NCBI RefSeq assembly: GCF_001462455.1 | Contig: NZ_LNTD01000229.1 | Location: 1-58,703 of the forward strand | Direction of reading: 5' to 3' | Origin: Cellulomonas sp. B6 | GTDB lineage: Bacteria > Actinomycetota > Actinomycetes > Actinomycetales > Cellulomonadaceae | Length of the DNA: 58,703 bases | Part shown: piece after piece, positions 1 through 58,703 of the stretch | Numbering within the stretch: the first letter of the stretch is position 1 | Layout: each line of letters starts with the position of its first letter | Made by a program: the position numbers and the translations under genes | The notes under the pieces: generated by a model | What the model was told of the DNA's origin: nothing | The model's input: only the letters and a program-made list of their open reading frames with translations | Databases searched by the model: none

Positions 1-1
1 G

Positions 2-1006
2 TCGCCCCCCGGGGCCGCCGCACCCGTCGCGGCGGCCCCGGGGGGCGACGGTGGGGCGGGGCACGACATGCCCGGCACGGCGGGCACGCACCACGGCGGA
101 GCGGGCGACGGCACGCGCGCGGCCGACCTGCTCGACCTCATGGCCGCACCCGACGACGCGTTCGTCGCGCGCGACGCGACGCTGCCGCCGGTCGGCGACG
201 GCACGACCCACCACGTCACGCTCGAGGTCACCGAGACCGTCCAGGAGGTCGCCCCCGGCGTCACGCGCACCGCCTGGACGTTCGGCGGCACCGCACCCGG
301 CCCGGTGCTGCACGGGCGCGTCGGCGACACGTTCGTCGTCACGCTCGTCAACGACGGCAGCCTCGGGCACTCGGTCGACTTCCACGCCGGGGCGCTCGCA
401 CCCGACGACGTGATGCGGACCATCGAGCCCGGCGAGACGCTCACGTACACGTTCCGCGCGACCCGCAGCGGCATCTGGATGTACCACTGCTCGACCATGC
501 CGATGAGCCTGCACATCGCCAACGGCATGTTCGGCGCGGTCGTCATCGACCCGCCCGGCCTGCCCGAGGTCGACCACGAGTACGTGCTCGTGCAGTCCGA
601 GCTGTACCTGGGCAAGCAGGGCGGCACCGCCGACGAGGCCGCGCTCACCGCGCAGCAGCCCACGCTGCTGACGTTCAACGGCTACGCCAACCAGTACCGT
701 GACCGACCCCTCGCGGTCCGCGCGGGCGAGCGCGTGCGCGTGTGGGTGCTCGACGCCGGGCCGAACCGGCCGTCGTCGTTCCACGTCGTCGGCGGGCAGT
801 TCGACACCGTCTACCGCGAGGGCGACTGGACCCTGCGCGACGGCGGGTCGACCGGGACCGGTGGCTCCCAGGTGCTCGCGCTCGCGCCCGCCGAGGGCGG
901 GTTCGTCGAGCTGACCTTCCCCGAGGCGGGCACGTACCCGTTCGTCACGCACGCCATGGGCGACGCCGAGCGCGGCGCGCAGGGACGGTTCCGCGTCACG
1001 GACTGA
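2..1006 (+). CDS. NirK-like copper protein with two visible cupredoxin domains, 5' end outside the window
   Basis: The reading frame is open from the window edge, so the true start lies upstream and the signal or membrane part is not visible. Two cupredoxin domains resemble copper nitrite reductase. HSVDFH (about 367-384) matches the NirK type-1 His, catalytic Asp and type-2 His. YHCS (about 484) followed by SLHIANGM gives the type-2 His, type-1 Cys, type-1 His and Met. The second domain keeps SSFHVVGGQ (about 774), with the last type-2 His. Where NirK has its second catalytic His (GDHAL), this protein reads RDRPL, so nitrite reductase activity is doubtful. It is probably extracytoplasmic, as such domains usually are. 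It lies just upstream of narK, but a promoter in between makes separate transcription likely. It could equally be a laccase-like copper oxidase. Confidence 0.75.
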   Translation, partial: SPPGAAAPVAAAPGGDGGAGHDMPGTAGTHHGGAGDGTRAADLLDLMAAPDDAFVARDATLPPVGDGTTHHVTLEVTETVQEVAPGVTRTAWTFGGTAPGPVLHGRVGDTFVVTLVNDGSLGHSVDFHAGALAPDDVMRTIEPGETLTYTFRATRSGIWMYHCSTMPMSLHIANGMFGAVVIDPPGLPEVDHEYVLVQSELYLGKQGGTADEAALTAQQPTLLTFNGYANQYRDRPLAVRAGERVRVWVLDAGPNRPSSFHVVGGQFDTVYREGDWTLRDGGSTGTGGSQVLALAPAEGGFVELTFPEAGTYPFVTHAMGDAERGAQGRFRVTD

Positions 1007-1036
1007 CGGCGACGACGCCACGCGGCCCGGGGGAGT

Positions 1037-1126
1037 TCTCACACCCCGGGCCGCCGGCGTGTGCGCGGAACGTTGCGGGCCGGTGACGCGGGTGCGCGTC
1101 CGGGCGAAACACGCGCTGCCTAGCGT
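1037..1126 (+). promoter_or_regulatory. narK promoter with shared nitrate-island box ladder
   Basis: TCTCACAC (1037-1044), AACGTT (1069-1074), GAAAC (1106-1110) and a TAGCGT -10 box (1121-1126) occur with exactly the same spacing before nirB (offset 8100). The implied leader is about 97 bases. Binding by GlnR and/or the NnaR-like protein of this locus is inference; I could not fit a full GlnR consensus. Confidence 0.6.
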
Positions 1127-1229
1127 CCTGCTCGACGCCGGCCCCACGCGGCGACGCCCGCCGGGCACCGCCCGGCCCCGACGCCCGACCCCGCGCAGCC
1201 CTGCACGGACCGACGCCCGGAGGCTCCCC

Positions 1230-2660
1230 GTGACCCAGACCCCGACGACCGACGCGCCCGCCGCCGCGGCGACCGCGCCCGCAGACCCCACCCCGGCACC
1301 CCCGACCGCGGCACCCGACGCCGAGGTCCTCACCCCCGCGGGCGTCGAGCCCGTGCTCGTCCGGCACCGCGGCCGCTGGCTGCACGGCTGGGACCCCGAG
1401 GCGCCCGAGCAGTGGCGTACCGCGGGGCGCGCCGTCGCGCGCCGCAACCTCGTGCTGTCGATCCTCGCGGAGTTCCTCGGGTTCGCGGTGTGGGCGCTGT
1501 GGAGCATCGTCGTGCCGCAGCTGCCGGCGGCCGGGTTCGCGCTGACCGCCGACCAGATGTTCTGGCTCATCGCGGTGCCGTCGCTCGTCGGCGCGACGCT
1601 GCGCATCCCGTACACGTTCGCCGTCCCCGTCTTCGGCGGGCGCAACTGGACCGTCGTGTCCGCGCTGCTGCTCCTGCTGCCCGCCGGTGCGTTGACGTGG
1701 GCCGTGCAACGACCCGACCTGCCGTTCGGCGCGCTGCTCGCGGTCGCCGCGCTCGCGGGCGTCGGCGGCGGCAACTTCGCGTCCTCGATGGCCAACATCT
1801 CGTTCTTCTACCCCGAGCGCGAGAAGGGCCGGGCGCTGGGCCTCAACGCCGCGGGCGGCAACGTCGGCACCGCGGCCGTGCAGCTCGCGGTGCCGCTGGT
1901 CATCGTCGGCGCGGCCGGCGTGCACCTCGAGCGGGCCGGTCTGATGTTCGTGCCGCTCGCGATCCTCGCCGCGGTGCTCGCGTGGCGGCTCATGGACAAC
2001 GTCAAGGACGCCGCGGCCGACCCGCGCGCGTACGGCTCGGCCGCGCGGCACCGGCACACGTGGGTCATCTCGTTCGTGTACATCGGCACGTTCGGCTCGT
2101 TCATCGGGTTCTCGGGGGCGTTCCCCACGCTGCTCAAGGCCCAGTTCCCCGACGTGACGCTCTCGATCGCGTTCCTCGGCGCGCTCGTCGGCTCGGTGGC
2201 TCGGCCGGCGGGCGGTGCGCTCGCCGACCGTCTCGGCGGCGCCCGCGTCACGGTCGCGGCGTTCGCGGTCATGGCGGTCGGGACGGTGTCGGCGATCCTC
2301 GCGCTGCGGGCCGGGTCGTTCCCGCTGTTCTTCGGCTCGTTCCTGCTGCTGTTCCTCGCCACGGGCGCCGGCAACGGGTCGGTGTACCGCATGATCCCGG
2401 CGGTGTTCCGGCACGGCGCGACCGACGACGCCGACCGCGGGCGGCGGGCCAAGGCCGCCGCGGGGTGCATCGGCATCGCGGGCGCGGTCGGGGCCGTCGG
2501 CGGGTTCCTGGTGCCGCGCGGGTTCGCGGCGTCGACCACCGCGACGGGCGGCATCGAGGCGGCGCTGTGGGTGATCGTCGCGACCTACGCCGTCATGGCC
2601 GCCACCACGTGGGTCGTGTACGCGCGCCGCGGCTCGGCGTTCGGCGACGCCGTCATCTGA
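1230..2660 (+). CDS. narK: Nitrate/nitrite MFS transporter, NarK/NNP family
   Basis: A 476-residue integral membrane protein of the major facilitator superfamily that should move nitrate (and possibly nitrite) across the cytoplasmic membrane. The NNP signature GGNFASSMANISFFYP lies near residues 180-195, and a second glycine-rich repeat, GAGNGSVYRMIPAVF, near 380. About 12 hydrophobic segments follow a Pro/Thr/Ala-rich cytoplasmic N-terminus of roughly 65 residues. GTG 1230 is chosen because GGAGG (1219-1223) sits 6 bases upstream; the open frame extends further up but without such a site. The stop overlaps the nitrate reductase ATG by one base, so import and reduction are translationally coupled. 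The long hydrophilic N-terminus is the only unusual point. Confidence 0.93.
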   Translation: MTQTPTTDAPAAAATAPADPTPAPPTAAPDAEVLTPAGVEPVLVRHRGRWLHGWDPEAPEQWRTAGRAVARRNLVLSILAEFLGFAVWALWSIVVPQLPAAGFALTADQMFWLIAVPSLVGATLRIPYTFAVPVFGGRNWTVVSALLLLLPAGALTWAVQRPDLPFGALLAVAALAGVGGGNFASSMANISFFYPEREKGRALGLNAAGGNVGTAAVQLAVPLVIVGAAGVHLERAGLMFVPLAILAAVLAWRLMDNVKDAAADPRAYGSAARHRHTWVISFVYIGTFGSFIGFSGAFPTLLKAQFPDVTLSIAFLGALVGSVARPAGGALADRLGGARVTVAAFAVMAVGTVSAILALRAGSFPLFFGSFLLLFLATGAGNGSVYRMIPAVFRHGATDDADRGRRAKAAAGCIGIAGAVGAVGGFLVPRGFAASTTATGGIEAALWVIVATYAVMAATTWVVYARRGSAFGDAVI

Positions 2661-5600
2661 TGACGGCCACCACCACCGCGCGGGACGAGCGCACGGCCAC
2701 GACGCAGGTCGCGACCGTGTGCTCGTACTGCGGCGTCGGCTGCGGGATCGTCCTCGACGTCGGGGACGACGGCACGGTGCGCCGCGCGAGCGGCGACCGG
2801 TCGCACCCCGCGAACGCCGGGCGCCTGTGCACCAAGGGCGCGACGAGCGCGACGATGCTCGCGGCCGGCGGACGCGTGACGACCGCGCTCGTGCGGCCCG
2901 AGCGCGGCACCGAGCCCGTGCCGGCCGACGTCGACGTCGCGGTCGCGGACGTCGCCCGCCGGCTGCGCGCGATCCTCGACCGCGACGGTCCCGACGCGAT
3001 CGCGCTGTACGTGTCGGGCCAGCTGAGCATCGAGGCGCAGTACCTGGCGAACAAGCTCGCCAAGGGGTACCTGCGCACGCGGTGGATCGAGTCGAACTCG
3101 CGGCTGTGCATGGCGAGCGCGGGCACGGGCTACAAGCTGTCGCTCGGTGCGGACGGCCCGCCGGGGTCGTACGACGACCTCGACCACGCCGACGTGTTCC
3201 TGCTCGTCGGCGCGAACATGGCCGACTGCCACCCCGTGCTCTTCCTGCGGCTGCTCGACCGCGTCAAGGCCGGCGCGAGGCTCATCGTCGTCGACCCGCG
3301 GCGCACGGCCACGGCCGAGAAGGCGGACCTGTTCCTGCAGGTCCGGCCGGGCAGCGACCTCGCCCTGCTCAACGGGCTGCTGCACCTGCTCGTCGAGGCC
3401 GGCGCGGTCGACGAGGAGTTCGTCGCCGAGCACACCGAGGGCTGGGACGCGATGCCCGCGTTCCTCGCCGACTACCCGCCGGACGTCGTCGAGCGGCTCA
3501 CGGGCGTGCCCGCGGCCGACCTGCGCGCGGCCGCCGCGATGATCGCCGGTGCGGGCGACTGGGTGTCGTGCTGGACGATGGGCCTCAACCAGTCGACCCA
3601 CGGCACCTGGAACACCAACGCCCTGGTCAACCTGCACCTCGCGACCGGTGCGATCGGGCGCCGCGGGAGCGGCCCGTTCTCGCTCACCGGCCAGCCCAAC
3701 GCGATGGGCGGGCGCGAGATGGGCTACATGGGCCCCGGGCTGCCCGGTCAGCGCAGCGTGCTCGACGCCGACGACCGCGCGTTCTGCGAGGAGCTGTGGG
3801 ACCTCCCGCCCGGGACGATCCGCACCGAGGTCGGCACCGGCACGGTCGACATGTTCCGCCGCATGGCCGACGGCGAGATCCGCGCCGCGTGGGTGATCTG
3901 CACCAACCCGGTCGCGTCGGTCGGCAACCGCCGCACCGTGATCGAGGGTCTCGAGCGCGCCGAGCTCGTCGTCACGCAGGACGTGTTCGCCGACACCGAG
4001 ACCAACGCGTACGCCGACGTCGTGCTGCCGGCCGCGCTGTGGTCCGAGGCCGACGGCGTCATGGTGAGCTCCGAGCGCACCATGACGCTCGCGCGGCGGG
4101 CGCTGGCCGCACCGGGGCAGGCGCTGCCGGACTGGCAGCTCGTCGCGCGCGTCGCGACCGCCATGGGCTTCGACGGGTTCGCGTACGCGTCGTCGCAGGA
4201 GGTCTTCGACGAGCTGCGACGCGCGAGCAACCCGCGCACGGGCTACGACCTGCGGGGCGTCAGCTACGAGCGGCTGCGCCGCGAGCCCGTGCAGTGGCCC
4301 TGCGCGTCCGCCGACGCGCCCGCGCGCAACCCCGTGCGCTACCTCAACGACGGCGCGCACCAGCCGCTGCTCACCCGCCCCGACGGCACGCGCCCGCGCC
4401 TGGCGTTCCCCACGCCGAGCGGTCGTGCGGTCTTCCACGCGCGCCCGCACGTCGACCCCGCCGAGCTGCCGGACGACGACCACCCGTTCTGGTTCACGAC
4501 GGGCCGCGTGCAGCACCAGTGGCACACCATGACCAAGACCGGCAAGGTCCCGGCGCTGAACCGGCTCGAGCCCGGCCCGTTCGTCGAGGTGCACCCCGAG
4601 GACGCCGCGCGGCTCGGGCTCGTCGAGCGGGCGCCCGTCGAGGTCGCGTCGCGGCGCGGCCGCGCGGTGCTGCCGGTCGTCGTGACCGACCGCGTGCGCC
4701 CCGGCACGCTGTTCGCCCCGTTCCACTGGAACGACGTGTTCGGCGAGTACCTCGCCGTCAACGCCGTCACCCACGACGCGGTCGACCCGCTGTCGCTGCA
4801 GCCCGAGCTCAAGGCGTGCGCGGTCGCGCTCACGCCCGTCGTGGGCGTGGCCGACGGCACGCGGGCGTCCGACGCCGTGGCGGGTGCCGCCGTCGACGAC
4901 GCCCCCGCGGGCCGGGCGGGGGAGCCCGGGCCCGGCGCACGGGCCCTCGACGGCCCCGCCACGATGCGCGCGCTCGCCGCGGCGCTCGGCGTCGACGACG
5001 TCGCGCCACCCGCGCTGGGCGACGACGAGCGCCGCTACCTCGCGGGGTTCCTCGCGGGCCTGGGACGCGGTGCCGACGCCGCCGGCGGGACGCCCGTCCT
5101 GCCGACGTCGGCACCCCTGCGCGGCGACCACGCGCTGTGGGTCGACGGCGTGCTGGCCGGGATGTTCTCGCGCACGGCCCCGCCGGCCGTCCCACCCGCA
5201 CCCGCACGGACCGTCACCGTGCTGTGGGCGTCTCAGACGGGCACGGCCGAGGAGGTCGCCGGCGTGGTCGCGCAGCGCCTCGCGGACGCCGGGCACACCC
5301 CCCGGGTCGTCGCCATGGACGACGCGCTCGCGGACCTGCCGCGTCGCGGTGACGTCGTGCTGGTCACGAGCACGTTCGGCGACGGCGACGCGCCCGACAA
5401 CGGCACCGCGCTGTGGGAGGCGCTCGCCGACCCGCAGGCGCCGTCGTTCGGCGGCGCGCGGTTCGCCGTGCTCGCGCTCGGCGACCCGACGTACGACCGG
5501 TTCTGCGGCCACGGCCGGCGCCTCGACCACCGGCTCGCCGAGCTCGGCGCGCAGCGGCTGGTCGAGCGGCTCGAGCGCGAGCCCGGCGACGACACGGCGG

Positions 5601-6925
5601 TCACGACGTGGCTCGACGGGCTGCTCGCGGCGCTGACCGGCGGCACCGACGACGCCCCGGGACCGCGCGACGTCGACGGGCCGCCCGGCCGGGCGCCCGC
5701 GCGCACGGCACCCGCCGCGCTACCCACAGCGCCACCGACAGCACCACCGGCAGCGTCACCGACCGCGTCGTCGGACGCCGCGCCACCGGCGCACGCGACC
5801 CGGCGCCACCCCGGCGCGGCGCGCCTCGTCGGGCGCCGCCGCCTGGGCGCCCCCGGTTCGGCCAAGGAGGTCCGCGAGATCCTGCTCGACACCGCGGGCT
5901 CGCCGCTGCCGGTGCCGTACGCGGCCGGCGACGCGCTCGCGGTGCGTCCGCTCACGGCCGCGCCGCTCGTCGAGGAGTGGTGCGCGGCGACGGGCCTGGA
6001 CCCCGGCGCGACCGTCGAGCACGACGGCGCGACGCTCGCGCTGGGCGACGCGCTGCGCACGCGCCTCGACCTCGGGCGCCCGACGCCCGCGCTGCTGCGG
6101 TTCGTCGCCGAGCGGACCACGCGCACCGCGGGCGACGAGCTGCGCCGCCTGCTGCGCACGGGCGACCGCGCGGCCCTCGACGCGTGGACGTGGGACCGCG
6201 GCGTCGTCGACGTCGTCGCGGCGCACCCGCTCGACGCGACGCCCCAGGAGTGGGTCGACGCGCTGCGCACGCTGCAGCCCCGTGCCTACTCGATCTCCTC
6301 GAGCCCGCTGGTCGACCCCGAGCGGGTGCGGCTCACGGTGTCGGTCGTGCGCTGGGCCGGACCGGACGGCCGCGCGCGCGGCGGGACGTGCTCGACGTAC
6401 CTCGCCGACGCACCGGCCGACGCCGAGGTCGCCGTGCACGTGCAGCCCAGCGCGCACTTCCACCCGCCGCAGGACCCGGACGCCCCCGTCGTCATGATCG
6501 GCCCGGGCACGGGCGTGGCGCCGTTCGTCGGGTTCCTGGCCGAGCGTGCGGCGCGCGGCGACCGGGGCGAGAGCTGGCTGGTGTTCGGCGAGCAGCACGC
6601 CGCGACGGACTTCTGGTACCGCGACGAGCTCGCCGCCTGGCAGGACGCCGGCGTGCTCACGCGCCTCGACGCGGCGTTCTCGCGCGACCAGCGGCAGAAG
6701 GTGTACGTGCAGGACCGCCTGCGCGAGCACGGGCCCGCGCTGTGGTCGTGGCTCGAGCGCGGCGCGCACGTGTACGTGTGCGGCGACGCCCGGCGCATGG
6801 CGCCCGACGTCGACGCGGCGCTGCGGGACGTCGTGGCGCGCGAGGGACGGCTCGACGCCGACGCGGCCGCGGCGTACCTCCGGCGGCTGGCCGCCGCGCG
6901 GCGGTACGTGCGCGACGTGTACTGA
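2660..6925 (+). CDS. Fused assimilatory nitrate reductase / CysJ-like NADPH flavoprotein
   Basis: This 1421-residue protein carries a complete electron chain from NADPH to nitrate. Residues 1 to about 710 are a molybdopterin bis-MGD catalytic unit: C21, C24, C28 and C57 bind a 4Fe-4S cluster, and C150 in NSRLCMASA aligns with the molybdenum-ligating Cys of Nap/Nas. A Pro/Ala-rich linker follows. A flavodoxin (FMN) domain starts near 851 (WASQTGTAEE). An FAD domain with RAYSISSSP lies near 1207, then an NADPH-binding domain with GPGTGVAPF near 1280 and VCGDARRM near 1373, ending in the aromatic VRDVY typical of CysJ-type reductases. Fusions of this kind are known in actinobacteria under the name bifunctional nitrate reductase/sulfite reductase flavoprotein. 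The ATG overlaps the narK TGA by one base. It should be cytoplasmic, as no Tat signal is visible. Confidence 0.92.
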   Translation: MTATTTARDERTATTQVATVCSYCGVGCGIVLDVGDDGTVRRASGDRSHPANAGRLCTKGATSATMLAAGGRVTTALVRPERGTEPVPADVDVAVADVARRLRAILDRDGPDAIALYVSGQLSIEAQYLANKLAKGYLRTRWIESNSRLCMASAGTGYKLSLGADGPPGSYDDLDHADVFLLVGANMADCHPVLFLRLLDRVKAGARLIVVDPRRTATAEKADLFLQVRPGSDLALLNGLLHLLVEAGAVDEEFVAEHTEGWDAMPAFLADYPPDVVERLTGVPAADLRAAAAMIAGAGDWVSCWTMGLNQSTHGTWNTNALVNLHLATGAIGRRGSGPFSLTGQPNAMGGREMGYMGPGLPGQRSVLDADDRAFCEELWDLPPGTIRTEVGTGTVDMFRRMADGEIRAAWVICTNPVASVGNRRTVIEGLERAELVVTQDVFADTETNAYADVVLPAALWSEADGVMVSSERTMTLARRALAAPGQALPDWQLVARVATAMGFDGFAYASSQEVFDELRRASNPRTGYDLRGVSYERLRREPVQWPCASADAPARNPVRYLNDGAHQPLLTRPDGTRPRLAFPTPSGRAVFHARPHVDPAELPDDDHPFWFTTGRVQHQWHTMTKTGKVPALNRLEPGPFVEVHPEDAARLGLVERAPVEVASRRGRAVLPVVVTDRVRPGTLFAPFHWNDVFGEYLAVNAVTHDAVDPLSLQPELKACAVALTPVVGVADGTRASDAVAGAAVDDAPAGRAGEPGPGARALDGPATMRALAAALGVDDVAPPALGDDERRYLAGFLAGLGRGADAAGGTPVLPTSAPLRGDHALWVDGVLAGMFSRTAPPAVPPAPARTVTVLWASQTGTAEEVAGVVAQRLADAGHTPRVVAMDDALADLPRRGDVVLVTSTFGDGDAPDNGTALWEALADPQAPSFGGARFAVLALGDPTYDRFCGHGRRLDHRLAELGAQRLVERLEREPGDDTAVTTWLDGLLAALTGGTDDAPGPRDVDGPPGRAPARTAPAALPTAPPTAPPAASPTASSDAAPPAHATRRHPGAARLVGRRRLGAPGSAKEVREILLDTAGSPLPVPYAAGDALAVRPLTAAPLVEEWCAATGLDPGATVEHDGATLALGDALRTRLDLGRPTPALLRFVAERTTRTAGDELRRLLRTGDRAALDAWTWDRGVVDVVAAHPLDATPQEWVDALRTLQPRAYSISSSPLVDPERVRLTVSVVRWAGPDGRARGGTCSTYLADAPADAEVAVHVQPSAHFHPPQDPDAPVVMIGPGTGVAPFVGFLAERAARGDRGESWLVFGEQHAATDFWYRDELAAWQDAGVLTRLDAAFSRDQRQKVYVQDRLREHGPALWSWLERGAHVYVCGDARRMAPDVDAALRDVVAREGRLDADAAAAYLRRLAAARRYVRDVY

Positions 6926-7069
6926 ACCGGTGAGCGGGCCCCGACCCGGCCCGGACGTCCGCCGGCCGGTCAGACGGGGACCACTCGCGGGAACACGGCA
7001 CCGCGGCCGTGCGTTGGCCCGGGCGTGCCCGCCCGCCCGGTGCGCACCCCCGACCCCGCTGGAGGTGCC

Positions 7070-7426
7070 GTGCGCGGCCGCAGGACCCGTGTCGTCGTCG
7101 CGACGTTCGTCGTGCTCGGGCTCATCGGCTCGCTCGCGATCGGGCTCGTCGCCGGGACGGGCGGCGGCGGTCGTGTCGAGGTGCCGTCGTCCGGGCCGTG
7201 GGCCGTGCTGGTCGGCCCCGAGCACCCGACGGTCGCGTCGTGCACCGACGACCCCGCCGTGGAGCGCGTCTCGGTGCCCGACGGTCAGGAGGGCGGTGCG
7301 CTCGCGGTCGTGCTGTACGCCGACGCGGCCCGCCCCGACCTCGACCGCGTGCTCGCGTGCCTGCTGCGCGACCCGGGCGACGCGCAGGTGCAGGTCGTGC
7401 AGGTGTCGCGCGGCGTGCAGGGCTGA
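7070..7426 (+). CDS. Small membrane-anchored or secreted protein, unknown function
   Basis: I do not recognise this 118-residue protein. GTG 7070 is preferred over GTG 7025 because GGAGG (7061-7065) lies 4 bases before it. The product begins with a short Arg-rich stretch followed by one hydrophobic segment (about residues 7-27), so it is exported or anchored with its C-terminus outside. Two cysteines (in VASCTDD and LACLLRD) could form a disulfide. It lies 144 bases downstream of the nitrate reductase, on the same strand, and converges on the molybdoenzyme gene. It may be the last gene of the nitrate operon, but nothing in the sequence assigns it a role. Between 7427 and 7495, ACGGGCGTC and GACGCCCGT could pair across a 25-base loop as a weak terminator. 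Confidence 0.7.
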   Translation: MRGRRTRVVVATFVVLGLIGSLAIGLVAGTGGGGRVEVPSSGPWAVLVGPEHPTVASCTDDPAVERVSVPDGQEGGALAVVLYADAARPDLDRVLACLLRDPGDAQVQVVQVSRGVQG

Positions 7427-7495
7427 TCGCGTCGAGCACGGACCGCCCCGCGCACGGGCGTCCGGTGCGGGACGCGGCGTCGGGGGCGACGCCCG

Positions 7496-9082
7496 TCAGG
7501 CGACCGTGACGTCGAGCGTGTCGTAGCCCGTCGCGCCGTCGGGGACGACGCCGGCCGGGACGCCCGTCTGCGGCCCCTCGGGGTCCCACGCGCGGACCGC
7601 GAGCACGTGGTCGCCCGGCGTGGCGTCCGGCCACGTCCACCGCCACTGCCGCCAGGCGTCGACGCCGCCGTCGGCGGCGAGGTCGGCGTCCTGCCACGGC
7701 CCGTCGTCGACGCGCACCTGGACGCGCTCGACCCCGCGGTGCTGCGCCCACGCCGTGCCGGCGACCACGACCTCACCGGCGGTGATGTCCGCGCCCCGGC
7801 GGGGCAATTCGATGCGCGACTGCGTCTTCACGGGTCCGCGCTCGGACCAGCCGCGCTGCGTCCAGTACGCGCTGACCCGGTCGAACCGCGTGACCTCGAG
7901 CTCGGTGACCCACTTGGTCGCGGACACGTAGCCGTACAGCCCGGGCACGACCATCCGGACGGGGAAGCCGTGCTCGGGCGGCAGGGGGGCGCCGCCCATC
8001 GCGACGGCGAGCAGCGCGTCGCGGCCGTCGGTGAGCGCCTCGAGCGGCGTGGAGGCGGTGAACCCGTCGACGCTGCGCGAGAGCACCATGTCGGCGTCCG
8101 CGGTCGGCACGGCCCGCGCGAGCACCTCCCGCACCGGCAGGCCGAGCCACCGCTGGTTGCCCACCAGGTCGCCCCCCACGGCGTTGGACACGCACGCGAG
8201 CGTCACCCACGCCTCGACGAGCTCGGAGGCGAGCAGCTCGTCCCACGTGAGCACGACCTCCTGCTCGACCAGGCCGCGCACGCGCAGGCGCCAGCCGCTC
8301 GGGTCGACCTGCGGCACGACCAGCGCGGTGTCGATGCGGTAGAAGTCGGCGGGTGGCGTGACCCACGGCCCGACGCCCTCGACCTGCACGTCCGGGGGCG
8401 GCGTCGGTGCCGGGCGGGCTGCGGCGGGCAGGCGCAGGGCGCTGCGGGCCGCCTGCGCGCCGCGGGCACCCGTCGCGGCGACGCGCCCGGCCACGGCGGC
8501 GGCGACCCCGAGCACGGACGCCAGCGCGGTGAGCCGGAGGAACGCACGGCGGTCCGGCGACGGCCGGGGGAGGACGGCGTCGGCGTCGGTTCGGGCGTCG
8601 ACGCGGGACGGGGGCGGGGGCAGACGACCCACCAGGGTGCTCAGCGTCCACAGGCCCGCGACGGTGCCGACCACCGCGGGTGCCGGTGCGAGCGTCCCGG
8701 CGTCGGGCCGCAGGGTCGCGGCGAGCGCCGCGACGCCTCCGAGCGCGACGACGAGCACGGCACCGACCGGCCACCGGCGACGCGCCGCGACGCCCGCGAC
8801 GGCCGCGAGGCCCGCGAGCACGAGCGCCTCGCCGATGCCGAGCACGAGCTTGTCGGCGGTGCCGAACGCGCGCACCGCGGCGTCCTTGAGCCACGCCGGG
8901 GTCGCGTCGACGAACGCCGCGCCCACCGCGACGAGCGGGTCGGTCGACGGTCCCGTGACGATCGCGACCAGCGCACCCGCCCCGACGGTCACCGCGCCGG
9001 CCGCGAGGCCGGCGAGCGCCGCGAGCGCGTCGGGGGTGCGCGGACGGTGCGTGCGCGCGGGCGGCACCGCGGGGGTCGTCAT
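7496..9082 (-). CDS. Membrane-anchored molybdopterin oxidoreductase, sulfite oxidase family
   Basis: A 528-residue protein with about four or five hydrophobic segments in its first 200 residues, then an extracytoplasmic sulfite-oxidase-type molybdenum domain and an Ig-like dimerisation domain at the C-terminus. C297 in LACVSN aligns with the conserved cysteine ligand of molybdenum in this family. The ATG at 9082 is chosen because a TAGCGT box lies 7 bases upstream on this strand; the frame stays open further but only into the nirB regulatory region. It is divergent from nirB and converges on the small gene at 7070. The substrate is not evident: sulfite, an S- or N-oxide or a protein residue are all possible. 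Its position suggests shared molybdenum-cofactor supply with the nitrate reductase, which is inference. Confidence 0.85.
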   Translation of the reverse strand: MTTPAVPPARTHRPRTPDALAALAGLAAGAVTVGAGALVAIVTGPSTDPLVAVGAAFVDATPAWLKDAAVRAFGTADKLVLGIGEALVLAGLAAVAGVAARRRWPVGAVLVVALGGVAALAATLRPDAGTLAPAPAVVGTVAGLWTLSTLVGRLPPPPSRVDARTDADAVLPRPSPDRRAFLRLTALASVLGVAAAVAGRVAATGARGAQAARSALRLPAAARPAPTPPPDVQVEGVGPWVTPPADFYRIDTALVVPQVDPSGWRLRVRGLVEQEVVLTWDELLASELVEAWVTLACVSNAVGGDLVGNQRWLGLPVREVLARAVPTADADMVLSRSVDGFTASTPLEALTDGRDALLAVAMGGAPLPPEHGFPVRMVVPGLYGYVSATKWVTELEVTRFDRVSAYWTQRGWSERGPVKTQSRIELPRRGADITAGEVVVAGTAWAQHRGVERVQVRVDDGPWQDADLAADGGVDAWRQWRWTWPDATPGDHVLAVRAWDPEGPQTGVPAGVVPDGATGYDTLDVTVA

Positions 9083-9089
9083 GCGCGCC

Positions 9090-9095
9090 ACGCTA
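9090..9095 (-). promoter_or_regulatory. -10 box of the molybdoenzyme gene, leaderless type
   Basis: TAGCGT on the minus strand ends 7 bases before the ATG at 9082, so transcription probably starts at or next to the start codon. Confidence 0.6.
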
Positions 9096-9136
9096 GGCCG
9101 CGGGCACGGCGCGCGCCACGGCGCACGGGACGAAGG

Positions 9137-9226
9137 TCTCACACGCGAGGCCCGCCCGGTGAGAGGGAAACGTTCCGACGCCGAAACGGCGGCGCACCCC
9201 TGCCGGAAACGGCCGGTTCGTAGCGT
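9137..9226 (+). promoter_or_regulatory. nirB promoter with shared nitrate-island box ladder
   Basis: TCTCACAC (9137-9144), AACGTT (9169-9174), GAAAC (9206-9210) and TAGCGT (9221-9226) repeat the narK promoter with identical spacing. An extra GAAAC (9183-9187) and an inverted partner GTGAGA (9159-9164) to TCTCAC are found only here. The leader is about 35 bases. Confidence 0.6.
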
Positions 9227-9267
9227 CGAGGCACGCCCTCGCCCCACCCGGACCTCCTGGAGGCCCC

Positions 9268-11826
9268 ATGGACCCCCGTCATCTCGTCGTCGTCGGCGGC
9301 GGCATGGTCGCCCAGCGCCTCGTCGAGGCCCTGCGCGACCGTGACACCGCCGGCACGTGGCGCGTCACGGTCCTCGCCGAGGAGCCGCGCCGCCCCTACG
9401 ACCGCGTCGCGCTCACGAGCTACTTCGCGGGCCGCACCCCCGACGACCTCGCGCTCGGCGACGCCGCGCTGTGGGACGACCCGCTCGTCACGCTCGTGCG
9501 CGGCGACGCCGTCACCGTCGTCGACCGCGCGGCCCGGACCGTCACGGCCGCCTCGGGCCGCACCTACGCCTACGACCACCTGGTCCTCGCGACGGGGTCG
9601 TCGGCGTGGGTGCCGCCCCTGGAGGGTGCCGACCTCGAGGGCGTGTTCGTGTACCGCACGCTCGACGACGTCGCGGCCCTGCGCGGCCACGTCACGCGCC
9701 TGGCCGAGCAGCGGCCCGTGCGCGGGGTCGTGCTCGGCGGCGGTCTGCTGGGCCTGGAGGCCGCGGGCGCCCTGGACGCGCTCGGCGCCCGCGCGACCGT
9801 GCTGCAGGTCGACACGCACCTCATGTCCGCGCAGGTCGACCTCGGTGGCGGCGAGGCGCTGCGGCGGCTGATCAACCGGCTCGGCATCGGCGTGCGCACG
9901 CAGGCCAGGACGACGCGTGTGCTGCCGCACCGTCGCGGGGGCGTCGGCCGCGTCGAGCTCGCCGACGGCACGCGGCTCGACGCCGACGTCGTGGTCGTGG
10001 CGGCGGGCGTGCGTCCGCGCGACGAGCTCGCGCGCACCAGCGGCCTCGAGATCGGCCCGCGCGGCGGCGTGGTCGTCGACGACACGTGCCTCACGGCCGA
10101 CCCGCACGTCTCGGCGGTCGGTGAGGTCGCGTGCATCCAGGGCGTGTGCATCGGGCTCGTCGCGCCCGGGTACACGATGGCCGAGGTGACGGTCGACCGG
10201 CTGCTCGGCGGCCGGGCCGCGTACCCCGGTGCCGACACCGCGACCAAGCTCAAGCTCGCGGGTGTCGACGTCGCGAGCTTCGGCGACGCGTTCGCCCGCA
10301 CGCCGGGCGCGCTCGAGGTCGTGTGGGCCGACCCGGTCGCGGGCGTCTACAAGAAGCTCGTGGTGTCCGACGACGCCCGCACGCTCCTGGGGGGCGTGCT
10401 CGTCGGCGACGCGAGCGCCTACGCGAGCCTGCGCCCCATGGTCGGCCGCGAGCTGCCCGGCGACCCGGGCGCGTTCCTGCTGCCCGCCGGGGGAGCTGGC
10501 GCACCCGACCTCGAGCTGCCCGACGAGGCCACGGTCTGCTCGTGCAACAACGTCACCGCCGGGTCGATCCGGCACGCCGTGACCGACGAGGGCTGCCACG
10601 ACCTCGGCGCCGTCAAGGCGTGCACGCGCGCCGGCACCAGCTGCGGGTCCTGCCTGCCGCTGGTCAAGAAGCTCGTGACCACCGAGCTCGCGGCTCTCGG
10701 CGTGAGCGTCAGCACCGCGCTGTGCGAGCACTTCGCGCTGTCGCGGGCCCAGCTCTACGACGCCGTGCGCGTCGCCGGCCTACGGACCTTCACCGAGGTC
10801 GTCGAGCGGTTCGGCACGCACGGGCGCGGCTGCGACCTCTGCCGCCCCGCGGTCGCGTCGATCCTCGCGACCACGGCCCCCGCGCACGTGCTCGACGGCG
10901 AGCGCGCGGCCCTGCAGGACACCAACGACCACGTCATGGCGAACCTGCAGAAGGACGGGTCGTACTCGGTGGTGCCGCGCATGCCCGGCGGCGAGGTCAC
11001 GCCCGAGGGGCTCATCGTGGTCGGCGAGGTCGCGCGCGACTTCGGGCTCTACACCAAGGTCACGGGCGGCCAGCGCATCGACATGTTCGGCGCGCGCATC
11101 GACCAGCTCCCGCTGATCTGGCGGCGGCTGGTCGACGCGGGCTTCGAGTCCGGGCACGCGTACGGCAAGTCGCTGCGCACCGTGAAGTCGTGCGTCGGGT
11201 CGACGTGGTGCCGGTTCGGCGTGCAGGACTCCGCGGCGCTCGCGGTCATGCTCGAGCTGCGCTACCGCGGCCTGCGCTCGCCGCACAAGATCAAGCTCGG
11301 CGTCTCGGGCTGCGCGCGCGAGTGCGCCGAGGCCCGCGGCAAGGACGTCGGCGTCATCGCGACCGACAAGGGCTGGAACGTGTACGTCGGCGGCAACGGC
11401 GGCTTCACGCCCCGCCACGCGCGTCTGCTCGCCGAGGACCTCGACACCGAGGCGCTCGTGCGGACCATCGACCGCTTCCTGCTCTACTACGTGCGCACGG
11501 CCGACCGCCTGCAGCGCACCGCGCCGTGGATCGAGGAGGTCGAGGGCGGCCTCGAGGGCGTGCGTGCCGTCGTCATGGACGACGCGCTGGGCATCTGCGC
11601 CGACCTGGACGCGCAGATGGACGAGCACGTCGCGCAGTACGAGGACGAGTGGCGCGCGACGCTCGACGACCCCGAGAAGCTCCGGCGGTTCGCGTCGTTC
11701 GTCAACGCCCCCGACGTGGCCGACCCGTCCCTGGCGTACGTGCCCGAGCGCGGCCAGGTCCGCCCCGCCACCGCCGACGAGCGCGCCGTGCTCGTCGCCG
11801 GCACCACCCTGGAGGTCCGCTCGTGA
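9268..11826 (+). CDS. nirB: Assimilatory nitrite reductase large subunit NirB
   Basis: An 852-residue cytoplasmic NAD(P)H-dependent nitrite reductase large subunit that reduces nitrite to ammonium with six electrons. The order is FAD/NAD(P)H-binding Rossmann folds (VVVGGGMVAQRL at about 6-17), a BFD-like 2Fe-2S domain (C424, C426, C452, C459, C462 region), then ferredoxin-like and siroheme/4Fe-4S halves with C642, C648, C682 and C686 in the KSCVGSTWC and SGCARECAE motifs that hold the cluster-siroheme pair. Length matches the family. ATG 9268 has a GGAGG five bases upstream. It is first in a five-gene operon whose next three genes serve siroheme and regulation; the stop overlaps the nirD GTG by 4 bases. 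Confidence 0.96.
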   Translation: MDPRHLVVVGGGMVAQRLVEALRDRDTAGTWRVTVLAEEPRRPYDRVALTSYFAGRTPDDLALGDAALWDDPLVTLVRGDAVTVVDRAARTVTAASGRTYAYDHLVLATGSSAWVPPLEGADLEGVFVYRTLDDVAALRGHVTRLAEQRPVRGVVLGGGLLGLEAAGALDALGARATVLQVDTHLMSAQVDLGGGEALRRLINRLGIGVRTQARTTRVLPHRRGGVGRVELADGTRLDADVVVVAAGVRPRDELARTSGLEIGPRGGVVVDDTCLTADPHVSAVGEVACIQGVCIGLVAPGYTMAEVTVDRLLGGRAAYPGADTATKLKLAGVDVASFGDAFARTPGALEVVWADPVAGVYKKLVVSDDARTLLGGVLVGDASAYASLRPMVGRELPGDPGAFLLPAGGAGAPDLELPDEATVCSCNNVTAGSIRHAVTDEGCHDLGAVKACTRAGTSCGSCLPLVKKLVTTELAALGVSVSTALCEHFALSRAQLYDAVRVAGLRTFTEVVERFGTHGRGCDLCRPAVASILATTAPAHVLDGERAALQDTNDHVMANLQKDGSYSVVPRMPGGEVTPEGLIVVGEVARDFGLYTKVTGGQRIDMFGARIDQLPLIWRRLVDAGFESGHAYGKSLRTVKSCVGSTWCRFGVQDSAALAVMLELRYRGLRSPHKIKLGVSGCARECAEARGKDVGVIATDKGWNVYVGGNGGFTPRHARLLAEDLDTEALVRTIDRFLLYYVRTADRLQRTAPWIEEVEGGLEGVRAVVMDDALGICADLDAQMDEHVAQYEDEWRATLDDPEKLRRFASFVNAPDVADPSLAYVPERGQVRPATADERAVLVAGTTLEVRS

Positions 11827-12242
11827 CGACGCTCGACGCCCCCACGACCACGTGGCTGACCGTGTGCCGGCTCGCGGACCTCGCACCCGAGCGCGGTGCC
11901 GCGGCGCTCGTGCCCGACCGGGTGGACGGTGCACCGACGCTCACGCAGGTCGCGGTGTTCCGGCTGCTCGACGACACGGTGCACGCCGTGCAGCAGCACG
12001 ACCCGTTCAGCGACGCGCACGTCCTGGCCCGCGGGATCGTCGGGACGCGCCGCGTCGACGACGCCGACGTGCCGACCGTCGCCTCGCCCATGTACAAGCA
12101 GGTGTTCGACCTGCGCACGGGTGCGTGCCTCGACGTCGCGGGCAAGACGCCGGTCGCGGGGCACGGCGCGGACCTGCGGACGTGGGGCGTGCGCGTCGTC
12201 GACGGCGACGTGCAGCTCGCGGTGCTCGGCGGTGCGGGGTGA
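11823..12242 (+). CDS. nirD: Nitrite reductase small subunit NirD
   Basis: A 139-residue Rieske-fold small subunit that pairs with NirB. The fold is recognisable (about residues 10-130), but the Rieske cluster ligands are absent: the first ligand pair position reads QQHDPFS and the second PMYKQVF. This loss is normal for NirD, whose role is structural. GTG 11823 overlaps the nirB stop by 4 bases and the next GTG overlaps this stop by 4 bases, so the operon is tightly coupled. No independent promoter is visible. Confidence 0.92.
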   Translation: MTTLDAPTTTWLTVCRLADLAPERGAAALVPDRVDGAPTLTQVAVFRLLDDTVHAVQQHDPFSDAHVLARGIVGTRRVDDADVPTVASPMYKQVFDLRTGACLDVAGKTPVAGHGADLRTWGVRVVDGDVQLAVLGGAG

Positions 12243-13528
12243 CGGCGCTGCTGGGAATCGAGCTCGCGGGTCGCGCCGTGCTCGTCGTCGGTGGGGGACC
12301 GGTCGCGGCACGACGCGCGCAGGCGCTGGCCGACGAGGGCGCGCTCGTGCACGTCGTCGCGCCGCACGTGTGCGAGCCCCTCGCCGACCTGGTCGTCGCG
12401 GGCCGCGCCCGCTGGTCCGACCGCGAGGTCGTCGAGACCGACCTCGACGACGTGTGGCTCGTGCACACCGCGACGGGCGAGCGTGCGGCGGACGCCGCGG
12501 TCGTCGCGTGGGCCACCGCCCGGCGGGTGTTCTGCGTCGACGCCGGCGGTCCGCGCCGCGCGGCCGCGGGCACGGCCCGCACGCCCGCCACCACGCGCAC
12601 GGGTGACGTGCTCGTCGGCGTCGTGTCGGCCGTCGGCGCCGACCCGCGGCGCAGCGTCGAGGTGCGCGACCGGCTCGTCGCGCACCTGCACGCCGGCGAG
12701 GTCGACCTGCGCCGGCGCCGTCGCGGCGCGGGCCGGGGCCGCGTCGTGCTCGTCGGCGGGGGACCGGGCGACGTCGACCTGCTCACGGTCGCCGGACACC
12801 GCGCCCTCGCCGAGGCGGACGTCGTGGTCGCCGACCGCCTCGGCCCGACCGACGTGCTCGACCAGCTGCCCGCCGACGTGGAGGTCGTCGACGTCGGCAA
12901 GTCGCCCGGGCACCACCCCGTGCCGCAGGACGAGATCAACCGGGTCCTCATCGAGCACGCGCAGCGCGGGCGTGTCGTCGTGCGACTCAAGGGCGGGGAC
13001 CCGTTCGTCTACGGCCGCGGCGGCGAGGAGGTGCTCGCGTGCCGCGCCGCGGGCGTGCCGGTGAGCGTCGTGCCGGGTGTCAGCAGCGCGTTCGCTGCCG
13101 CCGCGGCGGCCGGGGTGCCGCTGACGCACCGCGGCGTCGTGGGCGCGGTGCACGTCATGAACGGCACCGACGGCTGGTCGGCCGCCGCGCTCACGGGCCT
13201 GCGTGACCGCTCGTGCACCGTCGTCGTGCTCATGGGCGTGGCCGCGCTGCCCGGGCTGGTGCGCGACGCGCTGGCCGGTGGCGTCGACCCCGACGTGCCC
13301 GTCGCGGTGGTCGAGCGCGCGACGCTGCCCGACCAGCGCGTGACGCGCGCGCCGCTGCACGAGGTCGCGGCTGTCGCGGCCGCGCGCGGCGTGCGCGCGC
13401 CGGCCGTGGTCGTCGTCGGTCACGTCGCGGCGCCCGACCTGCTGACGCCCACGGCGGCGGACCCCGCACCGGAGCTCGTGGACGAGGTGGACGCCACGCC
13501 CCCGGCGCCGGTGACAATGGACGCGTGA
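12239..13528 (+). CDS. CysG-like precorrin-2 dehydrogenase / uroporphyrinogen-III methyltransferase
   Basis: A 429-residue two-domain siroheme enzyme. Residues 1 to about 155 are a precorrin-2 dehydrogenase Rossmann domain (VLVVGGGPVAARRA). From about 165 the SUMT/CobA methyltransferase follows, with VLVGGGPGDVDLLT near 170 and the signature VVRLKGGDPFVYGRGGEE near 245-265. It should methylate uroporphyrinogen III at C2 and C7 with SAM and oxidise the product to sirohydrochlorin; iron insertion is left to the CbiX-type protein two genes on. The N-terminal domain is shorter than in enterobacterial CysG and probably lacks chelatase activity, which fits a separate chelatase. It overlaps both neighbours by 4 bases. 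It supplies the siroheme needed by NirB. Confidence 0.9.
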   Translation: MTALLGIELAGRAVLVVGGGPVAARRAQALADEGALVHVVAPHVCEPLADLVVAGRARWSDREVVETDLDDVWLVHTATGERAADAAVVAWATARRVFCVDAGGPRRAAAGTARTPATTRTGDVLVGVVSAVGADPRRSVEVRDRLVAHLHAGEVDLRRRRRGAGRGRVVLVGGGPGDVDLLTVAGHRALAEADVVVADRLGPTDVLDQLPADVEVVDVGKSPGHHPVPQDEINRVLIEHAQRGRVVVRLKGGDPFVYGRGGEEVLACRAAGVPVSVVPGVSSAFAAAAAAGVPLTHRGVVGAVHVMNGTDGWSAAALTGLRDRSCTVVVLMGVAALPGLVRDALAGGVDPDVPVAVVERATLPDQRVTRAPLHEVAAVAAARGVRAPAVVVVGHVAAPDLLTPTAADPAPELVDEVDATPPAPVTMDA

Positions 13529-14646
13529 GCGCACAGATGATCGACCAGACCCTGGCCGGTTGCGTCGTGCTCGTCACGGCCGACCGGCGCTCCTCCGAGC
13601 TGCGGGCCGCGCTCGAGCGGCGCGGCGCGAGCGTGCGGCACGCGGCCGCGCTCGGCATGGTGCCGCACACCGACGACGCGCTGCTGCTCGAGCGCACGCG
13701 CAGCGTGCTCGCCGAGCCGCCCGACACCGTCGTCGTCACGACCGGCATCGGCTTCCGCGGCTGGATCGAGGCGGCGGACGCCGCGGGTGTCGCCGACCGT
13801 CTGCTCGAGGTGCTCGCGGGCACCCGGATCGTCGCGCGCGGCCCCAAGGCGCGAGGGGCGATCCAGGCCGCCGGGCTGAGCGCCGACTGGGTCGCCGAGT
13901 CCGAGACGAGCGCCGAGATCGCCGAGACGCTCCTTGACGAGGGCGTCGCGGGCCGTGACATCGTCATCCAGCACCATGGCGCCGGTGCCGACGGCCTCGA
14001 CGAGGCGTTCGCGCTGGCCGGGGCGCGCGTGCGCAGCCTCGTCGTGTACCGGTGGGGGCCGCCGCCCGACCCCGCGCTGGTGCGGGACTCGACGCGCGCG
14101 GTCGCCGACGGCGAGGTCGACGCCGTGGTCTTCACCTCGGCGCCCGGCGCGGCGGCGTGGCTCGACGCCGCGCGCGACGCCGGCGCGCTCGACGACGTGC
14201 TGGGCCGGCACCGCACGGGCGCGGTGGTGTTCGCGGCCGTAGGTCCGGTGACCGCCAAACCGCTGCAGGAGGCCGGCATCGAGCCGCTCGTGCCCGACCG
14301 CGGCCGCCTCGGCTCGCTCGTGCGCGCGGTCGTCACGCATTACGGCGGCATCGAGGCCCTCGACACGGTCGCCGGCCCGCTGCGCGTGCACCGCGCGGCC
14401 GCCGTGCTCGACGGTCGCGTGCTGCCGCTGTCGCGCACGGGCCTGGAGGTGCTGCGGCTGCTCGCGCACGCACGCGGCTCGGTCGTCCCGCGCGACCAGG
14501 TGCTCGCGGCGCTGCCGGGCGACTCGTCCGACCCGCACGCGGCCGAGGTCGCGATCGCGCGGCTGCGCGACGCGAGCGGCAGCCGCGCCCTCGTGCGCAC
14601 CGTCGTCAAGCGCGGGTACCGCCTCGAGCTTCAGGAGCAGTCATGA
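13525..14646 (+). CDS. HemD-like / winged-helix regulator, NnaR type
   Basis: A 373-residue protein in two parts. Residues 1 to about 270 have the uroporphyrinogen-III synthase (HemD) fold (VVTTGIGFRGW, VVFTSAPGAAAW). About 290-373 form an OmpR-type winged helix (LSRTGLEVLRLLAHARG, then VRTVVKRGYRLEL). This architecture matches NnaR of Streptomyces and its mycobacterial relatives, reported to act with GlnR on nitrate/nitrite assimilation genes. Its place inside the nirBD-siroheme operon supports the same role here, and the likely targets are the matched narK and nirB promoters. It may also act in tetrapyrrole synthesis as a true HemD. GTG 13525 overlaps the previous stop by 4 bases; a later ATG at 13537 is possible. 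Confidence 0.85.
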   Translation: MSAQMIDQTLAGCVVLVTADRRSSELRAALERRGASVRHAAALGMVPHTDDALLLERTRSVLAEPPDTVVVTTGIGFRGWIEAADAAGVADRLLEVLAGTRIVARGPKARGAIQAAGLSADWVAESETSAEIAETLLDEGVAGRDIVIQHHGAGADGLDEAFALAGARVRSLVVYRWGPPPDPALVRDSTRAVADGEVDAVVFTSAPGAAAWLDAARDAGALDDVLGRHRTGAVVFAAVGPVTAKPLQEAGIEPLVPDRGRLGSLVRAVVTHYGGIEALDTVAGPLRVHRAAAVLDGRVLPLSRTGLEVLRLLAHARGSVVPRDQVLAALPGDSSDPHAAEVAIARLRDASGSRALVRTVVKRGYRLELQEQS

Positions 14647-15380
14647 CCACCACCCCCGCGCCCGTGCTCGTCGGCTGCTCGCACGGCACCGACAGCCACG
14701 CGGGCCGCGCCGCGATCGCCTCGATCCTCGTCGACCTGGCGGACCTGCGGCCCGAACTCGACGTGCGCGAGGCGTTCGTCGACGTGCAGCAGCCCGAGCT
14801 GCCCGACGTCGTGGCGGACGCCGTCGTCGACGCCCCGACGGTCGTGGTGCCGCTGCTGCTGTCGACGGGCTTCCACGTGAAGACCGACGTCGCCGAGGCC
14901 GTCGACCGCGCCGGTGCCGCCGCGGGCCGGCCGATGGGTCCCGACCCGCGTCTCGTGGAGATCCTCGCCGACCGGCTCGCGGCCGCGGGGCTGCGCGACG
15001 ACGACGCGGTCGTCGTCGCGGCGGCCGGGTCGAGCGACCCCGAGGCCGCGACCGCGGTGCGCGAGGTCGTCGCGGGCCTGGCCGAGCGGCTGGGTCGACC
15101 CGTGACGGTCGGGTACGGCGCGGGCGCGCACCCGCGCGTGCCCGTCGCGATCGCCGACGCGCGCACCACACTGGCCCCGGGCGGGCGCGTCGTCGTGGCG
15201 TCGTACCTGCTGGCTCCCGGCTTCTTCCTCGACCGTGTGCGCGAGGCCGGCGCCGACGTCGTGGCGGCGCCGCTGGCACCGGACGTGCGGCTGGCGCAGA
15301 TCGCGCTCGACCGGTTCGACGAGGTCAGCGCGCAGGCGTCGGCGACGTGGGTGCCGAGCGCGTCGCGCGCGGGAGCGTGA
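14643..15380 (+). CDS. Sirohydrochlorin ferrochelatase, CbiX/SirB family
   Basis: A 245-residue chelatase-family protein. GCSHGT near residue 12 includes H14, the metal-handling histidine of CbiX, and the protein has the usual two-lobe length (ALLLSTGFHVKTD-like second-lobe entry near 77-87, VVVASYLLAPGFF near 185). It should insert iron into sirohydrochlorin to finish siroheme for NirB. ATG 14643 overlaps the preceding stop by 4 bases, so it is the last gene of the nirB operon. Cobalt chelation is an alternative in the family, but the operon context favours iron. Downstream, CCGGTGC (15414-15420) can pair with GCACCGG (15441-15447) as a weak terminator. Confidence 0.88.
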   Translation: MTTTPAPVLVGCSHGTDSHAGRAAIASILVDLADLRPELDVREAFVDVQQPELPDVVADAVVDAPTVVVPLLLSTGFHVKTDVAEAVDRAGAAAGRPMGPDPRLVEILADRLAAAGLRDDDAVVVAAAGSSDPEAATAVREVVAGLAERLGRPVTVGYGAGAHPRVPVAIADARTTLAPGGRVVVASYLLAPGFFLDRVREAGADVVAAPLAPDVRLAQIALDRFDEVSAQASATWVPSASRAGA

Positions 15381-15484
15381 GCAGCGCCGACGCGACGAGG
15401 CACCTCACGAGTCCCGGTGCTCGATCTCGCCGGATCCGGGGCACCGGCGTGCACGCCGCACCGCCCGGTGTGACGGTGGACGGC

Positions 15485-15652
15485 ATGAGCGAGCAGACCA
15501 CGGGCTACGACCCCGCGCAGGACCCGGACGCCGACCCCGCCAGCCTCAACCCGCGCACGGGATCGCAGGCCGCCGGCGGTGACGAGCAGGACGTCGACAC
15601 CGACGCCGAGCCCGCCAACCTCAACCCGCGCGGCACCGAGGGCGAGGTCTGA
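15485..15652 (+). CDS. Very small acidic protein with a duplicated NLNPR-type motif, unknown function
   Basis: A 55-residue protein, strongly acidic and rich in Asp, Glu, Pro and Asn, with no hydrophobic segment. It contains the motif twice: DADPASLNPRTG and DAEPANLNPRGT. I do not recognise a family. ATG 15485 is chosen as the nearest start; GTG 15470 is in frame upstream. No strong ribosome-binding site was seen. The gene lies between the siroheme operon and a glycosyltransferase, both on the same strand. The duplicated motif with conserved Leu-Asn-Pro-Arg argues that it is translated. Confidence 0.55.
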   Translation: MSEQTTGYDPAQDPDADPASLNPRTGSQAAGGDEQDVDTDAEPANLNPRGTEGEV

Positions 15653-15660
15653 GCGGTCCG

Positions 15661-16398
15661 GTGCCGCGTCGGACGCCCGTCGTGTCGGTCGTCGTGCCCG
15701 TGCGGGACGACGCCGCGCACCTCGACGCGTGCCTGCATCTGCTCGCCGCGCAGACCCGCCCGCCGGACGAGGTGGTCGTGGTCGACAACGCGTCGAGCGA
15801 CGCGAGCGCGCAGGTCGCGCACGAGCACGGGGCACGCGTGGTCGTCGAGCCGCGCGTCGGGATCCCCGCCGCGGCCGCAGCGGGGTACGACGCGGCGCGC
15901 GGCGACGTCGTGCTGCGGCTCGACGCCGACTCCCGGCCGGCCTCCGACTGGGTCGAGCGCGCGCTCACGACGCTCGCCGACCCCCGGGTCGACGCGGTGA
16001 CGGGCCACGGCGTGTTCGACCTGCCGGGGCGGCGCGGCGTGGGCCTCGCGCGCGCCTACCTGGGCGCGTACTACGCGCTGGGCCACCTCGGGGCCGGCCA
16101 CCCGGTGCTGTGGGGGTCGTCGATGGCGTTCCGCGCGTCGGTGTGGCGCGCGGCGCGGCACCGCGTGACCCGCACGGGCGACGTGCACGACGACCTCGAC
16201 CTTGCGCTGGCGATCGGGCCGGGTGCGCGCGTCGTCGTCGACCCGGGATGGTCGGTCGGCGTGTCCGCGCGTGCCGTACGCCCCGGGCGGCAGTGGGTGC
16301 CGCGCGTGCGGCGCGCGCTCACGACGCTCGCGCGGCACTGGCGGCGCGTGCCGCCGTGGCGACGGTGGTTGGACCACCGTCGGTCGAGGTCGGCCTGA
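15661..16398 (+). CDS. Family 2 glycosyltransferase
   Basis: A 245-residue GT-A fold glycosyltransferase. The N-terminus VSVVVPVRDDAAHLDACL and VVVDNASSDAS are typical of GT2, and RLDADSRP near residue 84 supplies the DXD-type metal/nucleotide-sugar site. No clear transmembrane segment is present, so it is probably cytoplasmic or peripheral. The C-terminus is short and basic (ending near RRWLDHRRSRSA). It begins 8 bases after the small acidic gene and may be cotranscribed with it. Donor and acceptor cannot be told from the sequence. Confidence 0.8.
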   Translation: MPRRTPVVSVVVPVRDDAAHLDACLHLLAAQTRPPDEVVVVDNASSDASAQVAHEHGARVVVEPRVGIPAAAAAGYDAARGDVVLRLDADSRPASDWVERALTTLADPRVDAVTGHGVFDLPGRRGVGLARAYLGAYYALGHLGAGHPVLWGSSMAFRASVWRAARHRVTRTGDVHDDLDLALAIGPGARVVVDPGWSVGVSARAVRPGRQWVPRVRRALTTLARHWRRVPPWRRWLDHRRSRSA

Positions 16399-16459
16399 GC
16401 TGTACCGGGTGTGCATCCGCGGGCCGTGCGTGGGGGATCGGCTGCCCCAGGGAACCACG

Positions 16460-16488
16460 AAGGCCCCAGGTCGATGACCTGGGGCCTT
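16460..16488 (-). terminator. Terminator hairpin of the tRNA cluster
   Basis: AAGGCCCCAGG and CCTGGGGCCTT form a perfect 11-bp stem around a 7-base loop, directly downstream of tRNA-Val on the minus strand. It could also stop reading from the glycosyltransferase side. Confidence 0.75.
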
Positions 16489-16490
16489 GC

Positions 16491-16565
16491 TGGTGGGCGA
16501 TACTGGGATCGAACCAGTGACCTCTTCCGTGTCAGGGAAGCGCGCTACCGCTGCGCCAATCGCCC
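16491..16565 (-). tRNA. tRNA-Val (GAC), CCA encoded
   Basis: Read on the minus strand, GGGCGAT pairs with ATCGCCC as the acceptor stem, the anticodon loop CTGACAC gives GAC, and the T arm has GGTTCGATCC. The discriminator is A (16494) and CCA is encoded at 16493-16491. Confidence 0.95.
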
Positions 16566-16580
16566 GCGTGGGGTGCTACG

Positions 16581-16651
16581 AGGTGGAGACGGGATTCGAA
16601 CCCGTGTATACGGCTTTGCAGGCCGCTGCCTCGCCTCTCGGCCACTCCACC
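16581..16651 (-). tRNA. tRNA-Cys (GCA)
   Basis: The acceptor stem GGTGGAG/CTCCACC closes a cloverleaf with anticodon GCA. The discriminator is U, the expected identity base for tRNA-Cys. CCA is not encoded. It is the middle gene of a three-tRNA cluster. Confidence 0.95.
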
Positions 16652-16701
16652 GCTGAGACCGCAGTCCACGACGGCGGTGACGCCGAAGGGGATAGCCTCC
16701 G

Positions 16702-16773
16702 AGCGGACGACGGGATTCGAACCCGCGACCCTCACCTTGGCAAGGTGATGCTCTACCACTGAGCCACGTCCGC
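16702..16773 (-). tRNA. tRNA-Gly (GCC)
   Basis: The acceptor stem GCGGACG/CGTCCGC and anticodon loop TTGCCAA give GCC; the T arm has GGATTCGAACC-type sequence read from the other strand. It is first in the minus-strand Gly-Cys-Val cluster. Confidence 0.95.
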
Positions 16774-16818
16774 ACGCTCAGTCCCGCCGTTTCACCGGCG
16801 TTTCCTGGTGCGTCGAAG

Positions 16819-16849
16819 ACTCTAGACGACAAACTCGGGGAGAGTCCAA
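16819..16849 (-). promoter_or_regulatory. Probable promoter of the tRNA Gly-Cys-Val cluster
   Basis: On the minus strand TTGGAC (16849-16844) and TAGAGT (16824-16819) lie 19 bases apart, about 45 bases before tRNA-Gly. The rest of 16774-17046 shows only this promoter and that of pabB. Confidence 0.45.
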
Positions 16850-17034
16850 CCGGCTCGCTGAGCGCGTCGTCACAGCGTGCCCCCGGCGTGTCCGCGTGAC
16901 GAGCGCGGGGGAGTGTGCTGCCTGTCCGTCCGCAGGTCACCGGGCGTCCGCCGACTCGTCGCGCGTCGCTCACCCGGGCGTCGCTGGAGGACGCCGTGAC
17001 GTGGTCGTGCCGCGGGTCCGGTGCGCCGCGTCGG

Positions 17035-17040
17035 TAGGTT
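17035..17040 (+). promoter_or_regulatory. -10 box of pabB, leaderless type
   Basis: TAGGTT ends 6 bases before GTG 17047. No ribosome-binding site is present, consistent with a leaderless mRNA. Confidence 0.55.
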
Positions 17041-17046
17041 GGGGCC

Positions 17047-18135
17047 GTGCCCGCACCCGCGATCCCGCCCGCCCCCGTGGCGCCGGGCGTCGCGTGGTTC
17101 GGTGGGCGTCGGGCGATCGGCGTCGTCGAGCACGCGGACCTGCGCGAGCGCCCCGGCGCACTCGCGACACCCGGCTGGTGGGCACTCGTGGGGGAGTTCG
17201 AGGGTCGCGTCGACGCATGGCGGTTCGCGCGCGTCGGGCCCGACCGGGTCACCACCGACCCCGCGACGTGGCGAGGCCCGGACCCCGGCACGTGGACGAC
17301 GTCCCTCGACCGGGGCTCGTACGTCTCCGCGGTCGACGCCGTGCGTGCGCACGTCCGCGAGGGGCTCGTCTACCAGGCCAACCTCTGCCGCGTGCTGTCC
17401 GCGCCCCTGCTCGCTGCCGGTGGCGACGAGCCGGACGCGCGCGCCCTCGCGGCGCGCCTGGCGGCCGGCAACCCTGCGCCGTACGCGGGCGGCGTGCACG
17501 TGCCGTCCGGCGGCGCCGTGCCCGGCACGTGGGTCGTGACGGCCTCGCCCGAGCTGTTCCTGCGCGTGCGCGACGGCGTCGTGACGTCCGGCCCCATCAA
17601 GGGCACGGCGGCAACCCCGGGCGGCCTCACGGCCAAGGACCGGGCCGAGAACGTCATGATCACCGACCTCGTGCGCAACGACCTGCAGCGCGTGTGCCGC
17701 CCCGGCACGGTCGCGGTGACCGACCTGCTCGCGACCGAGGCCCACCCCGGCCTCGTGCACCTGGTCTCGACCGTGGCCGGCGAGCTCGAGCCCGGTGTCG
17801 CGCACGCGCCCGACCTCGTCGCGCGGCTGCTGGACGCGACCTACCCGCCCGGCTCGGTGTCCGGTGCGCCCAAGAGCTCGGCCCTCCGCGTCATCTCCGA
17901 GCTCGAGCCCGTGCCGCGCGGCCCGTACTGCGGGCTCGTCGGCTGGGTGCGTGTCGGCGAGGACGGCACGGTCGAGGCCGAGCTCGCCGTCGGCATCCGC
18001 ACGTTCTGGTGGCGCGACGGCACGCTGCGGTTCGGCACCGGCGCGGGCATCACGTGGGGGAGCGACGCCGCGGCGGAGTGGGACGAGACCGAGCTGAAGG
18101 CCGCGCGGCTCGTCGCGCTCGCGTCCGGGCCCTGA
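17047..18135 (+). CDS. pabB: Aminodeoxychorismate synthase component I
   Basis: A 362-residue chorismate-binding enzyme. The PabB signature PIKGTAATPG with K185 separates it from anthranilate and isochorismate synthases, and GAPKSSALRVISELEP and PYCGLVGW are the conserved chorismate-site segments. It makes 4-amino-4-deoxychorismate for folate with ammonia from a glutaminase partner; no pabA is present in the window. The N-terminal domain is short compared with the usual roughly 450-residue PabB. pabC follows 38 bases later on the same strand, so the pair supplies p-aminobenzoate. Confidence 0.88.
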   Translation: MPAPAIPPAPVAPGVAWFGGRRAIGVVEHADLRERPGALATPGWWALVGEFEGRVDAWRFARVGPDRVTTDPATWRGPDPGTWTTSLDRGSYVSAVDAVRAHVREGLVYQANLCRVLSAPLLAAGGDEPDARALAARLAAGNPAPYAGGVHVPSGGAVPGTWVVTASPELFLRVRDGVVTSGPIKGTAATPGGLTAKDRAENVMITDLVRNDLQRVCRPGTVAVTDLLATEAHPGLVHLVSTVAGELEPGVAHAPDLVARLLDATYPPGSVSGAPKSSALRVISELEPVPRGPYCGLVGWVRVGEDGTVEAELAVGIRTFWWRDGTLRFGTGAGITWGSDAAAEWDETELKAARLVALASGP

Positions 18136-18161
18136 CGCGCCCGCCGCGCGACGCCCGGTGG

Positions 18162-18167
18162 CAGGAT
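18162..18167 (+). promoter_or_regulatory. Possible -10 box of pabC, leaderless type
   Basis: CAGGAT ends 6 bases before GTG 18174. The first base is not the usual T, so this is weaker than the other sites. Confidence 0.35.
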
Positions 18168-18173
18168 GACCGG

Positions 18174-19037
18174 GTGGACCTCGCGATCTGGGCCGGCGGC
18201 CGGCTGCACACCCCCGACGAGCCCGTGCTGACGGCGGTCGACCACGGCCTGACGGTCGGCGACGGCGTCTTCGAGACGTGCGGCGTGCACCGCGGCACCG
18301 CGTTCGCCCTCACGCGCCACCTCGCGCGTCTGGAGCGCTCCGCGGCGGGCCTGGGCCTGCCGCCGTTGCCGCTCGACGAGGTCCGCGAGGGTGTCCGCGC
18401 CGTCCTGGCGGCCGCGGGCGACCGCGCCGGCCGGCTGCGCATCACCGTGACGGGCGGACCCGGCCCGATGGGGTCGCAGCGCCTCGCGCCCGCCGAGCAG
18501 CGGCCGACCGTGGTCGTCGTGGCGGCGCCCGGGGGAGCGAGCGACGTGTCGCGGGCGGTGCGCGTGCCCTGGGTGCGCAACGAGCGGTCCCCGATCGCCG
18601 GGCTCAAGACGACGTCGTACGCCGAGAACGTCGTCGCGCTCGCGCGGGCGCGCGAGGTCGGCGCGGACGAGGCGCTGCTCGCCGACACGCGGGGGCGCCT
18701 CAGCGAGGGCACCGGCTCGAACGTGTTCGTCGAGGTCGGCGGCGAGCTGCTGACGCCCTCGCTCGAGACCGGCTGCCTCGCGGGCATCACGCGCGACCTG
18801 CTGCTGCTGTGGGGTGCCGAGGCGGGGCTGCCGGTCCGCGAGGCCGCGCCCGACGAGCTGCCGTGGGAGGTGCTCGACGACGTCGTGGCCGGGCGCGCGC
18901 ACCTCGTGCTCACGGGCTCCGTCCGCAACGTCACGCCCGTCGTCCGGCTCGACGACGCCGACGTGGCCGCGGGCCCGCTGTCGGTCGAGGCGCGCCGCGT
19001 CTTCCTCGCACGGCTCGCGGACGACCTCGACCCCTGA
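18174..19037 (+). CDS. pabC: Aminodeoxychorismate lyase, class IV aminotransferase fold
   Basis: A 287-residue PLP enzyme of fold type IV. VDHGLTVGDGVFET near the N-terminus is the class IV phosphate-site region and K145 in AGLKTTSYAENV is the Schiff-base lysine. EGTGSNVFVEVGG is the later signature. Next to pabB it should release pyruvate from aminodeoxychorismate to give p-aminobenzoate. Branched-chain or D-amino-acid aminotransferase is the alternative within the fold; the pabB context decides. GTG 18174 is the only well-placed start, and the ATG at 18166 is out of frame. Confidence 0.88.
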   Translation: MDLAIWAGGRLHTPDEPVLTAVDHGLTVGDGVFETCGVHRGTAFALTRHLARLERSAAGLGLPPLPLDEVREGVRAVLAAAGDRAGRLRITVTGGPGPMGSQRLAPAEQRPTVVVVAAPGGASDVSRAVRVPWVRNERSPIAGLKTTSYAENVVALARAREVGADEALLADTRGRLSEGTGSNVFVEVGGELLTPSLETGCLAGITRDLLLLWGAEAGLPVREAAPDELPWEVLDDVVAGRAHLVLTGSVRNVTPVVRLDDADVAAGPLSVEARRVFLARLADDLDP

Positions 19038-19074
19038 CCCGTCGTCGCCGCGCGACCGCTCCCCGACGCGCGAC

Positions 19075-19101
19075 GGCCGGTCCCGCGAGGCGGGACCGGC
19101 C
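19075..19101. terminator. Bidirectional terminator between pabC and the ssgB-like gene
   Basis: GGCCGGTCCCGC and GCGGGACCGGCC form a perfect 12-bp stem with a 3-base loop, placed between two convergent genes. Confidence 0.75.
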
Positions 19102-19139
19102 GGGTGCCGTGGGACGCCGGGGCGTCGGGAGGGAGGTCG

Positions 19140-19568
19140 TCAGGCGGTCAGCAGCGCCGCGATGAGCGCCGTGATCTCGCCCTCCATCTTGTCGGACTCG
19201 TTGCCGACCGGGACGAGCGACTCGGTCGCGGCCAGGAACCGCAGCAGGGGCTCGGTGGGCGCCGCCAGCAGCGCGCTGCCCTCCACGCCCGACAGCGAGA
19301 CGAGCGTGTAGTCGGGGTCGTCGTCGCGCCACACCTGCACGTCGCCCGTGCCCGCCGGGGCGTCCGCGACCGCGTGCACGCCCTGCACCAGCAGCTCGCG
19401 CCCCAGCAGCCACGTGGACATAGTGTGCGCGCCCGTGAAGACCGCGCGGACCGTGTACGGGTCGGTGGTCCGGAAGGACAGCTCCGCGGACACCGGGATG
19501 ACTGTCGCGTCGGACCCGATCAGCTGCATGGCGACGACCTCGACGACGTCGTACGACGAGTCCGTCAT
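19140..19568 (-). CDS. SsgA-family sporulation/cell-division regulator (SsgB-like)
   Basis: A 142-residue SsgA/SsgB-like protein. Family landmarks are VPVSAELSFRTTDPYTVRAVF, the LLGRELL segment and the DVQVWR core, over the usual length. In Streptomyces SsgB recruits FtsZ at sporulation septa; relatives occur in actinobacteria that do not form spores, where they are linked to cell division and morphology. ATG 19568 is preferred over a longer open frame because AGGAGG lies 8 bases upstream on this strand. The gene converges on pabC with a terminator between. The 286 bases upstream, to the tRNA-Val, hold nothing else I recognise. Confidence 0.88.
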   Translation of the reverse strand: MTDSSYDVVEVVAMQLIGSDATVIPVSAELSFRTTDPYTVRAVFTGAHTMSTWLLGRELLVQGVHAVADAPAGTGDVQVWRDDDPDYTLVSLSGVEGSALLAAPTEPLLRFLAATESLVPVGNESDKMEGEITALIAALLTA

Positions 19569-19803
19569 CAAGGTCCTCCTGTCGCGGGTGCGGCCCGTCG
19601 GCGGGCCGTGGGAACACATCATGGCAGGACGGATGTCCCATTGGACCGGTGCGTGCCCACAGTTCACCCGCCCGGACCCTTCCTGACCAGTAGGAAAGCG
19701 TTAGCCATCCCGTCACGGGTGATCGGTAAGCGCCTTCTGCGGTGCTTTGCACGACTTCCCGTGCCGATCGCGGGCTCGGTTCGGAGATCCGGCCGACGTC
19801 CGC

Positions 19804-19809
19804 TAGCAT
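19804..19809 (+). promoter_or_regulatory. -10 box of tRNA-Val (CAC)
   Basis: TAGCAT lies 45 bases before the mature tRNA end. The -35 region is weak. Confidence 0.4.
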
Positions 19810-19854
19810 CGTCTCCCGTGCCGCCCCCGGGTGGTGCACGTCGTTCGACACGAC

Positions 19855-19926
19855 GGGCGATTGGCTCAGTGGTAGAGCGCCTCGTTCACACCGAGGAGGT
19901 CACTGGTTCGAACCCAGTATCGCCCA
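19855..19926 (+). tRNA. tRNA-Val (CAC)
   Basis: GGGCGAT/ATCGCCC acceptor stem, anticodon loop TTCACAC giving CAC, T arm GGTTCGAACC. The discriminator is A; the next bases are CCC, so CCA is not encoded. Acceptor and T arms are the same as in tRNA-Val (GAC) at 16491. Confidence 0.95.
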
Positions 19927-19932
19927 CCCGCA

Positions 19933-19966
19933 CAGCACGCCCCCGGCCTCGGCCGGGGGCGTGCTG
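19933..19966 (+). terminator. Terminator of tRNA-Val (CAC)
   Basis: CAGCACGCCCCCGGCC pairs perfectly with GGCCGGGGGCGTGCTG across a 2-base centre, 6 bases after the tRNA. This is a 16-bp GC-rich stem. Confidence 0.8.
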
Positions 19967-20068
19967 CGTCTCCCGGGGATCACGCCCGTCGTCCCGGCTG
20001 GTCCGTGCCCGTCCGTGGCAGGTCCCGCGCGGACGGCGTCGCCGCAGGTGGCGCCCCGACGCGCGTGC

Positions 20069-20074
20069 CAGACT
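20069..20074 (+). promoter_or_regulatory. Possible -10 box of nadE, leaderless type
   Basis: CAGACT ends 7 bases before GTG 20082, with no ribosome-binding site in between. Confidence 0.35.
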
Positions 20075-20081
20075 CGACGCC

Positions 20082-22139
<2,058 letters not shown>

Positions 22140-22198
22140 CCACCGCCTGACCTTGTCGGTCGCGGCGTATCGCGTCGGTGGTCGGGCGTCGCGGTCGG

Positions 22199-22204
22199 TA
22201 GCAT
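22199..22204 (+). promoter_or_regulatory. -10 box of thrS
   Basis: TAGCAT implies a leader of about 64 bases to GTG 22275, too short for a T-box riboswitch. Confidence 0.5.
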
Positions 22205-22274
22205 CGACCACGCCCTGGTCGGCGAGCGCCGACGTGCCGCGACGCGGCGGGCGTGCACCCGAGGAGCCCTGATC

Positions 22275-24290
22275 GTGCCCGAGCAGATCACCCTGACCGT
22301 CGACGGCGTCGAGACCCCGGTCGCGCAGGGCACGACGGGCACGGACCTGTTCGGCGACCGCCGCGACGTCGTCGTCGTGCGCGTGGACGGCGAGCTCACG
22401 GACCTCGCGCTGCCGCTGCCCGCCGGCGCGGTCGTCGAGGCCGTCACCATCGACTCGCCCGACGGGCTGTCGGTGCTGCGGCACTCGGCGGCGCACGTGC
22501 TCGCGCAGGCCGTGCAGGAGGTCAACCCGCAGGCGCGCCTGGGCATCGGCCCGCCCATCACCGACGGGTTCTACTACGACTTCGACGTCGAGACCCCGTT
22601 CACGCCCGAGGACCTCAAGGCGATCGAGAAGGTCATGAACCGGATCGTCAAGGAGGGGCAGACCTTCCGCCGGTGGGACGTGACCGAGGCGCAGGCGCGC
22701 GAGGAGCTCGCGGCCGAGCCGTACAAGCTCGAGCTCATCGGGCTCAAGGGCGAGGCAGGTGACGCGGCCGACGGCGCGTCGGTCGAGGTCGGTCTCGGCG
22801 GGCTGTCGATCTACCAGAACGTGCGCGGCGCGGGCCGCGAGTCCGAGACCGTCGTGTGGCAGGACCTGTGCCGCGGGCCGCACCTGCCCAGCACCCGCCT
22901 CATCGGCAACGGCTTCCAGCTCACCCGGTCCGCCGCGGCGTACTGGCGCGGGTCCGAGAAGAACCCGCAGCTGCAGCGCGTGTACGGCACCGCGTGGCCC
23001 ACCAAGGATGAGCTCAAGGCCCACCTCGAGCGCCTCGCCGAGGCCGAGCGCCGCGACCACCGCCGCCTGGGCAACGAGCTCGACCTGTTCTCGTTCCCCG
23101 AGGAGATCGGCTCCGGCCTGTCGGTGTTCCACCCCAAGGGCGGCATCGTCCGCATGGAGATGGAGCACTACTCCCGCAGGCGCCACGTGGAGTCGGGCTA
23201 CTCGTTCGTCAACACGCCGCACATCACCAAGGAGCAGCTCTTCCAGATCTCGGGCCACCTCGACTGGTACGCCGACGGCATGTACCCGCCGATGCAGCTC
23301 GACGAGGAGCGCGACGCCGACGGCAACGTGCGGCGCGCGGGGCAGAACTACTACCTCAAGCCCATGAACTGCCCCATGCACAACCTCATCTTCAAGTCGC
23401 GCGGGCGCTCGTACCGCGAGCTGCCGCTGCGGCTGTTCGAGTTCGGCACCGTCTACCGGTACGAGAAGTCGGGCGTCGTGCACGGCATGACCCGCGGGCG
23501 CGGCTTCACGCAGGACGACGCGCACATCTACTGCACCCGCGAGCAGATGCGCGACGAGCTCACGAGCCTGCTCACGTTCGTCCTCGAGCTCCTCAAGGAC
23601 TACGGCCTCGACGACTTCTACCTCGAGCTGTCGACCCGCAACCCCGAGAAGTCCGTCGGCTCGGACGAGGTGTGGGAGGAGGCCACCGAGACGCTGCGCG
23701 CGGTCGCCGAGGCCTCGGGCCTCGACCTCGTGCCCGACCCGGGCGGCGCCGCGTTCTACGGCCCCAAGATCTCCGTCCAGGCCAAGGACGCGATCGGCCG
23801 CACGTGGCAGATGTCGACCATCCAGCTCGACTTCAACCTGCCCGAGCGGTTCGAGCTGGAGTACACCGCGCCCGACGGCAGCCGGCAGCGGCCCGTCATG
23901 ATCCACCGCGCGCTGTTCGGCTCGATCGAGCGGTTCTTCGCGGTCCTCACCGAGCACTACGCGGGCGCCTTCCCGGCGTGGCTCGCTCCCGTGCAGGTGC
24001 TCGCCGTGCCCGTCGCCGAGCCGTTCGAGCCGTACCTCGACGAGGTCGTGTCGCGCCTGCGGGCGCAGGGCGTGCGCGCCGAGGTCGACCGCTCGGACGA
24101 CCGGTTCGGCAAGAAGATCCGCAACGCCTCGACGCAGAAGATCCCGTTCGTGCTCATCGCGGGCGGCGAGGACGCCGAGGCCGGTGCGGTCTCGTTCCGC
24201 TACCGCGACGGCCGCCAGGACAACGGCGTGCCCGTCGACGAGGCGATCGAGCGGATCGTCACGGCCGTGCGCGACCGCGTGCAGGTCTGA
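22275..24290 (+). CDS. thrS: Threonyl-tRNA synthetase
   Basis: A 671-residue class II synthetase with a TGS domain (residues 1 to about 60), the editing domain ([11 protein letters not shown] near 72), the catalytic core and an anticodon-binding domain. C366 in [10 protein letters not shown] is the first zinc ligand, and [11 protein letters not shown] gives the next. It charges tRNA-Thr and clears mischarged Ser. GTG 22275 follows GAGGAG (22261-22266). It starts the block that continues with the HIT gene and the phosphatidylinositol-mannoside genes, with only 3 bases to the next start. Confidence 0.96.
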
Positions 24291-24293
24291 GCC

Positions 24294-24866
24294 GTGACCT
24301 CCTCCGACGAGGTCGAGGTCGAGCCCGCCGGTGCCTTCGCGGGCGACCCGGACGGGCTCGACCGGCTGTGGACGCCGCACCGCATGGTGTACATCGGCGG
24401 GCAGGACAAGCCCGTCGACGACGCCCCCGGCGACGGCTGCCCGTTCTGCCGCATCCCCGCGCTGAGCGACGAGCAGGGGCTCGTCGTGCACCGCGGCGCG
24501 GTCGCCTACGTGGTGATGAACCTCTACCCGTACAACTCGGGCCACCTGCTGGTGTGCCCGTACCGCCACGTCGCCGACTACACGGACCTCACCGAGCCCG
24601 AGGTCGCCGAGGTCGCCGCGCTCACCCGCACCGCCATGCGCGTCGTGCGCGACGTGATGGCGCCCCAGGGGTTCAACCTCGGGATGAACCAGGGGCAGGT
24701 CGCCGGCGCCGGCATCCAGGCGCACCTGCACCAGCACGTCGTCCCCCGCTGGGGCGGCGACGCGAACTTCCTGCCCGTCGTCGCCCGCACGCGTGCGCTG
24801 CCCGCCCTGCTCGGCGACACGCGCGCCGCGCTCGCGGCCGCGTGGCCCACCGGCACGGAGGTCTGA
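24294..24866 (+). CDS. HIT-family nucleotide hydrolase/phosphorylase
   Basis: A 190-residue histidine-triad protein with H144, H146 and H148 in QAHLHQHVVP. DGCPFCRIP near 46 has the cysteine pair seen in actinobacterial AP4A-phosphorylase-like HIT proteins (Rv2613c type). It should cleave dinucleoside polyphosphates or AMP conjugates. It sits between thrS and pgsA, with gaps of 3 bases on both sides, the conserved order in actinobacteria. The functional link to lipid synthesis is unclear. Confidence 0.9.
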   Translation: MTSSDEVEVEPAGAFAGDPDGLDRLWTPHRMVYIGGQDKPVDDAPGDGCPFCRIPALSDEQGLVVHRGAVAYVVMNLYPYNSGHLLVCPYRHVADYTDLTEPEVAEVAALTRTAMRVVRDVMAPQGFNLGMNQGQVAGAGIQAHLHQHVVPRWGGDANFLPVVARTRALPALLGDTRAALAAAWPTGTEV

Positions 24867-24869
24867 CGC

Positions 24870-25481
24870 GTGCTCAGCCGCCTGCGCGGTCTCATGACGC
24901 GCCTGTGGACCCCGCTCGCCGACGTGCTCCTGCGCGCCGGCGTCTCGCCCGACGCGGTGACGATCACCGGCACGCTCGTCGTGGTCGCGACCGCGCTGTG
25001 GGCGTTCCCCACCGGGCACCTGCTGCTCGGTGCCCTGCTCATCGCGCTGTTCACGCTCACCGACTCGATCGACGGCGTCATGGCGCGCCGCGCGGGCCGC
25101 AGCGGCCCCTGGGGCGCGTTCCTCGACTCGACGCTCGACCGGTTCGGCGACGGCGCGATCTTCGCGGGCCTCGTGCTCTGGTACACCGGCGCGGGCGACC
25201 ACCGGCCCACGGCGGTGCTGGCCCTCGCGTGCCTCGTCCTCGGCTCGATCGTGCCCTACGCGCGCGCCCGCGCCGAGGGGCTCGGCATGACCGCCTCGGG
25301 TGGCATCGCGGAGCGCGCCGACCGGCTCTTCGCCGTGCTGCTGGCCGCGTTCCTCGTCGGCCTCGGCCTGCCGGTCGTCGTCATGACCGTGGTGCTCGCG
25401 CTGCTCGCGCTCGCGTCCGCCGTCACCGTCGTCCAGCGCATGGCCGCCGTGCGCCGCCAGGTCCGGGAGGCGGCCTCGTGA
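24870..25481 (+). CDS. pgsA: Phosphatidylinositol-phosphate synthase, CDP-alcohol phosphatidyltransferase family
   Basis: A 203-residue membrane enzyme with about six hydrophobic segments. The CDP-alcohol phosphatidyltransferase motif is complete: D65, D68, G69, A72, R73, G82, D86 and D90. In actinobacteria this gene position encodes the enzyme that joins CDP-diacylglycerol to inositol-1-phosphate, the base of phosphatidylinositol mannosides. Its stop overlaps the patA GTG by 4 bases. The neighbours patA and pimA make the PIP synthase reading much more likely than PGP synthase. Confidence 0.9.
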   Translation: MLSRLRGLMTRLWTPLADVLLRAGVSPDAVTITGTLVVVATALWAFPTGHLLLGALLIALFTLTDSIDGVMARRAGRSGPWGAFLDSTLDRFGDGAIFAGLVLWYTGAGDHRPTAVLALACLVLGSIVPYARARAEGLGMTASGGIAERADRLFAVLLAAFLVGLGLPVVVMTVVLALLALASAVTVVQRMAAVRRQVREAAS

Positions 25482-26467
25482 GGTTCGACGTCGCGCGCGC
25501 CTACCACCTCGCCTGGCGCGTCGGTCACCGCGTCCCGGGGCCCGTCGTGCGCGCGCTCACCACGCTCGGGGCCGACGTCGCGTGGTGGCGCCGCGGGTCC
25601 GGCGTGCGGCGCCTCGAGGCGAACCTCGCGCGCGTGCGGCCCGAGCTCGACCCCGCCGCGCTGCGGAGGCTGTCACGCGCCGGCATGCGGTCGTACATGC
25701 GCTACTTCGGCGAGACCCTCACGCTGCGCGGCGCGAGCCCCGAGCGCATCGCCGCGCGCGTGCGCGCCGCCGACGACCAGCCCGTCCGCGACCTGCTCGC
25801 CGACGGGCACGAGGTCGTCCTCGCCCTCGCCCACATGGGCAACTGGGACCTCGCGGGCGCCTGGGCCACCGCCCACCTCGCACCCGTGACGACGGTCGCC
25901 GAACGGCTCGAGCCCGAGGAGCTGTTCCAGGAGTTCCTCGCGTTCCGCGAGTCCATCGGCCTGACGATCATCCCGCTCACCGGCGGCGGCGACGTGTTCC
26001 GGCAGCTCGTGCGCGTCGCCCGGGGCGGTCCGGGGGTCCTGCCGCTGCTGGCCGACCGCGACCTCACGGCCAGGGGCGTCGAGGTCGACCTGTTCGGGCG
26101 CCGCGCGCGCGTGGCCGCCGGCCCCGCCGCGCTGGCGGTCTCGACCGGTGCGCCCCTGGTGCCCGCCGCCATCACCTACGAGCGTCTGCACGGCGCCCGC
26201 CGCCGCGCGGCCGGCACGCCGTGGGGCATCGTCATCACGTTCCTGCCGCGGGTCGCCGTCCCCGCGGACCTGCCGCGGGCCCAGCAGCTGCAGACCGTCA
26301 CGCAGGGCTGGGTCGACGCCCTCGCGGGGGTGATCCACGCACGACCGCAGGACTGGCACATGCTGCAGCGCGTGTTCGTCGAGGACCTCGACCCGGCGCG
26401 CGACGCCGCCCGGCGCGCCGCCGCGACGCCGGACCTCGCCGCCGGTGGCGAGGAGGGCGCGTCATGA
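25478..26467 (+). CDS. patA: Phosphatidylinositol mannoside acyltransferase
   Basis: A 329-residue lipid A/PIM acyltransferase-family protein with the HX4D catalytic pair H119 and D124 in AHMGNWD. LLADRDLTARGVEVDLFGR is the second family segment, near 190. In mycobacteria the homologue PatA acylates the mannose of PIM1 on the cytoplasmic face of the membrane. It overlaps pgsA and pimA by 4 bases each. The C-terminal 25 residues are Ala-rich and probably disordered. Confidence 0.9.
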   Translation: MRFDVARAYHLAWRVGHRVPGPVVRALTTLGADVAWWRRGSGVRRLEANLARVRPELDPAALRRLSRAGMRSYMRYFGETLTLRGASPERIAARVRAADDQPVRDLLADGHEVVLALAHMGNWDLAGAWATAHLAPVTTVAERLEPEELFQEFLAFRESIGLTIIPLTGGGDVFRQLVRVARGGPGVLPLLADRDLTARGVEVDLFGRRARVAAGPAALAVSTGAPLVPAAITYERLHGARRRAAGTPWGIVITFLPRVAVPADLPRAQQLQTVTQGWVDALAGVIHARPQDWHMLQRVFVEDLDPARDAARRAAATPDLAAGGEEGAS

Positions 26468-27669
26468 GCGAACGACCGCTGCGCGTCGGGATCGTCTGCC
26501 CGTACTCGTTCGACGTGCCCGGGGGCGTGCAGTTCCACGTGCGCGACCTCGCGGAGTCGCTCCTGCAGCGCGGGCACGACGTGTCCGTGCTCGCGCCCGC
26601 GGCCGAGGACACGCCCGTCCCGCCGTACCTGGTCCCCGCGGGCCGTGCCGTGCCGGTCCACTACAACGGGTCGGTCGCGCGCCTGACGTTCGGGCCCGTG
26701 ACCGCCGGTCGCGTGCGCCGCTGGCTCGCCGCCGGCCGCTTCGACGTGCTGCACCTCCACGAGCCCGTGACGCCCAGCCTGGGCATGCTCGCGCTGTGGA
26801 TCGCGGACGGCCCGGTCGTCGCCACGTTCCACACGTCCATCACGCGTTCGCGCTCGCTGCAGGTCGCGTACCCGCTCGTCCGGCAGTCGCTCGAGAAGAT
26901 CTCGCTGCGCATCGCCGTCTCCGAGGACGCCCGGCGCACGCTCGTCGAGCACCTCGGCGGCGACGCGGTCGTCATCCCCAACGGCGTCCAGGTCGACGCG
27001 TTCGAGGGAGTCGGCACCGACCCCCGCTGGACCGGCACGCCCGACGCCCCCACGCTCGCGTTCCTCGGCCGGCTCGACGAGCCGCGCAAGGGCCTCGCGG
27101 TGCTGCTGAAGGCCATGCCCGCCGTCCTCGACGCCTACCCGGGCGCGCGGCTACTCGTCGCGGGCCGCGGCGACACCGGCGCCGAGCAGGCGCGCGAGGC
27201 GCTCGGCGACCGGGCGGGCGCGGTCGAGCTGCTCGGCGGCGTGAGCGAGCAGGACAAGGCGCGCCTGCTCGCGTCGGTCGACGCGTACGTCGCGCCGCAG
27301 ACCGGCGGCGAGAGCTTCGGCATCGTGCTGGTCGAGGCGATGAGCGCCGGCAGCGCGGTCGTCGCGAGCGACCTCGGCGCGTTCTCGCGCGTGCTCGACG
27401 GCGGCGAGGCGGGCGTGCTGTTCCGCACCGGTGACCCGGCCGACCTCGGCGCGACGCTGGTCCGCGTGCTCGGCGACCCCGAGCTGCGCGCCCGGGTGAC
27501 CGCGCGCGCGTCGCAGGTCGTGCGCCGGTACGACTGGTCGGCCGTCACGGACCAGGTGCTCGCGGTGTACGAGATGGCCGTCGCCGGGCGTGACGCCCCC
27601 GTCGGCGAGGACCCCTCGTCGCTGCGCGGCGCGCGCCTGCTCGAGCTGCGCAGGGGGAGGTCGTCGTGA
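26464..27669 (+). CDS. pimA: Phosphatidylinositol mannosyltransferase PimA-like (GT4)
   Basis: A 401-residue GT-B fold enzyme. PYSFDVPGGVQFHVRDL at the N-terminus and the EX7E-type segment ESFGIVLVEAMSAG near 282-296 are the GT4 marks. FLGRLDEPRKGL near 200 is the sugar-nucleotide region. It should add the first mannose from GDP-mannose to phosphatidylinositol at the inner membrane face. ATG 26464 overlaps the patA stop, and its own stop overlaps the next GTG by 4 bases. Confidence 0.93.
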   Translation: MSERPLRVGIVCPYSFDVPGGVQFHVRDLAESLLQRGHDVSVLAPAAEDTPVPPYLVPAGRAVPVHYNGSVARLTFGPVTAGRVRRWLAAGRFDVLHLHEPVTPSLGMLALWIADGPVVATFHTSITRSRSLQVAYPLVRQSLEKISLRIAVSEDARRTLVEHLGGDAVVIPNGVQVDAFEGVGTDPRWTGTPDAPTLAFLGRLDEPRKGLAVLLKAMPAVLDAYPGARLLVAGRGDTGAEQAREALGDRAGAVELLGGVSEQDKARLLASVDAYVAPQTGGESFGIVLVEAMSAGSAVVASDLGAFSRVLDGGEAGVLFRTGDPADLGATLVRVLGDPELRARVTARASQVVRRYDWSAVTDQVLAVYEMAVAGRDAPVGEDPSSLRGARLLELRRGRSS

Positions 27670-28349
27670 CGGCCGAGATGTGGGCCGACGGCACGGTCGT
27701 GCTCGTCGTCGTGGGCGTCGTGCTGCTGCTCGCGTGGCTCGTGTGGGTGCAGGCCTCGCGGCTGGACCGGCTGCACCGCAAGGTCGGCGCGTCGCGTGCG
27801 GTCGTCGAGGCGCAGCTCGTGCGCCGCGCCGGCGTGGCGGCCGAGCTCGCGACGAGCGGGCAGCTCGACCCCGCCAGCTCGGTGCTCGTGGGCGAGGCCG
27901 CGTGGGCCGCGCTCACGGCCGGCGGGGCCGGCGGCGACGTGCCGTCCTCGGGTCTGCTCCCGCCGGACCTGCGCGCGTTCCTCGGCACGTCGGCGGCCGC
28001 GCGGGGCCTCGACCGCGGGCAGGTCGAGAGCGAGCTCAGCGCGACGCTCGACGAGGTGCTCGACGAGCCCGAGGAGGTCGCCGCGCTCACGGCCGACCCC
28101 GTGGGCGAGCGGCTGCTCGGCGAGCTCGCGGCGGCCTGGTACCGCGTGCAGCTCGCGCGCCGCTTCCACAACGAGGCCGTCGCGCAGACGCAGCGCGTGC
28201 GCCGCGGCGCGCTCGTGCGGCTACTGCGGCTCGCGGGGCACGCGCCCGAGCCGCGCACGCTCGAGCTCGACGACGCGTGGCCGCGCGGCCTGCCGCTGCC
28301 CGGCGAGGCCGCGTCGGCGCGTCAGCCGCGCCCCGGGACCGCGGGCTGA
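27666..28349 (+). CDS. Membrane-anchored protein of the PIM operon, unknown function
   Basis: A 227-residue protein with one hydrophobic segment (about residues 10-28) and a largely helical, charged remainder. The middle (RLDRLHRKVGASRAVVEAQL) and the segment ARRFHNEAVAQTQRVRRGALVRLLRLAGHAPEP look like those of LemA-like or Rv2609c-adjacent proteins, but I cannot name the family. The gene overlaps the pimA stop by 4 bases, so it is translated with the mannosyltransferase and may help membrane placement of the PIM enzymes; that is inference. Downstream, pdxS has its own promoter. Confidence 0.8.
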   Translation: MTAEMWADGTVVLVVVGVVLLLAWLVWVQASRLDRLHRKVGASRAVVEAQLVRRAGVAAELATSGQLDPASSVLVGEAAWAALTAGGAGGDVPSSGLLPPDLRAFLGTSAAARGLDRGQVESELSATLDEVLDEPEEVAALTADPVGERLLGELAAAWYRVQLARRFHNEAVAQTQRVRRGALVRLLRLAGHAPEPRTLELDDAWPRGLPLPGEAASARQPRPGTAG

Positions 28350-28425
28350 CGCACCGGACGACGCGCCCGCCGGTCGGCCGGCGTCCGCGTGCCGGTCACC
28401 CGGCGGCCGCGCGCGGGCCGCGACC

Positions 28426-28431
28426 TAGGAT
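28426..28431 (+). promoter_or_regulatory. -10 box of pdxS
   Basis: TAGGAT implies a leader of about 90 bases before GTG 28527. Confidence 0.5.
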
Positions 28432-28526
28432 GGGCGCGCCCCGACCACGGCGGCCGGTGTCACGCCCGTCCCCGGGGTCCGCCGGGGCGCCGCGCGTCCC
28501 GAACCCACGGATCGAAGAGGTCTGAC

Positions 28527-29438
28527 GTGACCGAGAACTCCCAGCCCGCGGCCGCGGGCGAGGTCGGCACCGCCCGCGTCAAGCGCGGCATGGCCGAGAT
28601 GCTCAAGGGCGGCGTCATCATGGACGTCGTCACGCCCGAGCAGGCGAAGATCGCCGAGGACGCCGGGGCCGTCGCGGTCATGGCGCTCGAGCGCGTGCCG
28701 GCCGACATCCGCGCGCAGGGCGGGGTCGCGCGCATGAGCGACCCCGACCTCATCGACGGGATTATCTCGACGGTGTCGATCCCGGTGATGGCCAAGGCCC
28801 GCATCGGGCACTTCGTCGAGGCGCAGGTGCTGCAGTCGCTCGGCGTCGACTACGTCGACGAGTCGGAGGTGCTCACGCCCGCCGACTACGCGCACCACAT
28901 CGACAAGTGGGCGTTCACGGTGCCGTTCGTGTGCGGTGCGACCAACCTGGGCGAGGCGCTGCGCCGCATCACCGAGGGCGCGGCGATGATCCGCTCGAAG
29001 GGCGAGGCCGGCACGGGCGACGTGTCGAACGCGACGACGCACATGCGCACGCTGCGCGACGAGATCCGCCGCCTCACGTCGCTGCCCGAGGACGAGCTGT
29101 TCCTCGCCGCGAAGGAGCTGCAGGCGCCGTACGACCTCGTCAAGGAGGTCGCGACCACCGGCAAGCTGCCCGTCGTGCTGTTCACGGCGGGCGGGATCGC
29201 GACCCCGGCCGACGCCGCGATGATGATGCAGCTGGGCGCCGAGGGCGTGTTCGTCGGCTCGGGCATCTTCAAGTCCGGCAACCCGGCGCAGCGCGCGGCG
29301 GCCATCGTCAAGGCCACGACGTTCTACGACGACCCCGACGTGGTCGCGCAGACGTCGCGCGGCCTCGGCGAGGCGATGGTCGGCATCAACGTCGACGACG
29401 TGCCGGTGCCGCACCGCCTGGCCGAGCGGGGCTGGTGA
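28527..29438 (+). CDS. pdxS: Pyridoxal 5'-phosphate synthase lyase subunit
   Basis: A 303-residue (beta/alpha)8 PLP synthase subunit. K90 in MAKARIGHF binds the pentose phosphate and K158 in [14 protein letters not shown] is the second catalytic lysine. It condenses ribose-5-phosphate, glyceraldehyde-3-phosphate and ammonia from PdxT. GTG 28527 gives the usual N-terminus before [18 protein letters not shown]. The stop overlaps the Nudix GTG by 4 bases; pdxT is separated by two other genes. Confidence 0.96.
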
Positions 29439-30031
29439 CCACGGACGAGCAGCGGCCCACCGGGACCGTCCCCGCCGCCGGTGCGGACGGGGGCGGTCCC
29501 GGGGGCGCCTTCGGGGCCGAGTGGGTCCCGGGTCCGGACGGGCTGCTGGAGCGCTCGGCCGCGCGCGTGATCCTGCTCGACGAGCACGACCGCGTGCTGC
29601 TCGTGCGCGGGCACGACGTCGACCTGCCCGACCGCTCGTGGTGGTTCACGGTCGGCGGCGGCATCGACGCGGGGGAGGACGCCCGCGCGGCCGCGGTGCG
29701 CGAGGTCCGCGAGGAGACCGGCATCGGGCTCGACGCCGACGACCTCGTCGGCCCGGTCTACACGCGCTCGGCCGTGTTCGACTTCGCCGCCCGCACGTGC
29801 CGGCAGCACGAGGTGCTGTTCCTCGCGCGCGTGAGCAGCGCGGACCTGGCGCTCAGCCGCGACGGCTGGACCGACGTCGAGCTCGAGGTGATCGACGAGC
29901 TGCGCTGGTGGGACCTCGACGCCCTGGCCCAGGTCACGATCGAGGTGTTCCCGGCGGGCCTCGCCGACCTCGTGCGGGACGTCCTGGTGTGGGACGGCAC
30001 CACGCGGCACCTGGGGCTCGCACGCGAGTGA
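29435..30031 (+). CDS. Nudix hydrolase
   Basis: A 198-residue Nudix-fold hydrolase with the box beginning [14 protein letters not shown] and ending [10 protein letters not shown] near residues 71-94, so the metal-binding glutamates are intact. The first 30 residues are Gly/Ala/Pro-rich and probably flexible. It overlaps the pdxS stop by 4 bases, so it is cotranslated with PLP synthase. The substrate is unknown; a link to PLP or nucleotide clean-up is only inference. Confidence 0.88.
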
Positions 30032-30097
30032 GCCTCGCCCGTGCCGGGCGAACCGCCGCGCGTACCGGTCGGTAACGTCGCCGTCACGCGGCGGGTC

Positions 30098-30103
30098 TAC
30101 CGT
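30098..30103 (+). promoter_or_regulatory. -10 box of the aminotransferase gene, leaderless type
   Basis: TACCGT ends 7 bases before ATG 30111, without a ribosome-binding site. Confidence 0.5.
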
Positions 30104-30110
30104 CCGGGCC

Positions 30111-31304
30111 ATGCCCACCCCTGCCGCCGCCTCGCCCGTCACCCGCATCCCGCGCTCGGGGATCCGCGAGCTCATGGAGCTCGCGCTGGGCGACCCGGAC
30201 GCGATCCACCTCGAGATCGGCGAGCCGGACGTCGGTCCGCCCGCGCACGTCGTCGACGCGGTCGCGGCGGCTGCGCGCGACGGCCGCACCGGCTACACCT
30301 CGAGCCTCGGCCTCGACGCGCTGCGCTCGGCCGCGGCCGAGCGCGTGACCCGCACGCACGGGCGCCCGACCACGGCGGCCGAGGTCGTCGTCACGCACGG
30401 CGCCATGCACGGCCTGGCGATGGCGATGGCGTCGCTGCTCGCGCCCGGCGACGAGATCCTGTTCCCCGACCCCGGCTTCCCCAACTGGGAGATGGCGGCG
30501 GTCGCGGCGTCGGCCGTCGCGCGGCGGTACCCGACGCACGCCGTCGCCGGGTTCGTGCCCGACCCCGCCGAGGTCGAGGCGCGCATCACGCCCCGCACGC
30601 GTGCGATCGTCGTGTGCTCGCCCAACAACCCGACGGGAGCGGTCTACCCCGACCACGTGCTCGCCGCGATCGTCGACGTCGCGCGGCGCCACGACCTGTG
30701 GGTGCTGTCCGACGAGTGCTACGAGGCCATCACGTTCGGCGTGCCGCACGCGAGCCCGCTCGCGCACGACACCGACGGGCGGGTGCTCGGCTTCTTCAGC
30801 CTCTCCAAGACGTACGCGATGACCGGGTGGCGCGCGGGCTACGTCGTGGTGCCGGACGCGCGCGTCGTCGAGGCCCTGGGCCACCTCGCGGAGGCGACGG
30901 TCGCGTGCCCGTCGACGACGGGCCAGGTCGGTGCCCTCGCCGCGCTCACGGGACCGCAGGACGCGGTCGCGGCCGCCGTCGCGTCGTACCGCGAGCGGCG
31001 CGACGCGGCGTGCGCGCTGCTGCGGCGCCGCGGCGTGCGGCACGTCTCGCCCGACGGCGCGTTCTACCTCATGGTCGACGTCGGCGAGCCCGACACCGAC
31101 GGGTTCGCGCGGCGCCTGCTCGCGCGGCGCGGCGTCGCGGTCGCGCCCGGTTCGACGTTCGGCGAGCACGCCGCGGGGCTCGTCCGGGTCTCGCTCGCCG
31201 CGCCGCGCGACCTGCTGCTCATGGGCCTCGACCGGCTCGCCGACGAGGTCGGGCGTGCGGGCGGCGCCGGGGTCGCGGGTCGCGACGTCGCGGCCGCGCG
31301 GTGA
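30111..31304 (+). CDS. Class I/II PLP-dependent aminotransferase
   Basis: A 397-residue fold type I aminotransferase with K233 in [15 protein letters not shown] as the PLP lysine and the [11 protein letters not shown] substrate/cofactor segment near 170. The C-terminal arginine region reads [10 protein letters not shown]. It is aspartate-aminotransferase-like, but the amino donor cannot be fixed from sequence. It uses the cofactor made by its neighbours pdxS and pdxT, between which it lies. It appears to have its own leaderless promoter. Confidence 0.9.
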
Positions 31305-31363
31305 CACGGTCCCGCGGGTCGTCCGGCCCACGGCCCGTCCGCCGCCGGCCGGGGCGCGGCGCC

Positions 31364-31369
31364 TAGGAT
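31364..31369 (+). promoter_or_regulatory. -10 box of pdxT, leaderless type
   Basis: TAGGAT ends 8 bases before GTG 31378. Confidence 0.5.
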
Positions 31370-31377
31370 CGGCTGCC

Positions 31378-31998
31378 GTGCCCCTCACGAGCCCCACGAT
31401 CGGTGTCCTCGCCCTGCAGGGTGACGTCCGCGAGCACGTCGCCGCGCTGACGTCGCTCGGCGTCGCGGCGGTCGGCGTGCGCCGTCGGTCCGAGCTCGAC
31501 GCGGTCGACGCGCTCGTCCTGCCGGGCGGCGAGTCCACGACGATCGACAAGCTGCTGCGCGCCTTCGAGCTCGACGGCCCCGTGCGCGAGCGGCTCGCCG
31601 CGGGCATGCCGGCGTACGGGTCGTGCGCGGGGATGATCCTGCTCGCCGACCGGATCATCGGCGGCATCGAGGGTCAGCGCACGCTCGGCGGCGTGGACGT
31701 CACGGTGCGTCGCAACGCGTTCGGGAGGCAGGTCGACTCGTTCGAGACCGACCTCGTCATCGACGGCGTCGCGGACAGCGCGACGAACCCCGTGCACGCG
31801 GTCTTCATCCGTGCGCCGTGGGTCGAGGAGGTCGGACCGGCCGCCACGGTCCTCGGTCGCGTGGAGGACGGCCCCGCCGCCGGTAGGATCGTCGCGGTGC
31901 GCCAGGGCCCGTTGCTGGTCACGTCCTTCCACCCGGAGGTGACGGGCGACACGCGGGTGCACCGACTGTTCGTGCAGATCGTCCGCGACAGCCTGTGA
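31378..31998 (+). CDS. pdxT: Pyridoxal 5'-phosphate synthase glutaminase subunit
   Basis: A 206-residue class I glutamine amidotransferase that feeds ammonia to PdxS. The triad is C83 (YGSCAGMIL), H185 and E187 (SFHPEVTGD), and LPGGESTT near 47 is the glutamine-binding segment. Length is normal. GTG 31378 follows a TAGGAT box, which suggests a leaderless mRNA separate from pdxS. yebC follows after 89 bases. Confidence 0.95.
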
Positions 31999-32087
31999 CG
32001 TCGCGGCGTCCTGCGGCCCGTCCCTCACGGACGGCGCCGCCGGGGCGCGACGCGGGCGGACCAGCGGAGACGAAGGGGTAACGAGGC

Positions 32088-32843
32088 ATGTCGGGTCACT
32101 CCAAGTGGGCCACCACGAAGCACAAGAAGGCCGTCATCGACGCGAAGCGCGGCAAGCTCTTCGCCAAGCTCATCAAGAACATCGAGGTGGCCGCCCGCAC
32201 GGGCGGCGGTGACCCCGCCGGCAACCCCACGCTCTTCGACGCCATCCAGAAGGCGAAGAAGTCCTCGGTGCCGAACGACAACATCGACCGCGCCGTCAAG
32301 CGCGGGTCGGGGGCCGAGGCCGGCGGCGCCGACTACCAGTCGATCACGTACGAGGGCTACGGCCCCGGCGGCATCGCGGTGCTCGTCGAGTGCCTCACCG
32401 ACAACCGCAACCGCGCCGCGTCGGACGTGCGGGTCGCGTTCACGCGCAACGGCGGCCAGATGGCCGACCCGGGCTCGGTCGCGTACATCTTCAGCCGCAA
32501 GGGCGTCGTCATCGTCCCCAAGGAGGGCACCGACGAGGACGCCGTCATGGAGGCCGTGCTCGAGGCCGGCGGCGAGGAGGTCAACGACCTCGGCGAGCAG
32601 TTCGAGGTGCTGAGCGAGGCCACCGACCTGGTGCCCGTGCGGTCCTCGCTGCAGGCCGCGGGCATCGACTACGACTCGGCCGACGTCGTGTGGTGGCCCT
32701 CGACGCAGATCGAGGTCGACGCCGAGGGCGCGCGCAAGATCCTGCGGCTCATCGACGCGCTCGAGGACTCCGACGACGTGCAGAACGTCTACGCCAACTT
32801 CGACGCGTCCGACGAGGTCATGGCCGAGCTCGACGCCGAGTGA
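32088..32843 (+). CDS. YebC/PmpR family protein
   Basis: A 251-residue YebC-family protein: N-terminus [22 protein letters not shown] shortened here to the diagnostic [13 protein letters not shown], then [10 protein letters not shown] and YEGYGPGG. The family includes DNA-binding regulators and, more recently, factors that relieve ribosome stalling at proline stretches. ATG 32088 has GAAGGGG about 10 bases upstream. Its place before ruvCAB is conserved in bacteria. A strong hairpin ends its transcript before ruvC. Confidence 0.95.
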
Positions 32844-32850
32844 GTCGTCC

Positions 32851-32887
32851 GCCACGGGCCCCGTCACGGTGTGGCGGGGCCCGTGGC
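32851..32887 (+). terminator. Terminator between yebC and ruvC
   Basis: GCCACGGGCCCCG pairs perfectly with CGGGGCCCGTGGC (13 bp, 11-base loop), starting 8 bases after the yebC stop. Confidence 0.75.
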
Positions 32888-32901
32888 GTGCCCGGGCCTG
32901 C

Positions 32902-32907
32902 GACGAT
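32902..32907 (+). promoter_or_regulatory. Possible -10 box of ruvC, leaderless type
   Basis: GACGAT ends 6 bases before GTG 32914 and follows a terminator, so ruvC needs its own promoter. The match is weak. Confidence 0.3.
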
Positions 32908-32913
32908 GGCGCC

Positions 32914-33480
32914 GTGCGCGTGCTCGGAGTGGACCCCGGCCTGACCCGCTGCGGCCTGGGCGTCGTCGACGCGCTGCCCGGGCGGCGCGCGCGCCTCGTG
33001 CACGTCGACGTCGCCCGCTCCGACCCCGGGCTCGACGTCGACCAGCGGCTCCTGCTCATCGAGCGTGCCATCGAGGAGTGCCTCGAGGAGCACGCTCCGG
33101 ACACGGTCGCGGTCGAGCGCGTGTTCGCGCAGCACAACGTCAGCACCGTCATGGGGACCGCGCAGGTCGCGGGCCTGGCGATGGTCGCGGCCGCGCGGCG
33201 CCGCATCCCCGTCGCGCTGCACACCCCGAGCGAGGTCAAGGCCGCCGTCACGGGGTCCGGGCGCGCCGACAAGGCCCAGGTCCAGACGATGGTCGCGCGG
33301 CTGCTCGGGCTCGCGGAGGTCCCGCGGCCGGCCGACGCCGCCGACGCGCTGGCGCTCGCGATCTGCCACCTGTGGCGGCCCGCGGGCGCGCTCGGGTCGC
33401 CGCAGCGCGAGCCCGGCGCCCTCACGGCGGCGCAGCGGCAGTGGGCGGCCGCCGAGCAGGCCGCGCGGCGTCGCGCCTGA
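32914..33480 (+). CDS. ruvC: Holliday junction resolvase RuvC
   Basis: A 188-residue nuclease with the four acidic residues of the RuvC active site in place: D7 ([10 protein letters not shown]), E68 (AVERVF), D141 and D144 (DAADALALA). It cuts Holliday junctions moved by RuvAB. GTG 32914 gives the standard N-terminus VRVLGVDPG. It has a short Ala/Gln-rich tail. ruvA starts 75 bases later behind its own LexA-type site. Confidence 0.95.
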
Positions 33481-33492
33481 CGCGCGCGTGTC

Positions 33493-33508
33493 GTTCGTAC
33501 ACGTGTTC
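33493..33508 (+). promoter_or_regulatory. LexA (SOS) box of ruvAB
   Basis: TCGTACACGTGTTCGT matches the actinobacterial SOS box TCGAAC-N4-GTTCGA with two changes. It lies 48 bases before the ruvA start, in the ruvC-ruvA gap. Confidence 0.7.
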
Positions 33509-33555
33509 GTACGTGTGGCACAGTTGTGCCTGGTCCACGAGGGAGGAGCGCCAGG

Positions 33556-34167
33556 GTGATCGCATCGGTGCACGGCACGGTGCTGGCGGTGCGGCTCGAC
33601 GCCGCGGTCGTCGAGGTGGGCGGCGTCGGCATGCTCGTCCAGGCCACGCCGGGGACGCTCGCGGGCCTGCGGCTCGGGCAGCCGGCGCGGCTGTTCACCT
33701 CGCTCGTGGTGCGCGAGGACTCCCTCACGCTGTTCGGCTTCGCTGACGACGACGAGCGGGACGTCTTCGAGACCGTGCAGACCGTCTCCGGGGTGGGCCC
33801 GCGACTGGCGCTCGCGATGCTCGCCGTGCACACGCCCGACGGGCTGCGGCGCGCCGTCGCCGACGAGGACCTCGCGGCGCTCGTGCGCGTGCCCGGCATC
33901 GGGCGCAAGGGCGCGCAGCGCATCGTGCTCGAGCTCAAGGACCGGCTCGGGGCGCCGTCGCCGGCCGGGGGAGCGGGCGCCGTCCCGCTGCCGTCGGACC
34001 ACCGCGAGCAGGTCGTCGAGGCGCTCGTTGGGCTCGGGTGGCCGCTGCGCGCCGCGCAGGACGCCGTCGGCGCCGTGCTCGACGGCACGAGCGACCCGGT
34101 GGGCGCGGACGAGGTGCCCGGCGTGCTGCGTGCCGCGCTGCGGTCGCTGGGCAGCGCCCGTGCGTGA
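33556..34167 (+). CDS. ruvA: Holliday junction branch migration protein RuvA
   Basis: A 203-residue RuvA with the OB-fold N-terminus ([12 protein letters not shown]), two helix-hairpin-helix segments ([14 protein letters not shown] and [13 protein letters not shown]) and a C-terminal RuvB-contact domain. It holds the four-way junction for RuvB. GTG 33556 has GGGAGG 9 bases upstream. The end overlaps the ruvB start by 8 bases. Confidence 0.95.
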
Positions 34168-35236
34168 CGTGGGCGCGTTCGACGCGCTCCCCGACGACCT
34201 CACGGACGCCGGCAGCGGGGCGGACTCGCTCGTGCGCGCGACCGCGGACGAGCCCGAGCGCGCGGCCGAGGCGGCGCTGCGCCCGCGACGGCTCGACGAG
34301 TTCGTCGGCCAGCGCGTGGTGCGCGACCAGCTCTCGCTCGTGCTCGAGGCCGCCCTCGGGCGCGGGCGCGCGCCCGACCACGTGCTGCTCTCGGGCCCGC
34401 CGGGGTTGGGCAAGACGACGCTCGCGATGATCATCGCCGCCGAGCTCGGTACGTCGCTGCGCGTCACGAGCGGTCCCGCGATCCAGCACGCGGGCGACCT
34501 CGCGGCCGTGCTGTCCTCGCTCGAGGAGGGCGAGGTGCTGTTCATCGACGAGATCCACCGTCTCGCGCGCCCGGCCGAGGAGCTGCTGTACGTCGCGATG
34601 GAGGACTTCCGCGTCGACGTCGTCGTGGGCAAGGGCGCCGGGGCGAGCGCCATCCCGCTGTCGCTGCCGCCGTTCACGGTCGTCGGTGCGACGACCCGCG
34701 CCGGTCTGCTGCCGGCACCGCTGCGCGACCGCTTCGGGTTCACCGGCCACCTCGACTTCTACGCCGACGACGAGCTCGAGCGCGTGCTGGTGCGCTCGGC
34801 CGGGCTGCTGGACGTGCCGCTCGACGTCGACGCCGCCGCCGAGATCGCGTCGCGGTCGCGCGGCACGCCTCGTATCGCCAACCGGCTGCTGCGCCGCGTG
34901 CGCGACTGGGCGCAGGTCCGCGGCGACGGGCACCTGCACCTCGCGGCCGCCCGGGCGGCGCTCGAGGTGTACGAGGTCGACCAGCGCGGGCTCGACCGGC
35001 TCGACCGCGCCGTGCTCGACGCGCTGTGCCGTCGGTTCGGGGGCGGGCCCGTCGGGCTGACGACGCTCGCGGTGGCGGTGGGCGAGGAGCCGGAGACGGT
35101 CGAGACGGTCGCCGAGCCGTTCCTCGTGCGCGAGGGGCTGGTGGGTCGGACGCCGCGCGGTCGGGTCGCGCTCGCGCCCGCCTGGGAGCACCTGGGCCTG
35201 ACGGCACCCGCCCCGGCCGGGTCGCTGTTCGACTGA
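34160..35236 (+). CDS. ruvB: Holliday junction helicase RuvB
   Basis: A 358-residue AAA+ motor with Walker [10 protein letters not shown] near residue 79, Walker B LFIDEIHR near 128, sensor segment GATTRAGLL and a C-terminal winged helix. It drives branch migration with RuvA. GTG 34160 overlaps the ruvA stop by 8 bases; GTG 34169 is an alternative start. It is expected to be SOS-induced with ruvA through the box at 33493. Confidence 0.95.
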
Positions 35237-35243
35237 GGCGGTG

Positions 35244-35267
35244 CCGCCCCGGCGTGCCACCGGGCGG
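35244..35267 (+). terminator. Possible terminator after ruvB
   Basis: CCGCCCCGG and CCGGGCGG pair with one bulged C around a 7-base loop, 8 bases after the ruvB stop. Confidence 0.4.
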
Positions 35268-35340
35268 TCGTCGGCGTCGGCGCGCGCGTCGAGGGAACCC
35301 CCGTGCCGCGATGTGCGTTGGAGCGGCGGGCCGCGGCGCC

Positions 35341-35346
35341 TAGACT
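35341..35346 (+). promoter_or_regulatory. -10 box of yajC-secDF
   Basis: TAGACT lies about 40 bases before ATG 35387. Confidence 0.5.
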
Positions 35347-35386
35347 GCGGCGGACGTCTGACACGATTGCGGGGACTCTCGACCTC

Positions 35387-35773
35387 ATGGACTACTCGTT
35401 CATCATCTTGCTGGTGGTGGCCTTCGGTGGGCTGCTCTTCATGTCGAACCGCTCCCGCAAGCAGCAGCGCGAGGCGCAGGACTTCCGCGCCAACCTCGTC
35501 GTCGGCGACGAGGTCATGACGGGCTCCGGCCTCTTCGGCACGGTCTCCGCGATCGACGACGACGTCATCACCCTCGAGTCGACCCCCGGCGTCGAGACCC
35601 GGTGGCTGCGCGCCGCTATCGCGCGCAAGGTCGAGCCGCCGGTCGTCGAGGACGACGAGGACGCCACGGGGGGCGACGCCGTGGACGATGCCGTGCTCGA
35701 GGTCCCGGACGACCTGTCCTCGCTCCCGCCGGAGCCGCCGACGGCGCGTGAGGACGACCGCGACACCAAGTGA
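35387..35773 (+). CDS. yajC: Preprotein translocase subunit YajC
   Basis: A 128-residue protein with one N-terminal membrane segment (about 5-20), the RKQQREAQ family motif and the LVVGDEVMTGSGLFGTV domain. The C-terminal 50 residues are very acidic. YajC associates with SecDF at the Sec translocon. secD follows 82 bases later and secF and apt then overlap, giving the usual yajC-secD-secF-apt-rel order. Confidence 0.94.
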   Translation: MDYSFIILLVVAFGGLLFMSNRSRKQQREAQDFRANLVVGDEVMTGSGLFGTVSAIDDDVITLESTPGVETRWLRAAIARKVEPPVVEDDEDATGGDAVDDAVLEVPDDLSSLPPEPPTAREDDRDTK

Positions 35774-35855
35774 CTTCCGGCCCGGGTGACGACGCCCGGG
35801 CCCCGATCCCGCCGGGCGCGACCGCGCCCGGTGCGCGCACGAGAGAAGAACTCCG

Positions 35856-37787
35856 TTGGCACCTCCTCCCCGCCGTCGTGAACGGCCGGTCCGCACGCTC
35901 GTCACCCTCGGGGTGGTCGTGGTCGCGCTCTTCGCGACGATCCTCGCCGGCACGCGCTGGGGAGACGCCGCGCTGACGCCGAACCTCGCGCTCGACCTCG
36001 AGGGCGGGACGCAGATCGTCCTGCAGCCCGTGCCCGAGGTCGCCGGCCAGGTGACCTCGGACACGATCAACCAGGCCATCGCGGTCATCCGGCAGCGTGT
36101 CGACGCCTCGGGCGTCGCGGAGGCCGAGATCACGAGCCAGGGCGGCGACAAGATCGTGGTCGCGCTTCCGGGCCGTCCCGACGAGGCGACGCTCGACCTG
36201 GTGCGCACGTCCGCCCAGATGGAGTTCCGGCCGGTGCTCGTCGAGGGCTCGCCGACACCCGCCACCGCGACCGACCCCTCGGCCGAGGCCACGCCGCCGG
36301 CCGACGGCGCGACGGCGGCCCCCGCGGACGGAACGGCCGACGACGCCGCGGCACCGGCCGACGACGCCGCGGCTCCGGCAGATGACGCAGCCGCCGCGGC
36401 CGACGACGCGGCGGCTCCCGCCGCTGACGCCGCGCCCTCCGACGAGCCCGCGAAGGCCGCCCCGGACAGCCCCAGCGACATCGCGTACTACGTGACCCCC
36501 GCGGTCCAGGCGCAGTTCGACGCGCTCGACTGCACGCTGCCCGCGAACCGCACCGGTGGCGCCCCCGGGCCCGCCGACAAGGCGTTCGTCGCGTGCGAGC
36601 AGGAGGGCCAGGCGAAGTACATCCTGGGCCCGGTCGAGATCCCGGGTGCCGACATCAAGAGCGCGTCCTCCGGCATGGGGATGAGCCAGTCCGGCGTCTC
36701 GACGGGCCAGTGGGTCGTCAACCTCGAGTTCACGTCCGCCGGCACGCCGAAGTTCACCGAGGTCACGACCCGCCTGGCCGGGCAGACCCGACCGCTGAAC
36801 CAGTTCGCCGTCGTGCTCGACGCGCTCGTCATCTCGGCGCCGTCGGTCAGCAACGTCATCCCGGACGGCAAGGCGGAGATCTCCGGCACGTTCACGCGGC
36901 AGACCGCGGCGACGCTGGCCAACCAGCTGAACTTCGGAGCGCTGCCCGTCAGCTTCGAGGTGCAGAGCGAGCAGCAGATCTCCGCGACGCTCGGCTCGGA
37001 GCAGCTCGAGAAGGGTCTGCTCGCGGGCATCTTCGGCCTGCTGCTCGTCGTGGTCTACTCCCTGTTCCAGTACCGGACCCTCGGTCTGGTGACGGTGGCC
37101 TCGCTGCTCGTGGCCGCCGTCGTCACGTACGGCGTGATCACGTTGCTCTCGTGGTTGCAGGGCTACCGGCTCTCGCTGCCCGGGGTCGCGGGCCTGATCG
37201 TCGCCATCGGCATCACCGCGGACTCGTTCATCGTGTACTTCGAACGCATCCGCGACGAGCTGCGCGACGGACGGACCCTCGGTGCGGCGGTCGACAAGGG
37301 CTGGGACCGCGCGCGGCGCACGATCCTGGCGTCCGACGCCGTCAACTTCACCGCGGCGATCGTGCTCTACCTGCTCGCGGTCGGCGGCGTGCGCGGCTTC
37401 GCCTTCACGCTCGGCCTGACGACCCTCGTCGACCTCGTCGTGGTCTTCCTCTTCACGCACCCGCTCATGACGCTGCTGGCACGGACGCGGTTCTTCGCCG
37501 ACGGCCACCCGGCCTCGGGTCTCGACCCGCGCCGCCTCGGCGTCGACGGCGCGCGCTACGTCGGCCGCGGTCGTGTCACCACGCCCGGGCAGCGCGCCAA
37601 GGGCACCGCGGACGCGCCCACCCCGCGCGAGCCCGTCTCGGTCGGTGCCACGGGCATGACGATCGCGGAGCGCCGCGCGGCGGCGCGAGCGGCCGAGGCG
37701 GCGAGCGCACCGCCGCAGGACGACCCACCCACCGCCGGCACGACCGACGCGCCCGTCGACGGCCGTCCCGAGGGGAGCGACCGCTGA
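35856..37787 (+). CDS. secD: Protein translocase subunit SecD
   Basis: A 643-residue SecD, which with SecF uses the proton gradient to pull exported proteins out of the Sec channel. It has a first membrane segment near 12-30, the large extracytoplasmic P1 region, and five more membrane segments from about 390 to 560 (GLIVAIGITADSFIVYFERI is the diagnostic segment, in part GITADSFIVYFERIRDE). TTG 35856 is chosen because GAGAGAAG precedes it and it gives the standard N-terminus. Residues about 130-205 are an Ala/Asp/Pro-rich low-complexity insert with four 7-residue repeats. The stop overlaps the secF ATG by one base. Confidence 0.94.
   Translation: MAPPPRRRERPVRTLVTLGVVVVALFATILAGTRWGDAALTPNLALDLEGGTQIVLQPVPEVAGQVTSDTINQAIAVIRQRVDASGVAEAEITSQGGDKIVVALPGRPDEATLDLVRTSAQMEFRPVLVEGSPTPATATDPSAEATPPADGATAAPADGTADDAAAPADDAAAPADDAAAAADDAAAPAADAAPSDEPAKAAPDSPSDIAYYVTPAVQAQFDALDCTLPANRTGGAPGPADKAFVACEQEGQAKYILGPVEIPGADIKSASSGMGMSQSGVSTGQWVVNLEFTSAGTPKFTEVTTRLAGQTRPLNQFAVVLDALVISAPSVSNVIPDGKAEISGTFTRQTAATLANQLNFGALPVSFEVQSEQQISATLGSEQLEKGLLAGIFGLLLVVVYSLFQYRTLGLVTVASLLVAAVVTYGVITLLSWLQGYRLSLPGVAGLIVAIGITADSFIVYFERIRDELRDGRTLGAAVDKGWDRARRTILASDAVNFTAAIVLYLLAVGGVRGFAFTLGLTTLVDLVVVFLFTHPLMTLLARTRFFADGHPASGLDPRRLGVDGARYVGRGRVTTPGQRAKGTADAPTPREPVSVGATGMTIAERRAAARAAEAASAPPQDDPPTAGTTDAPVDGRPEGSDR
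36336..36419 (+). repeat. Four tandem 21-bp repeats inside secD
   Basis: Four in-frame copies encode A-D-D-A-A-A-P (the third ends in A). Copies 1 and 2 differ by one base; copies 3 and 4 differ more at synonymous sites. They correspond to SecD residues 161-188. Confidence 0.85.
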
Positions 37788-38890
37788 TGGCCTCCGGATT
37801 CGCCCAGTGGGGCAACGACCTGTACACGGGTCGGCGCTCGTACGACATCGTCGGCCGACGCCGCGTCTGGTACGCGATCTCGGCCGTGCTGGTCCTGATC
37901 TCCGCGGTGCTGCTCGTCAAGCCCGGGCTCAACCCCGGCATCGAGTTCCGCGGCGGTTCCGAGTTCGTCGTCTCCGGCGTCTCGACGACCGACCAGCAGC
38001 TCGCGATCGACACCGTCCAGGCCGTCGCGCCGAGCGAGAGCCCGCGCGTCAGCACGGTCGGCGGCTCGTCGCTGCGGATCCAGACCGCCGAGCTGACCAA
38101 CGACCAGGTCGAGCAGGTCAAGACCGGCCTGATGACGGCGTTCGACGTCACCCAGGACGAGGTCACGAGCGCCTTCGTCGGACCGTCCTGGGGCAAGGAC
38201 GTGTCGCAGAAGGCCATCACGGGTCTGATCGTCTTCCTCGTGTTCGTGTCGATCGTCATGACCGTCTACTTCCGCAACTGGCGGATGGCGGCCGCTGCGC
38301 TCCTCGCGCTGTTCCACGACCTGATCATCACGGTCGGCATCTACGCGGCGATCGGCTGGGAGGTCACGCCCGCGACGGTCATCGGGTTCCTCACGATCCT
38401 CGGGTACTCGATCTACGACACGGTCGTCGTCTTCGACAAGGTGCGCGAGAACACCTCCGACGCGCTCGACCAGAGCAGGTTCACCTACGCGGAGAAGGCG
38501 AACCTCGCGGTCAACCAGACGCTCGTCCGGTCGATCAACACCTCGGTCGTCGCGCTCCTGCCCGTCGCCTCGATCCTCGTGGTCGGCGCGTTCATCCTCG
38601 GCGCCGGCACGCTGCGGGACATCGCCCTCGCGCTCTTCGTCGGCATGTTCGTCGGGACGTTCTCGTCGATCTTCATCGCGACGCCCCTCGAGGTCACGCT
38701 GCGCGAGCGCGAGAAGCCCGTGCGCCAGCACACCGCCAAGGTGCTCGCGGTGCGCTCGGGCGTGACCGCGACGGACGCCCAGGACGGTGCGCCCGTCGCC
38801 GTCGGTGCCGGCACGCCGCGCGCCACGGCGGCGCTGCGCCCCGGGGGGCACCTCGGGCAGTCGGCGCAGCCGAAGCGGAAGAAGCGGTGA
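37787..38890 (+). CDS. secF: Protein translocase subunit SecF
   Basis: A 367-residue SecF with six membrane segments, the P1-like domain after the first, and the family segment ILGYSIYDTVVVFDKVREN near 205-222. It forms the SecDF complex with the preceding gene. ATG 37787 overlaps the secD stop by one base. A basic and Ala/Gly-rich cytoplasmic tail of about 60 residues ends in QPKRKKR. The stop overlaps the apt GTG by 4 bases. Confidence 0.95.
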   Translation: MASGFAQWGNDLYTGRRSYDIVGRRRVWYAISAVLVLISAVLLVKPGLNPGIEFRGGSEFVVSGVSTTDQQLAIDTVQAVAPSESPRVSTVGGSSLRIQTAELTNDQVEQVKTGLMTAFDVTQDEVTSAFVGPSWGKDVSQKAITGLIVFLVFVSIVMTVYFRNWRMAAAALLALFHDLIITVGIYAAIGWEVTPATVIGFLTILGYSIYDTVVVFDKVRENTSDALDQSRFTYAEKANLAVNQTLVRSINTSVVALLPVASILVVGAFILGAGTLRDIALALFVGMFVGTFSSIFIATPLEVTLREREKPVRQHTAKVLAVRSGVTATDAQDGAPVAVGAGTPRATAALRPGGHLGQSAQPKRKKR

Positions 38891-39441
38891 GCGTCGTGGC
38901 CGACGGGACGTCGGCGCGCGACGAGCTCGCCCGGCGCGTCGACGGCCTGCTGCGGACGGTGCCGGACTTCCCGGAGCCGGGCATCCAGTTCCGGGACATC
39001 ATGCCGCTGCTCGCCGACGCCGCCGCGTTCGCGGCCGTGGTCGACGGGTTCGCGGCGGCCGTCCCCGGCCCGGTCGACCTCGTGGCAGGCATGGAGGCCC
39101 GTGGCTTCCTGCTCGCCGCGCCGGTCGCGACCGCGCTCGGCGCAGGCGTCGTCCCCGTGCGCAAGGCGGGCAAGCTGCCGGGACCGGTCGCGTCGCAGTC
39201 CTACGCGCTCGAGTACGGGACCGCCGCCGTCGAGGTCCAGCCGTTCACGATCCCCGCGGGGTCGCGCGTCCTGGTCGTCGACGACGTCCTGGCGACCGGC
39301 GGGACCGCCGCGGCGACCGTCCGCCTCCTCGAGGAGTGCGGCGCGCAGGTCGTCGGGCTGAGCTTCCTCGTCGAGCTCGGGGCCCTCGCGGGTCGTGCGC
39401 TCCTCGACGGACACCGCGTCGACGCGCTGCTGACGATCTGA
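38887..39441 (+). CDS. apt: Adenine phosphoribosyltransferase
   Basis: A 184-residue purine salvage enzyme that makes AMP from adenine and PRPP. The PRPP loop VLVVDDVLATGGT lies near 128-140, and FPEPGIQFRDIMPLL at the N-terminus is typical. GTG 38887 overlaps the secF stop. The apt-rel order is widely conserved. A perfect hairpin follows before rel. Confidence 0.94.
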   Translation: MSVVADGTSARDELARRVDGLLRTVPDFPEPGIQFRDIMPLLADAAAFAAVVDGFAAAVPGPVDLVAGMEARGFLLAAPVATALGAGVVPVRKAGKLPGPVASQSYALEYGTAAVEVQPFTIPAGSRVLVVDDVLATGGTAAATVRLLEECGAQVVGLSFLVELGALAGRALLDGHRVDALLTI

Positions 39442-39449
39442 CGCGCCGA

Positions 39450-39478
39450 CGGCGCACCGGTGGACCGCCGGTGCGCCG
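39450..39478 (+). terminator. Terminator between apt and rel
   Basis: CGGCGCACCGG pairs perfectly with CCGGTGCGCCG (11 bp, 7-base loop), 8 bases after the apt stop. Confidence 0.7.
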
Positions 39479-39506
39479 CCGGTCCGGCGCGCGGCACGCT
39501 CGGCCG

Positions 39507-39512
39507 TAGACT
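39507..39512 (+). promoter_or_regulatory. -10 box of rel
   Basis: TAGACT implies a leader of about 18 bases, which contains GGGAGG 8 bases before ATG 39537. Confidence 0.55.
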
Positions 39513-39536
39513 CGTCCGGACCAGGGAGGGTGCGAG

Positions 39537-41942
39537 ATGGCGGACAAGACGGGGACCGGTACGGAGGCCGCCGACGCGGCCGTCACCGGAGCGCCCGCGA
39601 CGCCGCCGCGCGGTGCGCGGGGCGTGCCGTCGACGCCCGCCGGCGGCGTGACCGGGGTGGGGGAGCCGGAGCCCGCGACGGGCTCGACCAGTCGCGTCCG
39701 GGCACGTCTCGCGCGGCTCTCGGGCCGGTCCGGTCCCGCGTACCCCGCGCTCGAACCGGTGCTGCAGGCGGTCCGCACCAACCACCCGAAGGCCGACCTC
39801 AGCGTCATCGAGCAGGCCTACGTGGTCGCCGAGCAGGCGCACCGCGGTCAGATGCGCAAGAGCGGCGACCCCTACATCACCCACCCGGTCGCGGTCGCCA
39901 CGATCCTGGCCGAGCTCGGCATGACCCCGTCGACGCTCGTGGCCGCCCTGCTCCACGACACCGTCGAGGACACCGACTACTCGCTCGACCAGCTGCGCCG
40001 CGAGTTCGGCCCCGAGGTCGCGATGCTGGTCGACGGCGTCACGAAGCTCGACAAGGTCGCCTACGGGGACGCCGCGCAGGCCGAGACGGTCCGCAAGATG
40101 GTCGTCGCGATGTCGCGCGACATCCGGGTCCTGGTGATCAAGCTCGCCGACCGGCTGCACAACGCGCGGACCTGGAAGTTCGTGTCCTCGGCGTCCGCCG
40201 AGAAGAAGGCGCGCGAGACGCTCGAGATCTACGCGCCGCTCGCGCACCGGCTCGGCATGAACACGATCAAGTGGGAGCTCGAGGACCTGTCGTTCGCGAC
40301 GCTCTACCCCAAGGTCTACGACGAGATCGTGCACCTGGTCGCCGAGCGGGCGCCCGCGCGCGAGGAGTACCTCGCGACCGTCCGGGAGCAGGTGGGGGCG
40401 GACCTGCGGTCCGCCAAGATCAAGGCCACCGTGACCGGTCGGCCCAAGCACTACTACTCGATCTACCAGAAGATGATCGTGCGCGGCCGCGACTTCGCCG
40501 ACATCTACGACCTCGTGGGCGTCCGCGTCCTGGTCGACACGGTCCGCGACTGCTACGCGGCGCTCGGTGCGCTGCACGCGCGGTGGAACCCGGTGCCCGG
40601 CCGGTTCAAGGACTACATCGCGATGCCGAAGTTCAACCTCTACCAGTCGCTGCACACGACCGTGATCGGGCCGGGCGGCAAGCCCGTGGAGATCCAGATC
40701 CGCACGCACGACATGCACCGGCGCGCGGAGTACGGCGTCGCGGCGCACTGGAAGTACAAGGAGACCGCGAAGAGCGGGCAGCCCGACACCGCCGGCAACG
40801 ACATGACGTGGCTGCGTCAGCTCGTCGACTGGCAGCGGGAGACCGCCGACCCGACCGAGTTCCTCGACCTGCTGCGCGACGAGATCGCGGGCGCCGAGGT
40901 GTACGTCTTCACGCCCAAGGGCGACGTGCAGGCGCTGCCCTCGGGGGCGACACCGGTCGACTTCGCGTACGCCGTGCACACCGACGTCGGCCACCGCACG
41001 ATGGGCGCGCGCGTCAACGGTCGGCTGGTCCCGCTGGACTCGGTGCTCGAGAACGGCGACGTCGTCGAGGTCTTCACGTCGCGCTCCGAGACCGCCGGGC
41101 CCAGCCGCGACTGGCTCGCGTTCGTCAAGAGCCCCCGCGCGCGCAACAAGATCCGCCAGTGGTTCACCAAGGAGCGGCGCGAGGAGGCGATCGAGCACGG
41201 CAAGGACGCGATCGCCAAGGCGATGCGCAAGCAGAACCTGCCGATCCAGCGCCTGATGTCGCACGAGGCGCTGCTCGCGCTCGCGCACGAGATGCGGTTC
41301 GCCGACGTCTCGGCCCTGTACGCGGCCGTCGGCGAGGGTCAGGCCTCCGCGGCGTCGGTCGTGCAGCGGCTCGTGCACTCGCTGGGCGGCGAGCCGGCCG
41401 CCGAGGAGGACATCGCCGAGACGGCGCGTCCGGGAGCCACCGCGCGTCGCGTGCGCACGGGCGACCCGGGCGTCGTCGTCAAGGGCGTCGGCGACGTGTG
41501 GGTCAAGCTCGCCAAGTGCTGCACACCCGTGCCCGGCGACGACATCGTCGGCTTCGTGACGCGCGGCGCCGGGGTGTCGGTCCACCGCTCGGACTGCCTC
41601 AACGTCGAGGCGCTGCGGGAGCAGCCCGAGCGCATCGTCGAGGTGGCATGGTCCCACACCAGCTCGCAGCTGTTCCTCGTGCAGATCCAGGTCGAGGCGC
41701 TCGACCGGTCGCGTCTGCTGTCGGACGTCACGCGCGTGCTGTCCGACCACCACGTCAACATCCTGTCCGCCTCGGTGTCGACCTCGCGCGACCGCGTCGC
41801 GCTGTCGCGGTTCGTCTTCGAGATGGCGGAGCCGTCGCACCTGGCGTCCGTGCTGTCCGCGGTGCGGCGCATCGAGGGCGTGTTCGACGTCTACCGGATC
41901 ACGGGGTCGCGTGGCGCCGAGGAGCCGGCGATCCGCGCCTGA
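39537..41942 (+). CDS. rel: Bifunctional (p)ppGpp synthetase/hydrolase Rel
   Basis: An 801-residue long RelA/SpoT homologue. The hydrolase HD domain is intact (LLHDTVED with H140 and D141), so it can both make and break (p)ppGpp. The synthetase has [10 protein letters not shown] near 305 and [10 protein letters not shown] near 367. TGS ([18 protein letters not shown], from about 456), a zinc-finger/helical region ([14 protein letters not shown]) and an ACT domain (about 725-795) follow. The first 60 residues are Gly/Ala/Pro-rich. An AbiEi-like reading frame on the other strand runs into its 3' end. Confidence 0.95.
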
Positions 41943-42563
41943 GAGCGGCACGGCTCGGCGGGGCCGCAGGACGCCCCGCGCTCGGCGTCGACGGGCGAGC
42001 ACCGCCCGCGCGCCGCGCACGCCGCGACCGCCGCTCCGTTCGGTCAGCAGGCGCAGGGCCCTGCCGGTGTCGAGGCCGACGCCGACGAGCGCCCGGAGGA
42101 CGGGCACGGCGTCGTCGGCCGGGAGCCAGCGGGCCACGTCGAGCGCCGTGCGCAGCACCGTGGTCACGCGGACGTCGCCGAGGTCCACGACGTCGTCCTG
42201 CGCGAGGTCGGCCTCGTGGGTGCGGCGATCGGGGTGCGGGTCGGGGCGCCGTGCACGCGTGCGCACGAGGACGTCCAATCGCGGTGGCGGCGCACCGCCC
42301 GTGTGCACCCAGGCGGCGCTGCGCCGGCCGACGGCGGCCCGGTGCGGGACGAGGGCGTGGAGCGCGGCCGCCCGCACCGCCGGGTCCTCGGGGTGCGTCG
42401 TGACGCGCGCCGCGTCGAGCCACAGGGGTGCCAGCAGCCCGTCGCGGTGCAGGCCGGCCCACTCGAGCGGCGTCATGTCGGCGCGGTGCACGACCGGCGG
42501 GACGGGCGGCGTGCGCGGCCGCAGCCGGTGCAGGGGTGCAGGGGCGGGGGCGTTCGTGGTCAC
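41943..42563 (-). pseudogene. AbiEi-like antitoxin-family gene without a usable stop, probably frameshifted
   Basis: From GTG 42563 the frame encodes about 200 residues that look like actinobacterial proteins annotated as type IV toxin-antitoxin AbiEi-like: MTPLEWAGLHRDGL, AVGRRSAAWVHTGG, RVTTVLRTALDVARWLP and GVRGARAVLA. After that point the similarity stops, and the frame has no stop codon until 39201, deep in the antisense of rel. A shift of frame near 42000 would give a stop at 41899. I read this as a frameshifted or decayed gene; a sequence error is possible. There is no partner toxin gene next to it. AbiEi naming is by family resemblance only. Confidence 0.55.
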
Positions 42564-42570
42564 GAACGCC

Positions 42571-42615
42571 AGGATGCCCGCCCGCTCCCCGGTACGGGGT
42601 GCGGACGGGCATCCT
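42571..42615 (-). terminator. Long interrupted palindrome, terminator of the DUF349 gene
   Basis: AGGATGCCCG and CGGGCATCCT (10 bp) are followed inward by CCGC/GCGG and CCCC/GGGG with single mismatches, around a 5-base loop. It lies 12 bases past the DUF349 stop. It could also act on the other strand. Confidence 0.7.
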
Positions 42616-42627
42616 GTGGACGACGCG

Positions 42628-44457
42628 TCAGCCGCGGGCCTCGGCGGCCGCGCGCTGCACCTGCTCGAGCCACGCGCGTCGCGCGTCGAGGGCGCTGCGC
42701 GCCTCGTCGACCTTGCGCTGGTCGCCCGCCGCGAGCGCCTTCTCGAGGTCGGCCTCGAGTCCGGCGATGGCCTGCTCGAGCTGCGCCGCCGCACCCTCGG
42801 CGCGCGCACGCGTCTCGGGGTTCGTGCGCCGCCACTGCGCCGAGTCGGCGTCGCGGACGGCGCTCTCGACGGCGCGCATGCGACCCTCGACGCGCTGGAC
42901 GTCGGCACGCGGCACCTTGCCCGCCGCGTCCCAGCGGTCCTGCAGGGAGCGCAGCGCGGCCTTCGCGGCGGTGAGGTCGCGCACCGGCAGGAGGGCCTCT
43001 GCCTCGACGAGCAGGGCCTCCTTGACCTCGAGGTTCGCGCGGTACCCCTCGTCGACGGCCTGGTTGGCGGCGTCGCGTGCGGCGAAGAACGCGTCCTGCG
43101 CGGTGCGGAAGCGGCCCCACAGCGCGTCGTCGACCTGTCGGCTCGCGCGACCCGCGGCCTTCCAGCGCGTCATGAGGTCGCGGAACGCGGCGGACGTCGC
43201 ACCCCAGTCGGTGCTCGTCGCGAGCGCCTCGGCCTCGGCGACCAGCTGCTCCTTGGCGGACTTCGCGTCCGCGTTGCGGGCCTCGAGCTCGGCGAAGAAG
43301 TGCCGCCGCTCACGGTCGAACGTGGTGCGCGCGTGGCTGAACCGCTTCCACAGCGACTCCTCCGTGGGCCGGTCGATGCGCGGTCCGGAGCGCTGCGCGT
43401 CCTTCCACTGGTCGAGCAGCTGGCGCAGCTGCTCGCCGGCCGGACGCCACTGGATGCGTGCCGGGTCGGTGGCGGCGATCTTCTCCGCCTGCTCGACGAT
43501 CTGCGTCCGGGAGGCGATCGCCGACTCGCGCGCGGCGGCGCGCTCGGCCTCGGCCTGGGCCCGCCGCTCCTTGGCCCGCTCGCGCAGCCCGTCGAGGCGC
43601 GTCCGCAGACCGTCCAGGTCGCCGACCGCGGCGGGCTCGGCGAGCTCCTCCGTCAGGCGCGCGAGCGTCTGGTCGATCTCCTTGACCGACAGGTCCGTCG
43701 CGGACAGACGCGCGTCGAAGAGCGCCACCTTCGCCTGCAGGTCCAGGAAGCGGCGCACGTAGAGCGCCAGGGCCTCGGGTGCGCTCGCCCCGGGGAACTG
43801 CCCCACGACGCGCTCACCGGCTGCCTCGACGACGTGCACCGTGCCGTCCTCGTCGACGCGGCCGAACGTCGCGGCGCGCGCCGCCTCGGCCTCCTCGTCG
43901 GGCGTGGGCACCGGCACCGGGGTGACGGCCGGAGCTCCGCCCGCGGGCCGTGCGGTCTGGCGCAGCGACGCGGGCGTCGGACGAGGCCCGCCCGGGCGGG
44001 GACGCGGCCGGGGAGCGGGCGTCGCCGGGGAGGTCGCAGCGGGCTGAGCGGGCGCCTCCGCGGTCCCCGCCGTGGTGACGTCAGCCGTGGTGTCAGCCGT
44101 CGTGGTCCCCGCGGGCGTGGCGTCCTCGGACGTCGGTGCCGCGGCGGCGGGCGCTTCCGTGCCGACGGCCTCGGACTCGTGAGCCGTCGTGGTCCCGCCC
44201 TCGGCCGGCGGCACGTCGCCGGCGGCGGTCGCGGTCTCCTGGTCGACCGGGGTCGCGTCGTCGTCGTCGGCCTCGGCGGCGTCCGCCTCCGCGGTCGTGA
44301 CCTCGCCGGGCTCGTCCGCGGTGGCCTCGTCGGCCACGGTCACGTCGTGGGCGACGGCTGCGTCCTCGGTGGGTGCCTCGGTCGCCGGCGCGTCGCCCGC
44401 GAGGGGGGGAGCCTGCTCGGCGTCGTCCACGGACGGCGTCGTCGGGTGCTCGGTCAC
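42628..44457 (-). CDS. DUF349 domain protein with long acidic N-terminus
   Basis: A 609-residue protein. Residues 1 to about 165 are an acidic, Ala/Thr/Glu-rich low-complexity region. About 175-600 carry several DUF349 repeats: Trp-centred helical units such as LWKRFSHARTTFDRERR, LMTRWKAAGRASRQVDDALWGRF and LQDRWDAAGKVPR. It is strongly helical and probably partly coiled-coil. The family function is not established. GTG 44457 overlaps the cyclophilin stop by 4 bases, so the two are cotranslated. A long palindrome ends the operon. Confidence 0.88.
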   Translation of the reverse strand: MTEHPTTPSVDDAEQAPPLAGDAPATEAPTEDAAVAHDVTVADEATADEPGEVTTAEADAAEADDDDATPVDQETATAAGDVPPAEGGTTTAHESEAVGTEAPAAAAPTSEDATPAGTTTADTTADVTTAGTAEAPAQPAATSPATPAPRPRPRPGGPRPTPASLRQTARPAGGAPAVTPVPVPTPDEEAEAARAATFGRVDEDGTVHVVEAAGERVVGQFPGASAPEALALYVRRFLDLQAKVALFDARLSATDLSVKEIDQTLARLTEELAEPAAVGDLDGLRTRLDGLRERAKERRAQAEAERAAARESAIASRTQIVEQAEKIAATDPARIQWRPAGEQLRQLLDQWKDAQRSGPRIDRPTEESLWKRFSHARTTFDRERRHFFAELEARNADAKSAKEQLVAEAEALATSTDWGATSAAFRDLMTRWKAAGRASRQVDDALWGRFRTAQDAFFAARDAANQAVDEGYRANLEVKEALLVEAEALLPVRDLTAAKAALRSLQDRWDAAGKVPRADVQRVEGRMRAVESAVRDADSAQWRRTNPETRARAEGAAAQLEQAIAGLEADLEKALAAGDQRKVDEARSALDARRAWLEQVQRAAAEARG

Positions 44458-45203
44458 TGGGTCTCCACTCCCTCGATGGTGACGTCGGTGACCGGACGTT
44501 CGGAGCCGTCCTGGGTCCCCGCGTCAGCGATGGCCTGCACGACGTCCAGACCGGACGTGATGCGGCCGAACACGGTGTAACCACCCGCCGCGTCGGACGG
44601 GATCTGCGAGTCCTCGTAGACGAGGAAGAACTGGGAGCCCATCGAGGCGCCGTCGCCGCCGATGCGCGCCATCGCGATGGTGCCCGCCGGGTACACGTCG
44701 TCGGCGGGCGCGTTCTCGACCGGGCCCCACGCGTAGCCGGGGCCTCCCTGGCCGGTCGCGGTGGGGTCGCCGCACTGCAGCACGTGGATGCCGGTCGTCA
44801 CCAGGCGGTGGCACAGCGTGCCGTCGAAGTAGCCCTCGTCGGCCAGCGTCACGAAGTTCGCGACGGCCTGCGGCGCGGCGGCGCCGTCGAGCTCGATCCC
44901 GAGGTCGCCGGCGGACGTCCGCAGCGTCCCGGTCCACGTGCGGTCCTCGGCGAGCGCCGGGTCGGGCACGACCCCGCCGTTGCCCGTGCGGGCCGGTGGT
45001 GCGCTCGGGGCCGCGGCCGGGGGCGCGTCGTCGCGGTTCAGCGCGACCACGGCGGCGGCCCCGATGCCGAGCACGAGGACGCCGACGGCACCGACGGCCA
45101 CGGTCCGGGCCCGGCGCTGCCGCGCCTGCTGCGCCTCGGCCTGCCGCGCCTGCCACTTCTCGTGCCGGCGGCGGGCGTTCTCGCGCTCGCGCTTGGAAGA
45201 CAC
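44454..45203 (-). CDS. Membrane-anchored cyclophilin-type peptidyl-prolyl isomerase
   Basis: A 249-residue protein: a charged N-terminus (SSKRERENARRRHEKW), one membrane segment (about 35-56), then an extracytoplasmic cyclophilin domain (NFVTLADEGYFDGTLCHRL, GSQFFLVYEDSQIP, GYTVFGRITSGLDVV). Some catalytic positions differ from classical cyclophilin A, so activity may be low. GTG 45203 is preferred because GAGGAGA lies just upstream; the open frame continues but without a start signal. It should help fold exported proteins. Confidence 0.9.
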   Translation of the reverse strand: MSSKRERENARRRHEKWQARQAEAQQARQRRARTVAVGAVGVLVLGIGAAAVVALNRDDAPPAAAPSAPPARTGNGGVVPDPALAEDRTWTGTLRTSAGDLGIELDGAAAPQAVANFVTLADEGYFDGTLCHRLVTTGIHVLQCGDPTATGQGGPGYAWGPVENAPADDVYPAGTIAMARIGGDGASMGSQFFLVYEDSQIPSDAAGGYTVFGRITSGLDVVQAIADAGTQDGSERPVTDVTIEGVETQ

Positions 45204-45337
45204 CGCTCTCCTCGCCTCGTCGTGCCGGCGGCGTGCGCCGTGCCTCCTGCTGCCGCCCGTCCGCGGCACCCGTGCCGTCCGTCCGGGGGACGTCCCGTGC
45301 TCGGTGCCGCGCACCGGACGTGGTGCCGGACCCCGAC

Positions 45338-45343
45338 AGTCTA
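45338..45343 (-). promoter_or_regulatory. -10 box of the cyclophilin-DUF349 operon
   Basis: TAGACT on the minus strand, about 135 bases before GTG 45203. The gap 45204-45423 holds this and the divergent box at 45412. Confidence 0.4.
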
Positions 45344-45411
45344 GGCAAGGCGGGGCGGTCGGCGTGCACGTGCGCCGCGACCCGCGCGCCGAGGCGTCGT
45401 GGCGCCTCGTC

Positions 45412-45417
45412 TAGCGT
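45412..45417 (+). promoter_or_regulatory. -10 box of the metallo-hydrolase gene, leaderless type
   Basis: TAGCGT ends 6 bases before ATG 45424. Confidence 0.6.
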
Positions 45418-45423
45418 GGGCGG

Positions 45424-46146
45424 ATGCAGATCCTCACGGTCCTCGCGCCGGTGTTCGCCGCGCGCTGCTCGGTCGTCGTCGCGGACGACGGGACGTGCGT
45501 CGTCGTCGACCCCGGTGCGGGCGCGGGGGAGCAGGTGCGGCGCGCCGTCGCGGAGCGCGGGCTGCGACCCCGGGGGGTCCTGCTGACCCACGGCCACGCC
45601 GACCACACGTGGGACGCGCCGGCCCTCGCAGCGGCCTTCGACGTCCCCGTCCTGCTGCACGCCGGCGACGCGCACCGCCTGGAGGACCCGTTCACGACGC
45701 TCGGCGTGCTGGACCCCCGGCGCGACCCGGGCGGCCCGCTCGCGCAGGCGCTCGCGGCCGTCGGCGTCGACCCCGGGACGTGGCGTGCCCCGTCCCGCGT
45801 CGAGACGTTCGGGGGCGACGCGCCGGGCCGCACGGCGGACGAGGTGCTCGAGCTGGGCGGGGTCACCCTCGTGGCGCGGCACGCCCCCGGGCACACCGAG
45901 GGCTCGACGCTCTACCTGCTGGGCGCCGACGAGGCGGAGCCCGTCGTGCTGACCGGCGACGTCCTGTTCGCCGGCAGCGTCGGGCGCACCGACCTGCCGG
46001 GCGGCGACCAGGCGGCGATGACCGCCACGCTGCGCGACGTCGTCGCCGCGCTGCCGACGGCGGCGCGCGTGCTGCCCGGGCACGGACCCGCGACGGACGT
46101 CGCGACGGAGCTCGCGACCAACCCGTACCTCCACGCGGTGCGCTGA
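45424..46146 (+). CDS. MBL-fold metallo-hydrolase, glyoxalase II-like
   Basis: A 240-residue beta-lactamase-fold hydrolase with the metal motif THGHADH (H56, H58, D60, H61), a further His in RHAPGHTEGS, the bridging Asp in VLTGDVLFAGSVGRTD and a final His in LPGHGPATD. GHTEGS and the GRTDLPGGD segment are typical of glyoxalase II-like enzymes. The substrate may be a thioester or an oxidised thiol conjugate; the exact one is unknown. It precedes hisS in many actinobacteria. Confidence 0.9.
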   Translation: MQILTVLAPVFAARCSVVVADDGTCVVVDPGAGAGEQVRRAVAERGLRPRGVLLTHGHADHTWDAPALAAAFDVPVLLHAGDAHRLEDPFTTLGVLDPRRDPGGPLAQALAAVGVDPGTWRAPSRVETFGGDAPGRTADEVLELGGVTLVARHAPGHTEGSTLYLLGADEAEPVVLTGDVLFAGSVGRTDLPGGDQAAMTATLRDVVAALPTAARVLPGHGPATDVATELATNPYLHAVR

Positions 46147-46192
46147 GCGGGTCCGTCCGTCCGGGCGTGCGTGACGGGGCCGGTGCGTCTGG

Positions 46193-46198
46193 GATCAT
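46193..46198 (+). promoter_or_regulatory. Possible -10 box of hisS, leaderless type
   Basis: GATCAT ends 6 bases before ATG 46205; TGGGAT (46190-46195) is an alternative. No ribosome-binding site is present. Confidence 0.3.
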
Positions 46199-46204
46199 CG
46201 GGGC

Positions 46205-47578
46205 ATGGCGCGACCCACACCCCTGTCCGGATTCCCCGAGTGGCTGCCCGACGGGCGCATCGTCGAGCAGCACGTGCTCGACGTGCTGCGCCGCACGTTC
46301 GAGCTCCACGGGTTCGCCGGGATCGAGACGCGCGCGGTCGAGCCCCTCGACCAGCTGCTGCGCAAGGGGGAGACCTCGAAGGAGGTCTACGTGCTGCGGC
46401 GCCTGCAGGAGGAGCCCGACGCGCCCGCCGAGCGGGCCGGTCAGCTCGGCCTGCACTTCGACCTCACCGTGCCGTTCGCGCGGTACGTGCTCGAGCACGC
46501 CGGGCACCTCGCGTTCCCGTTCCGGCGCTACCAGATCCAGAAGGTGTGGCGGGGTGAGCGCCCCCAGGACGGTCGCTTCCGCGAGTTCGTGCAGGCTGAC
46601 ATCGACGTGGTGGGCGCCGGCGCGCTGCCCTACCACTACGAGGTCGAGCTGCCCCTGGTGATGGCCGACGCGCTCGGTGCGCTGCGCGAGCTCGGCGTGC
46701 CGCCCGTGCGGATCCTCGTGAACAACCGCAAGGTCGCCGAAGGCTTCTACCGCGGGCTGGGCCTCGAGGACGTCGAGGCCGTGCTGCGCGGCATCGACAA
46801 GCTCGACAAGATCGGCGCCGACGCCGTCGCCGAGCTGCTCGTCTCCGAGGCGGGTGCCACCCCCGCGCAGGCCGCGGCGTGCCTCGAGCTCGCGGCGGTG
46901 CACGGCGAGGACCTCACCGTCGTCGACCGCGTGCGCGCGCTCGCGGCGCGCCACGACGCGTCGACCGAGCTCCTCGAGGAGGGCCTCGCCGAGCTCGGCG
47001 CGCTCGTGGCCGCCGCGGCCGAGCGCGCCCCGGGCGTGCTGGTCGCCGACCTGCGCATCGCGCGCGGCCTCGACTACTACACCGGCTCGGTCTACGAGAC
47101 CGTGCTCGTCGGTCACGAGGACCTCGGGTCGATCTGCTCGGGCGGGCGGTACGACACGCTCGCGTCGGACGGCGCGACCACCTACCCCGGCGTCGGGCTG
47201 TCGATCGGCGTCTCGCGCCTGGTGTCCCGTCTGCTGTCGGCCGGGCTCGTGCGCGCGACGCGGTCCGTGCCGACCGCCGTGCTCGTCGCCGTCACGAGCG
47301 AGGAGCGCCGCGCCGCGTCGGACGCCGTGGCCGCCGCGCTGCGCGCCCGGGGCGTGCCGACCGAGGTCGCCCCGAGCGCCGCGAAGTTCGGCAAGCAGAT
47401 CCGGCACGCCGACCGCCGCGGCATCCCGTACGTGTGGTTCGTCGGCGACGACACCGACGACGGCGCGTCGCGGGTCGACGAGGTCAAGGACATCCGCTCG
47501 GGCGAGCAGGTCGCCGCCGACGCCGCGTCGTGGACGCCGCCCGCCGAGGACCTGCTGCCGCGCGTCGTCGCCGGCTGA
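46205..47578 (+). CDS. hisS: Histidyl-tRNA synthetase
   Basis: A 457-residue class II synthetase. Motif 1-2 region reads LHFDLTVPFARYV and FRRYQIQKVWRGERPQDGRFREF (partly shown: RYQIQKVWRGE), and the HisA-type motifs appear as LDYYTGSVYE near 290 and SICSGGRYD near 310. The anticodon domain is at the C-terminus (about 350-450). It charges tRNA-His. The leader is too short for a T-box. Next on the same strand, after 118 bases, is an unknown gene with its own promoter. Confidence 0.94.
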   Translation: MARPTPLSGFPEWLPDGRIVEQHVLDVLRRTFELHGFAGIETRAVEPLDQLLRKGETSKEVYVLRRLQEEPDAPAERAGQLGLHFDLTVPFARYVLEHAGHLAFPFRRYQIQKVWRGERPQDGRFREFVQADIDVVGAGALPYHYEVELPLVMADALGALRELGVPPVRILVNNRKVAEGFYRGLGLEDVEAVLRGIDKLDKIGADAVAELLVSEAGATPAQAAACLELAAVHGEDLTVVDRVRALAARHDASTELLEEGLAELGALVAAAAERAPGVLVADLRIARGLDYYTGSVYETVLVGHEDLGSICSGGRYDTLASDGATTYPGVGLSIGVSRLVSRLLSAGLVRATRSVPTAVLVAVTSEERRAASDAVAAALRARGVPTEVAPSAAKFGKQIRHADRRGIPYVWFVGDDTDDGASRVDEVKDIRSGEQVAADAASWTPPAEDLLPRVVAG

Positions 47579-47684
47579 GCCGCAGCGGCTGCCCGCCGCT
47601 CGCCCGACCGCTGCCGCTCCACCTCGCGATCGGCCGCCGTGACCGTCGGCGAGGGTCCGCCGCGCGGTCCGGGCTCCGGGTGCC

Positions 47685-47690
47685 TAGCGT
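47685..47690 (+). promoter_or_regulatory. -10 box of the gene at 47697, leaderless type
   Basis: TAGCGT ends 6 bases before GTG 47697, which favours that start over GTG 47691. Confidence 0.55.
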
Positions 47691-47696
47691 GTGCGC

Positions 47697-48335
47697 GTGA
47701 GCCCACGTGCGATCGACCCCGCCGCCGGACCGCTCACGCTGCGTGGGCACATCGCCGGCGTCGGCAGCGCCGAGGGGACGCGCGTGGTCGTCGGGCGATG
47801 GCTGCGCTCACCCCTCGGCCCGTTCGCGGACGTCATGGTCGAGCGGCCCGACGGCACGCGCGTCCTGCTCGCACCACGCCCCGCGGTCGCGGACCTCGTC
47901 CAGCGGCTCTACACGTTCGACGCCGTCCACCTGGTCGACGTCCGCGTCGTGCCCGACGAGCGCGGCCGCACCTGGACCGTCGTGGCCGGACCGCTCGACG
48001 CGCGGCTCACGGTCGGCGGGCGCACCGCCGTCGGCGTCGTGCTGCGCGCGCTGCCGCCGCGGCTCGTCGACCTCCCGGCGGCCGCGCCGGCGGTCGACGC
48101 CGTGGCGGGGCTGCTCGTGCCGGGCGTGCGGACCCGTGGCACCGGACGCGACGGCTCACGCGAGACGTACGGCGCGCGCGACCAGCACGCCGTCGTCGCG
48201 CTCGACGCGGCCTGGGGCGGGCGCCGGCTCGGACCGCTGCGTCCCGTCGACCCGCCCGTGCGGTTCGGGTTCTCGTCCGCGCCCGCCGCCCCGTCGGTGA
48301 CGGCGGTCGACGTCCGCATCGGCCCGCCCCGTTGA
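47697..48335 (+). CDS. Conserved hypothetical protein of actinobacteria
   Basis: A 212-residue soluble protein without signal peptide or membrane segment. I do not recognise a domain. It is rich in beta-prone stretches (GTRVVVGRWLRSPLGPFADVMVE and VHLVDVRVVPDERG in part) and has an Arg-rich centre. The end PSVTAVDVRIGPPR lies 31 bases before the SOS-controlled radical SAM gene. GTG 47697 is chosen from the -10 spacing. It resembles single-copy proteins often found near hisS or aspS in this group; that is recollection rather than proof. Confidence 0.75.
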   Translation: MSPRAIDPAAGPLTLRGHIAGVGSAEGTRVVVGRWLRSPLGPFADVMVERPDGTRVLLAPRPAVADLVQRLYTFDAVHLVDVRVVPDERGRTWTVVAGPLDARLTVGGRTAVGVVLRALPPRLVDLPAAAPAVDAVAGLLVPGVRTRGTGRDGSRETYGARDQHAVVALDAAWGGRRLGPLRPVDPPVRFGFSSAPAAPSVTAVDVRIGPPR

Positions 48336-48360
48336 CAGTCGTTCGAACACGTGTTCGACT
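48332..48360 (+). promoter_or_regulatory. SOS promoter: perfect LexA box inside a leaderless promoter
   Basis: TCGAACACGTGTTCGA (48343-48358) is a perfect 16-base palindrome matching the actinobacterial LexA box. TTGACA (48332-48337) and TCGACT (48355-48360) are spaced 17 bases apart, so the box fills the spacer and overlaps the -10. GTG 48367 follows 6 bases later. Confidence 0.85.
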
Positions 48361-48366
48361 CGGTGC

Positions 48367-49425
48367 GTGCGATGGGACGGGCAGAAGACCCAGCAGGTCG
48401 ACGCCGGTGCGCTGCCCGGCCTCGAGCTGCGGACGCTGCCCGGCCTCGTGCGCAGCGTCCGCACGCCCGACTTCGCGGGCGTGACCTTCCACGAGGTGCT
48501 GTGCCGCAGCGCGCTCAACCGCGTGCCCGACGCCTCGGCGGTGCCGTTCCGGTGGACCGTCAACCCGATGCGCGGCTGCCTGCACGCGTGCGCCTACTGC
48601 TTCGCGCGCCCCACGCACGAGTACCTCGACCTCGACGCGGGCCGTGACTTCGAGACGCAGATCGTCGTCAAGACCAACGTCGTCGAGGTGCTCCGGGCCG
48701 AGGTCGCCCGCTCGTCCTGGCGACGCGAGCACGTCGCGCTCGGCACCAACACCGACCCGTACCAACGCGCCGAGGGGCGCTACCGGCTCATGCCCGGGAT
48801 CATCGACGCGCTCGCGGGCTCGGGCACGCCGCTGTCCGTCCTGACCAAGGGGACGCTGCTGCGCCGCGACCTGCCCCAGCTGGGCGACGTCGTCGCCGCG
48901 GGCGGAGCCGTCGCGGTCAGCGTGTCGCTCGCGACGGTCGACGAGCAGCTGCAGGCGGCGCTCGAGCCCGGTACGCCGACGCCTCGCGCGCGGCTCGACC
49001 TCGTGCGCGCGGCACGTGAGGCCGGGCTGGAGTGCGGTGTGCTGGTCGCGCCGGTGCTGCCGTGGCTGACGGACGACGAGGAGCACCTGGACGCGCTGCT
49101 GCGCGCGCTGCGCGACGCGGGTGCCACGTCCGTGACCGTCCTCGCGCTGCACCTGCGCGGTGCCGTCAAGGCGGTGACGGGGGACTGGCTGCGCACCCAC
49201 CGTCCCGCGCTGCTGCCGCGGTACCAGCGCCTGTACGGCGACGGCGCGTACGTGCCCCGCGACTACCAGCGCTGGCTCGACGCGCGCGTCGCGCCGCTGC
49301 TGGCGCGGCACGGCTTCGGGTCCGGCGACGACCGGCGGGCCTGGCGTGCCCGGGCCGGCGGTGCGCCGGCGGCGGTGGCGAGCACCTCGGCGCAGGACCG
49401 CGTGCCGGTCCCGACGCTCTTCTGA
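48367..49425 (+). CDS. Rv2578c-family radical SAM protein
   Basis: A 352-residue radical SAM protein with the cluster motif C71-x3-C75-x2-C78 (CLHACAYCFARPTHEY). The N-terminus VRWDGQ fits the family. Relatives of spore photoproduct lyase share the CxxxCxxC-aromatic pattern, but there is no direct evidence for photoproduct repair. The promoter has a perfect LexA box, so it should be DNA-damage induced; the mycobacterial homologue is also listed among LexA targets as far as I recall. The C-terminal region is basic and may bind nucleic acid. The start is fixed by the leaderless promoter spacing and by GTGCGATGGGACGG giving VRWDG. Confidence 0.9.
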   Translation: MRWDGQKTQQVDAGALPGLELRTLPGLVRSVRTPDFAGVTFHEVLCRSALNRVPDASAVPFRWTVNPMRGCLHACAYCFARPTHEYLDLDAGRDFETQIVVKTNVVEVLRAEVARSSWRREHVALGTNTDPYQRAEGRYRLMPGIIDALAGSGTPLSVLTKGTLLRRDLPQLGDVVAAGGAVAVSVSLATVDEQLQAALEPGTPTPRARLDLVRAAREAGLECGVLVAPVLPWLTDDEEHLDALLRALRDAGATSVTVLALHLRGAVKAVTGDWLRTHRPALLPRYQRLYGDGAYVPRDYQRWLDARVAPLLARHGFGSGDDRRAWRARAGGAPAAVASTSAQDRVPVPTLF

Positions 49426-49538
49426 GGCCATGCGGTCCGGCCGGGTCGTGCGACCCGAGCGCGCCACCGCGCACGTCGCGTGCGGCCGCGCCCGCGGCGT
49501 GCCGGCGCGAGGGTGCGGTCCGCCGCTCGTCCCGCGAC

Positions 49539-49544
49539 TAGGAT
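49539..49544 (+). promoter_or_regulatory. -10 box of aspS
   Basis: TAGGAT implies a leader of about 46 bases with GAAGGA before GTG 49597. Confidence 0.55.
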
Positions 49545-49596
49545 CGTCCGGACGCCCGACCGGGCGTCGTGCACCCGATCCGAAGGACCTCCTCCC

Positions 49597-51396
49597 GTGC
49601 TGCGCACCCACACCGCCGGCTCGCTGCGAGCCGAGCACATCGGCACCACCGTCACCCTCACGGGCTGGGTGGACCGGCGGCGCGATCACGGCGGCGTGGC
49701 GTTCGTCGACCTGCGGGACGCATCGGGCATCGCCCAGGTCGTCATCCGCGACGAGGCGGTCGCGCACGGCCTGCGGGCCGAGTACGTGCTGCAGGTCACC
49801 GGCGAGGTCGGGCGCCGGCCCGACGGCAACGAGAACGCGAACCTCGCGACCGGTGAGGTCGAGGTCGTCGCGCACGACGTCGTCGTGCTGAACGAGTCCG
49901 CGCCGCTGCCCTTCCAGGTGTCCGCGTCGGTCGACGAGCCGGTCGGCGAGGAGGCGCGGCTGCGCTACCGCTACCTCGACCTGCGCCGGCAGGGCCCGGC
50001 GCGTGCGCTGCGCCTGCGCGCCCAGGTCAGCCAGGCGGCGCGCCGCGTGCTCGACGACCGCGGGTTCGTCGAGGTCGAGACCCCGACGCTCACGCGCTCG
50101 ACGCCCGAGGGCGCGCGCGACTTCGTGGTGCCCGCGCGACTCGCCCCGGGCAGCTGGTACGCGCTGCCGCAGTCTCCGCAGCTGTTCAAGCAGCTGCTCA
50201 TGGTGGGCGGGCTCGAGCGGTACTACCAGATCGCCCGCTGCTACCGCGACGAGGACTTCCGTGCCGACCGGCAGCCCGAGTTCACGCAGCTCGACGTCGA
50301 GGCCAGCTTCGTGGACCAGGACGACGTCATCGAGCTCGCCGAGGCCGTCCTCACCGCGCTGTGGCGGCTCATCGGCCACGAGATCAGCACGCCGATCCCG
50401 CGCATGACCTACGCCGACGCCATGGAGCGGTACGGCACCGACAAGCCCGACCTGCGCTTCGGGCTCGAGCTGACGGACCTCACGTCGTACTTCGCCGACA
50501 CGCCGTTCCGGGTGTTCCAGGCGCCGTACGTCGGCGCGGTCGTCCAGCCGGGCGGCGCGAGCACGCCCCGTCGCGGGTTCGACGCGTGGCAGGAGTGGGC
50601 CAAGCAGCGCGGCGCCAAGGGGCTGGCCTACGTCACGGTCGGGGAGGACGGCGAGCTCGCCGGCCCCGTCGCCAAGAACATCACCGACGCCGAGCGGGCC
50701 GGTCTGGCCGCCGCGGTCGGCGCACAGCCCGGCGACGCGGTGTTCTTCGCCGCGGGCAAGCAGTCCGAGGCGCGTGCGCTGCTCGGAGCGGCGCGCCTCG
50801 AGATCGGCCGCCGCGGCGGGCTGATCGACGAGGACGCGTGGTCCTTCGTGTGGGTCGTGGACGCGCCGCTGTTCAAGCCCACGGGCGAGGACGACGACGT
50901 CGCGGTCGGCGGCGGGGCCTGGACCGCGGTGCACCACGCGTTCACGTCGCCGACGCCCGAGTGGGTCGACCGCTTCGAGCAGGACCCGGGCGCGGCCCTC
51001 GCGTACGCGTACGACATCGTCTGCAACGGCAACGAGATCGGCGGCGGCTCGATCCGTATCCACCGCCGCGACGTGCAGCAGCGCGTCTTCGAGGTCATGG
51101 GCATCGGCCCCGAGGAGGCCCAGGAGAAGTTCGGCTTCCTGCTCGACGCGTTCCAGTTCGGCGCCCCGCCGCACGGCGGCATCGCGTTCGGCTGGGACCG
51201 CATCACGGCCCTGCTGACGCGCTCGGAGTCGATCCGCGAGGTCATCGCGTTCCCGAAGTCGGGTGGCGGCTACGACCCGCTCACGGGTGCGCCCGCGCCG
51301 ATCTCCGTCGAGCAGCGCCGCGAGACCGGCGTCGACGCGAGGCCGAAGCAGCCGAAGGCGGCGGACGCGGCGCCCGAGGCACCCGCCTCGGCGTGA
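49597..51396 (+). CDS. aspS: Aspartyl-tRNA synthetase
   Basis: A 599-residue class II synthetase of bacterial type: OB-fold anticodon domain ([20 protein letters not shown] in part), catalytic core ([14 protein letters not shown] near 190 and [16 protein letters not shown] in part) with the GAD insert, and motif 3 GIAFGWDRI near 535. It charges tRNA-Asp. Discrimination between Asp and Asn was not judged. The stop overlaps the next GTG by 4 bases. The C-terminal Ala/Pro/Lys tail is short. Confidence 0.95.
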
Positions 51397-52160
51397 CCGA
51401 CGGGCTCCTGGCCCGGCTGCCCGCGGCCCTGCGCTCCCGGCGTGACGTCCTGTCCGACCGGGAGCGCTGGGCCTCGGCGCGCGTCGTTGCGGCCGACGAC
51501 CACGCGGCGGTCCTCGTGCGCGACGTCGGTGCGGGGCCGGCGGTCTGGGCGTTCGGCGACACGGGGTCGCTCGGCGTGCTGCTCGCGCCCGCGCTGGTGG
51601 CGCACGCGTCGGGCGCACGCTGGGTGACCGCGCCCCGCGACGTGCCGGTCCCGCCCGAGGTCCTCGCCGCGGCGGGCGTCGTGCCCCGCACGTCGTGGGA
51701 CCGGTTGACGACCGCCACCGCCCCGACCCGTGTCGCGGGCGAGGACGCCGTGCGCGCGCTCGACCCGGTGCGTGACGGCGCGGCGATCGGTGCGTGCCTG
51801 GACGCCGCGAACCCCACGACGCAGGCACGGCCGGGTGCCGACGACGACGCGGCGTGGTGGGGGGTCGGGACCGACGACGACCTGCTCGGCGTGATCGGGG
51901 TCGCGTGGCGCGGCGGCGTGGACCGAGCGCGGTCGGTGCACCTGCACGGCCTGGGCGTCGTGCCCGCCGCGCGCGGGAGAGGGCTCGGGACGGCGCTCAC
52001 CGCCGTCGCGACGCGGACCGCGCTCGCCGCGGGGGCGCCGTGGGTCTCGCTCGGCATGTACGCGGACAACGTCGCCGCGCGGCGCGTCTACGCGTCCCTG
52101 GGCTTCGCCGTGGACGCCGAGAACGCCGGCTACGGCCCGCCGGGCGCCGACCGCCCCTGA
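51393..52160 (+). CDS. GNAT-family N-acetyltransferase
   Basis: A 255-residue protein with a C-terminal GNAT domain (about 125-255). The acetyl-CoA motif is [15 protein letters not shown] near 190, followed by [19 protein letters not shown]. The N-terminal half is not assigned and may be a second, degenerate GNAT lobe. GTG 51393 overlaps the aspS stop by 4 bases, so it is cotranslated with aspS. The acceptor is unknown. Confidence 0.88.
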
Positions 52161-52173
52161 CCCCGTCGCACGC

Positions 52174-52551
52174 TCACCAGCGGTGCTGGGCCGGCCCGTC
52201 CGCTCCGAGGGTGAGGTGCGGACGAGGTGGCTCGTCGAGCTCGGGGACGCCGATCCACGCGCCGTCGCCGTCGTGGACCGACAGGCGCTGCGGGCGTGCG
52301 CGGAACGAGCGGCGCCACTGGAACCACAGCACGGGGACGAGGCACGCGAGCACGAGCGCGGCGTGGAAGAAGGTCGACGCGGCCGAGGCCTGCGTCTGCG
52401 GGTCGTACGAACCGACCCGCAGCGCGATCTCGGCGACGGTGGTCGCGACCACGGCCACGACGACGGCCGTCCACGCACGCGCTCGCCGGCGCAGCCGTCG
52501 GTAGGCCCGGGGGTCGGTGGGGACGAGTCGTGACGGTGCGACCTCGTGCAT
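52174..52551 (-). CDS. Small two-segment membrane protein, unknown function
   Basis: A 125-residue protein with two hydrophobic segments (about 27-47 and 61-78), both termini probably cytoplasmic, and a basic stretch RRSFRARPQR after the second. I do not recognise a family. It ends 13 bases from the convergent GNAT gene and lies 57 bases downstream of the MMPL gene on the same strand, so it may share that transcript. Confidence 0.7.
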   Translation of the reverse strand: MHEVAPSRLVPTDPRAYRRLRRRARAWTAVVVAVVATTVAEIALRVGSYDPQTQASAASTFFHAALVLACLVPVLWFQWRRSFRARPQRLSVHDGDGAWIGVPELDEPPRPHLTLGADGPAQHRW

Positions 52552-52608
52552 GCGTCCTGCCTACCAGGGCGTCCCCGGAGCGCGCGTGGGCCGCGGGGGT
52601 GACGCGTG

Positions 52609-54840
52609 TCAGTGGAGGATCGCGAACCGGTCGTACAGCCGGCGCAGCGGGCCCGGCGCCCACCAGTTGACGCGGTCGAGCACGGTCATGGTCGCGGGCA
52701 CGAGCAGCAGCCGGACGATCGTCGCGTCGATGAGCACGGCCACCGCGAGGGCGAGCCCGACCTCCTTGATGACCACGAGGTCGCCCGCGACGAAGCCCGC
52801 GAACACCACGACGATGATCGCCGCGGCGGACGTGATGATGCGCCCGGAGCGCTGCAGCCCCAGCCGGACGGCGGCGTCGGTGGGCATCCCCTCGTCGTGC
52901 AGCTCCTTGACGCGCGAGAGCAGGAACACCTCGTAGTCCATGGCGAGCCCGAACGCGAACGCGACGACGAGGGCGAGCACGTACGTCTCGATGCCCCCGG
53001 GCGACTCGAAGCCGAGCAGCCCCTCGAGGTGCCCCTCCTGGAAGCCCCACACCATGACGCCGAGCGCCGCGAGGATCGACAGCGCGTTGGTCAGCAACGC
53101 CTTCACCGGGATGACGACGGAGCCCGTCATGAGGAAGAGCAGCACGAACGTCGCGACCCCGACGATGCCGAGGGCGAGCGGCGCTCGGGCGACGAGCGAG
53201 GCCGTGAAGTCGATCTGCGACGCCGCCTGGCCGACGACCCACCGATCGAACGGCACGTCGGAGGCGCGCACCTCGCGGACGACGTCGGCCGCGACGGCCC
53301 CTCCCGGGTCGTCGGTCGCGGCGCGCACCCCGATCACGACGTACGCGCCGAGAGGCGCCGGCGGGTCGACCGAGGCGACGTCGGGCAGCTCCGCGAGACG
53401 TGCCGCCCACGCGCTCGCGTCCTCGAGCGACGTCGCGGCCACGACCGTGACGGCGGGGGAGGCCGCGGCCGGGTAGTTCTGCTCGAGCTCGGCGACGTAC
53501 TCGCGCTGCGAGGTCCCGGACGGGAGGAGCTCGAGGCCGCTGATGCGCAGCTCCGTGCGCAGCGCGGGGGCCGCGAGCAGCGCGAGCAGCACGACCGACC
53601 CGAGCATGACCCACCACGGGTGCCGCTGCACGCGCGACGCGAGCGCCGAGAACGCGCCCTCCTCGCGCTGCACGTCCGAGGCGCGCCGCAGGACCGGGAG
53701 CCGGGACAGCAGCCCCGGACGCACGAGCCGGCGGCCCGTCATCGTCAGGAGCGCCGGGACCAGGGTCACGGCCGTCGCGACCGCGACGAGCACGACCACG
53801 ACCCCGCCCGCACCGATCGCCCGCAGGATGTCGGGGCGGAAGACGAGCAGGCCGGCGATCGAGACGGCGACCGTGACCGCGGAGAACACGACCGTGCGTC
53901 CGGCGGTCGCCATCGTGCGCTCGACCGCGACGACCACGGGGCCGTCGCCGCGACGTCGCCGGCTCGACTGCCCGCCGTCGGTGTCGACGAGCCGGTGCAG
54001 CTCCTCGCGGAACCGCGACACGACCAGCAGGCCGTAGTCGATCGACAACCCGAGGCCCAGCACCGTCACGACGTTGACGACCGACGCGTCGACGTCCATC
54101 ACGTACGTCATCGCCAGCAGGCCGCCGAGCCCTCCGGCGATCGAGGCGAGCGCGCCGGCCATCGGCATGGCGGCCGCGAGGAAGCCGCCGAAGACGACGA
54201 CCATGATCAGCAGCGCGACCGGCAGCGCGACGAGCTCGCCCGTGCGCAGGTCCTGCTCGACCTGGTGCGTGATCTCCTGGACGATCAGGTGCTCGGCGCC
54301 GACCACGCCGCGCGCGTCGGGCGCGACCGTGCCCAGGTCCTCGGGGACCGCGCGCAGCCGGTCCTCGACCTGCGCGAGCGCGGTGGTCTGGGCGTCCTCG
54401 TCCAGGTCGGGCGCCAGCTCGACGACCACGAGGAAGCCGTCACCGTCCTGCGCGAGCAGGGGTGCGGCGGCCGGGCTCGTGGCCCCGCCGGGGAGCACGT
54501 ACGGGTCGATCACCGCCGCGACGCCGTCGACGGCCGCCAGCTCGGCGCGCACGGGCTCGAGCGCCGGTCCTACGTCGGGGTCGGCGGGGTCGACGCCCGA
54601 CAGCACGAGGTTGACGCTCGGCCCGGTGGTCCGTTCCGCCGCGAGGATCTGCTGCCCGCGCGTCGACTCGGCGCCGGGCACGCCCGGCGCACCGGTGCTC
54701 ATGCGGTCGAAGAGGTTCTCGCCGTGCAGGCCCTGCACGGCCAGGGCGTAGCCGGCGACCGTGAGGACCAGCCAGACGACGACCGTCAGGCGCGGGTGGT
54801 GGGCGACCGAGCGACCCAGGCGTGCGAACACGCGGGTCAT
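52609..54840 (-). CDS. MMPL/RND-family membrane transporter
   Basis: A 743-residue RND-superfamily protein of the MMPL type, with about 12 membrane segments in two halves and two extracytoplasmic loops (about 35-190 and 395-560). Diagnostic segments are GLSIDYGLLVVSRFREE near 265 and FGLAMDYEVFLLSRVKE near 635. Such proteins export lipids or small hydrophobic compounds using the proton gradient. The substrate is unknown. The ATG at 54840 is 98 bases from the divergent rarA start. Confidence 0.92.
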   Translation of the reverse strand: MTRVFARLGRSVAHHPRLTVVVWLVLTVAGYALAVQGLHGENLFDRMSTGAPGVPGAESTRGQQILAAERTTGPSVNLVLSGVDPADPDVGPALEPVRAELAAVDGVAAVIDPYVLPGGATSPAAAPLLAQDGDGFLVVVELAPDLDEDAQTTALAQVEDRLRAVPEDLGTVAPDARGVVGAEHLIVQEITHQVEQDLRTGELVALPVALLIMVVVFGGFLAAAMPMAGALASIAGGLGGLLAMTYVMDVDASVVNVVTVLGLGLSIDYGLLVVSRFREELHRLVDTDGGQSSRRRRGDGPVVVAVERTMATAGRTVVFSAVTVAVSIAGLLVFRPDILRAIGAGGVVVVLVAVATAVTLVPALLTMTGRRLVRPGLLSRLPVLRRASDVQREEGAFSALASRVQRHPWWVMLGSVVLLALLAAPALRTELRISGLELLPSGTSQREYVAELEQNYPAAASPAVTVVAATSLEDASAWAARLAELPDVASVDPPAPLGAYVVIGVRAATDDPGGAVAADVVREVRASDVPFDRWVVGQAASQIDFTASLVARAPLALGIVGVATFVLLFLMTGSVVIPVKALLTNALSILAALGVMVWGFQEGHLEGLLGFESPGGIETYVLALVVAFAFGLAMDYEVFLLSRVKELHDEGMPTDAAVRLGLQRSGRIITSAAAIIVVVFAGFVAGDLVVIKEVGLALAVAVLIDATIVRLLLVPATMTVLDRVNWWAPGPLRRLYDRFAILH

Positions 54841-54926
54841 GCTCGCAGGTCGTCACGGGCTCGCGCACGTCCCGTGCCGTCGGGCGTCGGCGGCCGGGCG
54901 CGCCGCGCCGCGTCGGTGGGGGTGCG

Positions 54927-54932
54927 TAGGCT
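54927..54932 (+). promoter_or_regulatory. -10 box of rarA, leaderless type
   Basis: TAGGCT ends 6 bases before ATG 54939. Confidence 0.6.
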
Positions 54933-54938
54933 CGCCGC

Positions 54939-56318
54939 ATGGACCTGTTCGACGCGGTCACGTCGACCGCGCAGGGGCTGCCCGCGCCCTCCGCCGGTGC
55001 CCCGCTCGCGGTGCGCATGCGTCCGCGTACGCTCGCGGAGGTGGCCGGGCAGGCTCACCTGCTCGTCCCGGGCTCGCCGTTGCGTCGCCTCGTCGAGCCG
55101 CACGACGAGGCGACGCGGCGTGCCGCACCCTCGTCGGTGATCCTGTGGGGGCCGCCGGGCACCGGCAAGACGACGCTCGCGTACCTCGTGGCGGCCACGT
55201 CGGGACGACGCTTCGTCGAGCTGTCCGCCGTGACCGCCGGGGTCAAGGACGTCCGCGCGGTGGTGGAGGACGCGCGGCGCCGGCTGGCCGCCGACGGGTC
55301 GGAGACCGTGCTGTTCATCGACGAGGTGCACCGCTTCACCAAGGCGCAGCAGGACGCGCTGCTCCCGAGCGTCGAGAACCGCTGGGTGACGCTGGTGGCG
55401 GCCACGACGGAGAACCCGTCCTTCTCGGTGAACTCGCCGCTGCTCTCGCGCTCGCTCCTGCTGACGCTCCAGCCGCTGACCACCGACGACGTGCGCTCCC
55501 TCGTGGAGCGCGCGGTCGAGGACGAGCGCGGACTGGACGGGTCGGTCACCCTCGTCGACGAGGCGGCCGAGCACCTGCTGCGGCTGGCGGGCGGGGACGC
55601 GCGCAAGGCGCTGACGATCCTCGAGGCGGCCGCGGGAGCGGCCCTGGGGGACCGCGACCCCGACACGGACCCGGGGGAGCCGGCGGTCGTCGACCTCGCG
55701 ACGATGGAGCGAGCGATCGACGTCGCGGCGGTCCGGTACGACCGCGACGGGGACCAGCACTACGACGTGGTCAGCGCGTTCATCAAGTCCATGCGCGGGT
55801 CCGACGTCGACGCCGCGCTGCACTACCTGGCGCGCATGGTCGCGGCGGGGGAGGACCCGCGGTTCATCGCCCGGCGCGTCGTCATCGCCGCGTCGGAGGA
55901 GGTCGGCATGGCGGACCCGAGCGCGCTGCAGACCGCGGTCGCGGCCGCCCAGGCGGTCGCGCTCATCGGCATGCCGGAGGCGCGGATCATCCTCGCGCAG
56001 GCGGTCGTGCACGTCGCCACGGCGCCCAAGTCGAACGCGTCCTACGCGGGCATCAACCGCGCGATGGAGGACGTGCGGGCGGGGCGCATCGGCTCCGTCC
56101 CGGCGCACCTGCGCGACGCGCACTACGCGGGTGCGAAGGGCCTCGGCCACGGCAAGGGCTACGTGTACGCGCACGACGCGCCGCACGCGGTCGCCGCGCA
56201 GCAGTACCTGCCCGACGAGCTCGTGGGCGCGCGCTACTACGAGCCGTCGGACCGCGGCTTCGAGCGTTCGGTGTCGGAGCGGCTGGCACGCGTCCGCGCG
56301 ATCCTCGGCGACGGCTGA
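54939..56318 (+). CDS. rarA: Replication-associated recombination protein RarA (MgsA)
   Basis: A 459-residue AAA+ ATPase related to clamp-loader proteins. Walker [10 protein letters not shown] has its lysine at 77; Walker B reads LFIDEVHRF near 128, and the family segment [16 protein letters not shown] follows near 270. The C-terminal tetramer/ssDNA region is complete. It acts at stalled replication forks. ATG 54939 fits the leaderless promoter spacing. It is divergent from the MMPL gene. Confidence 0.94.
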
Positions 56319-56469
56319 CGGGCGTCCTCCAGGTCGGTCGTCCGAGTGCGGGGTGCGCGTGCCCCGACCCTGCTTGACTGCTGGTGTCCGTCACCGGGGG
56401 TCTGCGGACGTGGTCCTGCCGACGACGACGGGGCGCCCGGTGAGCGCACCGATCCCACGGAGCTCTCCC

Positions 56470-56895
56470 ATGTCGCGTCAGCGTCTCCTGTCCAGCACGT
56501 TCGCGCTCGTCCTCGCCGCGGGGCTCGGCCTGGTCGCCGCGGCGCCCGCGTCGGCGGCGTACGGCCCCTGCAACACCTACGACCCGCGCGAGGGCAACAT
56601 CGGGGTGCCGTACTCGTCGACGAACGGCACCAACAGCTGCTACCTGGTGCAGGGCAACCAGGGCGCGGCGGTCCGCTACCTGCAGGACTCGCTCAAGGGC
56701 TGCTACGGGCAGGCCATCGCCGTGGACGGCATCTTCGGCGCGGGGACCCGCGCGGCCCTGGTGGCCGTCCAGAAGCGGCTCGGGCTGACGGCCGACGGGG
56801 AGTACGGTCCCAGGACGCACAACGCGATGCAGTTCCGGGGCTACTCCAACGGCTCGGGTGCGCCGTTCTGCTCCACGGCCCGCTTCGCGGCCTGA
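56470..56895 (+). CDS. Small secreted peptidoglycan-binding protein
   Basis: A 141-residue secreted protein. A clear Sec signal peptide (MSRQRLLSSTFALVLAAG onward, cleavage near ASA at about 30) precedes one PG_binding_1 domain (about 62-125: LQDSLKGCYGQ, DGIFGAGTRAALVAVQKRLGL, in part VDGIFGAGTRAALVAVQ). Four cysteines in the mature part (GPCNT, NSCYL, KGCYG, PFCST) could form two disulfides. No catalytic domain is attached, so it may only anchor or coat the wall. CGGAG lies about 10 bases before ATG 56470. Confidence 0.88.
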   Translation: MSRQRLLSSTFALVLAAGLGLVAAAPASAAYGPCNTYDPREGNIGVPYSSTNGTNSCYLVQGNQGAAVRYLQDSLKGCYGQAIAVDGIFGAGTRAALVAVQKRLGLTADGEYGPRTHNAMQFRGYSNGSGAPFCSTARFAA

Positions 56896-56913
56896 GCGGG
56901 TCCTCGCCGGGGC

Positions 56914-56941
56914 GGCCACGACGGGATTTCCGCTCGTGGCC
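56914..56941 (+). terminator. Terminator after the peptidoglycan-binding gene
   Basis: GGCCACGA and TCGTGGCC pair (8 bp) with a 12-base loop that can extend by CGG/CCG. It lies 19 bases after the stop and just before the rpsD promoter. Confidence 0.6.
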
Positions 56942-56950
56942 CCCGGCGGG

Positions 56951-56956
56951 TAGCAT
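56951..56956 (+). promoter_or_regulatory. -10 box of rpsD
   Basis: TAGCAT implies a leader of about 168 bases, the longest in the window. Confidence 0.5.
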
Positions 56957-56962
56957 CGCGGG

Positions 56963-57130
56963 GTTGCCTGACGCTCGACGCGCGGGTGACATCCCTGGGG
57001 CCTCAGCCCGCACCCGTGTTCCGTGCCGGGTGCACCGAGGTCGGCCCCGCACCCGCCGGGCGTCCCGTCCGTCCGGACCTCGTCCGGTACGTGGGTGTGA
57101 TCGTCACGAGACACGACAGGAAGTACCGCT
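56963..57130 (+). promoter_or_regulatory. Long rpsD leader, candidate S4 autoregulatory region
   Basis: The leader can form GCACCCG/CGGGTGC (57010-57016 with 57027-57033), and other GC-rich pairings lie between 57040 and 57090. S4 represses its own mRNA in other bacteria; whether this leader is such a site is inference. Confidence 0.3.
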
Positions 57131-57757
57131 GTGAGCAACGTGACCCGCTCGCGTCGCCAGGTCCGCCTGAGCCGCGCGCTCGGCCTGGCCCTGACGCCCA
57201 AGGCCGTCAAGCACTTCGAGAAGCGCCCCTACCCCCCGGGCGAGCACGGCCGTGCGCGTCGTCGCACCGAGTCCGACTACGCCGTCCGGCTGCGCGAGAA
57301 GCAGCGTCTGCGCGCCCAGTACGCGCTGCGCGAGAAGCAGCTCGCCAAGGCCTACGAGAACGCCCGCAAGGCCCCGGGCCTGACCGGTGAGGCGCTCGTC
57401 GAGGACCTCGAGACGCGCCTCGACGCCCTGGTGCTGCGCGCCGGCTTCGCCCGCACGATCCTTCAGGCGCGTCAGACGGTCACGCACCGCCACGTCCTGG
57501 TCGACGGCAAGATCGTGGACCGTCCGTCCTTCCGCGTCGCCGAGGGCCAGACCATCCAGATCAAGCCCAAGTCGCAGGCGACCGTGCCCTTCCAGGTGGC
57601 CGCCGCCGGTGCCCACCGCGACGTGCTTCCGACGCTCCCGGGCTACCTCGAGGTCCAGCTCGAGAAGCTCAGTGCCACGCTCGTGCGCCGCCCCAAGCGC
57701 GCCGAGGTCCCCGTGACGTGCGAGGTCCAGCTGGTCGTCGAGTACTACGCCCGCTGA
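57131..57757 (+). CDS. rpsD: 30S ribosomal protein S4
   Basis: A 208-residue primary 16S-rRNA-binding ribosomal protein. The S4 RNA-binding domain is TRLDALVLRAGFARTILQARQ (in part LDALVLRAGFARTILQARQ) near 96-115, followed by HRHVLVDGKIV. The N-terminal zinc-binding cysteines of some S4 proteins are absent, as in the C-minus form. GTG 57131 follows ACAGGAAG (57115-57122). Here rpsD stands alone rather than in the alpha operon, in the common actinobacterial place near alaS. Confidence 0.97.
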   Translation: MSNVTRSRRQVRLSRALGLALTPKAVKHFEKRPYPPGEHGRARRRTESDYAVRLREKQRLRAQYALREKQLAKAYENARKAPGLTGEALVEDLETRLDALVLRAGFARTILQARQTVTHRHVLVDGKIVDRPSFRVAEGQTIQIKPKSQATVPFQVAAAGAHRDVLPTLPGYLEVQLEKLSATLVRRPKRAEVPVTCEVQLVVEYYAR

Positions 57758-57769
57758 TCCGCCTGCCAC

Positions 57770-57805
57770 GGACGCCCCGCCGCGCTGCTGCGCCGCGGGG
57801 CGTCC
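57770..57805 (+). terminator. Terminator after rpsD
   Basis: GGACGCCCCGC pairs with GCGGGGCGTCC (11 bp), and inside it GCGC/GCGC closes a 4-base loop. It lies 13 bases after the stop. Confidence 0.75.
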
Positions 57806-57876
57806 GCGTCTCTGCGCCGTGCGGTGCTCCTGCGGCACGCGCCCGGCAGGGGCGCGGACGGCACGGCGCCGGCGGG

Positions 57877-57882
57877 TAGGGT
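57877..57882 (+). promoter_or_regulatory. -10 box of the DUF948-DUF6167 operon
   Basis: TAGGGT implies a leader of about 77 bases, with AGGAGGGG shortly before ATG 57967. Confidence 0.45.
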
Positions 57883-57966
57883 GGCGCAGGTCGCGGCGCG
57901 GGTCGTCGCGCCACGTGGAGTGCGCGGCGCCGGTCCCGGCGACGTGCGACAGGAGGGGACGCATCC

Positions 57967-58326
57967 ATGCTCGGTGACGTCGCGGGACTCATCGCCGCGA
58001 TCGCGTTCGTGCTGCTCGTCGGGCTGCTGGCGGTCCCGCTGCTCAAGCTCGGGAGCGTGCTCGACGAGGCGCGGACGTCGGTCCGGGAGCTGACCGACCA
58101 CTCGCTGCCGGTGCTCGACGAGACCGCCAAGGTCGTCGCGTCGTCGGCCACGCAGATGGACAAGGTCGACACCGTCACCACCGCGGCCGCGCAGGTCGGC
58201 GAGAACGTCTCCGCCCTCACCTCGCTCGTCACCGCGACCGTCGGCGCACCGCTGCTCAAGGTCGCGGCGTTCTCCTACGGCGTCCGGCGCGCGCTGGCGG
58301 GTCTGCGCGGGGGCGGCAGCCGATGA
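57967..58326 (+). CDS. DUF948 domain membrane-anchored protein
   Basis: A 119-residue protein: one N-terminal membrane segment (about 6-27) and a helical, heptad-like remainder (VLDEARTSVRELTDHSLPVLDETAK, in part VRELTDHSLPVLDETAK) typical of DUF948. Its function is not established. It has a good ribosome-binding site. The stop overlaps the next ATG by 4 bases. In actinobacteria this pair usually lies between rpsD and alaS. Confidence 0.88.
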   Translation: MLGDVAGLIAAIAFVLLVGLLAVPLLKLGSVLDEARTSVRELTDHSLPVLDETAKVVASSATQMDKVDTVTTAAAQVGENVSALTSLVTATVGAPLLKVAAFSYGVRRALAGLRGGGSR

Positions 58327-58703
58327 GGCGGCTGTTCTGGGTCGGCGTGGGCGTCGCGCTCACGGTGGTCGTGGTGCGGCAGGGACGTCGGCTCGTCGAG
58401 ACCTACGCGCCGGCCGGCTCGGCCGAGGCGGTCGACGGCGCGCTGCGCGTGACGCGTGCGCTGCGCGCGGCGCGCGACGACTTCCGGGCCGGTGTCGCCG
58501 AGCGCGAGGCCGAGCTGCTCGACGCGCTCGTCGGCGACGTCGACCTCGAGGCGCTGCGCGCGACGGCCCCGCGCCGGCGCACCGAGCTGAGGGAGACGTT
58601 CGGCGGTGCACCGCGCGACGCGCTGGCTGCCGACCTCGCCGCGCGCGGCTGGGCCGACGAGCCCACCCAGGACCCGGACGACGACGAGCAGGCACCCTTC
58701 TTC
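58323..58703 (+). CDS. DUF6167-like membrane-anchored protein, 3' end outside the window
   Basis: The first 127 codons are visible and the frame is open at the window edge. There is one N-terminal membrane segment (RRLFWVGVGVALTVVVV), then a helical acidic region (VDGALRVTRALRAARDDFRAGVAEREAELL in part). The layout fits the DUF6167 family that follows DUF948 genes; the name rests on order and shape. The ATG overlaps the previous stop by 4 bases, so they are cotranslated. alaS would be expected downstream. Confidence 0.7.
   Translation, partial: MRRLFWVGVGVALTVVVVRQGRRLVETYAPAGSAEAVDGALRVTRALRAARDDFRAGVAEREAELLDALVGDVDLEALRATAPRRRTELRETFGGAPRDALAADLAARGWADEPTQDPDDDEQAPFF

Follow-up and report, generated by a model that had tools for sequence, protein, structure and literature searches.

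Shared boxes before narK and nirB of Cellulomonas sp. B6 very probably mark NnaR-GlnR composite activator promoters

Introduction

Why should narK and nirB of Cellulomonas sp. B6 be preceded by the same ladder of sequence boxes, and which regulators would read it? Both genes lie in the window, by which we mean the whole 58,703-nucleotide stretch that was analysed (contig NZ_LNTD01000229.1, assembly GCF_001462455.1), among the following genes:

1230..2660, + strand: narK, nitrate/nitrite transporter, GTG start after GGAGG (MFS_1; NarK/NarU models below their curated cut-offs)
2660..6925, + strand: NasN-like fused nitrate reductase (molybdopterin, flavodoxin, FAD and NAD domains), directly after narK
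9268..11826, + strand: nirB, nitrite reductase large subunit (TIGR02374 above cut-off)
11823..12242, + strand: nirD (Rieske_2)
12242..13528, + strand: siroheme synthase-like gene (NAD_binding_7 and TP_methylase)
13213..14646, + strand: nnaR open frame (HEM4 and Trans_reg_C)
14643..15380, + strand: CbiX-type chelatase

The domain architecture of NasN is as given in the available text of PMC11162112. The original prediction named GlnR and the NnaR-like protein of this island as candidate regulators bound at a fixed distance from the -10, while conceding a poor fit to the GlnR consensus and perhaps a different operator. Our analysis of the two sites, of the genome and of related loci indicates that both are very probably composite activator promoters of NnaR and GlnR.

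Results

The two ladders match without gaps and have no equal in the genome

Four boxes recur before narK and nirB at an offset of exactly 8100, namely TCTCACAC (1037 and 9137), AACGTT (1069 and 9169), GAAAC (1106 and 9206) and TAGCGT (1121 and 9221), which reproduces the predicted gapless alignment of the boxes at all four pairs of coordinates. The hand count of about 60 agreements in the 100 positions from 1031 and 9131 proved to be exactly 60, divided as 31/50 and 29/50 between the halves of the ladder. Identity in the flanks was 15/50 and 17/50 for the two 50-bp segments before it and 20/50 and 15/50 for the two after. When 1031-1130 was slid over the whole window in ungapped placements (mean 31.3, SD 4.7), the 9131 placement ranked highest after self with 60, the runner-up reaching 52. 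For narK, GTG 1230 is the sole in-frame ATG, GTG or TTG between 1131 and 1300. With the nirB start at ATG 9268, the ladder precedes both genes, at a distance to the start codon that differs between them.

Within the 4.04 Mb genome, the pattern TCTCACAC-N20..30-AACGTT is confined to these two promoters (control 0). Scanning a composite motif 50 bp long in which 16 bases are specified, as had been proposed, returned no equally good match elsewhere: the window sites are the only two perfect matches and the only ones with 0-1 mismatches, and the next has 2. At up to 3 mismatches there were 21 forward and 13 reverse matches, the control giving 12 and 2.

Order and spacing are conserved among relatives

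In 80 named loci from Cellulomonas and relatives, all 99 matches above 12 bits, the effective threshold of a matrix trained on 53 of the sites later recovered, lie just before nirB (65) or narK (34), and the reversed-sequence control reached at most 2.6 bits. At a threshold of 8 bits, a matrix built from the 65 nirB sites alone recovers those 34 narK sites and 16 further sites (reversed control at most 3.9); 14 of the 16 also precede nirB or narK. Fifteen of the 80 loci are without a match above 12 bits; in eight of them a weaker match precedes nirB or narK, and in seven nothing exceeds 8 bits. When neither gap was fixed, the ladder's spacing ranked first in 66/79 nirB and 47/54 narK upstream regions, this test covering 79 of the 80 loci for nirB and 54 for narK, the others being short of upstream sequence or without a narK match. 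Many relatives keep the spacing upstream of the two genes, and the layout is found again in other families of the class.

Counting against our reading, the ladder is absent from most of 54 upstream regions in 32 distant genomes. These regions represent 27 of 30 loci from each of two sets, the last three per set being weak matches that were left out, and the genomes were hand-picked to cover families from an earlier scan's list; all 32 were without a match in that scan, so the sample is biased against the ladder. Negative controls agree with our reading: in the 400-bp stretches preceding the nnaR frame (74 loci) and nasN (52 loci), both largely coding, at most 11 and 13 of 16 anchors, respectively, are present.

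The boxes fit an NnaR palindrome followed by GlnR half-sites and a -10

The published NnaR motif is the palindrome CTCAC(a/c)-16N-(t/g)GTGag (available text of PMC6277429 and PMC11162112), and a review gives GlnR boxes as gTnAc-n6-GaAAc. Against these motifs, the two promoters can be read as follows:

1038..1043, + strand: narK, NnaR box left half CTCACA, fits CTCAC(a/c)
1060..1065, + strand: narK, NnaR box right half TGTGCG, separated from the left half by 16 bp (motif, column conservation)
1072..1076, + strand: narK, putative GlnR half-site a1 GTTGC, overlapping the AACGTT box (consensus, conservation)
1083..1087, + strand: narK, putative GlnR half-site b1 GTGAC (sequence, conservation)
1095..1099, + strand: narK, degenerate a2 position at the -35 position, placed by spacing
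1106..1110, + strand: narK, putative GlnR half-site b2 GAAAC (GAAAC or GAAAT in 34/34 narK matches)
1121..1126, + strand: narK, -10 hexamer TAGCGT, 15 bp from b2 start (33/34 narK matches)
9138..9143, + strand: nirB, NnaR box left half CTCACA, fits the published motif
9158..9165, + strand: nirB, NnaR box right half GGTGAGAG (sequence; register variants among relatives)
9172..9176, + strand: nirB, putative GlnR half-site a1 GTTCC (commonest a1, 29/65)
9183..9187, + strand: nirB, putative GlnR half-site b1 GAAAC (GAAAC 22/65, GTAAC 25/65 nirB matches)
9195..9199, + strand: nirB, degenerate a2 position at the -35 position, placed by spacing
9206..9210, + strand: nirB, putative GlnR half-site b2 GAAAC (GAAAC or GAAAT in 60/65 nirB matches)
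9221..9226, + strand: nirB, -10 hexamer TAGCGT (15 from b2 in all 60 nirB matches having b2)

The narK box, CTCACA-16N-TGTGCG, departs from the NnaR motif by a C in place of the less conserved a. At nirB, the right half GGTGAGAG can be read as TGAGAG at the 16-bp spacing with one mismatch or as GGTGAG at 14 bp, a perfect fit, and this better fit at 14 than at 16 bp counts against the composite reading. An exclusive CTCAC-16N-GTGAG reading of this half was dropped, since column statistics put the conserved register two bases rightward. Across the 99 matches, 10 to 12 of the 12 box letters agree, and the right-half GTG stands at columns 23-25 in 62/65 nirB and 34/34 narK matches. The degenerate palindrome alone, at up to 1 mismatch, occurs 98 times forward and 95 times reverse in the genome against 47 and 49 in the control, so we claim no further NnaR target, and a few additional ones may exist; CTCAC-16N-GTGAG at up to 2 mismatches was uninformative (2198 forward, control 1005).

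The apparent misfit to GlnR is resolved by degenerate members in an a1-b1-(weak a2)-b2 array. The layout is GTTCC-n6-GAAAC-n18-GAAAC at nirB and GTTGC-n6-GTGAC-n18-GAAAC at narK, with boxes in an 11-bp register that each deviate from the consensus and with the second box reduced in both promoters to b2, 23 bp after b1. Two observations count against the composite reading, namely that narK a1 and b1 are off the GlnR consensus and that a1 is weakly conserved in narK relatives (GTT in only 10/34). As in GlnR-activated promoters, the putative sites stand in place of the -35 and b2 lies near the predicted -10, with b2 to TANNNT measuring 15 in 60/65 nirB and 33/34 narK matches. The predicted fixed spacing is not absolute: b1 lies 22 or 23 bp from b2, in an even split among relatives.

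The amtB promoters provide a comparison. In this genome, amtB carries GTCAC-n6-GTAAC-n17-GAAAC; in the genus, 28/30 amtB loci have the a1-b1 module, and at 28/28 a third half-site follows 22 bp after b1 (23 GAAAC, 3 GTAAC, 2 GAAAT). None of the genus amtB promoters has an NnaR box in register, with at most 8/12 letters versus the 10 to 12 at the nirB and narK matches. For amtB and nas promoters, the available text of PMC5826061 describes a2 as unconserved and dispensable and places the amtB a2 at the -35 position.

Both regulators are encoded in the genome

The nnaR product matches HEM4 (2.3e-36) and Trans_reg_C (1.3e-8), and NCBIfam NF005568 with 403.5 bits against a cut-off of 273; the latter match begins at residue 110 of the frame, and the real start is probably near 13525. 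A GlnR gene elsewhere in the genome combines an atypical receiver with Trans_reg_C (GlnR_1st 3.7e-43, Trans_reg_C 1.9e-30). The solved sequence nearest to this GlnR is 8hih chain O, which we take to be from a GlnR activation complex. Together with the motif fits, the presence of both genes favors the predicted pairing of GlnR with the NnaR-like protein.

Alternative explanations

GAAAC followed by CGTC is frequent among relatives and ECF sigma factor promoters typically have a -35 motif that ends in AAC, so one could take this pair for an ECF promoter instead of b2 and a housekeeping -10. We regard this as highly improbable: GAAAC to CGTC is 13 bp, shorter than the roughly 16 bp that ECF spacers usually measure, the amtB half-site of this genome has no CGTC at that distance, and TANNNT begins 15 bp after b2 in 60 nirB and 33 narK matches. 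There is next to no chance, in our estimation, that recent duplication or gene conversion copied one promoter onto the other and left a spacing free of functional constraint. The 60/100 identity of two promoters in one genome invites that explanation, yet agreement runs longest within the boxes while many spacer bases differ, many species keep the spacing at both promoters while their spacers diverge, and other families of the class have the layout too.

An unlikely alternative of somewhat more weight assigns a1-b1-b2 mainly to another OmpR-family regulator, MtrA or PhoP, that replaces or opposes GlnR. MtrA is reported to bind the nirB promoter of mycobacteria and to have almost the same motif as GlnR (available text of PMC6277429), a resemblance that also counts against our reading, and PhoP competes at Streptomyces amtB (available text of PMC5826061). 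However, the same module heads amtB of the genus, a GlnR-controlled gene in other actinomycetes, and a competing binder would be an addition rather than a replacement.

Discussion

Our composite reading starts from what is observed: which sequence elements are present, that their order and spacing are conserved, that they stand ahead of narK and nirB, and that both regulators are encoded. Binding, activation, operon structure and AND logic are proposed on the model of the homologous systems published for Streptomyces and mycobacteria, and the arrangement is most likely one already known from there, seen here in Cellulomonas and relatives. According to a review (original Amin et al. 2012), NnaR of Streptomyces coelicolor activates narK, nirB, nirA and nasA, and its binding to the nirB promoter is cooperative with that of GlnR. 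The narK-nnaR loci of one family of large genomes, presumably Streptomyces, carry the same ladder, but three of these narK promoters (L302-L304) have a palindrome gap of 14 bp instead of 16. In Mycobacterium smegmatis, the available text of PMC6277429 likewise reports, for most promoters, a GlnR motif close to the NnaR palindrome and similarly spaced from it; it describes transcripts with leaderless features, whereas the leaders here would be about 35 nt for nirB and about 97 nt for narK. For M. abscessus, the available text of PMC11162112 gives predicted NnaR sites at just two places, the narK3 operon and nasN; here there are also two, heading narK-nasN and nirB, and nasN lies directly behind narK, unlike in these mycobacteria. 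The amtB promoter of S. coelicolor and the nas promoter of Amycolatopsis resemble ours in conserving a1, b1 and b2 with a weak, dispensable a2, while Streptomyces amtB differs in that the available text (PMC5826061) describes three GlnR boxes for it and mentions no NnaR box.

By analogy with these systems, GlnR would report nitrogen limitation and occupy the head-to-tail half-sites a1, b1, (a2) and b2. As a2 would substitute for the missing -35 element and the end of b2 lies 10 bp from the -10, bound GlnR would be placed to recruit RNA polymerase. NnaR, a HemD-like protein encoded in the nirB cluster, would act as co-activator from the palindrome beside a1, so that the narK-nasN and nirB-nirD-siroheme synthase-nnaR-cbiX units would be switched on together only when nitrogen shortage coincides with the NnaR signal. 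Because nnaR sits behind its own target promoter, feedback is expected. More doubtfully, the NnaR right half and GlnR a1, b1, a2 and b2 could share one 11-bp register, with NnaR stacked as a fifth subunit on a GlnR tetramer; a single mixed OmpR-type array would then hold RNA polymerase, and NnaR would not be a separate upstream activator. The 6-bp junction between the NnaR box and a1 is retained in several promoters with a palindrome gap of 14 or 15 bp.

By sequence alone, the analysis places a nitrate assimilation regulon of two promoters in Cellulomonas and allied genera. The spacings measured here (palindrome gap 16, junction 6, a1-b1 11, b1-b2 22 or 23, b2 to -10 15) amount to a rule for predicting NnaR-GlnR promoters of other actinomycetes and for probing how NnaR contacts GlnR.

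Twin promoters before narK and nirB

The two promoters lie in the setting listed below, and by NirB the closest named relative is Cellulomonas iranensis (98%).

Genes and tRNAs in the window
68-1003 (+): multicopper oxidase-like gene (Cu-oxidase_3, Cu-oxidase_2), immediately before narK, at the edge of the contig
1230-2660: narK, with a NasN-like fused nitrate reductase directly behind
7496-9082 (-): Oxidored_molyb membrane-fused sulfite-oxidase-like molybdopterin protein, divergent from nirB, with a common intergenic region
9268 to 15380: nirB, nirD, a siroheme synthase-like gene, nnaR and a CbiX-type chelatase, consecutive in that order
16491-16773: clustered tRNA-Val, tRNA-Cys and tRNA-Gly
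19855-19928: a second tRNA-Val, apart from the cluster

The nnaR product combines a HemD domain with an OmpR-type DNA-binding domain and is above the cut-off of NCBIfam NF005568. A GlnR gene lies on a different contig of the Cellulomonas sp. B6 genome, and its nearest solved sequence is 8hih chain O.

Both promoters carry a ladder of boxes, which we read as a predicted NnaR palindrome, predicted GlnR half-sites (a1, b1, a2, b2) and a -10 element. The original prediction had placed four shared boxes, each of which is found where it was placed, with a narK/nirB offset of exactly 8100, and its hand count of about 60 identities per 100 positions from 1031 and 9131 is exactly 60. This is the top ungapped placement in the window after self (60 versus a mean of 31.3, SD 4.7, and a next best of 52), with 31/50 and 29/50 identities in the two halves of these 100 positions and 15-20/50 in the flanking segments on either side. 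The pair TCTCACAC-N20..30-AACGTT occurs in only two places in the 4.04 Mb genome, the narK and nirB promoters (control, 0). Scanning the genome with a fixed 50-bp composite of both sites, a check proposed at the outset, likewise returned two perfect matches, both of them these promoters.

In excerpts of PMC6277429, the M. smegmatis NnaR motif is CTCAC(a/c)-16N-(t/g)GTGag, adjoining a GlnR motif with similar spacing in most transcripts, and a portion of PMC11162112 gives the NnaR search motif CTCAC[A/C][Cg]-13..16-GTGAG. The predicted NnaR box is CTCACA-16N-TGTGCG (1038-1065) before narK and CTCACA then GGTGAGAG before nirB, the latter with one mismatch at 16 bp and perfect at 14 bp. Predicted GlnR half-sites adjoin it in both promoters: a1 (GTTGC at narK, GTTCC at nirB), b1 11 bp after a1 (GTGAC, GAAAC) and b2 (GAAAC in both) 23 bp after b1, with the -10 TAGCGT beginning 15 bp past the b2 start. 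The a2 position is degenerate in both and coincides with the -35 position. This pattern resembles other GlnR promoters as described in part of PMC5826061, where a1, b1 and b2 are conserved, a2 is dispensable and the amtB a2 lies at the -35 element. The relevant sections of PMC10704036 describe a GlnR activation complex of four DNA-binding domains arranged head to tail, and two GlnR boxes 1 bp apart at nasA.

The amtB promoters of the genus present the GlnR module without the NnaR halves, which supports dividing the ladder into a putative NnaR part and a putative GlnR part. The a1-b1 module is present in 28/30 amtB loci, and in all 28 a third half-site follows b1 at 22 bp (23 GAAAC, 3 GTAAC, 2 GAAAT); the copy in this genome is GTCAC-n6-GTAAC-n17-GAAAC. 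NnaR halves in the nir/nar register were not found at amtB, where 3 to 8 of 12 letters agree versus 10 to 12 in 99 nir/nar matches, and 26/28 of these loci have no palindrome of like quality in the preceding 150 bp.

Conservation of the ladder and its spacing

Among 80 named loci of Cellulomonas and relatives (1.65 Mb), the strict composite matched 53 times, versus 0 with the pattern read backwards. A bit-scored matrix with a threshold of 12 bits gave 99 matches, spread over 65 loci, and every one lies directly before nirB (65) or narK (34); the top score in reversed sequence was 2.6 bits, and 15/80 loci had no match at this threshold. Trained on nirB sites only, the matrix at a threshold of 8 bits recovered the 34 narK sites and 16 further sites (control, at most 3.9), 14 of which also precede nirB or narK, while two (L114, L069) lie on the opposite strand without either gene behind. 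Seven loci had no site above 8 bits (L077, L093, L098, L113, L115, L116, L123), L093 having only about 100 bp upstream.

Demequina loci (L113, L115, L116, L117, L118, L123) have nirB and nnaR and no ladder above 12 bits, with a weak ladder before narK in L117 and L118; control may differ there, or the promoter may be located elsewhere. Eight Cellulosimicrobium narK promoters (L094, L096, L101, L103, L104, L106, L108, L114) have CTCACAC at the a1 position, which is either an NnaR half-site copy or a GlnR a-site (GTCACAC) with one change and may be a hybrid site. A Cellulomonas narK subgroup (L055, L056, L057, L059, L060, L061, L064) keeps b2 and the NnaR box but has GAACC rather than GTTNC at a1, suggesting that narK may not require a1.

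Because spacing is built into the composite and matrix scans, we left both gaps free in the upstream regions of 79 nirB and 54 narK genes. The pair (16, 6), that is, 16 bp between the palindrome halves and a 6-bp junction from the right half-site to a1, reaches 16/19 in 66/79 nirB and 47/54 narK regions, whereas 188 other gap pairs average 1.50 and 0.51 regions. The runners-up, (16, 17) with 47 nirB and 16 narK and (18, 4) with 31 nirB and 14 narK, represent these sites again, either one 11-bp step further or slid within GTGTG. The spacing before narK and nirB is conserved in most of these relatives. The fixed distance proposed to the -10 is constant in most relatives, bar one optional bp between b1 and b2, since the left half-site and b2 are 67 bp apart in 30 of 65 nirB and 17 of 34 narK matches and 68 bp apart in another 30 and 17, and TANNNT follows 15 bp after b2 in 60 nirB and 33 narK matches.

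When the composite was run with at most one mismatch on 394 genomes of the class, it gave 67 rows outside this genome versus 25 in the control, and narK or nirB lies behind the motif in 30 of 49 such loci inspected. A further 32 genomes, none with a composite match in that scan, provided 54 upstream regions, and here (16, 6) was again the commonest gap pair (at least 16/19 in 4/27 nirB and 8/27 narK versus means of 0.07 and 0.19). In most of these 54 regions the ladder was not found, perhaps partly from the searched gene not always being first in its operon.

Junction rule and proposed mechanism

The 6-bp junction is kept at palindrome gaps of 14 or 15 bp in six distant regions (L255, L286, L302, L303, L304, L310; L286 and L310 score as ties), which supports a junction rule. 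Among them, the narK promoters L302-L304, a family that is probably Streptomyces, combine a 14-bp gap with the same junction. Against the rule, a right half-site shifted two bases fits better in the window nirB promoter and its closest relatives (GTGAGAG 3/65), and likewise at the distant narK promoter L285; the rule therefore has exceptions. That NnaR would stack on the GlnR array, its right half-site in one register with the GlnR half-sites, rests on this rule and seems to us rather unlikely.

In the proposed mechanism, GlnR on a1-b1-(a2)-b2 would take over the -35 contact and recruit RNA polymerase, and NnaR on the palindrome would assist it. As nnaR sits in the nirB cluster, its product, judged by homology, would reinforce its own operon. 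At the S. coelicolor nirB promoter NnaR is reported to help GlnR, as summarized in part of a review (PMC10704036). NnaR-GlnR promoters are already known as a kind, and our literature search found no paper on NnaR in Cellulomonas. The present analysis adds the extension of predicted NnaR-GlnR promoters to Cellulomonas and its allies, with a measured spacing and a 6-bp junction rule.
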